Source: Aureispira sp. CCB-QB1
GTDB taxonomy: Bacteria; Bacteroidota; Bacteroidia; Chitinophagales; Saprospiraceae
Direction of reading: 5' to 3'
DNA length: 51,732 nucleotides
Assembly (NCBI RefSeq): GCF_000724545.1
Contig: NZ_JHBV01000012.1
Span: 1 to 51,732, forward strand
Numbering within the stretch: position 1 is the stretch's first letter; each line of letters begins with the position of its first letter. Shown piece after piece: positions 1-51,732 of this stretch. The translations under genes were made by a program, and so were the position numbers. Under the pieces are notes generated by a model. It saw only the letters and a list, made by a program, of their open reading frames with translations, had not been told where the DNA came from and did not search any database.

Positions 1-293
1 ACACAATGTAGACCAGCTGATAGACCTGTTGCCGTAGCAGTAGTTTGTGTGTTACTATTCCAAACATAGCTAAAGCCTCCTACGCCTCCACTTACATTGA
101 TCGTGGCACTTCCATCGGATGCCCCATGACAATTTACGGATGTACTCGATACTGTAAAGCTGATAGGCGTATTTAAAATATTAGCAGTAGGGTGTGGTTG
201 TGCTGCTAGAGTTTGAATTTGATTTGTATAACCCAATACACCAAGAAGCCCTACTAGCAAGCTACTAGTTAGTACCATTGAAAGATAACGCAT
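1..293 (-). CDS. SprB-repeat secreted adhesin (partial, N-terminus only)
   Basis: The frame opens at an ATG (291-293) and runs off the left edge without a stop, so only about 97 residues are present. The first ~35 residues look like an export signal (MRYLSMVLTSSLLVGLLGVL followed by a polar stretch ending near LAAQPH). After that comes a segment with the hallmarks of a SprB repeat (PF13573): VNCHGASDGSATINVSGG, then YVWNSNTQTTATATGLSAG. The family is found in large cell-surface adhesins of Bacteroidota, often secreted by the type IX system and used in gliding or attachment. Seen: signal plus one repeat. Known: family role. Inferred: a long multi-repeat adhesin continuing to the left. This frame is too close to the edge to appear as a complete ORF. 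Confidence 0.8.
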   Translation of the reverse strand, partial: MRYLSMVLTSSLLVGLLGVLGYTNQIQTLAAQPHPTANILNTPISFTVSSTSVNCHGASDGSATINVSGGVGGFSYVWNSNTQTTATATGLSAGLHC

Positions 294-1041
294 AAATATT
301 ATCAAGATTTAATTGATTGAAAAAATTATGGGATTTAATAATAGAACGTTATCAGTTGTTCCGTATGTAGTGATTTTTATTTGGTGCCGCAAAGATATAT
401 CTTTTAACAATATCTTACAATTATCTCTGACAAGACTTTAAAAAAATAATCATTATTTTTTGTAAAATTAATCTGCCTCACATATAAAGTTTAAAAAACT
501 TATTTACGTTGATGTCTATATATTAACATCATTGTAAGTTTTTAGTACTTCCTTGCCTGCTACTTTGTAACACTTTCTTGGTACATGATTTTTGGACTTA
601 TAGTTTTAATCAATCATTGGAAAGTGCTTCATCACCTTCAAAAAGAACTAATCTATTTACTTTACAAGTTATTACATGTAAAATTTCATAAATAAAACTT
701 CAAAAACGTTGCAACAAATTAAAAAAATAATTATATTTACAAAACATATTGTGATTTTAATACACCAATCATTCAAAAAAAATCATCTATTCCCAAACGT
801 TATCTTCATAAAACTCTGATTTTCAAAAATCAAAAAGTTTTTTTTTGTAAAAAAAATGTATCGGAATTTGATTTTCTGCCAAAAAAGACCGTTTTTGTAT
901 AAGACTTAACATAAATACCCCCTTTTATATTTATAATAAGTCTTTTAGACCAAATAACAACTGAATAAATTGTTATGTCTCAAGTGTTGATACCCCTTTT
1001 GTTGAACAATAAAAAAATTTAGGAAAACAATAACCATTAAG
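294..1041. other. Long AT-rich intergenic region
   Basis: This stretch of about 750 bases separates two divergently transcribed genes. I see no credible coding frame, RNA gene or strong terminator hairpin in it. It holds the minus-strand promoter at 390-420 and A/T homopolymer runs, for example around 840-860. A promoter for the sigma-factor gene at 1042 must lie here, but I could not place it with confidence. Confidence 0.5.
390..420 (-). promoter_or_regulatory. Bacteroidota-type promoter of the SprB-repeat gene
   Basis: On the minus strand TTG (420-418) is followed after 20 nt by TATCTTTG (397-390), matching the Bacteroidota consensus TTTG-N19/20-TAnnTTTG. It would give a leader of about 90 nt before the ATG at 293. 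Confidence 0.6.
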
Positions 1042-1599
1042 ATGAAATCGGTCGTCCTCGCAGAAATATCTGAACGTGAATTAATAGAAGGTTGTATTGC
1101 CAAAAAAAGGCGATACCAAGAGCAACTATACTATAGATATGGTACAGATATGTATCAAGTATGCCTGATGTATGCCAAGAATGAAGCAGATGCTTCTGAC
1201 ATCTTACAAGAGAGCTTTATCAAAGTTTTCAAAAACATACATACCTTTAAATTTCAAGGGGCGTTAGGAGGATGGATTCGTAGGACTGTTGTTTTTACTG
1301 CTATTAATGCTTATAAAAAGAAGCAAAGGGAAACACAATTAGTTGTCTCTATGCCAGAGACGGAATATGTTGATTTTTCGGTTAATGAAATTGCAGAAGG
1401 ATTAGATCCTAGTGAAATTGTAAAACTAGTTAATCAGTTGCCTAAGAAGGCACAACAAGTTTTAAAATTATATGCGATAGAAGGCTATAAGCATCAAGAA
1501 ATTGCTGATATGCTAGGTATTTCTGTTGGGACATCAAAATCTCAATTAAATCGAGCAAAAAAAATATTACAAGAAGCAGTAAAAACACTTCATGGATAA
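1042..1599 (+). CDS. ECF-type RNA polymerase sigma factor
   Basis: A 185-residue sigma-70 family protein of ECF size. Region 2 spans roughly residues 24-95, with the helix motif DASDILQESFIKVFKN and the -10-recognising part GGWIRRTVVFTAINAYKKK. Region 4 spans about 125-180 with a helix-turn-helix (LPKKAQQVLKLYAIEGYKHQ, then EIADMLGISVGTSKSQLNRA). It would direct core polymerase to a dedicated promoter set. Its last 8 nt overlap the start of the next gene, which implies translational coupling with that membrane protein, its presumed regulator. A close paralogue lies at 4753 with the same downstream arrangement. The regulon is unknown. Confidence 0.9.
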   Translation: MKSVVLAEISERELIEGCIAKKRRYQEQLYYRYGTDMYQVCLMYAKNEADASDILQESFIKVFKNIHTFKFQGALGGWIRRTVVFTAINAYKKKQRETQLVVSMPETEYVDFSVNEIAEGLDPSEIVKLVNQLPKKAQQVLKLYAIEGYKHQEIADMLGISVGTSKSQLNRAKKILQEAVKTLHG

Positions 1600-3589
1600 C
1601 AAAAATCAGAGCAACAACTCGGTTGGAGATACTTCTAAATTCTCTCATGAAAACCAACTGCCTCCTATATGGGACAACATCTCTAAAGAGCTTAATGCTT
1701 TAGATGAAGATGCTATGCCCCTAGATAACCAAACGGTAGATTCTAACGAGTTATCTGATCTTGCTGACTTTAGTATTGTCAAAGAAAGTTTTCAAACTAA
1801 TTTTAGCACTAAAGAGCCCCCTAAGTTTATGTGGGACAAAATTGAGCAAGATTTAGAATCATTTACAGTTACTGATGACCCATCAACATTTAGTGCTATA
1901 AAAGATGGTTTTGAGCAAAACTACAAAGAAACCTCTGTTCCTAATTTCACTTGGGCTGATTTAGCGGAAGAAATGGATAATCCGAAGCCTAAAGAGAAAG
2001 TAGAAGATTACGCATTTGTCAAACGAGGTTTTGAAAAGCAATATAGTGCTGTTGTTGTTCCCTTATTTAGCTGGGATGACTTGGTCAAACGCATGGATAA
2101 TGAAGCTGCCCTTGCCGATACACCTGATCGCTACTCTATTGTCAAAGATAGTTTCCAAAAAGTATACGCCAATAACCAACCAGCAGTTGACACATGGGCA
2201 AACTTAGAACAACAATTGCAATCTAATTCTCATTGGAAGAAAATAGGGCTGCTTTTATCTGCTCCTGCTTTCTTGAAAAAAGCAGCTTTATTCACAGCTA
2301 TCGGCGTATTTATGTTAGGTAGCAAATTCTACCTAACTAACGAATCAACTCCTATTTCTATTCCAGCCTCTTCTGTTATCGCCAGTAACCAAGAACCTCA
2401 AAAGGAAACGACTGCTAAAGATTTGTTTCATAAAATACGCGAATCTAGTCTAAATGCAGCTGGTCACAGAAGTCACACTGAAGAAACTTTGGAGAAGGTA
2501 TTGCCGCTTTCTGATGCTTTATACTCTGATGATGTTACTCCTGAGTCATCAGAAAATACTCCTTCTAGTTTGGAAAATAACAAAGAACAAGATGGTTCTA
2601 ACGTTCAAAACCACTTTACTCAAACTGTAGATAAAGATACACCGAACAATACAGGCAATTCTTCCAATACAACAGGTACTGTTGCCAATGAACAAGATTT
2701 ATTGTATCAAGAGGATGAAATAAAGCCTAAGGTAGAGCAATCTATTCATACGTCTGATCTTAACTGGATTGGACAGGCTGGTGTCAATGTAGAAGCATTT
2801 GACAAAGGTGTCAATGTTTTGGTTCAAGACTTCATTTTAGATTCGGAAATTACTAAAATGGATGAAGATAACTTTACCCTTGTTCGTCAAGCTCAAAAAG
2901 GGAAGAAAATTCGTTTTGAAGTAGGGCTAACAGGGAAAGGAGGCACCTCCATCTTATTAGGTCAAAATAAGTACGAAACTTGGAACAATGGAGAACCAAC
3001 ACATTTGTGCCCTACAGGCGCCTTTGGGATTATGGCTAATTATCACTTTACACTCAATGATGCTGTTGTTCTAGGAATTTACCCTTACTCTTCAATGAAA
3101 CAATGCTTTGGCAAATACGATAACAATGGTAATTATGAAGCAACAGATATTGATTTATCTCTATTTGATTTTACTTTAGGTTATCAAAGGACACTAATTC
3201 GATACAATAGTTTGAGCCAAATTCCTTCTAAAATTTACGCTCGCTTGGATTTTGGTCTTGGAATTTTAACGAATGCAAAAACTAAAGTAAACGAACAAGT
3301 TATTAGTTCTGAAAAACTATATAATAAATTTAATTTCTCGGCAGGATTAGCTTTAGGTAATGCACATGAAATTAATCAGTTTATCATTGACTATGGCATT
3401 ACTAGCAATATTGGAGTCAACAACTTAATAACAGGTTCTAACCCTACTATCTTACAGCCTGCCCAATTACTAAACATTGGTGCTTACCTTGGCGTACGAT
3501 ACATCCTTGTTCCTAGGCTTGAACCATCCAAAAAACAACGCCAATTTGACTGGTCTCCTCCATTCTACATAGAAGAACCTGCGTTTTAA
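1592..3589 (+). CDS. Membrane protein with Trp-motif repeats and C-terminal beta-barrel-like domain; putative sigma regulator
   Basis: 665 residues. The cytoplasm-facing N-terminus carries a half repeat (Trp27) and four repeats of about 40 residues. Each runs from a helix such as YSIVKDSFQKVY to a Pro-x-Phe-x-Trp-Asp-x-Leu/Ile motif, with the Trp at 81, 121, 161 and 202. A single hydrophobic segment lies at about 229-248. A Ser/Thr/Asn/Glu-rich linker follows to about 430. The last ~220 residues (from about 445, RFEVGLTGKGGTSILLG) look like the strands of an outer-membrane beta-barrel domain of the PorT/OmpW-like kind (YQRTLIRYN, ARLDFGLGIL, LGVRYILVP). The start ATG overlaps the sigma gene by 8 nt. 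Inferred: the repeats bind or sequester the sigma factor and the barrel-like part senses something in the envelope. It is not a canonical anti-sigma domain that I recognise. A paralogue lies at 5288. Confidence 0.6.
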   Translation: MDNKNQSNNSVGDTSKFSHENQLPPIWDNISKELNALDEDAMPLDNQTVDSNELSDLADFSIVKESFQTNFSTKEPPKFMWDKIEQDLESFTVTDDPSTFSAIKDGFEQNYKETSVPNFTWADLAEEMDNPKPKEKVEDYAFVKRGFEKQYSAVVVPLFSWDDLVKRMDNEAALADTPDRYSIVKDSFQKVYANNQPAVDTWANLEQQLQSNSHWKKIGLLLSAPAFLKKAALFTAIGVFMLGSKFYLTNESTPISIPASSVIASNQEPQKETTAKDLFHKIRESSLNAAGHRSHTEETLEKVLPLSDALYSDDVTPESSENTPSSLENNKEQDGSNVQNHFTQTVDKDTPNNTGNSSNTTGTVANEQDLLYQEDEIKPKVEQSIHTSDLNWIGQAGVNVEAFDKGVNVLVQDFILDSEITKMDEDNFTLVRQAQKGKKIRFEVGLTGKGGTSILLGQNKYETWNNGEPTHLCPTGAFGIMANYHFTLNDAVVLGIYPYSSMKQCFGKYDNNGNYEATDIDLSLFDFTLGYQRTLIRYNSLSQIPSKIYARLDFGLGILTNAKTKVNEQVISSEKLYNKFNFSAGLALGNAHEINQFIIDYGITSNIGVNNLITGSNPTILQPAQLLNIGAYLGVRYILVPRLEPSKKQRQFDWSPPFYIEEPAF

Positions 3590-3859
3590 ACTATAAAAGG
3601 AGTTTGTTTGAGGATTAGCTTTGTTACTCCCTGTGATTATGAACTCGCACAGCTCGGCTTGCTGTTGTTATCTAGTATTTATTTCATGAACAGTCCATTG
3701 TGTTCAGCATAAGTCTACTCGCCTGTCGCTTAGTTGAGAAACTTATAATTGAGATAGTCTATTTCACGTTCAATTCCTTTGATTTAGCATGATTTTTGTA
3801 GCCCAATTCCTTAGTAAATAGCCCTCCCATTACTGATACTCGCTTGAAAATATGTGACT

Positions 3860-4564
3860 ATGAAATTACTTTTACGCTCCAATTTTTCTTTATTTCTAAT
3901 TTTTCTTTTCTTACTAAGTAGTTGCGAGAAAGAAGATGCTTTTAAAAATCCGACTCCTGTTATTTTTAATTTTGGCATGAATCAGCAAGGTGTTGGCGGT
4001 TCAGATGATTTGACTTTTTCGGATGGATACATCATTATTCATCAGTTTTCAGTTATCGGAGAACGTGTGGAAGGAGAAGATTTTGAATTTTTGCGGACAT
4101 TTCCCAATGGTTTAAAAATTCCGTTTTATAATAATTCTACTTTTGATGAATTGAGTTTTGATTTGCCACAAGGAGCATACAATAGTTTAAAGATTCGTTT
4201 TGAAACCCAAAGTGGTATTAACACCAACTTATTTGTAAAGGGTCGTTATTTGTATAATAATCCTCTCAAAAATCCTTCTACAGTACATTTAAAGTGGAAT
4301 ACAAATAAAGTTTTTGAAGCCAATGTATTGTCTTCTACAGGGATGCGTTCTTTGGTACTAAATGAAACCAAAACCGAAACGCCTCGAATCATCTTCAAAC
4401 CTAAGCCTTGGTTTGCCGACGTCACAGAAATGATGCTTGAAAATGCTTCGTTTTTAACAACAGCAAACAACGAACAAATCATGACAATTGATCCAACTAA
4501 TAATGTAACTATCTTCACAGAGATTGATTTAAAAGTAGGAACAGAATTAAAATGTTCGTTGTAA
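3860..4564 (+). CDS. Lipoprotein of unknown function
   Basis: About 234 residues. I place the start at the ATG at 3860; a GTG two codons upstream is also in frame. A lipoprotein signal peptide is clear: basic MKLLLRSN, hydrophobic FSLFLIFLFLLSS, then lipobox Cys. The mature part is beta-rich and has no cysteine pairs. It resembles in general pattern the DUF4382/DUF4397-like lipoproteins of Bacteroidota (SFDLPQGAYNSLKIRFETQ), but I cannot assign a family firmly. It lies between the two sigma/regulator operons, on the same strand, with 264 nt before it and 188 nt after it, so it is probably its own transcript and may be a target or partner of these regulators (inference). Confidence 0.65.
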   Translation: MKLLLRSNFSLFLIFLFLLSSCEKEDAFKNPTPVIFNFGMNQQGVGGSDDLTFSDGYIIIHQFSVIGERVEGEDFEFLRTFPNGLKIPFYNNSTFDELSFDLPQGAYNSLKIRFETQSGINTNLFVKGRYLYNNPLKNPSTVHLKWNTNKVFEANVLSSTGMRSLVLNETKTETPRIIFKPKPWFADVTEMMLENASFLTTANNEQIMTIDPTNNVTIFTEIDLKVGTELKCSL

Positions 4565-4635
4565 GTTTAATTTTCAAGAAAAAAAACCTTACATTAAACT
4601 AATAGCCAATAAGTTAATACTCAACAAACATAATA

Positions 4636-4665
4636 TTGATCACAACAATTCACAAAATATCTTAG
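4636..4665 (+). promoter_or_regulatory. Predicted promoter of the second sigma/regulator operon
   Basis: TTG (4636-4638), a 19-nt spacer, then TATCTTAG (4658-4665), one base away from the Bacteroidota -7 consensus TAnnTTTG. It lies about 90 nt upstream of the TTG start codon at 4753. Confidence 0.5.
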
Positions 4666-4752
4666 AGAAACATTAAACACACTATTCTTTTATACATCTA
4701 GTCCACTAGACATACGTTTCGTTTTTCATAACTTGCATAAAATACAATAACC

Positions 4753-5295
4753 TTGAAGGAACTTTCAGAGAGAGAACTAGTAGAACGTTGTGCTGCCGAT
4801 GAGCGACAGTACCAAGAACTACTATATCGCAAGTATGCTGGCGATATGTATAAAGTATGCCTAATGTATGCCAACAACAAGGCAGATGCGGCTGATATTT
4901 TACAAGAAAGCTTTATTAAAGTATTCAAAAATATACACCGCTTTAGATTCGAAGGCTCTCTAAGAGGTTGGATTCGTCGTACCGTTGTCCATACTGCTAT
5001 CAACGCCTATAACAAAAAACAGCGTGACACGCAAGTAATCATTCCAATGGCAGAAAGTGGGGAGGTAGATGCTTCTATTGATAGTATTGTTGGACAGCTA
5101 GAAGCTAATGACATTATTAAGTTGGTTAACTCTTTGCCTCAAAAAGCTAGGCAAGTTCTTAAATTATATGCCATAGAAGGCTACAAACATAAAGAAATTG
5201 CCGCTTTGTTAGGAATTACAGAAGGTACTTCTAAATCCCAATTCAGTAGAGCTAAAAAAATGCTACAAACTTCAATTGAAACACTCCATGGCTAA
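4753..5295 (+). CDS. ECF-type RNA polymerase sigma factor, paralogue of the one at 1042
   Basis: 180 residues with sigma-70 regions 2 (DAADILQESFIKVFKN; RGWIRRTVVHTAINAY) and 4 (ALLGITEGTSKSQFSRAKKM), colinear with the 185-residue protein at 1042. The start is TTG: an in-frame TAA lies at 4738-4740 and no ATG or GTG intervenes. The protein begins MKELSERELVERC, matching SERELIEGC of the paralogue. The gene ends inside the next gene with an 8-nt overlap if that gene starts at its ATG, exactly as in the first pair. The duplication therefore involved the whole two-gene unit. Confidence 0.88.
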   Translation: MKELSERELVERCAADERQYQELLYRKYAGDMYKVCLMYANNKADAADILQESFIKVFKNIHRFRFEGSLRGWIRRTVVHTAINAYNKKQRDTQVIIPMAESGEVDASIDSIVGQLEANDIIKLVNSLPQKARQVLKLYAIEGYKHKEIAALLGITEGTSKSQFSRAKKMLQTSIETLHG

Positions 5296-7084
5296 GAAAC
5301 AACAGCAAAATAAAATTGGAGAAAGTTTTGAACAACATCTCCCTGATGAATTGGTTCCTGATTTTATTTGGAATAACATCTCCAGTGCCTTAGACAAGGC
5401 TCCTGCTATGGAAGAAAGTACCGAAAAAATCAAATCCTCTTTTGAAAAGGGATTTGAGCAGGAAGCATTGCCCGTATTTCTATGGGATAACATCGAGTCT
5501 TCTCTGAATCATGCAAGCTTTTTGGAGGAATCTGTTGAAAATGAAAATAAAATTAAGGCTTCTTTTGAAGAGGGCTTTCAAGATACTATTCCTGACAACT
5601 TATGGGAAAATGTAGAAAATCAGTTGGAAATTGAAGGTGTTTGGCAGCGGGTCTTGAAACGCTTAAACAAAAATACTAGAAGACGGTATTGGCAGGAAAA
5701 AGGAATGCAACTGGGCATTCTTGCCTTGGCTGTTTTGCTACTTAGAGGCTGTGACTTTGGGCAATGGTCTACTATAACTCCTATCGCTCAAAAAGTAAAT
5801 GTATCTACTCAAACAACTTCTTCTACAACACCTCCGTTTGTATCCAATAAAAAGGCTAAAAATGGTTCTGAGAACCACTCTAGTAATTCCATTGCCCCTA
5901 CAAAGAATCCAAAACTTTCAGATGCTAGTCATTCTCTTATTGATAATACTGGTTCGTTGTCCTCTTCAAAAGAAACAACAATAACGAATACGATTACCAA
6001 TAATCCTACTTCGGTTGCTGCTCTTTCTAAGTCTAAGAATCATCATCCGTTCGATAATCTGTCAAAAGGATCTATTAAACCATCTGTTACTGCTGCTAAA
6101 CAAGAAAAACAGGATATTACAGCACCTAATCATAACAACCAACCCTATCTAGAACCTATAACAAATAAGGCACAAGGCAAGTCAGATCAACAAATATCTG
6201 AACTTCAAGAGACAGCATCGTCAACACAACAATCTCCTAGAGTACCGCTTAACAATAACAAAACTTCTGACCTTTCCTCCATAAAAGCGTCTACTACTCC
6301 AGCTAATAATTATAATAGTTCTAATTCTATAAATTCAACACCAACTCCTTCTGCTCTACTAAGTCAAGCTGCCATTGCGACACTGACGAACAAACCATTT
6401 GTTGATTCATCCATTCAGGTACTTCAGGATTTCCACATTAAAAATATCCTTAATAAGAAAAAGCATCAAGTTAGATTTGAAGTAGGAATGAATGGAAAAA
6501 TAGGTACTTCTCTTTTATTAGGAAATGCGACCAGTAAAGGTATGGAAACAACAAGTATGACTAAAACAAAAACTCGTGTGGCAGGTGGCATTGGGATTAT
6601 AGCAAACAGCTACCTAACCGCTAATGATGCGATTGTTTTTGGCGCCTACCCTTTGTCCAATAGCCAACAATACTTTGGAGGGTATACCAATGAGGGACGT
6701 TATTACCACAAAGAAGTCAAACTGGCTTACTTTGATTTTACGCTAGGTTATCAACGAGTCTTAGTACACTACAATGATTTTGGCACGATTCCATCTTCTA
6801 TCTATGCTAGAATAGACTATGGATTAGGTTATTTAAGTAAAAGTGAGGAAATCGTCAATGGGCTTGCTTCTGAACTAGGTGATGCCTATAACAAATTGAA
6901 TCATAATATTGGTCTGACCATTGGTAATACACATCGCATCAATCGTTTTGTTATTGATTATGGTCTTTATGGCAATCTGGGTTTAAGTGCTGTTCTTAAT
7001 TTTAGCCCATCTGGAACCAATACAATAGAATACAGCAACTTAGCGACCATGGGTGGCTATGTAGGTCTTCGTTATGTCTTGTAA
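5288..7084 (+). CDS. Membrane protein with Trp-motif repeats and C-terminal beta-barrel-like domain, paralogue of 1592-3589
   Basis: 598 residues from the ATG at 5288, which overlaps the sigma gene by 8 nt like its paralogue; a TTG four codons upstream (5276) is open but less likely. Three N-terminal repeats carry Trp at about 28, 66 and 106 (VPDFIWNNI, LPVFLWDNI, IPDNLWENV). A hydrophobic segment at about 139-154 is followed by a ~210-residue Ser/Thr/Asn/Gln-rich linker. The C-terminal ~195 residues are beta-barrel-like (VRFEVGMNGKIGTSLLLG; YFDFTLGYQRVLVHYN; YGLGYL) and closely match the paralogue's end. Inferred role: membrane-anchored regulator or sensor for the cognate sigma factor. Repeat number differs between the paralogues (three against four and a half). 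Confidence 0.6.
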   Translation: MAKKQQQNKIGESFEQHLPDELVPDFIWNNISSALDKAPAMEESTEKIKSSFEKGFEQEALPVFLWDNIESSLNHASFLEESVENENKIKASFEEGFQDTIPDNLWENVENQLEIEGVWQRVLKRLNKNTRRRYWQEKGMQLGILALAVLLLRGCDFGQWSTITPIAQKVNVSTQTTSSTTPPFVSNKKAKNGSENHSSNSIAPTKNPKLSDASHSLIDNTGSLSSSKETTITNTITNNPTSVAALSKSKNHHPFDNLSKGSIKPSVTAAKQEKQDITAPNHNNQPYLEPITNKAQGKSDQQISELQETASSTQQSPRVPLNNNKTSDLSSIKASTTPANNYNSSNSINSTPTPSALLSQAAIATLTNKPFVDSSIQVLQDFHIKNILNKKKHQVRFEVGMNGKIGTSLLLGNATSKGMETTSMTKTKTRVAGGIGIIANSYLTANDAIVFGAYPLSNSQQYFGGYTNEGRYYHKEVKLAYFDFTLGYQRVLVHYNDFGTIPSSIYARIDYGLGYLSKSEEIVNGLASELGDAYNKLNHNIGLTIGNTHRINRFVIDYGLYGNLGLSAVLNFSPSGTNTIEYSNLATMGGYVGLRYVL

Positions 7085-7086
7085 TT

Positions 7087-8283
7087 TTACAAGCTATAAT
7101 CTCTGGCATCACTTTGTTCACCAGTATCAAAATACTTAAACCACTTCCCTTCTCGGACTCCTTTTTTATAACGACCAACTAATTTTAATTGTCCATTGGA
7201 GTAATAATGCTTCCATAAATCATCTTTTGCAGAACGTTTAGGATCTACGAGTGTATAATTCCCAACACTTTCTAGTTCGCCATTGGAATGATAGGATTCC
7301 CATTTCCCTACCCTACGATCTAAGTTTAGCATTCCTTTTATTTTCAGTTGTCCATTTTCATAATAAGAAAAATAGTTACCTACCCCCTGCTTATATTGGC
7401 AAGTATTTTTAAGTTGCCCCTGCTCATAATAAACCGCACAGCGACCATTCTTAATACCTTCGTTGTACACAAATTCGCTATTGAGGGCTCCAGTTGGATA
7501 ATATGTTTGTAAAACTCCATGTAGAATACCGTGCTTAAACGATTGCTTCATAGCTAATTGTCCATTTTCAAAATAATACTGATACCATCCGTGCATCTTG
7601 TTCTTATAATTAGAATAGACCACCTTCAGTTGCCCATTTTCATAGTATTCTCGAACGGCACCATCCAGCGTATCTAGGTGATAATGACGTGCTATTCTCA
7701 GCTGTCCATTTTTATAATATTCCTTAGAAATACCATCCAACCGACCAAAATCATAGACCTGAATGGATTGAATTTGCTTTTTATCGGTATCATAATAAGT
7801 TTTGTGGACACCATCTTTGGGACCAAATCCATATTGATTTTGGGTTCCCCCTAGCACCAATAAAATAACGGTTATTACATAGAATGTTGATAACAGCCAA
7901 CTAAAAATTGGTAGTCTCCAACGTAAACTGCCAATGATAAAACACAAAGTAGGCACTCCCCAAAGTACAGCACCAGGATATATATAAGTTCTTATATAAA
8001 TTAGTCCTGCAAAAAACAAGCTATTGATTGTCCACAATATAGCAGCCCCTGTTTTGAAATCTGCATGCTTCCTAATTCCATACGTATGCCCATTAACAGC
8101 AAAGAAAAAAGAAGCCAACGCAAAAGGTAAGTGAAATATCAACAGGACTACTCCTATATAAAAAGGAACCGAATGGGTAAGCTCGTCTAGTTCTGTTGTA
8201 TAAAATGCAGCAACTTCAAACGATTGCAAGACAAATACAACCGTCAACAAGAATACTAAACGAATTGATTTATAGGTGTCCAT
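7087..8283 (-). CDS. Membrane protein with MORN-variant (YwqK-like) repeats
   Basis: 398 residues. The first ~155 residues hold four to five hydrophobic segments (for example SIRLVFLLTVVFVLQSF and WLLSTFYVITVILLVLGG). The rest is a run of about nine repeats of the type YYENGQLKxxxxYKxGxxxG, the MORN_2 signature, ending near YFDTGEQSDARDYSL. Automated annotation calls such proteins YwqK-family antitoxins, but no toxin gene lies beside it, so I would not use that name. The repeats form beta-hairpin ladders that mediate binding; the partner is unknown. It converges with the preceding plus-strand gene with only 2 nt between the stop codons. Confidence 0.7.
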   Translation of the reverse strand: MDTYKSIRLVFLLTVVFVLQSFEVAAFYTTELDELTHSVPFYIGVVLLIFHLPFALASFFFAVNGHTYGIRKHADFKTGAAILWTINSLFFAGLIYIRTYIYPGAVLWGVPTLCFIIGSLRWRLPIFSWLLSTFYVITVILLVLGGTQNQYGFGPKDGVHKTYYDTDKKQIQSIQVYDFGRLDGISKEYYKNGQLRIARHYHLDTLDGAVREYYENGQLKVVYSNYKNKMHGWYQYYFENGQLAMKQSFKHGILHGVLQTYYPTGALNSEFVYNEGIKNGRCAVYYEQGQLKNTCQYKQGVGNYFSYYENGQLKIKGMLNLDRRVGKWESYHSNGELESVGNYTLVDPKRSAKDDLWKHYYSNGQLKLVGRYKKGVREGKWFKYFDTGEQSDARDYSL

Positions 8284-8509
8284 TATGAAACTTTTAAATT
8301 GGTAAACAGGTAGTTCTATTAAAATAAGGTAATTTTTTTAAAAAGTTACACTAAATAAGCAATCCATAACAATAGAGAATTGATACTTTAGTTGCTTTTG
8401 ATTACCTTTACATTTCCAAATTGAAATCTCATGAGCATGTTTTAACACGAAAAAACTTTTTTTGTACTAAAAAGGACTAAAACAGAAATTTCTATTGGAA
8501 ACCAATTCG

Positions 8510-8551
8510 TTAACCCTATGGTCAAATGGTTTTATTTGACCATAAGGTTAA
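8510..8551 (+). promoter_or_regulatory. Long inverted repeat in the metH leader
   Basis: Arms 8510-8527 and 8534-8551 (18 nt each) pair with one mismatch around the loop GGTTTT, and the ATG of metH follows 27 nt later. No T-tract follows, so it is not a standard terminator. It could be a dimeric operator or an RNA hairpin controlling metH translation. It does not show conserved cores that I recognise from SAM, SAH or cobalamin riboswitches. Confidence 0.65.
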
Positions 8552-8578
8552 TAACATGTACTTTAAACTGTAGATTGA

Positions 8579-11500
8579 ATGATTAACACAACAACAGTTC
8601 CAACTGTTAACACACTCGAGCGTCTTCATAAAATTGTAGAGCAACGCATCATGGTCATTGATGGTGCAATGGGTACTATGATTCAAGAGTACAACTTGAC
8701 GGAAAAAGACTATCGAGGCAAGCGATTTGAAGATTTTCATCAAGATCTTAAAGGTAATAATGACTTATTGTCTATAACGAGACCTGATGTTATCGAAAAC
8801 ATTCACAAGGCATACTTAAAGGCAGGTGCAGATATTATTGAAACCAATACCTTTAATGCCAATGCCATTTCGCAAGAAGACTATGACTTGGCAGAATTAG
8901 CCTATGAGATGAATGTTGCTTCTGCTCAATGTGCCAAACGTGCTACTGAATATTACAATCAACTGAATCCTGATAGACCTCGTTTTGTAGCAGGTGCCAT
9001 TGGTCCTACTAGCAAAACAGCTTCTATGTCTCCTGATGTGAACGACCCAGGATATAGAGCCGTTACGTTTGACGATTTGGTAGAAGCTTATTATTTGCAA
9101 GTAAGAGGTCTAGCCGATGGAGGAGCAGATTTATTTTTAGTAGAAACAATTTTTGATACCTTAAATTGTAAAGCAGCACTCTTTGCTATTGACAAGTACT
9201 GTGAAGATGTAGGTATTCAATACCCCATTATGGTATCTGGAACCATAACAGATGCTAGTGGTCGAACGCTCTCTGGACAAACAGTAGAAGCCTTTTGGAT
9301 TTCGGTAAGCCATGCCAATTTATTTAGCGTTGGGCTAAACTGTGCGCTTGGTGCTACTGAAATGCGTCCACACGTAGAAGCATTATCTAATATTGCCGAT
9401 TGTTATGTTAGTGCCTATCCCAATGCAGGATTGCCCAATGAGTTTGGAGAATACGATCAAGACGGTATAGAGATGAGTGGCTACATCAAGGATTTTGCTT
9501 CCAGTGGTTTTGTCAACATTATTGGAGGTTGCTGTGGAACATCTCCAGAACATATTCAATGTATGGCTGAAGCCGTGCAGGGTCTCCCTACTCGCAAAAA
9601 AAATGAACCGTCTAAATATACTCAATACAGTGGTTTAGAACCGTTGATTGTTCGAGAAAACCTAAACTTCATCAATGTTGGAGAACGTACTAATGTCACT
9701 GGTTCTCGTAAGTTTGCTCGTTTGATTAAAAATGGCAACTACGAGGAAGCTCTTTCTGTTGCTCGTCAACAGGTAGAAGGAGGGGCACAAGTTATTGACG
9801 TTAATATGGATGAAGGGCTTTTGGACTCTAAACAAGCCATGATTAACTTCTTGAATCTAATTGCGGCTGAGCCTGATATTTCTAAGCTTCCTATTATGAT
9901 TGATTCTTCTAAATGGGAGGTGATCGAAGCTGGATTAAAATGCGTACAAGGAAAATCCATTGTCAACTCTATCTCTCTCAAAGAGGGAGAAGAAGCATTT
10001 ATTAAGCATGCAAAACTATGCAAACGCTATGGTGCAGCAATGATTGTAATGGCTTTTGATACAGAAGGACAAGCAGATACAACCGAAAGAAAGGTAGAAA
10101 TTTGTCATCGTGCTTACAAAATATTAACCGAACAAGTTGGCGTTCGTCCACAAGACATCATCTTTGATCCTAATATCTTTGCTATTGGGACAGGAATTGA
10201 CGAACACGCCAATTATGGGATTTACTTCATCGATGCTTGCCGTGAAATTAAGCGTTTAATGCCTAATGTAAAGATTAGTGGTGGTGTTAGTAATATTTCG
10301 TTCTCCTTCCGTGGTAATAATGTCATTCGAGAAGCGATTCACTCTGTTTTCTTATACCATGCCGTAAAAGCAGGAATGGATATGGGGATTGTCAATGCAG
10401 GAATGATGGAGGTTTATGAAGATATTCCTCAAGAATTATTGGTCTTAGTAGAGGATTTGCTGTTCAATAGAAACCCTGAAGCAACCGACCGCCTAATGGA
10501 ATATGCGGAGAAGGTAAAGGGGCAAGGTAAAAAACGTACGGTGGATTTATCTTGGCGTGAAGGAACTGTCGAAGAACGTTTGTCGCACTCTTTAGTAAAA
10601 GGTATTACAGATTATATCGTAGAAGATACCAAAGAAGCTCATGCCAAGTATGTTAGCCCACTCCGAGTTATTGAAGAACCTTTAATGGCGGGAATGGATG
10701 TTGTTGGGGATTTATTTGGAGCAGGAAAAATGTTTTTGCCACAAGTAGTCAAGTCAGCCCGTGTTATGAAACAAGCGGTAGCTTATTTGACACCTTTTAT
10801 TGAAGAGGAAAAGAAAGATGCAGGTGGATCCTCTAAAGGAAAAATTCTGATGGCAACCGTAAAGGGGGATGTGCATGATATTGGTAAAAATATTGTTGGG
10901 ATTGTTTTGGCTTGTAACAATTATGAGATTGTTGATTTAGGTGTAATGGTTTCTTGTGACGCTATTTTAAAAGCAGCTCGCAAAGAACAAGTGGACATCA
11001 TTGGCTTGAGTGGTTTGATTACTCCTTCTTTGGATGAAATGGTCTATGTTGCCAAAGAAATGCAGCGCCAAGGGTTCGACATTCCTTTGATGATTGGAGG
11101 GGCAACGACTTCTAAAACACATACTGCTGTAAAAATTGAGCCTCAGTATACTAATAATATTGCTGTTCATGTTTTAGATGCGTCTCGTTCTGTTACAGTT
11201 GCTAGTTCGTTATTAAATGAAAATAAAAATGAGCAAGAAGCCTACGTCCAAGGAATTCGAAAGGAATTTGATGAAGTTCGTTTGCGCCGTGGGAATCGAA
11301 AATCAGCTAAAAAATATTTGACCTACAAAAAAGCCAAAGAAAATAAACTCCAATTAGATTGGGAAAACTACACGCCTCCTGTTCCTACATTTACAGGAAC
11401 AAAGGTATTTGAAAATTTTGATTTAAACACACTTCGCCAATACATCGACTGGACTCCTTTCTTTACTAGTTGGCAATTGCGAGGCAAATATCCTGCGATT

Positions 11501-12298
11501 TTAACAGACGATGTTGTTGGTACAGAAGCTCAAAAATTATTTGATGATGCACAGGTTCTTCTAGACCGCATTATCAACGAAAAATGGCTAACGGCTACTG
11601 CTGTTATTGGGTTCTTTCCTGCCAATAGCATCAACGATGATGATATCGAAGTTTATACCGATGAATCTCGCTCACAAGTGGCACATACGTTACGCAACTT
11701 GCGTCAACAACGCCAAAAAGCACCTGGACAGGCTAATTTCTGCCTGAGTGACTACATTGCTCCTAAAGAAACAAATGTCAACGATTATATTGGTGCATTT
11801 GCCGTAACCGCAGGGGGTAATATAGAAGGATGGGTCAAAAAGTTTGAAGAAGCATTGGACGATTACAATGCGATTATGACAAAAGCCTTGGCAGATCGTT
11901 TGGCAGAAGCCTTTGCAGAATGTATGCATGAGCAAGTCCGAAAACTACATTGGGGCTATGATCAATCCGAAAGCTTGAGTAATGATGAGTTAATTAAAGA
12001 ACGTTATGTAGGTATTCGTCCTGCGCCTGGCTATTCCGCTTGTCCTGAACACACCGAAAAACGCACGTTGTTTGAATTGCTAAATGTCGAAGCTCAAACG
12101 GGTATTACTTTAACCGAAAGTTGTGCTATGTATCCTGCTGCGTCGGTAAGTGGTTGGTATTTTTCTCACCCAGAATCGAAGTATTTTGGATTAGGAAATA
12201 TAGAAAAAGACCAAGTGGAAGCTTACGCCCAACGCAAAGGAATGCATACAGCAGAAGCAGAACGTTGGTTAATGCCTGTTTTAAATTATGACATTTAG
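8579..12298 (+). CDS. metH: Cobalamin-dependent methionine synthase
   Basis: 1239 residues, close to the usual ~1230 of full-length MetH. It transfers the methyl group of 5-methyltetrahydrofolate to homocysteine through methylcobalamin in the cytoplasm. The four modules are in order. The homocysteine domain (about 20-330) has [11 protein letters not shown] and the zinc cysteines in GLNCALG and GGCCGTSP. The pterin-binding domain (about 355-620) has [18 protein letters not shown]. The cobalamin cap and binding domain (about 650-900) has the ligand motif [12 protein letters not shown]. The C-terminal reactivation domain that binds AdoMet (about 920-1239) has [12 protein letters not shown]. It stands alone with no metF or metE beside it. 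A conspicuous inverted repeat precedes the start and a strong terminator follows the stop. Confidence 0.97.
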
Positions 12299-12358
12299 TC
12301 TATTTTACCATAAATTTTTAGTTTGTACAAACTAGTGCTACTCCAACTAAAAAAGGTT

Positions 12359-12404
12359 GAAGTTGTTTAAAAGAAAGAATACTTTTAAGCAACTTCTTTT
12401 TTTT
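12359..12404 (+). terminator. Rho-independent terminator of metH
   Basis: Arms GAAGTTGTTTAAAAG (12359-12373) and CTTTTAAGCAACTTC (12382-12396) pair over 15 bp with one mismatch around an 8-nt loop, followed by eight T. Confidence 0.85.
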
Positions 12405-12545
12405 GTAGAATCAAACACATCCCTGTAAGCCTACTAGGCATTATTAATACAACAAAACATAGCAATACTCTAATTCTTCTCGTCTTAATCGGCATAAAAT
12501 TTGGAGTGCTGCTTACTAAATTTCGCAATATCAATCACATCAATT

Positions 12546-13001
12546 ATGAAGTGGGTAGTGGTTTATTTATTTTGTTTTTTATCAACCAGTGGAATGACTC
12601 AGTTAAATAAAAAGGACTTAATAGGTACTTATTACTACCAAGAAATTGCTAGTGGAAATCGAGCTAAGGTAGATCATGCTAATTATTACTATAACATTCA
12701 GCTCAAAAAAGATGGTTCTTTTCTGTGGACACGCAAGCAAGGTCGCTTATCCGTAAAATATTACTATCGCTATGGCTTGTGGACAATGAACGGAGATAAA
12801 GTAGTGCTTGATGTAAAATTAGAAGCCTACGATCCTCAAACATACCATTCTGCTAAAAATGGGTTCACTCCCACTACTCCTCTTGACGTTCTAAAAAACC
12901 AAAAAGCGAGTGGACTTTATTATATGATGACAAAAATAGGTAGCGACTCTATTAAAGGATTGAATTATCAAGATAGTTTTTATCAAAAAGTAAGAAATTA
13001 G
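12546..13001 (+). CDS. Small exported lipocalin-like protein
   Basis: 151 residues from the ATG at 12546, chosen because it starts a proper signal peptide (MKWVVVYLFCFLSTSGMTQ); an in-frame TTG 15 codons upstream is open but adds nothing sensible. The mature part opens with LNKKDLIGTYYYQEI and contains KKDGSFLWTRKQGR and YGLWTMNGDKVVLDV. This is the pattern of lipocalin-like domains of Bacteroidota (G-T/x-W/Y at the first strand, then a Phe/Trp-rich ladder). Ligand unknown. The gene lies 45 nt upstream of the next, which is a second lipocalin-like protein, so the two may share a transcript. Confidence 0.55.
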   Translation: MKWVVVYLFCFLSTSGMTQLNKKDLIGTYYYQEIASGNRAKVDHANYYYNIQLKKDGSFLWTRKQGRLSVKYYYRYGLWTMNGDKVVLDVKLEAYDPQTYHSAKNGFTPTTPLDVLKNQKASGLYYMMTKIGSDSIKGLNYQDSFYQKVRN

Positions 13002-13102
13002 TTTGCGTTCAAACAACCTTTTCCACTATTGGTGCATCTATACTTTTGAAATTTACACAAAGCATACAAACAATCTTTATTTTTTTAACAATAAACAATA
13101 AT

Positions 13103-13498
13103 ATGAATCTTTTTAAACAAAGTTTAGCCCTATTGATGGTAGCAGTAGCTTTATTCACGACAGCATGTGCAACACAAGATCAAGAATGTACTCCTCCTGC
13201 GGTGGAGCAAAATATCATTGGTACGTGGACAGTAACAAGTGGAACTGGTACCGTTGAATTTAAAGCAAACGGAACTTTTGACGATCCTAATGACGATATT
13301 ATTGGTGGCTATTTCAATAGCGATACCTTGGATGTAAAAACGTACTCGATTGCCAATGATACACTATATGCTACTGCTGCATCATCGGACACTTCTAGCA
13401 GCAATGCGCTGAATGCTAAATTCCCTATTGAGAAGAACGAATGTGATAAAATTACACTTTCAATTATTAGCATTCCTTTTATCCTAACTCGTCAATAA
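13103..13498 (+). CDS. Lipocalin-like lipoprotein
   Basis: 131 residues from the ATG at 13103, preferred over an in-frame upstream TTG-type start (13046) because it begins a clean lipoprotein signal: MNLFKQSLALLMVAVALFTT then Cys. The mature domain starts with NIIGTWTVTSGTGTVEFKAN, typical of lipocalin-like proteins in Bacteroidota, and continues with DGT-type beta turns to the C-terminus. It is probably attached to the outer or inner membrane facing the periplasm. A strong hairpin terminator lies 62 nt downstream. Confidence 0.65.
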   Translation: MNLFKQSLALLMVAVALFTTACATQDQECTPPAVEQNIIGTWTVTSGTGTVEFKANGTFDDPNDDIIGGYFNSDTLDVKTYSIANDTLYATAASSDTSSSNALNAKFPIEKNECDKITLSIISIPFILTRQ

Positions 13499-13560
13499 TA
13501 AATTTGTTATGGTGAAATGGTTGTTTTCCATCCGTTAAGCCCTAGTAATAAAAATAAAAA

Positions 13561-13600
13561 AACGAGGCTTCTTTTTAAGTCAAAGAAGCCTCGTTTTTTT
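13561..13600. terminator. Bidirectional Rho-independent terminator
   Basis: A perfect 14-bp stem (13561-13574 with 13582-13595), 7-nt loop, T-run on the right and A-run on the left. It serves the lipoprotein gene on the plus strand and the biosynthetic genes ending at 13602 on the minus strand. Confidence 0.9.
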
Positions 13601-13601
13601 A

Positions 13602-14657
13602 TTATCTGTTTATTTTGTTCATCAAAATAAAGCCATGCTGTGTGCCTTCGTAATGGTTATAAATTAACACTCGTTCAATAGGCTTGGTGGATGCTTTTTG
13701 GATTACTTCCTGTGGCATTGTTCTTCCTGAGAATAAGTTAGCTGCAAGCCACACCGCAAAAGAAGAAACGGTATAATAATCTCCTACTAAGTTTTTGTAC
13801 GTGTAAACCCCTTGTGTTGGAAAAAGAGTTTCTTGTACATTTTTATAATAATAATCGGTTCGATTATCTCCATTATACCCTAGAAACAACGCATCAATAT
13901 CTGTTGTAGTTAGCCCGTTTCGCTTTAAAAACGCATTGGCTTTTGCCAATATTTCGTCCGTCGTTGGATGTGTCATTTGAGCCACATCTACAATCTGAGC
14001 AATGGCTAACTCTGAAGGCTTAGCATCGACAACAAAAAGTGCAGCTCCCTCTCCTGATACAGTACCAGGCGTGTCAGAATCGAGCAGCTGGGTAGAATCA
14101 ATTTTTTCTTCTTTAAACATTCCCCTCAAAGAATCTACATTATAATTAGCTTGAGAGATTTCTTCTACGCCCCCCAATAACAATCGTTGTGCAGCATTTT
14201 CTTCAAACAACAGCAAGGCATCCAGTATCGCACATTCAAAGGCAATTCCATTGTTAACATGCGTATTATTGTATCCTGTTACTTTTCCCATCAAAGCCAA
14301 TGTACCTGCAATGGAGTTAGAGGTAGATTGAATAAAATCAGTCGGTGTTAAAGTCCCCTCGTCATATTCTACTATTTGATTTAAAAAGCTAATAGACTTT
14401 TTGATAGAACCATTGGCTGAACCAATAATAATTCCATCCAAACTATCTTTAAAACGATCAATCAAAGGAATTCCAGTCCCTACTCCCATTCGGACAGATT
14501 TGCTCATTCTACGCAACAAATTGAGAGGAACCATTTTTTTATACTTTGGTTCTATTGCCCAATATTGAGGCTCGGTGTGTACTTTTACCCCTTCTTCAAA
14601 AATAGCATTATTATAAGTATCCTGAGCAGAGATACAAGACATGTCAACGATATACAT
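13602..14657 (-). CDS. Beta-ketoacyl synthase-like partner without catalytic Cys (chain-length-factor-like)
   Basis: 351 residues with thiolase-fold features of the KAS II group: DGIIIGSANGSIKKSISFL, LLGGVEEISQANYN, GTVSGEGAALFVVD and LFLGYNGDN. The region aligned with the nucleophile loop (about residues 128-145, TGYNNTHVNNGIAFECAILD) has Ile where the catalytic Cys should be, and the usual His-Gly-Thr loop is replaced. Such Cys-less partners form heterodimers with an active KAS in type II polyketide and aryl-polyene systems and help set chain length. The active KAS II lies directly upstream, 6 nt away, which fits a heterodimer. The equation with a chain-length factor is inference. Confidence 0.72.
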   Translation of the reverse strand: MYIVDMSCISAQDTYNNAIFEEGVKVHTEPQYWAIEPKYKKMVPLNLLRRMSKSVRMGVGTGIPLIDRFKDSLDGIIIGSANGSIKKSISFLNQIVEYDEGTLTPTDFIQSTSNSIAGTLALMGKVTGYNNTHVNNGIAFECAILDALLLFEENAAQRLLLGGVEEISQANYNVDSLRGMFKEEKIDSTQLLDSDTPGTVSGEGAALFVVDAKPSELAIAQIVDVAQMTHPTTDEILAKANAFLKRNGLTTTDIDALFLGYNGDNRTDYYYKNVQETLFPTQGVYTYKNLVGDYYTVSSFAVWLAANLFSGRTMPQEVIQKASTKPIERVLIYNHYEGTQHGFILMNKINR

Positions 14658-14663
14658 AAAACT

Positions 14664-15857
14664 CTAGGCTTTTGAAAGAATAATAGATGAGCAGTTACCA
14701 CCAAAACCAAAGGAATTGGACAATAAATGCTTTATTTCATAATCACGTTGATAAGTTGTGATGGGGCGAGCCTCATATTCTTCTATCGGATGAACACAAT
14801 TGAGGCTGGGGTATAATTCGCTATATTCCATAGATAAAAGACCGAATACAGCTTCAATACTCCCTGCTGCTGCCAAGGTATGCCCCGTATAAGGCTTGGT
14901 AGATTGATAAGGAGGAATATCTCCAAAAACCGAACTCAAGCCAAACATTTCAGAAATATCATTATTTTCGGTTCCAGTTCCATGAGCATTGATATAGTCA
15001 ATTTGATGTGGTTGCAGTTGAGCAGTTTCAATAGCTTGCGAAATCGAACCAATGATCCCTATAGCATCGTCAGAAATAGAAGAAGGATGAAAAGCATCGT
15101 TGGTATTCCCATACCCTGTTACTTCTCCATATACTTTTTTGTCGCCAACTAACTCCTCTGCTTCTAAGATTAAAAAGGCAGCCCCTTCGCCCAAAGTCAA
15201 CCCCGAACGATCTCGATCAAAAGGCATACAAGGCTTCGCGGACAAAATTCTCAAAGCATTAAATCCATTGACCGTAAACTTTGCTAAGCCATCTGCACCA
15301 CCAACAATAGCGCGTTTGGCTCTACCAGATTTAATCAATTTTGCGCCAAACATAATAGAATTTGCCGAAGAAGAACAGGCTGTATTAAAGGTTGTTGACA
15401 ATCCTTTCATTTGGTAACGATTGGTCAATTTTAAGGTATGTGCCCCACAAATATAAGAAGACAGATACTCAGAAGGCGTTCCAATTTTATTGCCATCTCG
15501 ATATAACTCATCCGTCATGGACATGCCTCCTACCGTACTAGCAGAAACAAAAGCGGTATCCATTGCCGAGATTTCTTCTGCGGACATTCCTGCACAAGCC
15601 AATGCTTCTTGCAACGCAACTGTTGCTAAAATATCTGTTCGGGTAATGCCTTTTTCGTTGGCTATTCCCGCCATTTCCATCAAATATTCTGTACTATGAG
15701 GAACTTCCCCAAATGGAAAAACATCTACATAACGAGTATCCATTAGGGTAGCTTTTCCTATACCCGTTTGTCCTTTTTGTAATTGGCTCCTATTCTCGGC
15801 AGCATTTTTACCTATCGCTGAAATGACTCCAATACCAGTTATTAAAACTCTTGTCAT
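14664..15857 (-). CDS. Beta-ketoacyl-ACP synthase II-like elongation enzyme
   Basis: 397 residues, normal for the FabF/KAS II family. The catalytic set is visible: Cys161 in FNTACSSSAN, His292 in INAHGTGTEN, Lys321 and His326 in TKPYTGHTLAAAGS. The C-terminal LLSNSFGFGGNCSSIIL is also typical. It condenses malonyl-ACP with an acyl chain. Because it sits next to a Cys-less partner and in a cluster with DarA/DarB-like enzymes and a dedicated ACP, it probably builds the polyketide or polyene chain of a secondary lipid rather than housekeeping fatty acids (inference). The next gene upstream is 438 nt away, so this pair may have its own promoter. Confidence 0.88.
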   Translation of the reverse strand: MTRVLITGIGVISAIGKNAAENRSQLQKGQTGIGKATLMDTRYVDVFPFGEVPHSTEYLMEMAGIANEKGITRTDILATVALQEALACAGMSAEEISAMDTAFVSASTVGGMSMTDELYRDGNKIGTPSEYLSSYICGAHTLKLTNRYQMKGLSTTFNTACSSSANSIMFGAKLIKSGRAKRAIVGGADGLAKFTVNGFNALRILSAKPCMPFDRDRSGLTLGEGAAFLILEAEELVGDKKVYGEVTGYGNTNDAFHPSSISDDAIGIIGSISQAIETAQLQPHQIDYINAHGTGTENNDISEMFGLSSVFGDIPPYQSTKPYTGHTLAAAGSIEAVFGLLSMEYSELYPSLNCVHPIEEYEARPITTYQRDYEIKHLLSNSFGFGGNCSSIILSKA

Positions 15858-16295
15858 ATATTCTTTGATTTGACGAAGGGAATGAATTAAACCTATTTCT
15901 ATGAATAGCTTTATAAATTAGTCGCCTGCTGATGCCACTTTACAAACACTAGGGTTGCCTCTAACAACTTTAGTTATTAGTGTATTTTAACAGACTATTG
16001 ATGAATAACAATGAGCTATTCTATTACAATAGTTCGTTGAAACCACGCAGTAGCAGCGAAGCTAACTAAAAGCGTAGCGCTCACGAAGTAAACTTTATTA
16101 GTTTGATAATCAATAAATTAAGATTTTAATACATTCTGTGGTAACATTTTGATTATCAACTGCGCAGCACTCACGAAGTAAACTAATCTGAATGTGCTTT
16201 TTTATCTTTTTGGTAAAAAAGTAAACAACTAAGCTTGCGCCCTCATGAGCGTAGCGAACTAATCAACGAACTACTACTATTAAGTACAATTTGCA
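15858..16295. repeat. Repeat-bearing intergenic element with terminal inverted repeats
   Basis: This gene-free stretch inside the biosynthetic cluster contains a 10-bp inverted pair, TAGTTCGTTG (16030-16039) and CAACGAACTA (16264-16273), bounding about 244 bp. Inside lie an 18-bp direct repeat with one mismatch (16077-16094 and 16167-16184), two near-identical palindromes TTGATAATCAA (16103-16113) and TTGATTATCAA (16149-16159), and AGCGTAGCG twice (16071 and 16248). It is locally richer in G and C than its surroundings. It may be a miniature mobile or palindromic intergenic repeat; no coding frame is seen. Confidence 0.5.
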
Positions 16296-16565
16296 TTAGG
16301 CTTTGCCGTTATCAATGATATATTGAGCCATACTATTGACATCAACTAAGACTTTTCGTCCTTCCTTAGGGTCTGTAATTTTTAATTTATACTCACGCTC
16401 TAACAATACCAACAATTCTACTGAGTCGATAGAGTCTAAACCTAGGTCACCGTCTGGTCCAAATAAAGGAGAATCGTTTTCCATGTCCTCTGGTTCTATA
16501 TCAATCAAGTTCAAATAATCAATAATTTGTTGTTTCAATTGCTCCTTTAACTCTGTTGTTTCCAT
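16296..16565 (-). CDS. Acyl carrier protein
   Basis: 89 residues, all acidic helical ACP. The phosphopantetheine serine is Ser45 in GLDSIDSVELLVLLE, matching the DSLD-VEL core of the family. It would carry the growing chain for the KAS enzymes of this cluster. Separate from housekeeping acpP, which normally lies beside fabF in a fatty-acid operon; here the neighbours are an ABC exporter and secondary-metabolite enzymes. Confidence 0.93.
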   Translation of the reverse strand: METTELKEQLKQQIIDYLNLIDIEPEDMENDSPLFGPDGDLGLDSIDSVELLVLLEREYKLKITDPKEGRKVLVDVNSMAQYIIDNGKA

Positions 16566-16677
16566 GATAATCTTGTTATTATTTTTTTAATTCGCTACAA
16601 AGTACTCTGCAAAATAATTATCTAATAATTTTTAAGCGAGCCTTTTATAAACTGAACTGGCAATATAGTTTGTTCAA

Positions 16678-16693
16678 CTATTTCTAGAAATAG
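16678..16693. repeat. 16-bp perfect palindrome between ABC permease and ACP genes
   Basis: CTATTTCTAGAAATAG reads the same on both strands and lies within a larger imperfect fold (TGGCAAT at 16658, ATTGCCA at 16698) in the 141-nt gap. It could be an operator or an RNA processing hairpin; no T-tract follows. Confidence 0.4.
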
Positions 16694-16706
16694 AACCATT
16701 GCCAAT

Positions 16707-17978
16707 TTATATAATTTTATCTTTTTTTAGCTTTACAAAAGCAAGACTTAAGCAAACAGCGATGAAAATCATTAGTCCGATCACTACATTCTGTAAAGCA
16801 GCCCAAGAACCTCCTTTCAAAAATAGTATATAAAATCCTTCTAGACACCAATTTAATGGAGAAATTAGACTGATTGTTTGCATATATTCTGGCATTACAA
16901 AGCTTGGCACCCAAATTCCTCCTATTGCTGCTAAAATGACAATCGACATTGAGCCAAATCCATGTGCCTGTTCTTGAGTCCGCACCATTGTTCCGACAAG
17001 CATAGCATAACTAACCGCAGCCAAACCACTCAACAAAACCATAAATACAAAACCTAATTGATTGGAAGGCAAGGTTAGCTCTGGTAATCCTAACAAAGGA
17101 AAGGTTAGCTTTGCAGATGAAAAAACTAAAGTTACTTGTGCCACGGCTGCTGCCAGATACAATAACATTTTTGCCCCCAAAACTAAAGAAAAGCTTGTTG
17201 GCATTGTTTTCAAACGGATAAAGCTACCATTTAAACGCTCTTTAACGATATTGTTTCCTAGAGAAACCACCATAAAAAACATTGCAAAAATAGTCCATGC
17301 AGGAACATTATGCTGAGTAGAATTTGGCAGTTTATCACTATCCGAAGTTGTCGCTGGTATCCTATTAATAGGCACCCGATTTTCAATCATAGCTTCTTTC
17401 AACTGTTGTGGCGACTCTGTCAACTCTAGTTGTTCACACATTTGGTTGATGAATAATTCTCCCTCTATGCTCTTCAAAAAAGCATCCACCATATTGATAA
17501 TAGAAAAACAATAATTCTCTTGCAAAACAGGGTCGTGATAAAAATCGAGGGCAGGCAGTTTGATTTTTTTGGGCAAGTCATTGGGTTCTCCCAAACCTAA
17601 TTCATTCATCATTGTAGAACTCACTAAGTTTGCTTTATCGGTTATCTTTTCTGTAAAATTACTCGCAATTACTAAACCCGTTAGATAATCCTCTTGATCC
17701 ATCACCTGTTTTATATTCTGTACAGAATCTTTTTGGGATAGATCAAACAAGCCAGAAACCTTCATAAGATCAACTAGCTTTTGCCCTTCTGCTCCTTTAT
17801 CTTTGTTGACAATTAAGATAGAAATTTTATTTTCATTAACAATCTTAAACGCAGAATCTTGAATAATAGTTATAACATACACCAATAACAAAGGCATTCC
17901 AAACATCACTGCTAGACCTGCCTTATCATACATAAGGATTTGAAACTCTTTTTTTATGGCTACCCAAAGCTTAAACAT
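16707..17978 (-). CDS. ABC transporter permease, ABC-2 (YbhR-like) type
   Basis: 423 residues. One membrane helix lies near the N-terminus (about 20-42, GLAVMFGMPLLLVYVITII), followed by a ~200-residue extracytoplasmic loop and five helices in the C-terminal half (WTIFAMFFMVVSLGNNIV; MLLYLAAAVAQVTLVF; LGFVFMVLLSGLAAVSYAML; IVILAAIGGIWV; GLMIFIAVCLSLAFV). NIVKERLNGSFIRLKTMP is the typical cytoplasmic loop. With the ATPase upstream it forms an exporter, here probably for the cluster's lipid product. Known: family topology. Inferred: substrate. Confidence 0.88.
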   Translation of the reverse strand: MFKLWVAIKKEFQILMYDKAGLAVMFGMPLLLVYVITIIQDSAFKIVNENKISILIVNKDKGAEGQKLVDLMKVSGLFDLSQKDSVQNIKQVMDQEDYLTGLVIASNFTEKITDKANLVSSTMMNELGLGEPNDLPKKIKLPALDFYHDPVLQENYCFSIINMVDAFLKSIEGELFINQMCEQLELTESPQQLKEAMIENRVPINRIPATTSDSDKLPNSTQHNVPAWTIFAMFFMVVSLGNNIVKERLNGSFIRLKTMPTSFSLVLGAKMLLYLAAAVAQVTLVFSSAKLTFPLLGLPELTLPSNQLGFVFMVLLSGLAAVSYAMLVGTMVRTQEQAHGFGSMSIVILAAIGGIWVPSFVMPEYMQTISLISPLNWCLEGFYILFLKGGSWAALQNVVIGLMIFIAVCLSLAFVKLKKDKII

Positions 17979-18084
17979 TTCTCTTTTTTATTTCAATAAT
18001 CCGCTAAAATCACCGTTTCATTAGATGTGATTTTACATTTTTAAGGTTATTACTTATACATTTTTATTCCAAGCAGCCCTTTTA

Positions 18085-18831
18085 TTAGTCCCTGTATTCT
18101 TCTCCTGTAAATTGGATAAATAATGATTTTAAATCTTTTGCAGCATGAGTAGATAATAATGTCTCCATTTCACCTTTCATGATAATTTCGCCCTGATCTA
18201 TCAATGCAATTCGGTTGCAAAAATCTTGTGCCTCTGATAAATGATGAGAAGTATAAATAATCGTCGTTCCCATTGCATTTAAATGGTTGAGAAACTTTAA
18301 AATGGCTACCTTACTTTGTACATCCACGCCTACTGTAGGTTCGTCCAAGAACAAGATAGAAGGTTCATGAATAATTCCTATCGCCAAATTAACCCTACGC
18401 TTCATACCGCCAGAAAATGTTTCGACTCGTTGATGTGCCACACGAGACAATCCCAAGACATCTAATATTTCTGTTGTTCGAGCAGCTATTTTTTCTTTTG
18501 ATAAATTATACAATGCTCCAAAATATTCTAAATTCTGCACTGGCGTCAATTCCTGATACAACGCATACTCTTGAGGGACAAAGCCAATTTTAGGCTGAAT
18601 CCCCTGAAAATTCACCTCTTCGTTATTATCTCGGTATAATACGTGCCCACCAGAGGCTTCTATGATGCCACACAAAATAGAAATGAGGGTTGTTTTTCCC
18701 GCTCCATTAGGACCTAAAATCCCATAGACATCTCCTGTTTGAATTGTCAAACTAACTTTCTTTAAGCTATCTTTTGCAGCTCCTTTATAGCGTTTGCTAA
18801 CTTCCTCTATTTGAATACAATTAAAACTCAT
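18085..18831 (-). CDS. ABC transporter ATP-binding protein
   Basis: 248 residues with every nucleotide-binding motif in order: Walker A GPNGAGKTT (about 40-48), Q-loop VPQEYALYQ, signature FSGGMKRRVNLA, Walker B ILFLDEPTVGVD and the switch His in YTSHHLSEA. The short stand-alone format and the ABC-2 permease partner 106 nt downstream point to a YbhF/DrrA-like exporter. It follows the BtrH-like gene by only 6 nt, so both are co-transcribed. Confidence 0.93.
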   Translation of the reverse strand: MSFNCIQIEEVSKRYKGAAKDSLKKVSLTIQTGDVYGILGPNGAGKTTLISILCGIIEASGGHVLYRDNNEEVNFQGIQPKIGFVPQEYALYQELTPVQNLEYFGALYNLSKEKIAARTTEILDVLGLSRVAHQRVETFSGGMKRRVNLAIGIIHEPSILFLDEPTVGVDVQSKVAILKFLNHLNAMGTTIIYTSHHLSEAQDFCNRIALIDQGEIIMKGEMETLLSTHAAKDLKSLFIQFTGEEYRD

Positions 18832-18837
18832 CGTACT

Positions 18838-19857
18838 CTAAAATTTCATTTTATATAATTCTAAGAAAGTCGCTTTTTCCAAAGCACCAATCTCATCAAA
18901 ACCATCTGCTACCTCCTCAAAGTGTTGTTGCTCTGTATTTCTGCCTTTGTAAATTGCAGCCATACGAACTGCTGAAGCACGCAACAAATCTCCAGACCTA
19001 GTGATTTGTTCCGAAAGTCGGCTCAAACGATCGTCTTGTAATCGTTCTGCCGCTTGTTCTAAAAATGCAGCGTAAATAAATCGAAAACCGCCACCACCTG
19101 TACCAATTTCCTCCTGCATTCGAACAATTTGTCCAAGGTTGAGACCAGCTTGCTTTGCTCCTAACTTATTCCTCCACTTTCGGATCTGTTTGGCGGTATA
19201 ATTAAACCCTGTACTTCCTATAAAAGGTACTCGTACTTGTGTCATCCACCAAGCATTTTTTCTCAAAGCTATTTGAATTGCTTTTCTTAATTGTGCATCT
19301 GTAATTGTAGGAACATTAACAGGAAAATAGACATGTCCCCTAGGTGCTAAAGGTCCTCTAGCAAATCGGACGTCCTCTAATTCTGCTGGCGATAAACTAG
19401 TTACCGTTTCCATAACTGGGTCACTAATTAAATAACGCCCCTCCTCTTTTCCATAGACAATTAGGTTGTGTGCATTAAAATGAAACCTGTATTCTCTTGG
19501 GAAATAGGTTAAATGAAAAACCCCAACTTGGCAACCAATGGGAGTACCTTCTGTTATTTTTTGATCTAAAAAAGTTTGTGCTGCTACAGGGTTTCTAAAC
19601 TTTTTGCGAGCTATTTTTATTCCTAATGAACGGCTAGCTCGTTTAAAAATTTCTCCTGGCATCGTACGAAAAGAAATGGCTGGACCATGATTTATTTTCA
19701 TAAATGGAATATGGATATAAAACAGTCCGACCCCTAAACCAAATACAAGTGGTTCAGACATAAAATCCAAACCATGATACCGTAACAAGCTTGTTGCTAC
19801 GCCATTTTCACAATGGGCAGTTTGTATGTGGTTAAAGTCCTTTGTTATCGTTTCCAT
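18838..19857 (-). CDS. BtrH N-terminal domain / DUF4872-like protein
   Basis: 339 residues from the ATG at 19857 (a TTG one codon upstream is open). The N-terminal ~150 residues have the cysteine-peptidase-like layout of the BtrH family: Cys in AHCENGVATSLLRYHG, the hydrophobic PLVFGLGVGLFYIHIPF, then His and Asp in FNAHNLIVYG and YLISDPVM. BtrH moves an acyl group from an acyl carrier protein to a small-molecule acceptor in butirosin synthesis. The C-terminal half (about 180-340) is helical, as in DUF4872. A role as an acyl transferase acting on the ACP of this cluster is inferred. It overlaps the preceding small gene by 26 nt, implying coupled translation. Confidence 0.75.
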   Translation of the reverse strand: METITKDFNHIQTAHCENGVATSLLRYHGLDFMSEPLVFGLGVGLFYIHIPFMKINHGPAISFRTMPGEIFKRASRSLGIKIARKKFRNPVAAQTFLDQKITEGTPIGCQVGVFHLTYFPREYRFHFNAHNLIVYGKEEGRYLISDPVMETVTSLSPAELEDVRFARGPLAPRGHVYFPVNVPTITDAQLRKAIQIALRKNAWWMTQVRVPFIGSTGFNYTAKQIRKWRNKLGAKQAGLNLGQIVRMQEEIGTGGGGFRFIYAAFLEQAAERLQDDRLSRLSEQITRSGDLLRASAVRMAAIYKGRNTEQQHFEEVADGFDEIGALEKATFLELYKMKF

Positions 19858-20248
19858 CAAAATTTTTCAATTCGTCTATAGTAATTCTAAATGCCTTAGC
19901 ATATCTACTTAATTTCTTGTCATTCAAGCGCCGAAATGACTTTGGTTTTAGATGTCTTTTGATACAAAAAGACCAAAACCCAGTGTACCCCGCCAACGTA
20001 GGCAAATCCATCAAATTCTTTTCCATATAATAAAGAATAGGGCTTGCGGTTCCAGTTCGAAAGGCCTCTAAAGCTAATGCAACCCTCCGGTCTACTTCTT
20101 CCCATGCACCATCTAGTGCATCCGCTTTAACTTGCCACCCAGTACTAAGTGCCTGTTCATAGGATCCATCTTTGTTTTTGACATAGTGAACTTCACGAGT
20201 AAAGTTCTTTAAACTACTTTCGTCTTGAGGTAAATCTTCTTTTTTCAT
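19832..20248 (-). CDS. Small conserved-looking protein of the biosynthetic cluster, function unknown
   Basis: 138 residues, soluble, no signal peptide or membrane segment. The centre has a charged helix (GAWEEVDRRVALALEAFRTG) followed by SPILYYMEKNLMDLPTLAGY and a basic end (KPKSFRRLNDKKLSRYAKAF). I do not recognise a named family. It lies 26 nt after the KAS III gene and overlaps the BtrH-like gene, so it is surely part of this operon and may be an accessory or scaffold factor for ACP-dependent steps (inference). Confidence 0.6.
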   Translation of the reverse strand: MKKEDLPQDESSLKNFTREVHYVKNKDGSYEQALSTGWQVKADALDGAWEEVDRRVALALEAFRTGTASPILYYMEKNLMDLPTLAGYTGFWSFCIKRHLKPKSFRRLNDKKLSRYAKAFRITIDELKNFDGNDNKGL

Positions 20249-20274
20249 AGCTAAAGGTCTCCATTAATAATAAC

Positions 20275-21417
20275 CTAGCAAACCGTTAACCATGTAAACA
20301 CATAGGAAAAACGAGCGCTTTCAGGAACAGCCAATAATATCTGATCACCTTTTTTTAATGTTCCACTATTCATCAATTCTTCTACCATCAAATAGATAGA
20401 ACCTGCCCCAACATTCCCTTTGGTTGCTAGATTGGTAAACCATTTTTCTTTGGGAATTTCCATTCCATTTTCTTTCAAAATTTCCTCGATGGGTTTTTCG
20501 AAAAAGAAGCTAGAAATGTGTGGGAGGAAATAAGATAACTCATCTACATTTTTATTCTTTTCTTTTAGAATTCTTTGTAGATGATCAAAACCAAGTCGCA
20601 AGATATTCTTACTAAGCAACTTAACATCTTGCTTAATACTCATAACAGAAGCATTGATCAATCCTTTGGCATCATAATCCTTATACGAAATCAACTCTCC
20701 CGAATCATTCTTGTCTGCCGCTGCATACATACACGCTTCTACTTCGTTTGCATAAGAGCAGCCTTCTATCCAATCTACTCTTAAAGAAAGACCGCTTTTG
20801 TTTTTCTCAGACTCTACTAGAAAAGCTCCAGCACCATCGGAAAGCATCCAACGGAGAAAGTCTTTTGAAAAAGCGAGGTAAGGGTTTTCCTCTATTTTTT
20901 CAGCAAATAAGATTTCTTCATCAAATTTATCTCTTGTCATCATAGAGGCAATACGCTCTGAACCAGTTGATATCGCTCGTTTTTTATCGCCTATCTTGAT
21001 AGACATATAAGCATATTTTAACGCATGCATTCCAGAGCAACACACACCTGAAGGAGAAACAACTTCGATATTTCTAGTTTCTGGTAGGTAACCGTGTACC
21101 ATGACACCATGTGAAGGCATTGTTTGATCGGGAGTAGAAGTACCACAACAAAGCAAATCAATTGTTTTTAACGCTGCTTCGTCATTGTTAAAGAGGTTTT
21201 TCACAGCCAAGGCGGTCATTTCAGCATTGGTATGCGTACTCTTTCCTCCTTTCTTCAAAGCATAATACCGTTTTTTTATGCCATTTCTTCGTAATACAAT
21301 AGCTTTAGAGCGAGATGGTTTTCCATTTACATAACCTAAATATTCTTCCATTTCATTATTTTCTACCACTTCATTAGGCAAAAAAACTGCTGCTTTATTG
21401 ATATATACTTCTTTCAT
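20275..21417 (-). CDS. darB: Beta-ketoacyl-ACP synthase III, DarB-like
   Basis: 380 residues, KAS III fold. The catalytic triad can be placed at Cys127 (PSGVCCSGMHAL), His300 (FLPHISSFF) and Asn335 (TKGNVGAGS). In dialkylresorcinol and flexirubin pathways DarB condenses the two acyl building blocks before DarA closes the ring. A DarA-like gene is about 3 kb upstream in the same cluster, so DarB is the likely assignment, but the sequence alone cannot separate it from other KAS III relatives. It begins a tight run of genes ending at the ABC ATPase (gaps of 26, -26 and 6 nt). Confidence 0.7.
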   Translation of the reverse strand: MKEVYINKAAVFLPNEVVENNEMEEYLGYVNGKPSRSKAIVLRRNGIKKRYYALKKGGKSTHTNAEMTALAVKNLFNNDEAALKTIDLLCCGTSTPDQTMPSHGVMVHGYLPETRNIEVVSPSGVCCSGMHALKYAYMSIKIGDKKRAISTGSERIASMMTRDKFDEEILFAEKIEENPYLAFSKDFLRWMLSDGAGAFLVESEKNKSGLSLRVDWIEGCSYANEVEACMYAAADKNDSGELISYKDYDAKGLINASVMSIKQDVKLLSKNILRLGFDHLQRILKEKNKNVDELSYFLPHISSFFFEKPIEEILKENGMEIPKEKWFTNLATKGNVGAGSIYLMVEELMNSGTLKKGDQILLAVPESARFSYVFTWLTVC

Positions 21418-21489
21418 CTGTCTTCTAAAATAAGCCTTAGTTTCTATAATCTAAAGTTGTTTAGATCACATTTTCTTGATATTAGTGTG

Positions 21490-21518
21490 TAAAAGTACTA
21501 TTTTTTTCCTTTATACAA
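21490..21518 (-). promoter_or_regulatory. Predicted promoter of the KAS III operon
   Basis: On the minus strand TTG (21518-21516), an 18-nt spacer and TACTTTTA (21497-21490) resemble TTG-N19-TAnnTTTG with one mismatch in the last base. It gives a leader of about 65 nt. Confidence 0.4.
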
Positions 21519-21631
21519 CTTTTTATTACAGAAACAATCAAAAATAAGGATTGAAAAAATGCGTACTTTCAACCTGAATAATTATTATTAATTTTATAAA
21601 ATTTTTTAACAAAAAATGGGGAGTATTCAGC

Positions 21632-22489
21632 TCAAGATTTGAACACTTCATCTAACTGCATAATCCAAGTATGGTACCACGCTGCATTCGCAACAGTTGA
21701 ATCTATTGCATTGTTGTTCAGTAAGTCTATTATTTTTAAAATAGGTAAATTGAACCATTCTCGCGCCAATATTTCTGTATCTTCAACTACTGTATTAGCA
21801 GCTACCCTAGATTTGATAGCCAAAGCTGCACCTGCTTTTAATTGGGCTTGATAAGTAGCTGCCAATTGCCATAATTGCTGACAATCTTCGCTCCGAAGAC
21901 CACCGACATAAGCTGACGCAATACCTATTCCTCGCCAAAAACTAGCTTGATAATTAAGAGGAATTTTTGAACTTATTTTTTGTAGTTTTTCTCTATTTCC
22001 TTTACATGTATACCAAAAGCTGCGCCCAGCTCCTTGCCAATATACTTGTAGTTCTTCTTCTAAAATATTAGGGGGATAGGCTTCTTGTAATACTTTTCGT
22101 TTTCTAAAAAAACCATCATAGTACCCATAGCCATCCCAAATTCGCCATCCCAGTAAAGGTGTAGTCATATTAATCCAAAGAGAGGGATTCAAACGCTGCT
22201 GTCCACAAGCCCAACCTAAACCAATGTGCACTTGAACTGCATGCTCTTGTGCATATTTTTCTAAAAAAACTTGCCAAGTATCCAGCGTTTTTCCTTGCTC
22301 TAAATCGTTTAATGCCAGAACCATTGCTACCGCCTCGTAAGCTATGGAAACAAATTCTGAGTTTTTGTGCTGAGTAAGGAATTTGATCACATCTGACAAA
22401 TCCGTTGTTTGCTCAACAAAAGCTTTTGTTGATTGAAAAAGCTCCTGTAAGATTTGCATTTTTTCAGCAACCCTATTTTCTGCATTCAT
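21632..22489 (-). CDS. DUF1702 family protein
   Basis: 285 residues from the ATG at 22489, which overlaps the TGA of the upstream halogenase-like gene by one base; a GTG nine codons earlier is open but would overlap by 28 nt. DUF1702 hallmarks are visible: HIGLGWACGQQRL, then WRIWDGYGYYDGFF, GAGRSFWYTCKGN, WRGIGIASAYVGGL and AGAALAIKSR. The family is known from enediyne and other polyketide clusters and has no established chemistry. Its translational coupling to the flavin-dependent oxidoreductase suggests that the two act together. Confidence 0.8.
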   Translation of the reverse strand: MNAENRVAEKMQILQELFQSTKAFVEQTTDLSDVIKFLTQHKNSEFVSIAYEAVAMVLALNDLEQGKTLDTWQVFLEKYAQEHAVQVHIGLGWACGQQRLNPSLWINMTTPLLGWRIWDGYGYYDGFFRKRKVLQEAYPPNILEEELQVYWQGAGRSFWYTCKGNREKLQKISSKIPLNYQASFWRGIGIASAYVGGLRSEDCQQLWQLAATYQAQLKAGAALAIKSRVAANTVVEDTEILAREWFNLPILKIIDLLNNNAIDSTVANAAWYHTWIMQLDEVFKS

Positions 22490-24180
22490 CAAACTGCTAA
22501 TTTTTCTTTCAACCACATCATTTCTAAATCTTTGGCAATGTAAGCTGCTGTATCTATAGCCCCCTTTTCTTCTGCTTGCGCCAGCAATTCTTCTTTTGAC
22601 AATTCCAAAGAAGCCTTATAAGGATTAATTTTCATATTTTGAGGCGTGCCTTTCTGCTCTGCCAATACTCTTCGATAGATTTCTGCTGCCATTTGCTCTA
22701 GAATTTCTAAATTCTCTTTGCACTGCGCAATCAAGCCTTCTACAGAATGCTGTATTTCTAAATCTAGGTGCATTTTTTTCAAGAATGGAATATCAAAGAA
22801 ATCAATAAAAAAATTGATGTAAGGTTCGTTGCTACACACCGCCCATTGTCTAAAAAACTGCTGAAGTTGACTATTTAATTTCCCTAAACGAGTCCCCAAG
22901 GAATTTCGACTCGTAAACAAAGCTCGTAGTACTTCCAAGTTGATATAACCTTTATTCGTAAACAAGAGTGTTGGGATTCCCCAATATACTCCCCAGTCCC
23001 ACAATACTTTACTAACCATTACTTGCGTATTGCCAAACAACTCATATTGTTGATTATAAATAGGCACCCAACTATCAAAAAATGCGGCATGCACACGTTC
23101 GTAAATAATAGATCGAGAAGCAACATCCTCCCCTCGATAATCTCTTAAAATCAAATCCGACATCCAAGTATTTCCAATAGAAATAAAATCCGTTCCAGGA
23201 GAATAAAATGGATCTAAGAATGCCCCTGCTTCTCCTACCACTCCCCATTTTTCTGTAGAGTAGAAACGTCCTGAATGATGCGAGTAATGCTTCAATATTC
23301 TAAAATCAATTACATCTTCTCGGTACGATTCCAATTTTTGAGCACACAGTGGTTCATTTTTCTGTAACCACTCCATTGCCTTATCCAACTTATTAAATTC
23401 TGAGAAATCATGAAATCTAGGATCGGCAACAATTCCCACACTTGTATTACCAGATACCAATGGAATTAACCAAACCCAATAGCCAGTTCCCATAAAATGA
23501 ATCGTCCCCAAACGCCTCAAACCTTTTGGCAATTTATTTGCCCATTGCTCATTATTAGACCAATCATTTACATCAACTTCTCCTTTTACTCGAAACCAAA
23601 CAGCATTGATGTTATGCTCTAACGGTTTTTCAAAACCTAGTTTGCGTTTCAATAAACCAACTCTCCCTGTAGCATCAGAGACCCATCGACCAGTCACTTC
23701 GTAATTTTGACCTTCTTTGGAATAGGTTACTGTATGTCCTTCTATTTCGTTCAAATCTACGGCTTTGATTCTTGCTCCCAAGATTACATCTACCCTCATA
23801 TTTAGTAGACGTTTGGTGAGTTCATTTTCAAAGATACCTCGATCAATTTGGTGGCTAGGTACTGGTAACGTACCTTTAGCTCCTAACTCTACACGTTGGT
23901 CAATTTGTTCTTTGATTTGTGGGGAAAAATAAAACCTCAACCCAATCTTTGGCAATTGGTATTCGTCTAAATAATCCTTCAGTCCTAACACTTCTCTTAA
24001 GTAATAGGTGCCTAGTTCTACCGTAGACTCTCCCACTTTATGAGCCGAATTAGGGGCTTCCTTTTTTCGCATCTCAAGCACAGCTATACGAATCTGAGGT
24101 TCTTCTTGCTTTAACTGCAAGGCCAATGTTAAACCAGCCAATCCTCCTCCTAATATTACAACATCATATTGGTTATTCAT
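22489..24180 (-). CDS. Flavin-dependent halogenase-like oxidoreductase
   Basis: 563 residues. An FAD-binding Rossmann motif opens the protein (YDVVILGGGLAGLTLAL), followed by KVGESTVELG, and WVWLIPLVSG, which fits the WxWxIP halogenase motif. The second FAD motif is GEAGAFLDPFYSPGTD. C-terminal ~120 residues are helical. Enzymes of this group halogenate or hydroxylate aromatic or ACP-bound substrates and need a separate flavin reductase, not found in the window. In a resorcinol-type cluster it might chlorinate or hydroxylate the aromatic head group (inference). Whether it is a true halogenase needs the active-site Lys position, which I cannot align confidently. Confidence 0.75.
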   Translation of the reverse strand: MNNQYDVVILGGGLAGLTLALQLKQEEPQIRIAVLEMRKKEAPNSAHKVGESTVELGTYYLREVLGLKDYLDEYQLPKIGLRFYFSPQIKEQIDQRVELGAKGTLPVPSHQIDRGIFENELTKRLLNMRVDVILGARIKAVDLNEIEGHTVTYSKEGQNYEVTGRWVSDATGRVGLLKRKLGFEKPLEHNINAVWFRVKGEVDVNDWSNNEQWANKLPKGLRRLGTIHFMGTGYWVWLIPLVSGNTSVGIVADPRFHDFSEFNKLDKAMEWLQKNEPLCAQKLESYREDVIDFRILKHYSHHSGRFYSTEKWGVVGEAGAFLDPFYSPGTDFISIGNTWMSDLILRDYRGEDVASRSIIYERVHAAFFDSWVPIYNQQYELFGNTQVMVSKVLWDWGVYWGIPTLLFTNKGYINLEVLRALFTSRNSLGTRLGKLNSQLQQFFRQWAVCSNEPYINFFIDFFDIPFLKKMHLDLEIQHSVEGLIAQCKENLEILEQMAAEIYRRVLAEQKGTPQNMKINPYKASLELSKEELLAQAEEKGAIDTAAYIAKDLEMMWLKEKLAV

Positions 24181-24482
24181 GCTTGTTGGTTTTTAGATTA
24201 TTGATAGGGTATTTGAAACATTTATTCACAACTTGTAAAACAATACAAACAAGCATTGAAGGTCTCTTCGAATTATCATGAGGTTATTGAATAATTAGCG
24301 AACAACTCTATTGCTTCAACTCATTTATATTATTACTCTTGCACTTGCGAACAAATAGTTCCATTAATATACAAACTACTCGTAATTCGGTTCACTGCTA
24401 CCAAGGTTCTTTTGAATACTATTGATATGAATTTAGTAATTTTTCATTTCCCAAATATGATTCCTATCTAATAGTGAGTTTT
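24181..24482. other. Intergenic gap inside the biosynthetic cluster
   Basis: About 300 bases between the DarA-like gene and the halogenase-like gene. I see no coding frame, strong hairpin or clear promoter; a promoter for the downstream gene at 24180 is expected but was not identified. Confidence 0.4.
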
Positions 24483-25397
24483 TTATGTACGATTGATCCC
24501 TAAGTATAAAAAATGCTCTTTTTTCTTCTGAATACGTTTGCCACTAAATGGTCGGATTAACACATTATAAATTGTTAAAATGATTGGAGAGACAATAAAT
24601 AGGGCTACCAACAGATAGTATTTATACATACTCACCCAAAAGGAGCGTTTTTTTTCAGTAGTTCCTTTTCGTTTAATCAACTTTGCCCAAGCCAAAAATA
24701 ACCCTTTAGCCCTCATTTCGATCAATAATATGGTAGGGTGAATATCTATTTTTTTTTCTGCTAAAATCACATCTTGCAAACCACCGTAATTGTTTTTTTG
24801 AAAAGCTTGAAACACCTTTTCGCCAAAAATCTCTACTTCATTTATATCCTTTTCGGAAACTCCTGGATAAGGTAAAATTCCCCATTTTCGCTCCTTACGT
24901 CCAGTTAACATCCAATGTAAAATACTCAATGCACTGATCAAATTTTGGTGTCTGTCTATCAATGGAACATTCCCTACAACATTCCCTCCAGCCCCTTCTA
25001 TGTATTCGACAACACTCTCTTGTGCATTTAGCCACATATTTCTAGCCCCAATTATAGTGACCACAGGTGTATTTTTTAAGACAGCCAAAAATTGAGGATC
25101 TTTCAAAATAGAAGTAGCAGGAATCGAGGGCGACAAATACCAAGGTTGATAAGCAAAGATGACTAAATCGTACCGATTGAATTGCAACGTATAAGGTGCT
25201 AAATCGACGGGTTCTTCCAAGACCGATTCAGGCATTGTATCAAAAAACACTTCGCTAGTCCATGGGAAAGGAAAAGGTTTTGCCGTATCAATACGCACCT
25301 GCTCTATCTCTACATCTTTAAAAGGCTTTAAGAAATTACCCACAATCTCATACAATTGTCCAGATTGAGAATAACCTATTACTAGAATTCGTTTCAT
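24483..25397 (-). CDS. darA: DarA-like dialkylresorcinol condensing enzyme
   Basis: 304 residues. The N-terminal ~200 residues are flavodoxin-like in layout (MKRILVIGYSQSGQLYEIVG, phosphate-loop-like; DLVIFAYQPWYLSPSIPATS; VVTIIGARNMWLNAQESVVE). The C-terminal ~60 residues contain a membrane anchor (about 265-288, YKYYLLVALFIVSPIILTIY) followed by a basic tail. This is the pattern annotated as DarA in Bacteroidota, which aromatises the DarB product to a dialkylresorcinol. It is separated by 11 nt from the gene at 25882, so both share a transcript. Assignment rests on recalled family features. Confidence 0.75.
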   Translation of the reverse strand: MKRILVIGYSQSGQLYEIVGNFLKPFKDVEIEQVRIDTAKPFPFPWTSEVFFDTMPESVLEEPVDLAPYTLQFNRYDLVIFAYQPWYLSPSIPATSILKDPQFLAVLKNTPVVTIIGARNMWLNAQESVVEYIEGAGGNVVGNVPLIDRHQNLISALSILHWMLTGRKERKWGILPYPGVSEKDINEVEIFGEKVFQAFQKNNYGGLQDVILAEKKIDIHPTILLIEMRAKGLFLAWAKLIKRKGTTEKKRSFWVSMYKYYLLVALFIVSPIILTIYNVLIRPFSGKRIQKKKEHFLYLGINRT

Positions 25398-25408
25398 AAG
25401 AATCTTAT

Positions 25409-25882
25409 TTATTCAAAATCTTTAGCAGACAAAATATCCGATTGTTTTGCATAATCTAACACATAAGCACGTGTCTTAGAGCTCATTTTTCCATAGCCTT
25501 TTACAATGATTGCCTTATCTTCTTCTATTTGTTTGTTATATTTTAAAATCTTAGGCGCATGCTCTTGAATTGTCAAACGAATGAAACGATATTCAGGATT
25601 TTTAGGCTCTTTTTTAATAGCAGATTCTAGTAATTGATGTCCTTGCTTGAATGTCTCGATTTTTTTTGCAGCCGACTTAAGATAATCCGACTTTTTCATG
25701 ATCAAGCCTCCTTTATAAGCTTCTACCATTGTCGTTGTTTTTTCTCTATTTAACGCTTCTAAGGCAGTTTCAACTGTCTCCAAAGAGTCGCTATACAAGG
25801 CATTATAAAAAGTAGTATTTAAGCCTACCCCCCCAAAACTAATGCCTAGAAATAGTACTAAAATTGGTATATTCAATGTCAT
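25409..25882 (-). CDS. Exported or membrane-anchored helical protein of the darA operon
   Basis: 157 residues. A hydrophobic N-terminus (MTLNIPILVLFLGISFGGVG) acts as signal or anchor. The rest is charged and helical, with a TPR-like stretch (GHQLLESAIKKEPKNPEYRFIRLTI). I do not recognise a named family. It is the first gene after the promoter candidate at 26118 and precedes the DarA-like gene by 11 nt, so its function is likely linked to that pathway, perhaps in membrane handling of the lipid. Confidence 0.65.
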   Translation of the reverse strand: MTLNIPILVLFLGISFGGVGLNTTFYNALYSDSLETVETALEALNREKTTTMVEAYKGGLIMKKSDYLKSAAKKIETFKQGHQLLESAIKKEPKNPEYRFIRLTIQEHAPKILKYNKQIEEDKAIIVKGYGKMSSKTRAYVLDYAKQSDILSAKDFE

Positions 25883-26117
25883 GTTTTTCTCTATTAAAAA
25901 AGATTTTTAAAATAAAATAGCTTCTACTTTCGGCTTTCTTTTTACGAAAACTGTTCCGATTAATTCTCAATAACTTATTTTAACAGCATTTATAACAGGA
26001 AAATAGAAAAGTTGTTGGCAAAACGAGTAGGACAATTTTTTCAATGAAAAAATTTGAATATAGATTTGCTTATTCATGTATTCTAAACAATAAGAAATAC
26101 TACTTCAGAGGATTGTG

Positions 26118-26125
26118 CAAAGATA
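26118..26125 (-). promoter_or_regulatory. Predicted -7 element of the darA operon
   Basis: On the minus strand TATCTTTG (preceded by TA, TATATCTTTG) matches the TAnnTTTG consensus perfectly, but the region 19-20 nt upstream has TTT rather than TTG. It lies between the terminator of the eCIS operon and the first biosynthetic gene, giving a leader of about 230 nt. Confidence 0.5.
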
Positions 26126-26204
26126 TACTTTTTTTAGAATTCTAAAAATGTGACTTCTTGCTCTTGAGGTTCAAGATTAGGAATTGATACTCTTATTATA
26201 AAAG

Positions 26205-26236
26205 AAAAAACCATTCTCGATGCTTCGGAATGGTTG
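26205..26236 (-). terminator. Terminator at the end of the injection-system operon
   Basis: AACCATTC (26209-26216) pairs with GAATGGTT (26228-26235), extended by CGA/TCG beyond a one-base bulge around a 4-nt loop. On the minus strand a T-rich tract follows (the A-run at 26201-26210). Confidence 0.85.
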
Positions 26237-26339
26237 GTATCTTAATAATCTTCTGATTGTTTTCTCTTTTGCCTAAGTTCTTGCCTTATCTTCTATAAGA
26301 GTAATTTAATTTGGATTAACTTTCATCCAAACAAAAAAA

Positions 26340-27113
26340 CTAACGTTTATTTTCATCTTCAGCAATCATTGAAGTATCCCAGAGTTTGGATACATAATAT
26401 CTAATTTTGGCTGGTTTAGAATCTTTTTCATCTAAAAAGCCATAGTTTTGAGCTGTTTTAACTTGGAGTTGATAGCCATCATTTCCTTTTGCCCAGCGAA
26501 AAGATATTTTATGAAACAAAGGCCCTAATATTCGGCTATAAGTAGATCGAATGTGTTGGATTTTCCCTACACCATAATTAGATAAAGCGATTGCATATGT
26601 AAAGGCATATTTGCCTCGCCCTTCCTTACCTCCTGCTTGAGCCACCAACTCAAACGCCTCTACTCCTTCTAAGCGGTCGATGATAGTCTGCCATTCACCA
26701 TTTGCCTTTACTTCTCCAGAAGCAAATGTTCCGACACGACCAGCCATACCAGCCATGCCATTCACCTCCAATCTATACTGAGGTGTTGTTGTGCCAATAC
26801 CAATATCTCCCGTATCTCTTAAGAACAAAATACTGTTGTGCTCTGCATCGTCCAAGCTTAATCCTTTACTATGGCGAGTAGGATTTAAAGACAAACTAAA
26901 AGCAGCATTAGGATCTCGAATACTTTCAAAGAAACTCATCAATTTTCTATTAGCGCCTTGAGGAGCTAACATAAAACCATGTTCTGGGCTTTGCGAAAAA
27001 CCATCGTCTACTTTATTTACGGTAGAATCTATGAAATCAGAAAAATTAACTTCTGTTGGTACAGATCCTCTTGTAAACAAATTTTTAAGTGTAGTTCTAG
27101 TTAATAGCGTCAT
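26340..27113 (-). CDS. Fibre/adhesin-like protein closing the injection-system operon
   Basis: 257 residues. The N-terminal ~40 residues (TRTTLKNLFTRGSVPTEVNF) look like an attachment segment. A middle part with GDIGIGTTTPQYRLEVNGMA is characteristic of tail-fibre-like and surface proteins in Bacteroidota. The C-terminal ~120 residues form a compact mixed domain (IIDRLEGVEAFELVAQAGG; YAIALSNYGVGKIQHI). By place and pattern it would be a receptor-binding or fibre protein (Afp13 position), but it is much shorter than classic Afp13. A weak hairpin at 27205-27223 lies between it and the baseplate gene. Confidence 0.5.
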   Translation of the reverse strand: MTLLTRTTLKNLFTRGSVPTEVNFSDFIDSTVNKVDDGFSQSPEHGFMLAPQGANRKLMSFFESIRDPNAAFSLSLNPTRHSKGLSLDDAEHNSILFLRDTGDIGIGTTTPQYRLEVNGMAGMAGRVGTFASGEVKANGEWQTIIDRLEGVEAFELVAQAGGKEGRGKYAFTYAIALSNYGVGKIQHIRSTYSRILGPLFHKISFRWAKGNDGYQLQVKTAQNYGFLDEKDSKPAKIRYYVSKLWDTSMIAEDENKR

Positions 27114-27198
27114 AGCTTAATTTATAATTATCAACAATAACTCAATTCTATTGCATAAAGTTACTGTCCACCAAAAATTTTATTTTAATTCTCTATAG

Positions 27199-27223
27199 AA
27201 AAAATAAGGTATTATCAACCTTA
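27199..27223 (-). terminator. Weak terminator-like hairpin downstream of the baseplate gene
   Basis: TAAGGT (27205-27210) pairs with ACCTTA (27218-27223) over a 7-nt loop, with a T-run following on the minus strand. A 6-bp stem is short, so partial readthrough into the fibre-like gene is expected. A second imperfect inverted repeat (TACACTATCCA at 27225, TGGACAGTGTA at 27257) lies just upstream. Confidence 0.4.
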
Positions 27224-27331
27224 AATACACTATCCACTACAGACGATATAGTTTAATGGACAGTGTACTAAGTTAAGATTTTTTTCTACAAAAAGACAAA
27301 ATTCTAATTAGGGAATCTAAAAGCGACACCA

Positions 27332-30300
27332 CTAATCTTCGTCTTCTTCATCCTTTTTGCGACGTTTATCAGATAAATAATCATCTAAATCTCTTTCTTT
27401 TTCCTCTGTCATTACAAAGTCTCCGTCAATAATCATCGAACTAATAGATGCTTTTTCTGGAACTTGGAATGTTTCATCATCCAAGAAGTAAATAGGATTC
27501 GATTCAAAAGGAATCAAAATAGACCAAGGTTTCGTTGCTTTTATCAATGGAGAATTGGTTGCATGAATTGCCGTATCATCTACATCAAACCCTACACCAT
27601 CCTCTGGGAAAACTTGTACCGCAGAAAATTTAGTTACAAAATCTACATAATCACATTTCTCAATAAAGCTCAGGACAACATCTTTTACCAATGTACCGCC
27701 CAAATTTAATTCTTGAGAACCACCCAACATCCAAGGGCATAAGAATTCAATAATATCTTGATTGAGTTTCTTCAAGTAAGTACCATTATTCTTACCTTTC
27801 TCAAAACGAACTCCTGCCGTAATTTTGACTCGCTCGTAAATTGGATTACGAACTTGGATTGTTACAAAAGGAGAAGACAATTGTTCCAAATACTCCTTGA
27901 TGGCATTCAATACTGTAAAGTTAACCATTGGTAAATGATAACTTCTTGAATTTTTATCAATTTTAGGGACTACTACTAAAATAACCGTTCCTGGATCGAC
28001 AAAATTTTCATTTCCTACGTGAGTCACACATTTCACCTGATGAATGTTGGGGAATTTTTCCAACACCAATCGTTCATAATCCCAAGCCGATACCGCCCTG
28101 TTTTTATGGCGCAAACGCTCGCTTGTTCTTCTATAAAAATCATACTTAGTTTCTCCTGGGCGACCGCCAAAAGAAGGGAACGGTTGATTGACTCCTCTCA
28201 CTTGTGCAATAGACGATGCCAATTTTTTAATCGTATACCCTGGCAATGGTTCTACCAAATGCGTAGCACTATGACCGTTATCTTGCCACACCACCCGAAC
28301 TGCTTGTGTAGCAACTTTCAAACATCTAGGCAACAAACTTGGCTCGCCTTTCACAGTTACTCTTAACCAATGCAAGCCACTCTCCAAAATAGAATTTTTA
28401 TCTGTCAAATCACGTGGAATTTCTAAATTGATAATTCCAGAATTGTTAAACCCATTTGTCGTATCAGACAGAATCATATTCTGAGAAAAATCCTTCCACT
28501 CATCTTCAGATAAATAGCTCCAAACCACCTCTGGTTTAGCAAACTTGGCCGCTTCATCAGAGAACAAGTTAATATTTTCTTTTAATTCAAAATATAAGGT
28601 CAAATTATTGGGTGGCACTAAGCCCTTAACACCTAAATACAAATAAGCGTTATCATCATAATTAGGCATTAACAGTCGGTTCGACGAACGCCCTTTTCCA
28701 AACGTTTGAATAATTCCAAATGGGTGGATGTGATAAATCTGCTCTTTGGTCTCTTCTCCTTTCGTTAGGGTTCCCATAGACAATACGTTAATCTCTGTCG
28801 TCGCAGAATAATCAATGGTAATTGATTTCATCATTGGAGCAACAGGCTGTAGTGGCAATGGTTTTTCAGGTCCTTTTCGTTTAGGATCGGTATTGTATTT
28901 GACGCGCTTAGCGTATATTTTAGCATATTCTCTATGAGCAAAAGCCACCTTTGGACCAAAAATTTCTAATTTAAAGTATCCTGCTCTAGCCTCGTGATCG
29001 TAGTTAGGACGCATCTCTAGTTCCTCATCAGGTTTGATGTTCAGAGCATCCACATCTATATCACAAATAGTTCGCTTGTGGTGAATCGCTTGTGGGTTAT
29101 CTTCTTCCGCCTCAAACATTTTAAACGTCAACGGCACCTCCTCCTCAACAGGATGGAACACACCATCCGACAAAGCAGTTAACTTCAACTCAAACTGGTC
29201 GTTCTTAATTCCTAATCCATAATCTTTATAATGCCCTCTGAAACCTTTTTTATCATCAGGCAAAGCATGCCATTCTATATTGAACTGTAAATCTGTAATT
29301 TCTTTTTTGAAAATCTCTTCTTTTCCAATCATCAAATAAGAACCTACTTGAGGAATTGGACCAAAAGGTTGGAAAGGCACATTAGGGTAAATTGTCCCTA
29401 CATCGCTAGACAAAGACAAACCTTTTATTTCTTTTACATCTATATCCAAGCCAATTCGTTGAACCTCTAACTCTTTTAAGAATGAGTAGGAAAAGAATGA
29501 ACCTTCATTTCTGTGCAATATACGAATAACAGGGTCTTTAGTTTGATAACCGTCACCATGCACTTCAGCATCATATTTCACAACGCTAGGGGCATTGGCT
29601 GTTAGTGTAGCAACGATGGTAATTTCAGGGCTTCCCCATTCATTTGGAGGCAAAATTTCGCAAGTATATGCTTGCTCCCACCCCTCTTGAGTCGTAAAGA
29701 ATACTTCCAAACTATTTTTAAATATTTTAGAAAAAGCATCTTCACGTGAAATATCTTGATTGATACTAATATCTTTTATCAACAAATTGAGTGTGTACAT
29801 CGTACTTTGCACAAACTTAAAGTTCATCGTTACAATTCGATGTCCTTCATCCATTTCCAAAATAGGAGACGACATCGCCCATCCTATATCTGCAAATTTC
29901 ATTTGTTGTTCATCCTTAGGCAACTCTAAGATTTCGTGCCCAAATGTTGGCCAGTTTTCTTCATCATTGACAAAACGCCCTCCTTCACCATCTTTGGAAT
30001 TAGCTATATTGGCTGAATATAAATTTGTGATAACTCGGTAGGAACTTCCAATGCCAATTTTAGGGTTTTTACTCACAAACAAGGTATGAATCGACTCAAC
30101 TTTAGCTTGATTGAGTGTTAGGTCATCCTCTGTAGCATAAAAATGCTCTACACCATGTTCGTCTTTCCCCGCAGTCAACAACGTCCCTTTTTCCAAGAGA
30201 TGGGTATCAATATGTGTTGCCACATTAAAATAAACATTGGCACGGTCTGGAGCCAAACCTTGCTGACGTTGTTTTAGTACGTTATAATAATAAAAGTCTA

Positions 30301-31150
30301 AATGCTTTTCTGTGAGCGTATTAACTTGATACTGTAATTTCTTAAACATCTTTGCAAAAGAAATAAACAGCGCAATATCTGGACGATGGTTGGCTTTGCC
30401 CGTTAGCGATTCCATCAAATATTTAGGTGCAATTTGCAAGATATAAGAAGTCACACTGTAGAAGGTACGGAATTGTATCCGTATTTTTTTAGTATAACTT
30501 TTAATCTTATCAGCCGACTCTCTACCTTTAATCAAGATATTTCTAGCCCCAATTTGTTCGTGTTTTTTGAACCAATTGCTATGAAAATGCTTACGAATTT
30601 CTGCGGCACTAAACGGTCCTGTTGGATTAAATCCTAAATCTTCTTGGTACACCAACAAATCCATTAAATTTTGTGCTAACTGCTGTTTAATGGCATTTTC
30701 TAATTCATTTTCTAGCTCTGAAGAATGCATCATATTCAAGCGATCCATGTTCAGCGCATGCATATACCAATCATTGATTTGCTTTGCCAAATCCAAAATC
30801 TGTTGCATCAATCCCTCCAAAGCTTCCAACTTTTCTTCTGCTCTTGGAGCATTGTCTAAGATATGGATCAAGCGATTGTGCTCTTTCTCAATCTTATGCA
30901 AATCCGTAGAAACAATAGTAGACAAAAAGATGGTTTCATCTTTTTCAAAGAACCGACTCCAACTGCCATCTCTAGTGTTCTCCAAATTATAGTACTGAAC
31001 GATCTCTGCAAATTTAGCCGCAAAAGCCAAAATATCACTGATTGAACGTTCATCTACTTGAACAGAATCGGGCAACAAAGCTTTTAGAACGCGTTCATCT
31101 TGCGAAACGCCGTTCCAATGTAATATATGGGTATTATTATTTTGACTCAT
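27332..31150 (-). CDS. Baseplate J-like wedge protein (Afp11/12 type)
   Basis: 1272 residues. The C-terminal third has baseplate J/gp6 hallmarks: SFGGRPGETKYDFYRRTSER, LRHKNRAVSAWDYERLVLEK and YERVKITAGVRFEKGKN, followed by an acidic/basic tail (KDEEDED). The N-terminal ~330 residues are long helices, and a ~550-residue beta-rich part lies between. It would form the wedges around the VgrG hub that open on firing. Classic eCIS loci carry two separate wedge proteins (Afp11 and Afp12); only this large one is seen here, so it may combine roles or its partner may lie elsewhere. The next gene upstream is gp25, 77 nt away. Confidence 0.82.
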   Translation of the reverse strand: MSQNNNTHILHWNGVSQDERVLKALLPDSVQVDERSISDILAFAAKFAEIVQYYNLENTRDGSWSRFFEKDETIFLSTIVSTDLHKIEKEHNRLIHILDNAPRAEEKLEALEGLMQQILDLAKQINDWYMHALNMDRLNMMHSSELENELENAIKQQLAQNLMDLLVYQEDLGFNPTGPFSAAEIRKHFHSNWFKKHEQIGARNILIKGRESADKIKSYTKKIRIQFRTFYSVTSYILQIAPKYLMESLTGKANHRPDIALFISFAKMFKKLQYQVNTLTEKHLDFYYYNVLKQRQQGLAPDRANVYFNVATHIDTHLLEKGTLLTAGKDEHGVEHFYATEDDLTLNQAKVESIHTLFVSKNPKIGIGSSYRVITNLYSANIANSKDGEGGRFVNDEENWPTFGHEILELPKDEQQMKFADIGWAMSSPILEMDEGHRIVTMNFKFVQSTMYTLNLLIKDISINQDISREDAFSKIFKNSLEVFFTTQEGWEQAYTCEILPPNEWGSPEITIVATLTANAPSVVKYDAEVHGDGYQTKDPVIRILHRNEGSFFSYSFLKELEVQRIGLDIDVKEIKGLSLSSDVGTIYPNVPFQPFGPIPQVGSYLMIGKEEIFKKEITDLQFNIEWHALPDDKKGFRGHYKDYGLGIKNDQFELKLTALSDGVFHPVEEEVPLTFKMFEAEEDNPQAIHHKRTICDIDVDALNIKPDEELEMRPNYDHEARAGYFKLEIFGPKVAFAHREYAKIYAKRVKYNTDPKRKGPEKPLPLQPVAPMMKSITIDYSATTEINVLSMGTLTKGEETKEQIYHIHPFGIIQTFGKGRSSNRLLMPNYDDNAYLYLGVKGLVPPNNLTLYFELKENINLFSDEAAKFAKPEVVWSYLSEDEWKDFSQNMILSDTTNGFNNSGIINLEIPRDLTDKNSILESGLHWLRVTVKGEPSLLPRCLKVATQAVRVVWQDNGHSATHLVEPLPGYTIKKLASSIAQVRGVNQPFPSFGGRPGETKYDFYRRTSERLRHKNRAVSAWDYERLVLEKFPNIHQVKCVTHVGNENFVDPGTVILVVVPKIDKNSRSYHLPMVNFTVLNAIKEYLEQLSSPFVTIQVRNPIYERVKITAGVRFEKGKNNGTYLKKLNQDIIEFLCPWMLGGSQELNLGGTLVKDVVLSFIEKCDYVDFVTKFSAVQVFPEDGVGFDVDDTAIHATNSPLIKATKPWSILIPFESNPIYFLDDETFQVPEKASISSMIIDGDFVMTEEKERDLDDYLSDKRRKKDEEDED

Positions 31151-31227
31151 AATATGTGGTTGTGGGATACTTTTTTTGGTTCATAGCTAGGTCCTTGCTT
31201 GGTATATCTGCAAGTACATACATCTTT

Positions 31228-31638
31228 TTAGATATCTGTTCCCTCTGTCAAGTAGAACGGATACACCATATTCTTACGGGAGTTGGTGCCTTTGATATCG
31301 TAGACAATATTAATTTCCAATTTCCCTTCTAATTGATGCGTATCGTCAATTTCAATTGCGACCAAGTTCACCCTTGGTTCATAAAATAAAATCGCGGTAG
31401 AAATCAAATCTTCTATTCTTGTTTTGGTAGAGGTAGTTACCGAAGAGAAGACCATGCTCTGTAGATTACAGCCATACCCAGGATTCATCACACGTTCCCC
31501 TGGAGTTGTAGACAATAAAATATAGATAGATTCTGCTATATCTCTATCATTATGAGAAAGTTCTAAACCCTCTGTACTATCCAAAAATCGAGGAGGAAAA
31601 CTCCATCCAGAACCTAAAAAAGATTTATTTTCTGCCAT
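31228..31638 (-). CDS. gp25-like baseplate protein (Afp9/TssE type)
   Basis: 136 residues, the normal length for gp25/GPW family. It shows the family core LLSTTPGERVMNPGYGCNL followed by SMVFSSVTTSTKTRIEDLI and ILFYEPRVNLVAIEIDDTH. This wedge component links the baseplate to the first sheath ring. It sits directly upstream of the baseplate J-like gene, as in other contractile systems. The lysozyme name attached to the family is historical. Confidence 0.93.
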   Translation of the reverse strand: MAENKSFLGSGWSFPPRFLDSTEGLELSHNDRDIAESIYILLSTTPGERVMNPGYGCNLQSMVFSSVTTSTKTRIEDLISTAILFYEPRVNLVAIEIDDTHQLEGKLEINIVYDIKGTNSRKNMVYPFYLTEGTDI

Positions 31639-31827
31639 TTTTATTTTTTATTTCGTTAGCAATCTGCTATAACCATGAGGAAATAAACAGGTTACTATTA
31701 TTTTTATCTTTACTTAATATCCTTTCTATACTTTCTTATCTAGATATTGTCGTAAGGAGTATATTTTTTTATAAAAGGAACTTATAAACCAAAACAAAAG
31801 CCCCTTTAGAGCTCATTTCGTTATCTA

Positions 31828-32775
31828 TTATGCTTCCCCTGTTTTAAACGGAAAAGCCTTAAAGTGTTGCTTGGCTCGTTTTTCTCCAATCAACTCCACC
31901 ATTTGCTCGTATTCTGACTGCTCGTCAAGCGGTCTAACTTCCATATCCTCATAATTATCCAAATACTCTTGATTTAATAAATGAATAGAAGGAAAAACCA
32001 TTTTAGATTCAGGCTTCAAATCCCAATCAATCAAGTTATTGTACTCCGCTACCGCCGAACAAATTTTGCTATCATAACGCCCATAGATGCGTTCACAATG
32101 CATGGTCATCTTATCGCCATGACTAATATCTACATGGTGCGTAATATCGGGAGAATTTCCCATAGGACGAGCTTCTGGTGCAATTTCAGACTTTAATTTT
32201 AGGTTAATTTCTGCTTTAACAGGTTCTCCTTTCAAGGAAAAAAGAACAATCTTAACCGTACAACTTTCTAATGTTCCCTTAAAAACCGCTGGTTTTTTCT
32301 CCTTATTGTCGTTTCCCGTATCTGGGAAAATATTTCCCCAAACCAATTTTAAATAAGGTGGTCCATGCACTTCTGGTTCGTATCCATACACCGTATTTTG
32401 CAACAAATCCAAGTGCTTTCGAATAGAAGGTGTTTTTTTATCATCTAAAAAAAATTGCTCCTTCATCGAGTCTTTAACAGGTACAATTCCCGTTGCATCG
32501 GCATAGAACTTAAAGTCCATTACCATTTTTTGATACCCTGAGAATACAGCTGGAGGACCTCCTGATGAGCCTGGGGTAGCTAACAAACTATTATTTTTCC
32601 CTTTTTTATTATTACTACCTTCTGGGTCTTCAATCCCAAAACTATACTCTACATTTTCTGGATTCATTTGCACCTCAAAAGAATTTACTTTCTCATCCGT
32701 ACAAGTTAATTTTTTATGTGAGGTAATGGTTAAACGAGAAATCCCATCGTCACTACCAGAAAAAAAACTGCCCAT
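31828..32775 (-). CDS. CIS-tube/LysM adaptor protein (Afp7-like)
   Basis: 315 residues from the ATG at 32775 (MGSFFSGSDDGIS). A longer frame begins with GTG at 32838, but that is only 12 nt from a terminator hairpin, leaving no room for a promoter. The N-terminal domain (about 10-215) fits the CIS_tube family (NSFEVQMNPENVEYSFG; GTLESCTVKIVLFSLKGEPV; KAEINLKLKSE). The C-terminal part looks like a divergent LysM module (ISHGDKMTMHCERIYGRYD; YNNLIDWDLKPESKMVFPS). In Afp/PVC particles the equivalent protein connects tube and spike in the baseplate. A 189-nt gap separates it from gp25. Confidence 0.75.
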   Translation of the reverse strand: MGSFFSGSDDGISRLTITSHKKLTCTDEKVNSFEVQMNPENVEYSFGIEDPEGSNNKKGKNNSLLATPGSSGGPPAVFSGYQKMVMDFKFYADATGIVPVKDSMKEQFFLDDKKTPSIRKHLDLLQNTVYGYEPEVHGPPYLKLVWGNIFPDTGNDNKEKKPAVFKGTLESCTVKIVLFSLKGEPVKAEINLKLKSEIAPEARPMGNSPDITHHVDISHGDKMTMHCERIYGRYDSKICSAVAEYNNLIDWDLKPESKMVFPSIHLLNQEYLDNYEDMEVRPLDEQSEYEQMVELIGEKRAKQHFKAFPFKTGEA

Positions 32776-32850
32776 ATTGCCTTTAAATTTGAGTTCATAT
32801 AAATAATAACAGAATTTATTTGCATCCAAACTCTGCACTTATAAAAATAA

Positions 32851-32880
32851 AAAAACCCTTTGGCATTTCCAAAGGGTTTT
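32851..32880 (-). terminator. Terminator between the small-paralogue cassette and the adaptor gene
   Basis: CCCTTTGG (32856-32863) pairs perfectly with CCAAAGGG (32869-32876) around a 5-nt loop, with A5 on the left and T4 on the right, so it can work in both directions. It lies 24 nt after the stop of the small gene ending at 32904. Confidence 0.8.
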
Positions 32881-32903
32881 CATTATTAATCTTTTATTTT
32901 TAT

Positions 32904-33209
32904 TTATAATGGATTTGTCGGTAAATTATACGCTGCTGCTGCTGCTGCTGTTCCATCTTCTGCCGTACCAAAATAAAACTTAGATCGCCCTGTTTCTGTA
33001 TCCCATGCTAGTATATGCCAAAAAATTTCATTATTTTGTTCTACTGTAGTTGAAAGTTGCATCATATACTTCCCAGTACTACCATAAGTAGTCTTTGGTT
33101 CATAATTAGCCTGAGCGGGGCTAGCCGAGCGAATTAAAAAAGCAAAGGCAAAAATAATCGCTGCTGTACCAAACAAACTGGCACATATGCGTTGTGTTAT
33201 CTTATCCAT
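32904..33209 (-). CDS. Small exported protein, tandem paralogue 3
   Basis: 101 residues. An N-terminal hydrophobic segment (about 10-28, SLFGTAAIIFAFAFLIRSA) ends in SPAQA-NYEP, a likely signal peptidase I site. The mature ~65 residues contain TGKYMMQLSTT, WHILAWDTETGRSKFYFG, then an in-frame (GCT)6 tract coding six alanines (32932-32949). Two close relatives precede it. The shared motif is TYG-TGKYMM...W-IL-WDTETG-SKFY. I do not recognise the family. It is the last gene before a terminator and lies in the cassette between the PAAR and adaptor genes. Confidence 0.7.
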   Translation of the reverse strand: MDKITQRICASLFGTAAIIFAFAFLIRSASPAQANYEPKTTYGSTGKYMMQLSTTVEQNNEIFWHILAWDTETGRSKFYFGTAEDGTAAAAAAYNLPTNPL

Positions 33210-33306
33210 GATGTATTTTTTTTAGATTTTAATGAAATGTTATTTAAGAACGACTAATATATGACAAATTGTATACCAATCCATTTTTTTTATTATGTCT
33301 TTTCTT

Positions 33307-33335
33307 GACAAACAACTTAAATCAAGTTGTTTGTC
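33307..33335. repeat. Perfect 12-bp hairpin between paralogues 2 and 3
   Basis: GACAAACAACTT (33307-33318) and AAGTTGTTTGTC (33324-33335) pair perfectly around the loop AAATC. No T-tract follows on either strand. It may be an mRNA processing or attenuation structure that tunes relative expression of the two genes. Confidence 0.55.
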
Positions 33336-33364
33336 GATTGTACATCTACATTATGTGGTATAAA

Positions 33365-33652
33365 CTATAAAGGTCTTGTTGGTAATTGGTATTCACTACT
33401 ACCTGGTCTCATAGATGATTCACTACTCACAAAGTAAAACTTTGAATTACCTGTTTCTGTATCCCATACTAAGATGTACCAATAAGGATCTCCATTATAT
33501 ACCATAGACTGTAAACTCATCATATACTTCCCAGTTCCATAGGTAGTTTGTGGTTCATGATTCGCTTGAACAGGACTAAAAGATCGAATTAAGAAAGCAA
33601 AAGCGAAAATAATCGCTGCTATGCCCAAAAGGCGTTGTGTTAGTTTATCCAT
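33365..33652 (-). CDS. Small exported protein, tandem paralogue 2
   Basis: 95 residues from the ATG at 33652, chosen because MDKLTQR matches MDKITQR of paralogue 3 and the upstream bases of the two genes are nearly identical; a longer open frame to 33748 would run into paralogue 1. Layout: hydrophobic segment (GIAAIIFAFAFLIRSF), cleavage-like SPVQA-NHEP, then TTYGTGKYMMSLQSM and WYILVWDTETGNSKFYF, ending LPTRPL. No cysteines. The function is unknown; small size, export signal and triplication suggest an envelope or secreted accessory protein. Confidence 0.7.
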   Translation of the reverse strand: MDKLTQRLLGIAAIIFAFAFLIRSFSPVQANHEPQTTYGTGKYMMSLQSMVYNGDPYWYILVWDTETGNSKFYFVSSESSMRPGSSEYQLPTRPL

Positions 33653-33704
33653 GATGTATTTCTTTTCAATTTTTACGTTCCAAAGATTTTCTGAATTTTT
33701 ATTA

Positions 33705-34019
33705 CTACAACGGGCTAGCAGGAATTTGATATTTCCCATTGGCAGCATTCATACCTTCGCCTTTGTTGCCATAATAAAACTTTGAACGACCTGTTTCTGT
33801 ATCCCATACTAAAATATACCAAGACATTTGCGTTTCTGACATCTCCGCCTGCAAACTCATCATATACTTCCCAGTTCCATAAGTAGTCTTTGGTTCATGA
33901 TTCGCTTGAACAGGGCTAGCCGAATATACCAATGCCGCCGCTCCAAACAATAGTAGCGCCACAGCAGAAAAAACCAAAGCAATTCCTTTGCATTGATCTA
34001 AAAATGTTGTCTCTTTCAT
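33705..34019 (-). CDS. Small exported protein, tandem paralogue 1
   Basis: 104 residues. The N-terminus differs from the other two (MKETTFLDQCKGIALVFSAV) but the cleavage region SPVQA-NHEPKTTYGTGKY and the core WYILVWDTETGRSKFYYGN are nearly identical to paralogue 2. DNA identity is also high across the central block (compare 33500-33560 with 33850-33910), so the duplication is fairly recent. It follows the ~756-residue unknown gene by 97 nt... in transcription order it comes after that gene? No: transcription runs from high to low coordinates, so the order is unknown protein, paralogue 1, 2, 3. Confidence 0.7.
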   Translation of the reverse strand: MKETTFLDQCKGIALVFSAVALLLFGAAALVYSASPVQANHEPKTTYGTGKYMMSLQAEMSETQMSWYILVWDTETGRSKFYYGNKGEGMNAANGKYQIPASPL

Positions 34020-34116
34020 TGTTAATTTTGTTTTAGTGTTTCAATAAAATTCAATATAAAAATTTAAAAGCAGAAGTCTAAAAAGTACATTTGCCTTCTG
34101 TCCTGAAATTTAACTC

Positions 34117-36387
34117 CTATTTTTTCCAATGCAAGGTTTTCCCTGTTGTCATTTGAAGTTGCGCAGGAATAGCCCCTTTCGCATCTGGAGAAGTAATCTG
34201 CCCTTCTAAGACATTAACATCAACTTCAATGGTTCCTTCTGAGGTAAAGTTAAAAGAATAAAGATGTCCTTTTACAACAAGGAAACTGGTATCGACTCCT
34301 CGCTCCTCTGTGATTTCTTGCGTGGTGCTAGTAGAACGATTATAGTTAGAAGAATTAAATGTTCCTTTTGTTTTTTCTGTTCCTTCTTCCTTTCCCCAAT
34401 CATAAGCATAATGCCCTGACACTTCTCCTTCCACCAAATAGCTAATAGGATTAAATTTCTTTAATACATTAGGAATCCACTTAGGAGCTTGGAGCGAACC
34501 TTCTACCCCCAAGGTATTATTCGTCACATCGATATCTACCTCGGTCTCTGAACTTTCAGAACCTAACTCGATTCCGTAACTGCTACCCGTTTCAGAACCT
34601 CTAGTCACCGAGCCTTTCGCTTTAGAAAGGAGAATTTTAAATTCAAAATCACAACTAATCCCTTCTTTTCCATGCTTTATTGGGCTTAAAGCATAAAAAT
34701 CTGTTGCTTGAAACTCCAAACCATTTTTATTCGCCACCGTCAAAGAAATATCCGTAGGCATTGCATAAGCACGTTCATTGAGTGACTCTATTTTTGTAAA
34801 AATAGTGCTATTAAGCACCGAGCCATCTTTTAGTTTAATGACCAAGTTTAAGGCTTCTCCCTTTGCTAATAAAGGTTTTATGCTAAGCTTAGGACGTTTG
34901 CTGTCCAAGAAAATTGCTTTGATAGAGTCTATTGGCGCATTACTGCGTAGTTGATTGCTAATATTCTCTATCTGCTGTTTTTCCTCAAAGCTCAAACTAT
35001 TAAATAAAGAACGTACCGAACCACCATTCATAGTCACTTGATACAAAGCACTTTGCCATGCTTCGCTGACATCCGTACGACTAGGAAATGGACTACCAAT
35101 CGCTTGAATAGATTGTTTTAATACAGGATAAAAGATACTCAATTCTTTGTTGGAAAATAATTTTTCGAACTTTTTTAATAGTTTATTGGCATCAAATTGC
35201 TGTGTTGGCGGCAAATGCAAGCTATCTAATGCCCCGCTGACTTCAGCAGCCCACTCTACATATTCTCCAATAAAGTTATAGGGACTTGTACCGTCTGAAG
35301 ACGTAATAATTGCCGTTTTTAAATCATCAAAAGAGGGCATCACCTGCGATTCTTGCCAACTGTTGTAAATATACTCTTCTGGTGTATGAATCGAAAGAAG
35401 GGATTTGGACATTGCATTGACAAAATCTTTCACTTGAGCATCTTCCTTCAGCTCTGCCATTATATTTACCCGCAGTTCTTTTGACAGCAATGGTTGTGTC
35501 TTTTGCCAATCGTTGCAAGCCTCTACCAAAGCCGTAAAAAAAGCAGCTTTGGACATATTGCAAATAGAATCTGTTTTGGTATCATGGCTAATAATGCTTG
35601 AACAGATTTTTTTCTGTTCTGCCTTCCAGGCTGCAAACGCTTTTCGAAATTCTTTCTTTTCTTGTTCTTCTTCTTTTTTATTTAATTCTTCCTCCTTACT
35701 TAACTCTTTATTCAAATTAAAAGCAACATCATCAATAGCATGAACCACACAAGTTTTTATACTGTGCTGCAACCCTCCAAAATCTCCTCGTAGATTAGAA
35801 GCAAAGATTGCTGCTAGATTCAATTCATCTGTTGAATTTTCTTGGTTGTATGTGGTTTGATAATTGCTATAATGCTTTAATAAATAGCTCTTATTATTAA
35901 ATTTATTGAGAATGGCACTAAGTACTTTTTGTGTGTTGTCTACGGTCGTGCAAGCCGAAATATTTCCCTGAAACAACTCCATAAATTTTTGCCCCAAAGG
36001 CGTATGCGGTTTTAATTTACCTAAGTTTGTTTTCAATTTTTCTGTATCAATACTATACGCTCCATTGTTGACCAATTGAGGGTCAAAAAGTTGAAAAGGA
36101 TCTTTAGATTGAAGCAATTGACTTAGAATTTCACTGGCAACTTTTAGAAACTCTTTCTTTCCTATATCATCAGGCTCTACTGTAAAAGAGTAATTGCTCA
36201 TTCCTTTGATTTCAGGTGTAATTGTTTTTAGGTAAGCTATATCTGCTTCATACTGTTTTAATTCCTGCTCAGAAAATACAGTCCTCAAATCTATATTATT
36301 GAGCTTACAGTGATTCTGAATCCGCTTTACTTGTTGTATTAGATGTGTTAAAGGTTCTTCTAATGCTTTGTTCTCTGTATCTTTCAT
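34117..36387 (-). CDS. Unknown large protein in the injection-system locus; candidate cargo or accessory factor
   Basis: 756 residues from the ATG at 36387 (MKDTENKALEEPL). An upstream ATG (36459) would add 24 residues rich in Phe/Ile coming from A/T runs; I think this is leader, but it could be a membrane anchor. The N-terminal ~520 residues are helical, with a charged coiled stretch (KELSKEEELNKKEEEQEKKE) near 250. The C-terminal ~220 residues are beta-rich and full of Ser, Thr, Glu and Gly (GSETGSSYGIELGSESSETE; FNSSNYNRSTSTTQEITEE), a composition seen in some pore-forming and surface proteins. No family is recognised. It starts a cassette with a terminator upstream (36651) and downstream (32851), lying where eCIS loci often carry cargo. 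Effector function is inference only. Confidence 0.7.
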   Translation of the reverse strand: MKDTENKALEEPLTHLIQQVKRIQNHCKLNNIDLRTVFSEQELKQYEADIAYLKTITPEIKGMSNYSFTVEPDDIGKKEFLKVASEILSQLLQSKDPFQLFDPQLVNNGAYSIDTEKLKTNLGKLKPHTPLGQKFMELFQGNISACTTVDNTQKVLSAILNKFNNKSYLLKHYSNYQTTYNQENSTDELNLAAIFASNLRGDFGGLQHSIKTCVVHAIDDVAFNLNKELSKEEELNKKEEEQEKKEFRKAFAAWKAEQKKICSSIISHDTKTDSICNMSKAAFFTALVEACNDWQKTQPLLSKELRVNIMAELKEDAQVKDFVNAMSKSLLSIHTPEEYIYNSWQESQVMPSFDDLKTAIITSSDGTSPYNFIGEYVEWAAEVSGALDSLHLPPTQQFDANKLLKKFEKLFSNKELSIFYPVLKQSIQAIGSPFPSRTDVSEAWQSALYQVTMNGGSVRSLFNSLSFEEKQQIENISNQLRSNAPIDSIKAIFLDSKRPKLSIKPLLAKGEALNLVIKLKDGSVLNSTIFTKIESLNERAYAMPTDISLTVANKNGLEFQATDFYALSPIKHGKEGISCDFEFKILLSKAKGSVTRGSETGSSYGIELGSESSETEVDIDVTNNTLGVEGSLQAPKWIPNVLKKFNPISYLVEGEVSGHYAYDWGKEEGTEKTKGTFNSSNYNRSTSTTQEITEERGVDTSFLVVKGHLYSFNFTSEGTIEVDVNVLEGQITSPDAKGAIPAQLQMTTGKTLHWKK

Positions 36388-36506
36388 GTTCTTAGAGTTA
36401 AAAAAAATTAAAAAAAAGGATATCACCAAGGCAATATTTCCATACAATACAGTAACCATTACGTTGATTTAATAGAGATGAAAAAATAAGCTTGTCGTTA
36501 AAGGCA

Positions 36507-36514
36507 CTAAGATA
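36507..36514 (-). promoter_or_regulatory. Predicted -7 element of the cassette
   Basis: On the minus strand TATCTTAG, identical to the element proposed before the second sigma operon (4658-4665). It lies about 120 nt upstream of the preferred start at 36387. Confidence 0.35.
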
Positions 36515-36590
36515 GAAAAAAAAACATTCAAAAAAAACAGCAAAAAACAGATATTAATAAATATATTTTATATTCATTTACAATTAGTTA

Positions 36591-36635
36591 CACTTCGATA
36601 CATTTCGATACATTTCGATACATTTCGATACATTT
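36591..36635. repeat. Tandem 10-bp repeat upstream of the cassette
   Basis: Units of the form CATTTCGATA: one variant (CACTTCGATA), three exact copies, then a half-matching CATTTGCGCT. The period equals one turn of B-DNA. It lies between the PAAR-gene terminator and the cassette promoter candidate, about 80-130 bp upstream of that -7 element. Confidence 0.85.
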
Positions 36636-36650
36636 GCGCTTTAGATCAAT

Positions 36651-36687
36651 AAAAAATCCTCTTTTAAGCCAAGCCTAAAAGAGGATT
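36651..36687 (-). terminator. Terminator after the PAAR gene
   Basis: AATCCTCTTTTA (36655-36666) pairs perfectly over 12 bp with TAAAAGAGGATT (36676-36687) around a 9-nt loop. On the minus strand a T-run follows (A-run 36651-36656). It ends the main structural operon. Confidence 0.88.
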
Positions 36688-36712
36688 CTAAATTTACACG
36701 AAACGTTTATAT

Positions 36713-37003
36713 TTAGCCTATCATTACAGTAAATTCACCCAAAACGATAGAACCACCATGTGCACAAGTATCTCCCAACCGAGCAGCAGGCATACCACCT
36801 ATTAAAACAGTCGTAGACCCCATTGCAATCGTATCTGGGGGACCGGTACACACACACATATCTCCAACCAATGCAGCAGGTAATTTACCAATCATAACCG
36901 TTGGGCAACCAGGTCCTGAAATTGGACCACCAACATGAGGTACTGTTCCTGTAACCATTGGGCAAACGTGCATATCTGTTAATCTTGATGCTGGAGGCGC
37001 CAT
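36713..37003 (-). CDS. PAAR-domain spike tip
   Basis: 96 residues, a single PAAR domain with nothing fused to it. The repeat pattern is clear: MAPPASRLTDMHVCPMVTG, GPISGPGCPTVMIGKLPAA, VGDMCVCTGPPDTIAMGST and TVLIGGMPAARLGDTCAHGG. The His/Cys residues fit metal binding at the tip. It would cap the VgrG trimer as the piercing point. It follows the VgrG-like gene by 71 nt and is the last gene before a strong terminator. Equivalent to Afp10 or T6SS PAAR proteins. Confidence 0.95.
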   Translation of the reverse strand: MAPPASRLTDMHVCPMVTGTVPHVGGPISGPGCPTVMIGKLPAALVGDMCVCTGPPDTIAMGSTTVLIGGMPAARLGDTCAHGGSIVLGEFTVMIG

Positions 37004-37074
37004 AGTTTTATTTATTTTTTATTAAAGAATATTTTTTCATTGATACTTATAATACACTGTTTCAAAACAGATGA

Positions 37075-38949
37075 TTAGTTAATCATAACCATCCCCCCTT
37101 TAACCGTTAACATTCCACCACCATCTACTGTTCCCATTCCAGAACCTTTGACCTCAAACTGAGCACCTTCTGCTTTAAATGCAGCGGTTCCCTTTGCCTC
37201 AAAGTTTGTTTGTGCTTCAAACTTAACATTCATCCCTTTTCCAGTAATATCATTTGTTGCTTCCATAGCAATACCTTTTCCTGCTGTAATTTTGATATCT
37301 CCAGTAACATCAATCGTCAAATCTTGATCTACCGTCATCGTTACTCCCTTGGAATCCAACAAGATATTATTTTTATTAACAGGGTCATCAATTGTGATGG
37401 TATCTTTATCATCATCAATTTGAATCATCATTTTATCCTCTGTAAATACCTTGTATATATTCTTACCTGGTTCATCAAAAAACTCCATGCGCAACTTTCC
37501 TTTATTGAAAGAAAGCGCTTTCATATGATTCACATCAGTAGGGTCGTGCGATTCTTCAGTTGTAATTTTTCGCTTACTACTATACATAGAACCAAGTATA
37601 ACAGGGTATGTTGGGTCATTATCAAAGAAACCTAAGACTACCTCATCACCTACTTCGGGAAAAATAACCATTCCACAATCTTCAGTAGCGTAGAGCTGTG
37701 AGACTCTAGCCCAAACACCTTCACCTTCTAGATTGTCAATAATTGGGATATTGACCAAGACTCTATATTCTCCATCAGGGTCATCATTAACCTGTATAAC
37801 AACACCATGTTGTAACCCATTAATCGCAGGCAAAGCACCACCTGCCCCCAAAGGGCTAGCAGAAGGATATTTTTCTAAATGTGGTTTTTCAGGTAAGCCC
37901 AACTCCACTTCTGTCAACCATTGAGCATTTTTAATAGTATGGCGTACTTTTCCTATATAGGCATCTCCATTAAAACGAGAACCAAAGCCAACTAATTCTA
38001 CCACTTTCCCAACCTCTATTTTCTCAGATCCAACAAACTTAACTCGACCTCGAATTCTTGACAGATGACCACGTTGATAAACCGAGTCTGCCCAAGATTG
38101 AATAAAATCCTTTGTTATAGGTGCTGACGAATGCACCAACTCTTTTGGCTTTAAGACACTTGATAATTTAGCACTGTCAATGTCACCTTGTTTATTCGTT
38201 GTTGGTTTTGTTCCTGCTGTATTTTCAATAGCTTGTGTTGTATGATCCCAAAAATTTGCTTGAACTTCTTCATATTGGTGTGAAGAATGAATTTTCAAGT
38301 CCATTTCCATCAAATCAACACCATAAGTAATTGAAATATCTGTTTTTTCGGATACAGTTGGTTTTTTTATATTAATCTCTCCATCGTTAACAATGGTAAC
38401 CAAGCTATTCGCATCCGCTCTAGCTTGAATAAAGTCCCAATTGGTACAATAATATTGTATCAATTTTTTGTGTGTTGCCTTAGTTGCTTCTACAGTTGCT
38501 TTGGATTTGATACCAGAATCTTTAATTATTGCAGAAATGATATCAGAGTCTTTTTGGTCATAAAAAATCATATTTCTACGCCCAACAGTTAATGCCAATG
38601 CTTCATCTCGACAAATTAGTGTCAAACAAGAAGAACCATTTCGATTCAATTTAATCCCATGCTCTACGATTAAGCCTTTGTAGATACTTTCCATCGTTGA
38701 CGAAGGGTCATGAGATACTTTAATTTCTATTTCAGCCCCTGGTTCAAACATACTTTCTTCACTTTGAGGAAAGGTTTGCTCTCTAGAATCGCCATCAAAA
38801 ATAACCACTCTAGCATAAGGTATCTTATTAATTTCCTTAACAACCTCTGTCTCTAACACAAGCATAGCATCAGGAAGTTTCGTACCATCTACTGTAACTT
38901 CGAGGTTAATAACCCCGCTACCGAGTTTTTTTATAGGAGAATCAGCCAT
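37075..38949 (-). CDS. VgrG-like spike protein (Afp8 type)
   Basis: 624 residues. The gp27-like hub covers about 1-365 (ARVVIFDGDSREQTFPQSEE; KGLIVEHGIKLNRNGSSCLT; YYCTNWDFIQARADANSLVT). The gp5-like OB fold follows (GVVIQVNDDPDGEYRVLVNI; GVWARVSQLYATEDCGMVIF; PEVGDEVVLGFFDNDPTYPV). The end is a beta-helix needle of short repeats rich in Thr, Asp, Lys and Gly (LTIDVTGDIKITAGKG; FEAKGTAAFKAEGAQFEVKG). It is a complete, unfused spike without an effector domain. The DUF5908 and tube-like genes lie upstream and the PAAR gene downstream, the standard order. Confidence 0.93.
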   Translation of the reverse strand: MADSPIKKLGSGVINLEVTVDGTKLPDAMLVLETEVVKEINKIPYARVVIFDGDSREQTFPQSEESMFEPGAEIEIKVSHDPSSTMESIYKGLIVEHGIKLNRNGSSCLTLICRDEALALTVGRRNMIFYDQKDSDIISAIIKDSGIKSKATVEATKATHKKLIQYYCTNWDFIQARADANSLVTIVNDGEINIKKPTVSEKTDISITYGVDLMEMDLKIHSSHQYEEVQANFWDHTTQAIENTAGTKPTTNKQGDIDSAKLSSVLKPKELVHSSAPITKDFIQSWADSVYQRGHLSRIRGRVKFVGSEKIEVGKVVELVGFGSRFNGDAYIGKVRHTIKNAQWLTEVELGLPEKPHLEKYPSASPLGAGGALPAINGLQHGVVIQVNDDPDGEYRVLVNIPIIDNLEGEGVWARVSQLYATEDCGMVIFPEVGDEVVLGFFDNDPTYPVILGSMYSSKRKITTEESHDPTDVNHMKALSFNKGKLRMEFFDEPGKNIYKVFTEDKMMIQIDDDKDTITIDDPVNKNNILLDSKGVTMTVDQDLTIDVTGDIKITAGKGIAMEATNDITGKGMNVKFEAQTNFEAKGTAAFKAEGAQFEVKGSGMGTVDGGGMLTVKGGMVMIN

Positions 38950-39091
38950 TCTATTTTTATAATAAATATTAGTTGCGTTTTATTTTAAGTACTAATAATA
39001 GTCCTCAAGTATTTAAACGCTAAAAAAATTAAACCTTATTTATAAATCTTTGTGCCAATATCATTGCCATTTCGATCTACCACAAAACAAT

Positions 39092-39274
39092 TTAAGGTTT
39101 CAATTCGTATTCTATCATATCTCGAACTTTATCCAAGCACTCTTGAATTAGTTCCTCTTTTTCTAATTTAGACATTGCACCACCGCCACCACCTTCGGTA
39201 GCATCTTTAGAGCCGCCTTTACTTTTTTTATTAATTTTTGTATTAAACAGCAATTTTTTAATTGAAATAGACAT
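39092..39274 (-). CDS. DUF5908 family small protein
   Basis: 60 residues. The N-terminus MSISIKKLLFNTKINKK and the C-terminal helix KLEKEELIQECLDKVRDMIE are the conserved ends of DUF5908, a small eCIS-linked family of Bacteroidota that occupies the Afp6-like place beside the spike gene. Between them is a GGSKDATEGGGGG linker, longer than I expect for the family. Its role in assembly is not established; the helix may bind a baseplate or spike component. Confidence 0.8.
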   Translation of the reverse strand: MSISIKKLLFNTKINKKSKGGSKDATEGGGGGAMSKLEKEELIQECLDKVRDMIEYELKP

Positions 39275-39302
39275 AGTAGTATATATTTATTTAGATAAAA
39301 AA

Positions 39303-39908
39303 TTAGGATGGAGGAATTTCTAAACGTTCAATTTCTGTATACTTAAACTTGATGGTTTCCTTAATTGGTGCATCTCCAGATGTTGAGCTCAAATCAGAAA
39401 TTTCCCAACTTGTTGGAAAAGCCTCGTGAATCAAAAATCCTGCTACAGGAAAAGAGGAAGGACCAATCGGTAATGGATTTTGAATCATAGGGTGATAGAT
39501 ACAAATCATAATATCTTTCACTTCTATTTTCTCTTCCCAAGTTTTAGCAGAGGACATTGTCTTTTGGCACCATTCACTAGTAGGATCTAATGAGAATCCC
39601 ATTACTCCAATATGACGAGGTCTCAAATAGCGTTGCAGTACCAACTCATCGTTATCAATTTTATCAAAAGAAGGTCTTGGAGTAGACCAACCTGCTTCAT
39701 TTAAAGGAGTTGTTGCAAAACTCATTTTTAATCCTTGTACATCTGAAAAAGCAGTAGCCATTGGGTCTAATGCTTGCAATGCTAAAGAAGCAGAAATTGA
39801 CATCGTCTTAAACGAGAAGGAATCTGATCTTTCAAAAAATAAGACTTCAAAGAAAAAACTCGGAATCGGTTCATTCATGAAGCCAACTATATTCGATAGT
39901 AAGTCCAT
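39303..39908 (-). CDS. Tube-like (gp19 superfamily) protein, third copy
   Basis: 201 residues. It has an N-terminal extension (MDLLSNIVGFMNEPIPSFFF) and then the tube-fold pattern: FSDVQGLKMSFATTPLNEAG, LVLQRYLRPRHIG, IYHPMIQNPLP and FLIHEAFPTSWEISDLSS ending in IKFKYTEIERLEI. It is distant from the two tube proteins upstream and resembles the tube-initiator type tail proteins that connect tube and hub in Afp-like particles. It is 28 nt from the DUF5908 gene. Confidence 0.72.
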   Translation of the reverse strand: MDLLSNIVGFMNEPIPSFFFEVLFFERSDSFSFKTMSISASLALQALDPMATAFSDVQGLKMSFATTPLNEAGWSTPRPSFDKIDNDELVLQRYLRPRHIGVMGFSLDPTSEWCQKTMSSAKTWEEKIEVKDIMICIYHPMIQNPLPIGPSSFPVAGFLIHEAFPTSWEISDLSSTSGDAPIKETIKFKYTEIERLEIPPS

Positions 39909-40040
39909 AACTTATTGATTGTTAATCGTATCTTTTAGAAGCTGCTTATCAATAGAATACTTGATGTTATCAGCTATTTGCATTTCTTCTAATCAAAAAA
40001 CGCTATTGATTATAGGAAATGAATGGATGCTATTATTAGA

Positions 40041-40787
40041 TTAGAAAATTTTAGATACAGCACCACCAATGGCACCACCGATTGCGCCTCCTACAGCACC
40101 GCCTACGATACTTCCAATACCGCCTAAGACAGAACCAAGAAGACCTGAACCAGCATTCATTGAAAAAGATTGATACGTTAGCTCTACTTCTTCAATAGCT
40201 ATTTCACTCTCTGCCTCACCGTCTAAATTAGAGGGTGTAAATTTGGTCACAAAAGCCTTTTCTAGCGTCCAAGTAAACATATGTGTTCGTCCTCCTCCTG
40301 TTAGTTCTGACAAATTGATGGTGACAGTTCTCATGTCGCTAAACATAGAGCCTTGCGATACATTAGAAAACCAATCAAAAAGATCTGTATCTCCCGAAAA
40401 CATACCTTTTTTTAAGGTTACGGGATCATAAGAAGTTAAGGTAGGTCGACTTTGTTCATAAAATTTGTTTGAGTTGCCATCCCTAAACTTCATGGTTGCG
40501 ATTGTGGCTCCCATTCCATCCATTCCTTGAAAGGACACATTGCCCGTAAAGCCTCCTATGTTGATTTCAAAAGCAAATTTGGTTAATGGCCATTCATTGT
40601 GTGACAAATTTCCTCCTGTATTTACCTGCTTAATTTGGTTTTGCCCAACAGCAGAAATTTGTAGATGAGACAAATCTCCAATCTTGCTAACAGGATTTGT
40701 ATTCGTAGGATTTAAATGAGATAGGTCTCCCACTCCATCAGCATTTAAGTGGGGGTTGTTATTACTATTAGATACTTTTTTTGCCAT
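40041..40787 (-). CDS. Tube protein 2 with N-terminal repeats and glycine-zipper tail
   Basis: 248 residues from the ATG at 40787; the frame stays open 20 codons upstream but without a good start. The centre (about 64-210) is clearly a gp19-type tube domain homologous to tube 1 (EWPLTKFAFEINIGGF; VTLKKGMFSGDTDLFDWF; KFTPSNLDGEAESEIAIEEV). Two additions are odd. The N-terminus has three copies of a GDLSHL motif (20-25, 37-42, GNLSH at 59-63). The last ~37 residues are a hydrophobic glycine-rich tail (GSVLGGIGSIVGGAVGGAIG continuing with the same pattern to SKIF). Tube 1 ends right after the tube fold. The tail could line the tube or enter membranes (inference). Confidence 0.85.
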   Translation of the reverse strand: MAKKVSNSNNNPHLNADGVGDLSHLNPTNTNPVSKIGDLSHLQISAVGQNQIKQVNTGGNLSHNEWPLTKFAFEINIGGFTGNVSFQGMDGMGATIATMKFRDGNSNKFYEQSRPTLTSYDPVTLKKGMFSGDTDLFDWFSNVSQGSMFSDMRTVTINLSELTGGGRTHMFTWTLEKAFVTKFTPSNLDGEAESEIAIEEVELTYQSFSMNAGSGLLGSVLGGIGSIVGGAVGGAIGGAIGGAVSKIF

Positions 40788-40929
40788 ATTATAGGGAATT
40801 TCAAAACATTGAAAACAAAGAAAATGATATTCAAATGTCAAATACAAACCTAATTTAGGAGGGCATTCAAATTAGAAAAATCAAGTAACTCTAAAGTACA
40901 AAACTTATTCGAATAATACAAATAAAAAA

Positions 40930-40963
40930 TTGACCTAGCAGAAAATGGATTCTACTAGGTCAA
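40930..40963 (-). terminator. Internal terminator between tube 1 and tube 2
   Basis: Arms 40930-40943 and 40950-40963 pair over 14 bp with one mismatch around a 6-nt loop, and a T-run follows on the minus strand (A-run 40924-40929). It probably lets only part of the transcripts continue, so sheath and tube 1 are made in excess over the baseplate. Confidence 0.8.
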
Positions 40964-41138
40964 TAAATTATTCTTATATGTATTGATTATCTACGATTAA
41001 TGCTGTTTTTAGGAAAACATTATAAATAATCAAGGAACAATAATTTTTATAAAATTAACTTAAGATTAAAATTGCATTTTAAAGTTAACATATGCCTATT
41101 GATTGCATACTGAATAACTTTTGCAATATTAATTATTC

Positions 41139-41621
41139 TTAAGATCCTTTTTCTAGAACGAAAGATTCGATAGCAACCTCAAGTTCTTCGAAAGCAACTT
41201 CAGAATCTGCTTCAGCATCCAAGCTAGTTGGAGTAAATTTAACAGGGAAAGCACCATAAAGTGTCCAAGTCATCATTACGTCACTTGCTTCATCCAAAAG
41301 CTCAATCAAGATTTCTTTACGCTCGTTACGGTTAGTTGTGTGCTCCCAAGCGTACATGTGCCACCAATCTTTTAAGTTAGCATCACCCAAAAATTCACCT
41401 TTCTTGAAAGTAACGTTACTGAATGAAACCATACCTGGTCTCTTAGATTTGAAAAGGAAATCAGAGTTCCCCATGCGGTACTCTATAGCAGTTATTTCAG
41501 ACTCTAGTCCTTCAACAGTTTGGAAACCTAATTCAGGAAGTCCGTCGATAGTTACACGGAAAGAGAATTTAACTAATGGCCATTCGAATGGATTGACCGA
41601 AGTTCCACTATAATCACTCAT
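41139..41621 (-). CDS. Tube protein 1 (Afp1/gp19 type)
   Basis: 160 residues, typical for the inner-tube subunit. The fold-defining parts are present: FEWPLVKFSFRVTIDGLPE, VEGLESEITAIEYRMGNS, FSNVTFKKGEFLGD and LYGAFPVKFTPTSLDAEAD, ending VAIESFVLEKGS. It would polymerise into the Hcp-like tube inside the sheath. It follows the sheath gene by 94 nt, and a terminator sits downstream, consistent with high-level expression of this pair. Confidence 0.93.
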   Translation of the reverse strand: MSDYSGTSVNPFEWPLVKFSFRVTIDGLPELGFQTVEGLESEITAIEYRMGNSDFLFKSKRPGMVSFSNVTFKKGEFLGDANLKDWWHMYAWEHTTNRNERKEILIELLDEASDVMMTWTLYGAFPVKFTPTSLDAEADSEVAFEELEVAIESFVLEKGS

Positions 41622-41715
41622 AATATATAAAGTTTAAATCTTTTTTTTTAAATATTTTTTACTAAAACCAAATCATGCTTTGATGTGTTCGACTTCTAAT
41701 TTAATTGACTAGAGT

Positions 41716-43209
41716 CTATTCGCCACCAGGCATTTTTTGTTGGAAAGAGATTACAATAAACTCGGCAGGGCGAGAGATTGCTACTTTAACAGATACTTTC
41801 ATGTAACCATCTAGTACATCTTGAGGAGTCATTGTAGTTCCTAGACCACAATCTACAGCATAAGCTTCTGCTTCGCTATTTCCTACTAATGCACCACTTT
41901 GCCATTGATTACGTAAGAAGTTAGAAATCATTGTTCTAACAGCCAACCAAGTGTTGCTATCATTTGGACGGAACACATAAGGCTCACAAGCAAACTTGAT
42001 AGATTGTTCTAACATAATCATTGTACGACGTACGTTGATGTATCTCCAGTCTCCACTGTTTCCATCAAGAGTACGAGCACCCCATACTAAAGTACCTTTA
42101 CCAACAAATGGACGGATTGCATTAACTGCTTTACCGCTCAATGGTAAGTTCAAATTTTCTTGCTCCTCAGCATTAACATTTACTGTAGGACCAGTAACAG
42201 CCGATACACTTACATTTGCAGGTGCTTTGTGAACTCCCACAGAGCTATCTACCAATGCATAGATACCAGCAACAGCACCAGATGGAGGAAGAACGTTAAG
42301 AGCCTCCTTCATTTGGCCTAAAATATCATTATAGATAGGACTAACTGCTTTCAACAAGTTGCTTACAGCAGTAGCGTTAGCATCATCATCAGAAATCTTA
42401 GCGATCTCTTCTTTGATCATGTCACCTTTTTCTTCTTTTACATAACCAGCAGCTACATTTTCGTCAACTTCACTGTTCAAGATGTCGATAAGCCCATCAG
42501 CATTGCTAATGTTTTTGTAGCTCAAGTCGTCAGCACTTACAACAGTAGCGTTCAACCAAGGGTAGTAAGCTGCACCAAAATCCAAGAAATTTCCACCATA
42601 TGCTGTACGAGCAGCAGTTACAACATCGTCATCCAACAATGTTCTAGCTTGGTGACCATTCCATACGTCCAAAATTGCAAAACGGCTACGAGTATCCGCA
42701 CCACAATGTTTGATCATTGCTTGTTGAACAGAAGCACAATCTCCTTCCTCTAGTAATACTGCATCTGGAATTACAACCAATGTAGGCTCTTGCTCTTTCA
42801 ACAAAGCAGTAATACCACCTCCATTTTCTGCACCGATCAAAGCAGAAGCTTTCACACCACCAGTATAGTTACCTACTGATACGATGTAACAAGCACCACC
42901 TCCGTTTGCAAAGAATAATTGCAAGCTGCGGAACAAGTTGTAGTTAGTTTCTCCTTCTACGTCTAAGCTGTAGTTATTGTCATCAGCTTCGATTGTAAAT
43001 TGAGTTGTTGGCGCTCCTCCAAAAAAGCTAATGTACTCCACCATAGAAGTAATTCGCATTGGAACATTCGTCAAGTCTTTTTTACCAGCTGCTGCTTTTT
43101 GAGTATACCCAATAAAAGCAGGTACTGCAGTTGCTACAGAAACTACAGAGTTGGAAAAGGCACTTTTCTCTTCGATATACACACCGGGTGTTGCATATTG
43201 TTTTGCCAT
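41716..43209 (-). CDS. Contractile sheath protein
   Basis: 497 residues. The start QYATPGVYIEEKSAFSNSVV and PAFIGYTQ are the classic N-terminal sheath signature; the C-terminal domain has GTLVWGARTLDGNSGDWRYI, NVRRTMIMLEQSIKFACEPY and the end strand PAEFIVISFQQKMPGGE. This is the subtilisin-like phage-sheath fold found in phage tails, eCIS and T6SS-like particles. Only one sheath gene is present, while Afp and PVC carry three, so this is the simple one-sheath layout. Contraction drives the tube out. Confidence 0.96.
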   Translation of the reverse strand: MAKQYATPGVYIEEKSAFSNSVVSVATAVPAFIGYTQKAAAGKKDLTNVPMRITSMVEYISFFGGAPTTQFTIEADDNNYSLDVEGETNYNLFRSLQLFFANGGGACYIVSVGNYTGGVKASALIGAENGGGITALLKEQEPTLVVIPDAVLLEEGDCASVQQAMIKHCGADTRSRFAILDVWNGHQARTLLDDDVVTAARTAYGGNFLDFGAAYYPWLNATVVSADDLSYKNISNADGLIDILNSEVDENVAAGYVKEEKGDMIKEEIAKISDDDANATAVSNLLKAVSPIYNDILGQMKEALNVLPPSGAVAGIYALVDSSVGVHKAPANVSVSAVTGPTVNVNAEEQENLNLPLSGKAVNAIRPFVGKGTLVWGARTLDGNSGDWRYINVRRTMIMLEQSIKFACEPYVFRPNDSNTWLAVRTMISNFLRNQWQSGALVGNSEAEAYAVDCGLGTTMTPQDVLDGYMKVSVKVAISRPAEFIVISFQQKMPGGE

Positions 43210-43301
43210 GATTAAATTTGTTTAAATTTAGTTGATTTAATAAGTTTTAAATTCTAGTATTACATTTATATACAATTACATTATATCATTTGTAATACTC
43301 C

Positions 43302-44429
43302 CTACAAATATACTATTAATTCTGAATAAACCTCAGATTTGTCTAATAAATTTACTTTTAAGTTCCCAAGTGCCGATGCACAGGGCAATTGAACAATCCA
43401 CTCTACGCCGCTTTTGCCTCTTTTTGTCTTTAATTTGAACTTTTCTAGCTGTTTTTCTTTAAAGGCAATTGGTTCCATTGTCCAAATATGAAATACTTCT
43501 TTTCCTCCGTCCAAAGCGACCGTTTCTGGCTCCTCAAAAGACATTGGAACATAACCTTCGGCTCTATTGGTATCATAGATTTCAGGTTCTCGATGCATCT
43601 GGTCATTGCCATTTTCTATCAAAACATATTGCCAACGAACAGAACGAGCACCAAATCGAATATTATACACTTGTGATACCAAGCCTCCATCATCATCAAA
43701 CAAAGCATAATCACTAAAATCATCTTTGTCAATAATAATATCAATCACTCCAAAGATTTTTTTCAATCCAGTGTACAAGTAAAAGGATTTTTCTTCCAGA
43801 CCGTCAATAAGAATAGAGTATTTGCCCTCGGGTTCTCCCAATAAAGAAATTTCACAAGAGACAGCTCCATCTTCTAAAATTTCTTCAAATACAATTTCTT
43901 CCAAAGCGTTCATTACCTGTACTTCGGTTCCATATTGTTCTTCGTCAAAATCGTAAATAATGATAGAACTACAAATTTCTACCTTATCTTCTGGTGTTAC
44001 GTATTGATTTAGAGATAAGTTCTTATGTTCTGTATCGTCTTTTTCTAAACTCTTATTATTAAAATAAAAGATGGTGTTATCATCAAACTCAAACGGCAGA
44101 TCGGTATAGTTCAAAAATCGCTGATCAACAACATCTAACAAAATAGAAAGATGAACTGGTTTTTCAATATCGGCAATTGGTGTATAAGAATCTGTCGAGG
44201 CATAGCCCAACATAAAACCACTGGCCATAGATCGGTATTGTAGTCCATTACGTGCCAATTCTTTCAGGGTTCCTTCTGTTGGTGTCAATCTAACTTTTCC
44301 TGCGGGAAAGACTCCTTCTTCAAAAAAATCATGCTTAATTTGAACATCAAGAAGCTCTTGAAACTGTGCCAACAGTTCCAATTTCATTTGAGGAAATTTG
44401 CTTTTTTTATTTCTTTTAATTTTAGCCAT
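43302..44429 (-). CDS. Unknown protein of the injection-system operon
   Basis: 375 residues, soluble. A basic N-terminus (MAKIKRNKKSKFPQMKLELL) leads to an acidic, beta-rich body (IIIYDFDEEQYGTEVQVMNA; LLGEPEGKYSILIDGLEEKS; YNIRFGARSVRWQYVLIENG). I do not recognise the family by name. It lies between the DUF4255 gene and the sheath gene (62 and 92 nt), so it is almost certainly a conserved part of this eCIS lineage, possibly a tail-terminator partner or an assembly factor. No toxin motif was seen. Confidence 0.65.
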   Translation of the reverse strand: MAKIKRNKKSKFPQMKLELLAQFQELLDVQIKHDFFEEGVFPAGKVRLTPTEGTLKELARNGLQYRSMASGFMLGYASTDSYTPIADIEKPVHLSILLDVVDQRFLNYTDLPFEFDDNTIFYFNNKSLEKDDTEHKNLSLNQYVTPEDKVEICSSIIIYDFDEEQYGTEVQVMNALEEIVFEEILEDGAVSCEISLLGEPEGKYSILIDGLEEKSFYLYTGLKKIFGVIDIIIDKDDFSDYALFDDDGGLVSQVYNIRFGARSVRWQYVLIENGNDQMHREPEIYDTNRAEGYVPMSFEEPETVALDGGKEVFHIWTMEPIAFKEKQLEKFKLKTKRGKSGVEWIVQLPCASALGNLKVNLLDKSEVYSELIVYL

Positions 44430-44491
44430 TAGATTTCTCTATTTTATATGCTTCTTTGTTAATAAACATTACCATTATCAAGCAAAAAAAT

Positions 44492-45052
44492 TTATGTTTT
44501 TTTGATAACAGGAATATCTGGAAAGATAAGATCATGTTTGATGGGCAGTGTCTTTATTTTATATACCACAGAGGGTAAATATTTAGACCCCATAATTCCC
44601 CAAAAATTCCCCAAGTCTCTTGTTTCCATTGTAATTAACTCTGCTTGAAGACGATCAACGATTCCGTTGATTGCAGGCGTATTTTGGTTGTTAAAACTTC
44701 CTGCTCTAGATTGAAAAAAAGCAATGACAGAAGTTATAAATTTAAGTCCCTCCAAATAATTTTCACTTGTAAAATAAGCAGAAAACAAAACAGTTATATT
44801 AATATTAATGGGTGGATTAAATTTTTGAAAACTTCCTCTTCCCGTCTGTTTGTACCCCCCCACATTACTTTGGCTTTTATCCATTTCGATATTGGCCAAG
44901 GTCATAACAATTTTATCGGGTTCTTGAACAGCCACACTACCATCTAAATTGACAATGTTAGACATGACAACCTTTTCTTCTGTAATATTATGTTTGGATT
45001 GCAAAAAACGATTAAGTTCCCCTGCAATAGCTGCAATTGTGTCGTGAATCAT
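44492..45052 (-). CDS. DUF4255 tail-terminator/cap protein (Pvc16/Afp16 type)
   Basis: 186 residues. DUF4255 pattern: MIHDTIAAIAGELNRFLQSK, VMTLANIEMDKSQSN, PPININITVLFSAYFTSENY, LKFITSVIAFFQSRAGSFNN and a C-terminal WGIMGSKYLPSVVYKIKTLP. Proteins of this family cap the tube and sheath at the top of eCIS particles. It is the first gene of the structural operon; 121 nt separate it from a small membrane-protein gene upstream. Confidence 0.9.
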   Translation of the reverse strand: MIHDTIAAIAGELNRFLQSKHNITEEKVVMSNIVNLDGSVAVQEPDKIVMTLANIEMDKSQSNVGGYKQTGRGSFQKFNPPININITVLFSAYFTSENYLEGLKFITSVIAFFQSRAGSFNNQNTPAINGIVDRLQAELITMETRDLGNFWGIMGSKYLPSVVYKIKTLPIKHDLIFPDIPVIKKT

Positions 45053-45173
45053 TAGATATTAAAACTAATTAGAAAATAGTTCAGCTATTCTTTTTGTCGT
45101 TTCTATTCTTTTGTCGCAAGACAAACCGAACTCCCCTGAATCTAGTTGAACTAATTTAATAGAAATTTCAGAT

Positions 45174-45431
45174 TTACTCCTCTTCTTCTTCCGTTTCAGG
45201 TGCTGTCAAGGTTTTCAAAGCCATTGATACAAAACGGATAATATAGATTCCAACAAAAGAAGTTAGATATCCTATTAAATATAACCAAAAGATATAGTTC
45301 TTTCGAATCTCTGGTAAATTAATTATTTCATTTGTCGTTCCGAAAAACCACAAAAACACAATCCCTAATGGAATAGCTGCAATTAGACCAACAAACAGCC
45401 AAATAAATTCTCGGGCAATTACCTTTCCCAT
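45174..45431 (-). CDS. Small membrane protein with two helices
   Basis: 85 residues. Two hydrophobic helices (about 9-30, WLFVGLIAAIPLGIVFLWFF, and 47-70, IFWLYLIGYLTSFVGIYIIR) with a short loop, ending in an acidic tail (TAPETEEEEE). No family recognised. It lies between the GH18-like gene and the injection-system operon on the same strand and could belong to either; it might anchor or regulate the envelope proteins encoded beside it (inference). Confidence 0.65.
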   Translation of the reverse strand: MGKVIAREFIWLFVGLIAAIPLGIVFLWFFGTTNEIINLPEIRKNYIFWLYLIGYLTSFVGIYIIRFVSMALKTLTAPETEEEEE

Positions 45432-45554
45432 TGTTATCCTTTTTTATTTAAAAATAGTGGTTCTTTTCTCGACTTGATCGATTTCAAAGTTTTTTCTCAA
45501 CACGCTCGGTAATTCGTATTCTGAAAAACAAACTCCTTGTGTTTTTGCAATGTA

Positions 45555-47732
45555 CTAAGGCAACTCCTTGTGTTTATTGGCTACCAAATTGGACGCCACC
45601 CAAGTCAATAGTAATCCCAAGCCTGTTCCTATAGCAAACGTAATCATTCTATTTTGGAACCACCCCAACCAATTTCCAACTACTAACAGTACAATTGTAA
45701 AGACAACTAGATAAAAAATTCGAAAGGCACCACTATAAAACAATACATCTCGCACCTTCCAATCCAATACTGAGAAACAGAAACTAATACAGATGAAAAT
45801 GGTGATCAAAAATAAGGTGGCAAAAATGAGATGACTAAATCGCTTCAATAAGTATTGAATGGTATAATTAATTTTATTTTCTTTATCAACACTTATTCTT
45901 GTATACTTCCCTTTTTTGTGGTTCCAAACTTTTCTTTTAACAAAGCTTTCTTCTATTGTAGACCACAAATCTGTGTGCGCATAATCTGCTCCCAAAGCCC
46001 ACAGACCAACTCCCCCCATTCCTTGGTCAACTGCAAAATCAAACTTTCGCCCCAACGAGGTAGAATTATCAAAATAAATCTTGTAGACTCCTCCTAGTGT
46101 ATCTCGAACGGTTGCTTCCATAGAATGCGTCCCTTTGTCATAGTCGATACTGGCTCTACCTTTTTCTGCCAAGCGCAAGATTTCGCTGTAAGGCATATAA
46201 CCTTCAAAATCTTTTTTGCCTGCTCTATCTTTGTACCAAACGGCTCCATGATAAGGCAATCCCAAAACCAAACTACCAATATGATCGTAGCCAATTTTTG
46301 CTTTAAAAAGCTCAATCATTTTATTCAAATCCATTTGTTGGGAATCTACTTCTGCTCGAATGGCAATATTCTTAAAAAGATCCAACTCTTTAAAGACCAA
46401 TGTATCTCGCTTGGGCTTAAAAATAAAGAAGCCAACATTTTCATTATCTTTAGCCGCTTTTGAATATTGCGACAACATCCCTACACAATTCGTTTTTCTC
46501 AACAAACGATTAATTTGATAATCTTGCCACAAAGGGCGACCATCCATATCTTTTGTAATTTTGATTGTGTTTAGAATATCGGTAATATCATATGGCTCAT
46601 ATTCTAGATTTTGATAAGTGCGTTGGATGTAGTAATTCAACGAATCTCTCAATCGACTTTCATATACTTCATCATGCTCCAAAACGACGTCTGTAATATC
46701 ATAAGGAACAGCCAATAATTCATCTAAGGTAGTGTACAGTTTATACAAACATACTGTTCCTCTAATAGAAGCATCATAGTCCGTCAATGGCGTCAAAGGA
46801 CCTTCGTGCAATTGTGTTGGCTGAATGTGAAAATTAAAACTATTGATGACAAATAAATCAATCCATGGCTTTAATTGAGGCAAATCATATACATTATCAC
46901 GATCATACAAAGGCACAGACATACTAATTACATAGTCGTTGTTATCTTCTCTAATAGCAAAAGAAAGCTCCTTAACAAAGTCCATGAAATTCGCTTTCTG
47001 TGTAATTGGAACATCTTCAAAGTTCAAATCAATTCCATCCGCTCCAGAGCGTAACAAAATACTTTTTAAACTATCTATTAAATTGCGCTGAACATCTGGC
47101 TCACTAGTAAAAAATATTTCATTATTGCTATACCCTCTATTGCTTACTGTCAATAACACTTTGCAAGTATCTAAATGAGCGGTCATAATCAAATCGCTAC
47201 TCATTAGTTCTTCAATTGCCTCAAAGCTAGTGTAACCTCCTGTAAATGGATTAACTTCATAGCCAAAGTAAGCCAAATGCGTTAACAACCTATAGTTATA
47301 AGTCTTGTAAGTATCCCCTTTCCAGTAAGGATGCCAGCCCATTACCGTTAAGTTTTGTTTGGGAAGTATTTTATTGTTACTTCTATAAAAGACGCCTCTT
47401 TTATTTCTCCAATCTGAGTTTTCAAGACTAGTATTATAAGGCTCATAACGACTATCCAAAGCCTTGTCAATGCGTGTTTGTTCTATGTTGGTAGGCAATT
47501 CCCACCATTCGTAAGCAAGCATCAACAAGCGGTGCTCATTAATTTTGTGATCTACACGTTCCTGTATGGGTGGTGTCGCTTTTAAAACCTGTCTTTTTTC
47601 TAGCTGAACTCGTTCGATAGAGTCTAGTTCATCTCCCCATAATTGTCCCCAAAGGCTAGTTTGACAACAACAAAGGAACAATGTCCAAAGCAGCAGTTGT
47701 GCTGAAAAATGAGATATTATTGATTGTTTCAT
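45555..47732 (-). CDS. Exported GH18-fold protein with C-terminal membrane helices (A)
   Basis: 725 residues. A signal peptide (about 1-30, LLLWTLFLCCCQTSLWGQ) precedes a GH18 (chitinase/YaaH-like) domain from about 128: MGWHPYWKGDTYKTYNYRLL, then the catalytic strand GADGIDLNFEDV with Asp232, Asp235, Asn237 and Glu239. The usual Asp two residues before the catalytic Glu is Asn. A ~170-residue insertion (about 330-500) interrupts the barrel relative to the neighbour at 47785. The domain resumes at LVLGLPYHGAVWYKD and ends near MGGVGLWALGADYAHTDLW. Three helices follow (about 635-715). The topology puts the barrel in the periplasm, tethered to the membrane. Substrate, perhaps peptidoglycan or another GlcNAc polymer, is inferred. 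Confidence 0.8.
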   Translation of the reverse strand: MKQSIISHFSAQLLLWTLFLCCCQTSLWGQLWGDELDSIERVQLEKRQVLKATPPIQERVDHKINEHRLLMLAYEWWELPTNIEQTRIDKALDSRYEPYNTSLENSDWRNKRGVFYRSNNKILPKQNLTVMGWHPYWKGDTYKTYNYRLLTHLAYFGYEVNPFTGGYTSFEAIEELMSSDLIMTAHLDTCKVLLTVSNRGYSNNEIFFTSEPDVQRNLIDSLKSILLRSGADGIDLNFEDVPITQKANFMDFVKELSFAIREDNNDYVISMSVPLYDRDNVYDLPQLKPWIDLFVINSFNFHIQPTQLHEGPLTPLTDYDASIRGTVCLYKLYTTLDELLAVPYDITDVVLEHDEVYESRLRDSLNYYIQRTYQNLEYEPYDITDILNTIKITKDMDGRPLWQDYQINRLLRKTNCVGMLSQYSKAAKDNENVGFFIFKPKRDTLVFKELDLFKNIAIRAEVDSQQMDLNKMIELFKAKIGYDHIGSLVLGLPYHGAVWYKDRAGKKDFEGYMPYSEILRLAEKGRASIDYDKGTHSMEATVRDTLGGVYKIYFDNSTSLGRKFDFAVDQGMGGVGLWALGADYAHTDLWSTIEESFVKRKVWNHKKGKYTRISVDKENKINYTIQYLLKRFSHLIFATLFLITIFICISFCFSVLDWKVRDVLFYSGAFRIFYLVVFTIVLLVVGNWLGWFQNRMITFAIGTGLGLLLTWVASNLVANKHKELP

Positions 47733-47784
47733 ATTCGGTATTAATATAGTATGGGCTTCTATGTGCTAGCCTCAATTCGACTAA

Positions 47785-49647
47785 TTAGGGAGTTAATGAC
47801 TTTTTTTGAGAAACATACTTCCAACCTGCCCAACTCACAATCGCCCCAAAAATCACTCCTACAAGTAATGGTATGGTTGTGCCTTCAAATAAGCCCATAT
47901 AGCCTCCAACAAGCAACATTAAAAAGGTAAAGAACAGCATATATCCAATTCTAAATCGTCCATTGTCAAACAACGCTTGACGAACTTGGCGATTAAATAG
48001 TGCCGCACACAAGCCAATAGCCAGAAAAATAGCTAGATAGAGCAATACAACCAATGCATAAATAGAATTTTGGCGAAAAGTATTGCTTTTTTCATAGACC
48101 TCTGCCAACTTTTCGTTTTGTGGTTCAACGATTTCCATAAACTCATTAGAAAGCATCGTTTCCAAATGCTGAAACCCTGCGTCATTACCTAAAAACTGAA
48201 TTCCAACACCGCCTAATCTTGCATCCATCAAATAGCGATATTTTTTCTGAAGACTCAAACTATCATCAAAATAGATTGTTACATCAGCAGGGATGTCTCC
48301 AAGTGCCGTATCGACTCCATAATAATCATAATAACTAAACACATATGAAGTTTGTATGCTATCGTACCGCAATCTTGCCCCTGGAAATTTTTGGTAGTTG
48401 TCAATTTGCATCACAAATTCAAATTGGAGGTCATTATAAGTAATGGCTTGCATATCCAATATCTCTTCTGTGATTCCGTCCGTTACCCATCGTGTTCCAT
48501 AATACGGTAGTGCCAAAATTAAACGAGCACTATATATGGGTCCTAAGTCGGCAATATATCGATCAACAGCTGTTCTCAAATCGGGTGCAGAAGTTAATGG
48601 ACTATAATTTAGTGGTGCCGTTGGCATCTTTTTCAACCCATTTGGTGTCTCTTGAAAGTCAAATCCTTTGACAACAAAAATATCGACAAAATTTTGTAGC
48701 TCTGCTACGTTATAAACATTATCAGGATCATAAGCAGGCACACTCAAAAATACAAAACTAGTATCTCCTCTAGCCCCTGTTAAAGTTGTTGATAATATTC
48801 GTATAAATTTAGAAAATTCATCTTTTGTATTGGCATTGACTCCTTCAAAATTTATTTCAATTCCATCTGCATTCGTAGAATCTAAAATAAAAAGAATAGA
48901 ATCCATGAATCGTTGTTGTGCAGGAATGTTTTGACTCAAAAAGCGGGTAACATTTTGTTCTCCATGGCAACTTACTGACAATAATGCGCTACAATTTTTG
49001 TCATGAGCCGTACGAACAAATTCTCCTGTCATAAAACTAGTCATTGCCGCAGGATTCTGTGGCGCACCACTTTCAGGGTTGATGTCGTAAGAATAATAAG
49101 CAACTACATTAAACATATCATAATCGTAGCCCTTGTAAATATCTCCCAACCAATAAGGATGCCAGCCAAAAATGATCATAGGGCGACTATCATCCCAAAT
49201 ATTTTTAGTAACTCGAAAGTATTTTCGGTCGATATTATTCAAAGAATCTTGTATTGCCTTTAGTTTGGCTCTAGCTAGCAACTCTGCATCACTAGGCATT
49301 GTTGTCCACTCTCCAAATAACTCAACATAACGACTTCTATTCGTATTATCGGTTAAACTCTCTCTTGTTTCTTTGTCTTCTATTAATTCATCCAATGTTG
49401 CTTCCGAACCTGGACCAATTCCGGGCTTCCCTCCCTTTAATGAATTTTTTAACGCTCTTTTGGTAGAATTGACTTGAACTCTTCCTGTCGATTTTAATTC
49501 ACTTATTTTCTCTGCTGTTTTACGTTTTGCTGCATTTTTAACTCTATTTTGAATTTTTTGTGCAGGAATCGGTTCTACATAAAAGAGCAATAACATTAGT
49601 ACACTAAGGACACAGCTCAAATAATATGTTGCAGTATTATGTTTCAC
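47785..49647 (-). CDS. Exported GH18-fold protein with C-terminal membrane helices (B)
   Basis: 620 residues starting at GTG (49647); no upstream in-frame start exists. A signal peptide (LSCVLSVLMLLLFYVEPIPA) is followed by a basic Ala/Lys-rich stretch. The GH18 domain starts at about 158 (IIFGWHPYWLGDIYKGYDYD) and has the catalytic strand NADGIEINFEGV with Asp261, Glu264, Asn266 and Glu268, again Asn in place of the Asp beside the acid Glu. RLILALPYYGTRWVTDG and LGGVGIQFLGNDAGFQHLE close the barrel. Three hydrophobic segments (about 525-612) follow. It is 52 nt upstream of paralogue A; they are co-transcribed and colinear except for A's insertion. Confidence 0.8.
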   Translation of the reverse strand: MKHNTATYYLSCVLSVLMLLLFYVEPIPAQKIQNRVKNAAKRKTAEKISELKSTGRVQVNSTKRALKNSLKGGKPGIGPGSEATLDELIEDKETRESLTDNTNRSRYVELFGEWTTMPSDAELLARAKLKAIQDSLNNIDRKYFRVTKNIWDDSRPMIIFGWHPYWLGDIYKGYDYDMFNVVAYYSYDINPESGAPQNPAAMTSFMTGEFVRTAHDKNCSALLSVSCHGEQNVTRFLSQNIPAQQRFMDSILFILDSTNADGIEINFEGVNANTKDEFSKFIRILSTTLTGARGDTSFVFLSVPAYDPDNVYNVAELQNFVDIFVVKGFDFQETPNGLKKMPTAPLNYSPLTSAPDLRTAVDRYIADLGPIYSARLILALPYYGTRWVTDGITEEILDMQAITYNDLQFEFVMQIDNYQKFPGARLRYDSIQTSYVFSYYDYYGVDTALGDIPADVTIYFDDSLSLQKKYRYLMDARLGGVGIQFLGNDAGFQHLETMLSNEFMEIVEPQNEKLAEVYEKSNTFRQNSIYALVVLLYLAIFLAIGLCAALFNRQVRQALFDNGRFRIGYMLFFTFLMLLVGGYMGLFEGTTIPLLVGVIFGAIVSWAGWKYVSQKKSLTP

Positions 49648-49716
49648 ATCGTATTTTTTAAATGAATACTCTTTGGGATTAATTGTTAAAAAGAAATCAA
49701 GCGTTATGGCAACATT

Positions 49717-50754
49717 TTACCCCTCCTCTGGCGCCAATACTTCTAGGGTCTTTTCTCTAAAAATTTCTTGGACTCGTTCCCTTATAATGTATTCGTTGTA
49801 ATAAATTCTATCCAATTTAAATTTAGCAAATTTAACGTATACTGGCACTCCTGTTGTTGTATTAAAATTGCGAATACTCAACAACAACTCTCTATATTTA
49901 CTAGCACTACTAATTGGAATTCTACCAAAGAAATCTGCTCGTTTATCCTTACGAGTTAATCTCGGTTTTTTATCGGTATTATTATACTTTTCAGGATTCA
50001 TAAACTTGAACATAACATCTCTAGAGATAGATGATGAGCTAAACGGGAGCAAATCTGTTATGCCCAAGCCGTACGCCATTAAAGGTTCATTAATCCCCGC
50101 AATACTCCAACTTGGAGGAGGACTATTTTTGAGTTTGTTATACGCAGCAATCGATTCGCTTCCTATTCCAATCCAATAAGCAGCATATTGATATTCTGTA
50201 TTTTCGTCTTTTAATAGCTCTTCAAAAATAATAGAATCACTAACAGCACTATAATTCATAGCAGGACTCAATACAAATTCATATTCTGCCAAATCAGGCA
50301 CTGGAATAGTATCGTCTCTATATTGTTTGATGGTATCTCTAAAAGAAGAAAAAATAACATCATCTAAAATGATGGTATCTTTATTGACTGTACTACGTTG
50401 TTTATAAATTTTTATATCTAATTCTTTTTTGCTAATATCACTATTAACAAAATGAAATACATAGGTACCAGATTGAGCCACTCGAATTCTTTCACGATCT
50501 AGCTTCACTAGTTTTTTATTAACATACTGAAAATTAGAACCAGGAATATCAATTACTAGCTTTCCTAGTTTTCCTTTCATTGGTGTAACAGTCACAATAA
50601 GCTCCTCTCCTGTTTTTACATCAAATGTCTTATTCAATGTTTGAAAAGCGCCAATTTGTTCCAAATTATTGAATAGCTCTACTTTGTCTTGAGCTAGTGA
50701 CTCAGTTGATAAACAAAGGCAGTAAAAACAAAAGAGCATTAGGGTACATCTCAT
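49717..50754 (-). CDS. Exported protein of unknown function
   Basis: 345 residues with a signal peptide (LMLFCFYCLCLSTESLAQ, cleavage after Ala-Gln). The first ~125 residues look like a beta-sandwich (GEELIVTVTPMKGKLGKLVI; GTYVFHFVNSDISKKELDIK). The second half is mixed (AYWIGIGSESIAAYNKLKNS; FGRIPISSASKYRELLLSI) and ends in a charged helix. I do not recognise a family. It is 69 nt upstream of the GH18-like gene B on the same strand, so probably the first gene of an envelope operon with A and B. Confidence 0.65.
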   Translation of the reverse strand: MRCTLMLFCFYCLCLSTESLAQDKVELFNNLEQIGAFQTLNKTFDVKTGEELIVTVTPMKGKLGKLVIDIPGSNFQYVNKKLVKLDRERIRVAQSGTYVFHFVNSDISKKELDIKIYKQRSTVNKDTIILDDVIFSSFRDTIKQYRDDTIPVPDLAEYEFVLSPAMNYSAVSDSIIFEELLKDENTEYQYAAYWIGIGSESIAAYNKLKNSPPPSWSIAGINEPLMAYGLGITDLLPFSSSSISRDVMFKFMNPEKYNNTDKKPRLTRKDKRADFFGRIPISSASKYRELLLSIRNFNTTTGVPVYVKFAKFKLDRIYYNEYIIRERVQEIFREKTLEVLAPEEG

Positions 50755-51242
50755 AACAGTTTACAATATCTTGGGCACACCGTTTTAATAATAATAATAG
50801 TTATATCTTCTATAGAATCTTCGATAAAGTTGTGGTTCTTGCTCACAGAAGCGTGTTGTGCAGTGTCGCTTTGTGGTGGCTTATTAACTCTTGCTAAAGC
50901 TAGCTACGAATGAACTATCTCTTTTAGGTAGACCAAATTATCTACTAAAATCACATTAACACAATTCAAAACCTATTAAGCTCTAAAAATCAGCAAGCTA
51001 CAAGATAAAAAAATGAGTCAACATAAAATAATTTTGTATATTTTAATTCTTTTTTTTTCATAAGTATTTTGTTTGTGTTTACTCTAGAAAGAGCCATCTA
51101 CCCGACTTATACAAATTGTACAAGAGACAATACTTATAAGTATCATGAACAAATCATTGAACTACTAAAAGATTAGATATACACCAATTTAATTCTTTTT
51201 TTGAAAAAGAATAAATAATATTCAAGTTTATATTGCAAAATA
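50755..51242. other. Intergenic region, AT-rich
   Basis: Nearly 500 bases between the exported-protein gene and the terminator of the LysM gene. No coding frame or RNA gene was recognised. It must hold the promoter of the envelope operon, but no convincing TTG/TAnnTTTG pair was placed. Confidence 0.4.
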
Positions 51243-51272
51243 AAAAAGAGGCATCACAAGACACCTCTTTTT
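51243..51272 (-). terminator. Terminator of the LysM-protein gene
   Basis: GAGGCATC (51248-51255) pairs with GACACCTC (51260-51267) with two G-T wobbles around a 4-nt loop; the A-run on the left gives a T-run on the minus strand. It lies about 65 nt after the stop codon. Confidence 0.75.
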
Positions 51273-51336
51273 CACATTAAGATATGTTTAATTTTTGTTG
51301 AATAACTTGCACGTTGAAGCTTGTCAAGGCATCCAT

Positions 51337-51732
51337 CTACTTCTTTCTAATTTTCAACTCCATTCCTTTTCTAAGGATAGTTTGAGTAGAGATATTATTC
51401 AAAGTTTGGAGATCACTTACCGAAACATTATATTTTGCAGCAATTTGCAATATTGTTTCACCATTTTTGACTTGGTGATACTGATAGGTTTTTCCCAATT
51501 GCGCATTTTCAGCAGCTAATTTTGCCTCCAACTTCGCTTGACGTTCTGCTGCTGCTTTTGCTTTCATTTCTGCTTCCAACTTCGCTTGGCGTTCTGCCGC
51601 CGCTTTTGCTTTCATTTCTGCTTCCAACTTCGCTTGACGTTCTGCTGCCGCTTTTGCTTTCATTTCTGCTTCCAACTTCGCTTGACGTTCTGCTGCCGCT
51701 TTTGCTTTCATTTCTGCTTCCAACTTCGCTAC
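51337..51732 (-). CDS. LysM-domain protein with Ala/Lys/Glu coiled repeats (partial, C-terminus only)
   Basis: The frame is open to the right edge, so the N-terminus is missing; about 131 residues are visible. The visible part begins with four and a half copies of a 16-residue repeat KLEAEMKAKAAAERQA, a heptad-like charged helix. After LAAENAQLGKTY comes a C-terminal LysM module (YHQVKNGETILQIAAKYNVS; VSDLQTLNNISTQTILRKGM; ELKIRKK), which binds N-acetylglucosamine polymers such as peptidoglycan. The repeat would act as a rigid spacer. It is probably a cell-wall-bound envelope protein. Confidence 0.82.
   Translation of the reverse strand, partial: VAKLEAEMKAKAAAERQAKLEAEMKAKAAAERQAKLEAEMKAKAAAERQAKLEAEMKAKAAAERQAKLEAKLAAENAQLGKTYQYHQVKNGETILQIAAKYNVSVSDLQTLNNISTQTILRKGMELKIRKK
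51527..51732. repeat. 48-bp tandem repeat inside the LysM-protein gene
   Basis: Copies start at 51527, 51575, 51623 and 51671, with a partial one from 51719 into the edge. They differ at only a few positions and keep the reading frame, so copy number can vary without breaking the protein. Confidence 0.92.

Follow-up and report, generated by a model that had tools for sequence, protein, structure and literature searches.

Aureispira sp. CCB-QB1 has been described as having a subtype iv T6SS that includes a large trans-envelope complex (PMC11566945). In T6SS, arrays of small immunity genes are known beside contractile weapons, and some of the immunity proteins evolve rapidly where they bind the effector (PMC5361080, PMC12247911). 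The Vibrio cholerae arrays are described as spreading by recombination (PMC5361080), and in the orphan immunity rAID genes of Bacteroidales the change is located at the predicted binding face (PMC12247911). The cargos of AlgoCIS carry DUF4157 together with a disordered N-terminal part (PMC8894135). Geller et al. described most antibacterial eCIS toxins as having no adjoining immunity gene and called this an "intriguing mystery" (PMC8213781).

The locus analyzed here lies in a 51,732-nucleotide stretch of the CCB-QB1 genome, hereafter the window. As in the V. cholerae arrays, several small genes lie by a contractile weapon and vary between strains (PMC5361080); these genes, s1 to s3, are paralogues adjoining the weapon genes. 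They differ from T6SS immunity arrays in that all copies belong to a single family, whose 5' half is fixed and whose C-terminal part is apparently exchanged, and in having signal-peptide-like N-termini. The large protein of the locus, P780, resembles eCIS cargo and eCIS-associated toxins in being encoded by a large accessory gene within an injection cluster (PMC8213781, PMC8894135). Unlike these, it has an export-type N-terminus and no DUF4157, most of its known relatives are found outside the cluster, and its gene lies among structural genes and not at the 3' end. The gene adjoining the block is of the same kind (CIS_tube) as the Alg7/Afp7-type LysM tube-initiator genes; it lies outside the block, but one of its loops is equally hypervariable.

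The open reading frames of the window place four genes, one large and three small, between the PAAR gene and the LysM/tube gene (Table 1). A preliminary description, made from the window sequence, had taken the neighboring genes to be structural genes of an injection system, and family matches confirmed this: PAAR, CIS_tube, gp25, baseplate J, sheath, and three tube proteins were found around the block, so that sheath, tube, spike, PAAR, tube initiator, gp25, and baseplate J are clustered as in a contractile injection system locus. The sheath gene gave one match per genome in all nine genomes searched. The two terminators said to bracket the block were also recovered, and none of 200 shuffled sequences folded as well as either of them.

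Table 1. Positions in the window of the block, its borders, and the adjoining tube gene.
Feature	Position	Strand	Remark
LysM/CIS_tube gene, tube-initiator type	31828..32838 (listed ORF)	-	Pfam CIS_tube, E 1.1e-23
Intrinsic terminator between s3 and LysM	32851..32881	-	13 bp paired, z -5.25
s3, 101 aa, exported-type	32904..33209	-	C-terminal cassette 32904-33060
s2, 95 aa, exported-type	33365..33652	-	C-terminal cassette 33365-33515
s1, 104 aa, exported-type	33705..34019	-	C-terminal cassette 33705-33853
P780, 780 aa	34117..36459	-	ORF from first ATG at 36459
Bacteroidota-type -7 element candidate TATCTTAG	36507..36514	-	upstream of large gene
10-bp tandem repeat AAATGTATCG	36596..36635	-	upstream of large gene's promoter region
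Intrinsic terminator after PAAR, upstream border of block	36653..36689	-	17 pairs, z -5.28

The large protein had been read as 756 aa, but this version begins at an internal ATG (codon 25) and omits the hydrophobic N-terminus. Judged from the sequence, the first ATG is most likely the start of P780, whose hydropathy profile is hydrophobic at residues 9-20. A hydrophobic export-type N-terminus was present in all nine collected members of the P780 family. The composition is of a helical type up to about residue 540, after which the C-terminus is richer in Ser and Thr. The absence of a recognized family for the four genes held in Pfam and NCBIfam searches. None of the nine P780-family members reached a Pfam cut-off; DUF4157 or another cargo or toxin domain, which is frequent but not universal among eCIS cargos, was absent from all nine, and no T9SS sorting domain (Por_Secre_tail) was among their Pfam matches. 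The best stray match of P780 was to NCBIfam ProA (E 0.00036); it scored 18 bits, the cut-off being 1500. Against the sequences of solved structures, neither the P780 family nor the small proteins gave more than weak, implausible matches, and the C-terminal part of P780 gave none. A reading of this Ser/Thr-rich part as a pore-forming toxin was unsupported by the family searches and was dropped.

Relatives of P780 were absent from plasmids and phages and were found in only one of 395 genomes of the phylum sample, that of the window. P780 alone, used as the query of a pattern scan over 84,980 genomes, returned no relative, but the scan was insensitive and missed the members in three genomes of relatives (G201, G248, and G076). 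Two weak matches, one in G222 (E 6.4e-4, a 141-aa ORF) and a third one in G076 (C160, E 0.007), were left out of the relatives. At two loci with P780 relatives, an upstream gene was considered as a small helical partner (L005, 172 aa; L023, 92 aa); the two ORFs share 21% identity across 47 residues (E 0.005, from a tiny set), no similarity to them was seen upstream of the other family members, and the candidate was dropped.

The signal peptides attributed to the small proteins were borne out as signal-peptide-like N-termini. The start of s2 is most likely 33652; the listed 127-aa ORF begins upstream of it. None of s1 to s3 matched a Pfam or NCBIfam family at the cut-off. The only match of the block in PHROGs was that of s3 (E 0.044), and a PADLOC search of the block gave no match at E 0.1. 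In the small proteins, a constant core, WYILVWDTETGRSKFYYGN, lies between two variable segments; the mean entropy over eight proteins was 1.88 and 1.61 bits in the variable segments versus 0.41 in the core. Relatives also occur at L088, L089, L090, and the three G291 loci L096, L104, and L105, where the injection proteins of the window were not found nearby, some of these loci being viewed over just 2-4 kb. The small-protein family is therefore not dedicated to the injection system. Matches in two proteins that we take to be PBP1C-like (L097, L098) were set aside as a short motif in common.

The window genome (G000) was compared with that of a second strain of the same species (G127), the window itself serving as the background of divergence. 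The two strains are 98.96% identical over 51,464 bp. Ten of 505 100-bp windows contained at least 8 mismatches, and all of them lay within 32501-33900 or 35601-35700; hypervariability within the species is thus confined, in the window, to the block and the LysM gene loop. The 5' halves of the small genes, including the signal peptide, were 0-4% divergent, versus 15-44% for the C-terminal ~50 codons, and the borders of this variation were sharp. The cassettes differed at 20 of 136 nt (14.7%) in s1, 67 of 151 (44.4%) in s2, and 58 of 154 (37.7%) in s3, versus 2 of 166 (1.2%), 5 of 137 (3.7%), and 0 of 146 in the respective 5' parts. Codons ~240-330 of P780 were also variable. In the LysM gene, the loop at codons ~68-112 varied (27 of 308 nt in 32460-32775). 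Since most relatives align from codons 22-25 onward, the probable start of this gene is 32775 (codon 22 of the listed ORF). Its LysM label was taken over from the preliminary description as an assumption; the product had no Pfam LysM match.

The s2 cassettes of the two strains share 55% nucleotide identity, whereas the paralogous s2 and s3 cassettes of G127 share 66%. That s2 orthologues are less alike than some paralogues despite 5' parts 98% identical suggests replacement, not slow drift. The dN and dS values, computed over each whole mature part, were 0.16 and 0.44 (s1), 0.39 and 1.22 (s2), and 0.30 and 0.75 (s3); with dN below dS in all three, they do not demonstrate positive selection. 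Non-synonymous change in excess at the binding face, as seen in rAID, is not universal among immunity proteins. Variation limited to a short, sharply bordered stretch at the C-terminus could also be expected if a diversity-generating retroelement rewrote the C-terminal parts, and G127 has one reverse-transcriptase-domain match, far off at C1:2390876. However, no reverse transcriptase was detected in G000 (PF00078, E 1e-5), the s2 differences hit all codon positions (21/19/32) and 22 of 72 have no A on either side, so that adenine-directed change was not seen, and dS is high. This origin is highly improbable.

The same locus was compared in relatives, as the preliminary description had proposed, and the block was not invariant. 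G021 and G282 lack the whole block, the rest of their clusters being collinear in the stretches compared; in G282 a distant relative of the small proteins occurs elsewhere in the genome, and none at LysM. In G201 the large gene is missing at this position, and in G248, G076, and G291 a single small gene precedes LysM. Altogether, six of the 13 genomes of the family that have the LysM gene carry a small gene immediately upstream of it (G000, G127, G201, G248, G076, and G291). P780-family members occur in five of these six, G291 being without a match, and in none of the seven others. The terminator following s3 is near-identical in G201, similar in sequence in G248, and a decayed copy in G021 (44 of 50 nt); no counterpart was found in G282 or G076. 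A terminator at the position matching the upstream one is present in G201 (L023 16385-16419). The block is bracketed by terminators as described, but it is not a single evolutionary unit: its large gene seems to have been added later in this species, and the small genes, together with their terminator, appear to be older and associated with LysM.

The association of the small genes with LysM, together with the subtype iv T6SS described in CCB-QB1 (PMC11566945), would also suit envelope parts that dock or span for a cell-attached machine. On the other hand, G021 and G282 do without the block in otherwise collinear clusters, and the two strains share 100% identity in gp25 and baseplate J but diverge by 15-44% in the cassettes, which makes such a role improbable.

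The large protein had been proposed to be cargo, which would enter the tube in the cytoplasm and then be injected; its hydrophobic N-terminus would then be a loading or membrane-insertion segment. Accessory toxin genes are described as common in such loci (PMC8213781), and two P780-family members with 15% identity lie inside the injection cluster at different sites in two species of the genus, that of G201 (L023:10806-13181) between gp25 and baseplate J. The proposal was not borne out, however: a large effector with an export signal of its own would fit tube loading poorly, the surrounding 8.8-19.5 kb yielded none of the injection-cluster proteins of the window at six of eight distinct P780-family loci, and P780 has neither the DUF4157 found in AlgoCIS cargos (PMC8894135) nor any other Pfam domain. 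Tube-loaded cargo is the less likely reading of P780, and we regard it as unlikely.

We favor, with a probability of about 0.38, the reading that the block is an exported, strain-variable accessory or recognition module of a Saprospiraceae contractile injection system, with immunity-like small proteins and a large partner. The small proteins would be secreted with the help of a signal peptide whose cleavage leaves a mature form of ~65 residues, in which the strand-like core, probably part of a beta fold, would carry a hypervariable segment on each side. Their C-terminal parts would be swapped between strains, presumably by recombination, and the exchange would leave the promoter, signal peptide, and terminators unchanged. 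Most likely they would bind specifically in the periplasm or on the surface, resembling kin-protecting immunity proteins. P780 may be a separately inserted, exported partner and a candidate effector or toxin-like member, possibly in contact with the small proteins.

The exported type of the proteins, the two hypervariable segments around a fixed core, and the large exported-type partner would equally suit surface or recognition proteins without an immunity role, diversifying against phages or grazers or for prey binding, and the small-protein relatives at loci where no injection protein of the window was found nearby agree with this. We consider it rather doubtful, as the linkage of small gene and LysM, which in three genomes (G248, G076, and G291) is kept on a contig separate from that of the sheath gene, points to the machine, and no T9SS sorting domain was among the Pfam matches of the nine P780-family members. 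Within the favored module reading, we suggest tentatively that swapped mini-protein cassettes, P780, and a matching LysM loop form an exchangeable repertoire that sets the kin or prey specificity of a predatory injection machine. Strongly divergent tips of exported proteins are expected if they decide the recognition of partner, rival, or prey. How cells of this lineage that carry contractile injection systems avoid harming themselves and recognize others is the question touched here, and an exported module that is hypervariable, linked to LysM, and sharply bordered offers concrete genes and residues for it.

Terminator-like sites numbered 16 in 12 kb, versus 7.6 +/- 2.8 in shuffled sequences. 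Sigma-70-type promoter matches were at chance level (34 versus 40.6 expected). The Bacteroidota-type -7 consensus is TAnnTTTG, and TATCTTAG fits five of the six fixed positions of this pattern. The tandem repeat AAATGTATCG is present in four copies in the window and three in G127.

In the 7.37-Mb genome of Aureispira sp. CCB-QB1 (G000), the window belongs to contig 12, and its minus strand carries a contractile injection cluster (GH18-type proteins, a Pvc16-type protein, sheath, three tube proteins, spike, PAAR, the block, CIS_tube/LysM, gp25, and baseplate J). The sheath gave one match per genome in all nine genomes tested. The block consists of the genes for a large protein (P780) and three small exported-type proteins (s1 to s3). 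Both terminators bracketing it are strong, as noted in the preliminary description, and none of its four genes has a recognized family at the Pfam or NCBIfam cut-off; PADLOC gave no match for any of them, and PHROGs gave one weak match among the four. The large gene, previously given as encoding about 756 aa, is present but should be read from its first ATG. A 10-bp tandem repeat upstream of it has four copies in G000 and three in G127, the second genome of the same species, and nearby poly-T runs also differ in length between the two; these changes could render its expression phase-variable.

Coordinates of the features in the window and in fetched stretches of relatives (L handles)
Feature	Coordinates	Strand	Remark
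Terminator preceding block	36653-36689		
Tandem repeat	36596-36635		
P780	34117-36459	minus	780 aa
s1	33705-34019	minus	
s2	33365-33652	minus	
s3	32904-33209	minus	
Terminator between s3 and LysM gene	32851-32881		
CIS_tube/LysM gene	31828-32838	minus	tube-initiator type; likely start 32775
Variable LysM loop	32460-32775	minus	codons about 68-112
Oxidoreductase	22489-24180		563 aa
Duplicate pair	1078-1609, 4774-5305		
P780 paralogue, G201	L023:10806-13181		in injection cluster
P780 paralogue, G201	L055:10319-12727		elsewhere
LysM gene, small gene and long ORF, G248	L028:11870-16531		ORF 1017 aa
LysM gene, small gene and long ORF, G076	L030:118-8476		ORF 1928 aa

When read from the first ATG, all nine members of the P780 family have a hydrophobic N-terminal segment. 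Its best 12-residue mean hydropathy was 1.97 to 3.12, in each member above that member's own maximum after residue 40, and A/T-rich sequence of the usual kind precedes several of the first ATGs. No lipobox-like cysteine was seen by eye after the segment, and no T9SS sorting domain was found in the family members. In s1 to s3, an AxA-type site presumably closes the signal peptide, leaving a mature part of about 65 residues. The block had been hypothesized to hold cargo plus envelope partners within the injection locus. It is real and was correctly spotted, but an exported, hypervariable module is favored over cargo. Judged from its sequence, the block appears to be a hypervariable exported-type module tied to the tube-initiator gene, in which s1 to s3 would confer specificity, an immunity-like role being the most likely, and P780 would be a large exported partner, possibly effector-like. 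Rival readings are cargo that is loaded in the cytoplasm, surface diversification, and an envelope-anchor role.

G000 and G127 align with 98.96% identity over 51,464 bp, and outside the block they differ by 0.42% (1000-32400) and 0.24% (37000-51500). At least eight mismatches were found in 10 of 505 100-bp windows, every one of them within 32501-33900 or 35601-35700. As far as the GKYMM motif, the 5' parts of the small genes differ at 2/166 (s1), 5/137 (s2), and 0/146 nt (s3), and the C-terminal cassettes at 20/136, 67/151, and 58/154 nt, respectively; the two genomes become identical again close to the stop codon, a little earlier in s1. The LysM loop, which contributes to these mismatch-rich windows, differs at 27/308 nt, the rest of that protein being nearly identical, and a near-identical stretch with the terminator separates the loop from s3. 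Codons about 240-330 of P780 are also variable (18/271 nt). Both alleles are open and retain the core motif, which argues against an assembly fault as the source of the cassette differences. The mature parts of the small proteins show high synonymous change (dS 0.44-1.22), with almost none in the adjoining sequence, and cassette replacement by recombination is therefore likely. With dN below dS in these parts, the pattern suggests that old alleles were exchanged rather than that fresh positive selection acted. No donor copy was found in G000, where the search returned the three small genes and one stop-ridden 33-residue match (E 0.07). A retroelement is an unlikely cause of the variation.

Among eight small proteins, mean entropy was 1.88 and 1.61 bits in the first and second variable segments, respectively, against 0.41 in the core between them, 0.16 in GKYMM, and 0.75 bits in the tail. 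Such an arrangement, in which a constant frame carries two variable segments, would resemble binding proteins under changing demand. The family is sparse: nine of 298 family genomes matched at E <= 0.001, and in two of these (G064 and G264) the match was rejected as a short motif in PBP1C-like proteins. The phylum sample yielded 2/395, the window genome and a weak match within a frame of 249 aa. Beside the relatives from two MAGs of Flavobacteriales and one of Saprospiraceae, no window injection protein was found within the 3.8-20.3 kb covered.

The P780 family was detected in 3/199 family genomes in one search, in 6/298 by a profile search (G222 marginally), and in 1/395 of the phylum sample, the window genome only; plasmids and phages yielded no relatives. 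The profile search scored the best three candidates per genome and thus listed three of the four G201 copies. The nine members represent eight distinct loci (the window with its G127 twin, four in G201, one in G248, and two in G076, one of these cut short near a contig end). Two of the eight lie inside an injection cluster, in the PAAR-LysM gap in the window and the gp25-baseplate J gap in G201. At the remaining six loci, tblastn of the surrounding 8.8 to 19.5 kb detected no other window-cluster protein; the same search recovered 14 of 23 query proteins on the G201 cluster stretch (L023). Two G201 paralogues, on L023 and L055, are 91% identical, and their nearly identical C-terminal halves together with strongly diverged codons 0-60 and 240-360 suggest gene conversion.

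In G021 and G282, LysM directly follows PAAR without the block, and G201 has two small genes and both terminators at this position, with no large gene. One small gene lies directly upstream of LysM in G248, G076, and G291, where the LysM and sheath genes are on different contigs; in G260 (two contigs, no small-protein match) they are 1.29 Mb apart on one contig. The clusters of G248 and G076 are possibly split. In both, a very long ORF without a Pfam match at E 0.01 follows LysM and the small gene. The PAAR-LysM gap of G021 retains a copy of the s3-LysM terminator (44/50 nt, with stem mismatches) and no small gene; 0/1000 shuffles scored as well, and the same held for the matching stretches between the small gene and LysM in G201 and G248. 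G076 and G282 gave no match (43/1000 and 97/1000 shuffles as good). From this remnant, these matches, and the presence or absence of the block, the small genes and terminator were probably present in the ancestor of the genus and lost in G021, and the large gene was probably inserted later, in this species. The LysM gene occurs in 13/298 family genomes, and in six of them a small gene precedes it; a large-family member was found somewhere in five of these six and in none of the other seven, counts that are not independent because the 13 genomes are related.

A T6SS of subtype iv is stated for Aureispira in PMC11566945. Among the matches listed for Aureispira/Saprospira injection systems, hypervariable CIS, eCIS cargo, and orphan immunity genes, the module appeared in no title or abstract opening. 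Downstream of the injection genes, a halogenase-like FAD-dependent oxidoreductase is encoded (NCBIfam CmlS-type, E 3.9e-17, under the cut-off). The window also contains a diverged duplicate pair, each copy of which matches the other's G127 counterpart (70.7% over 532 bp).
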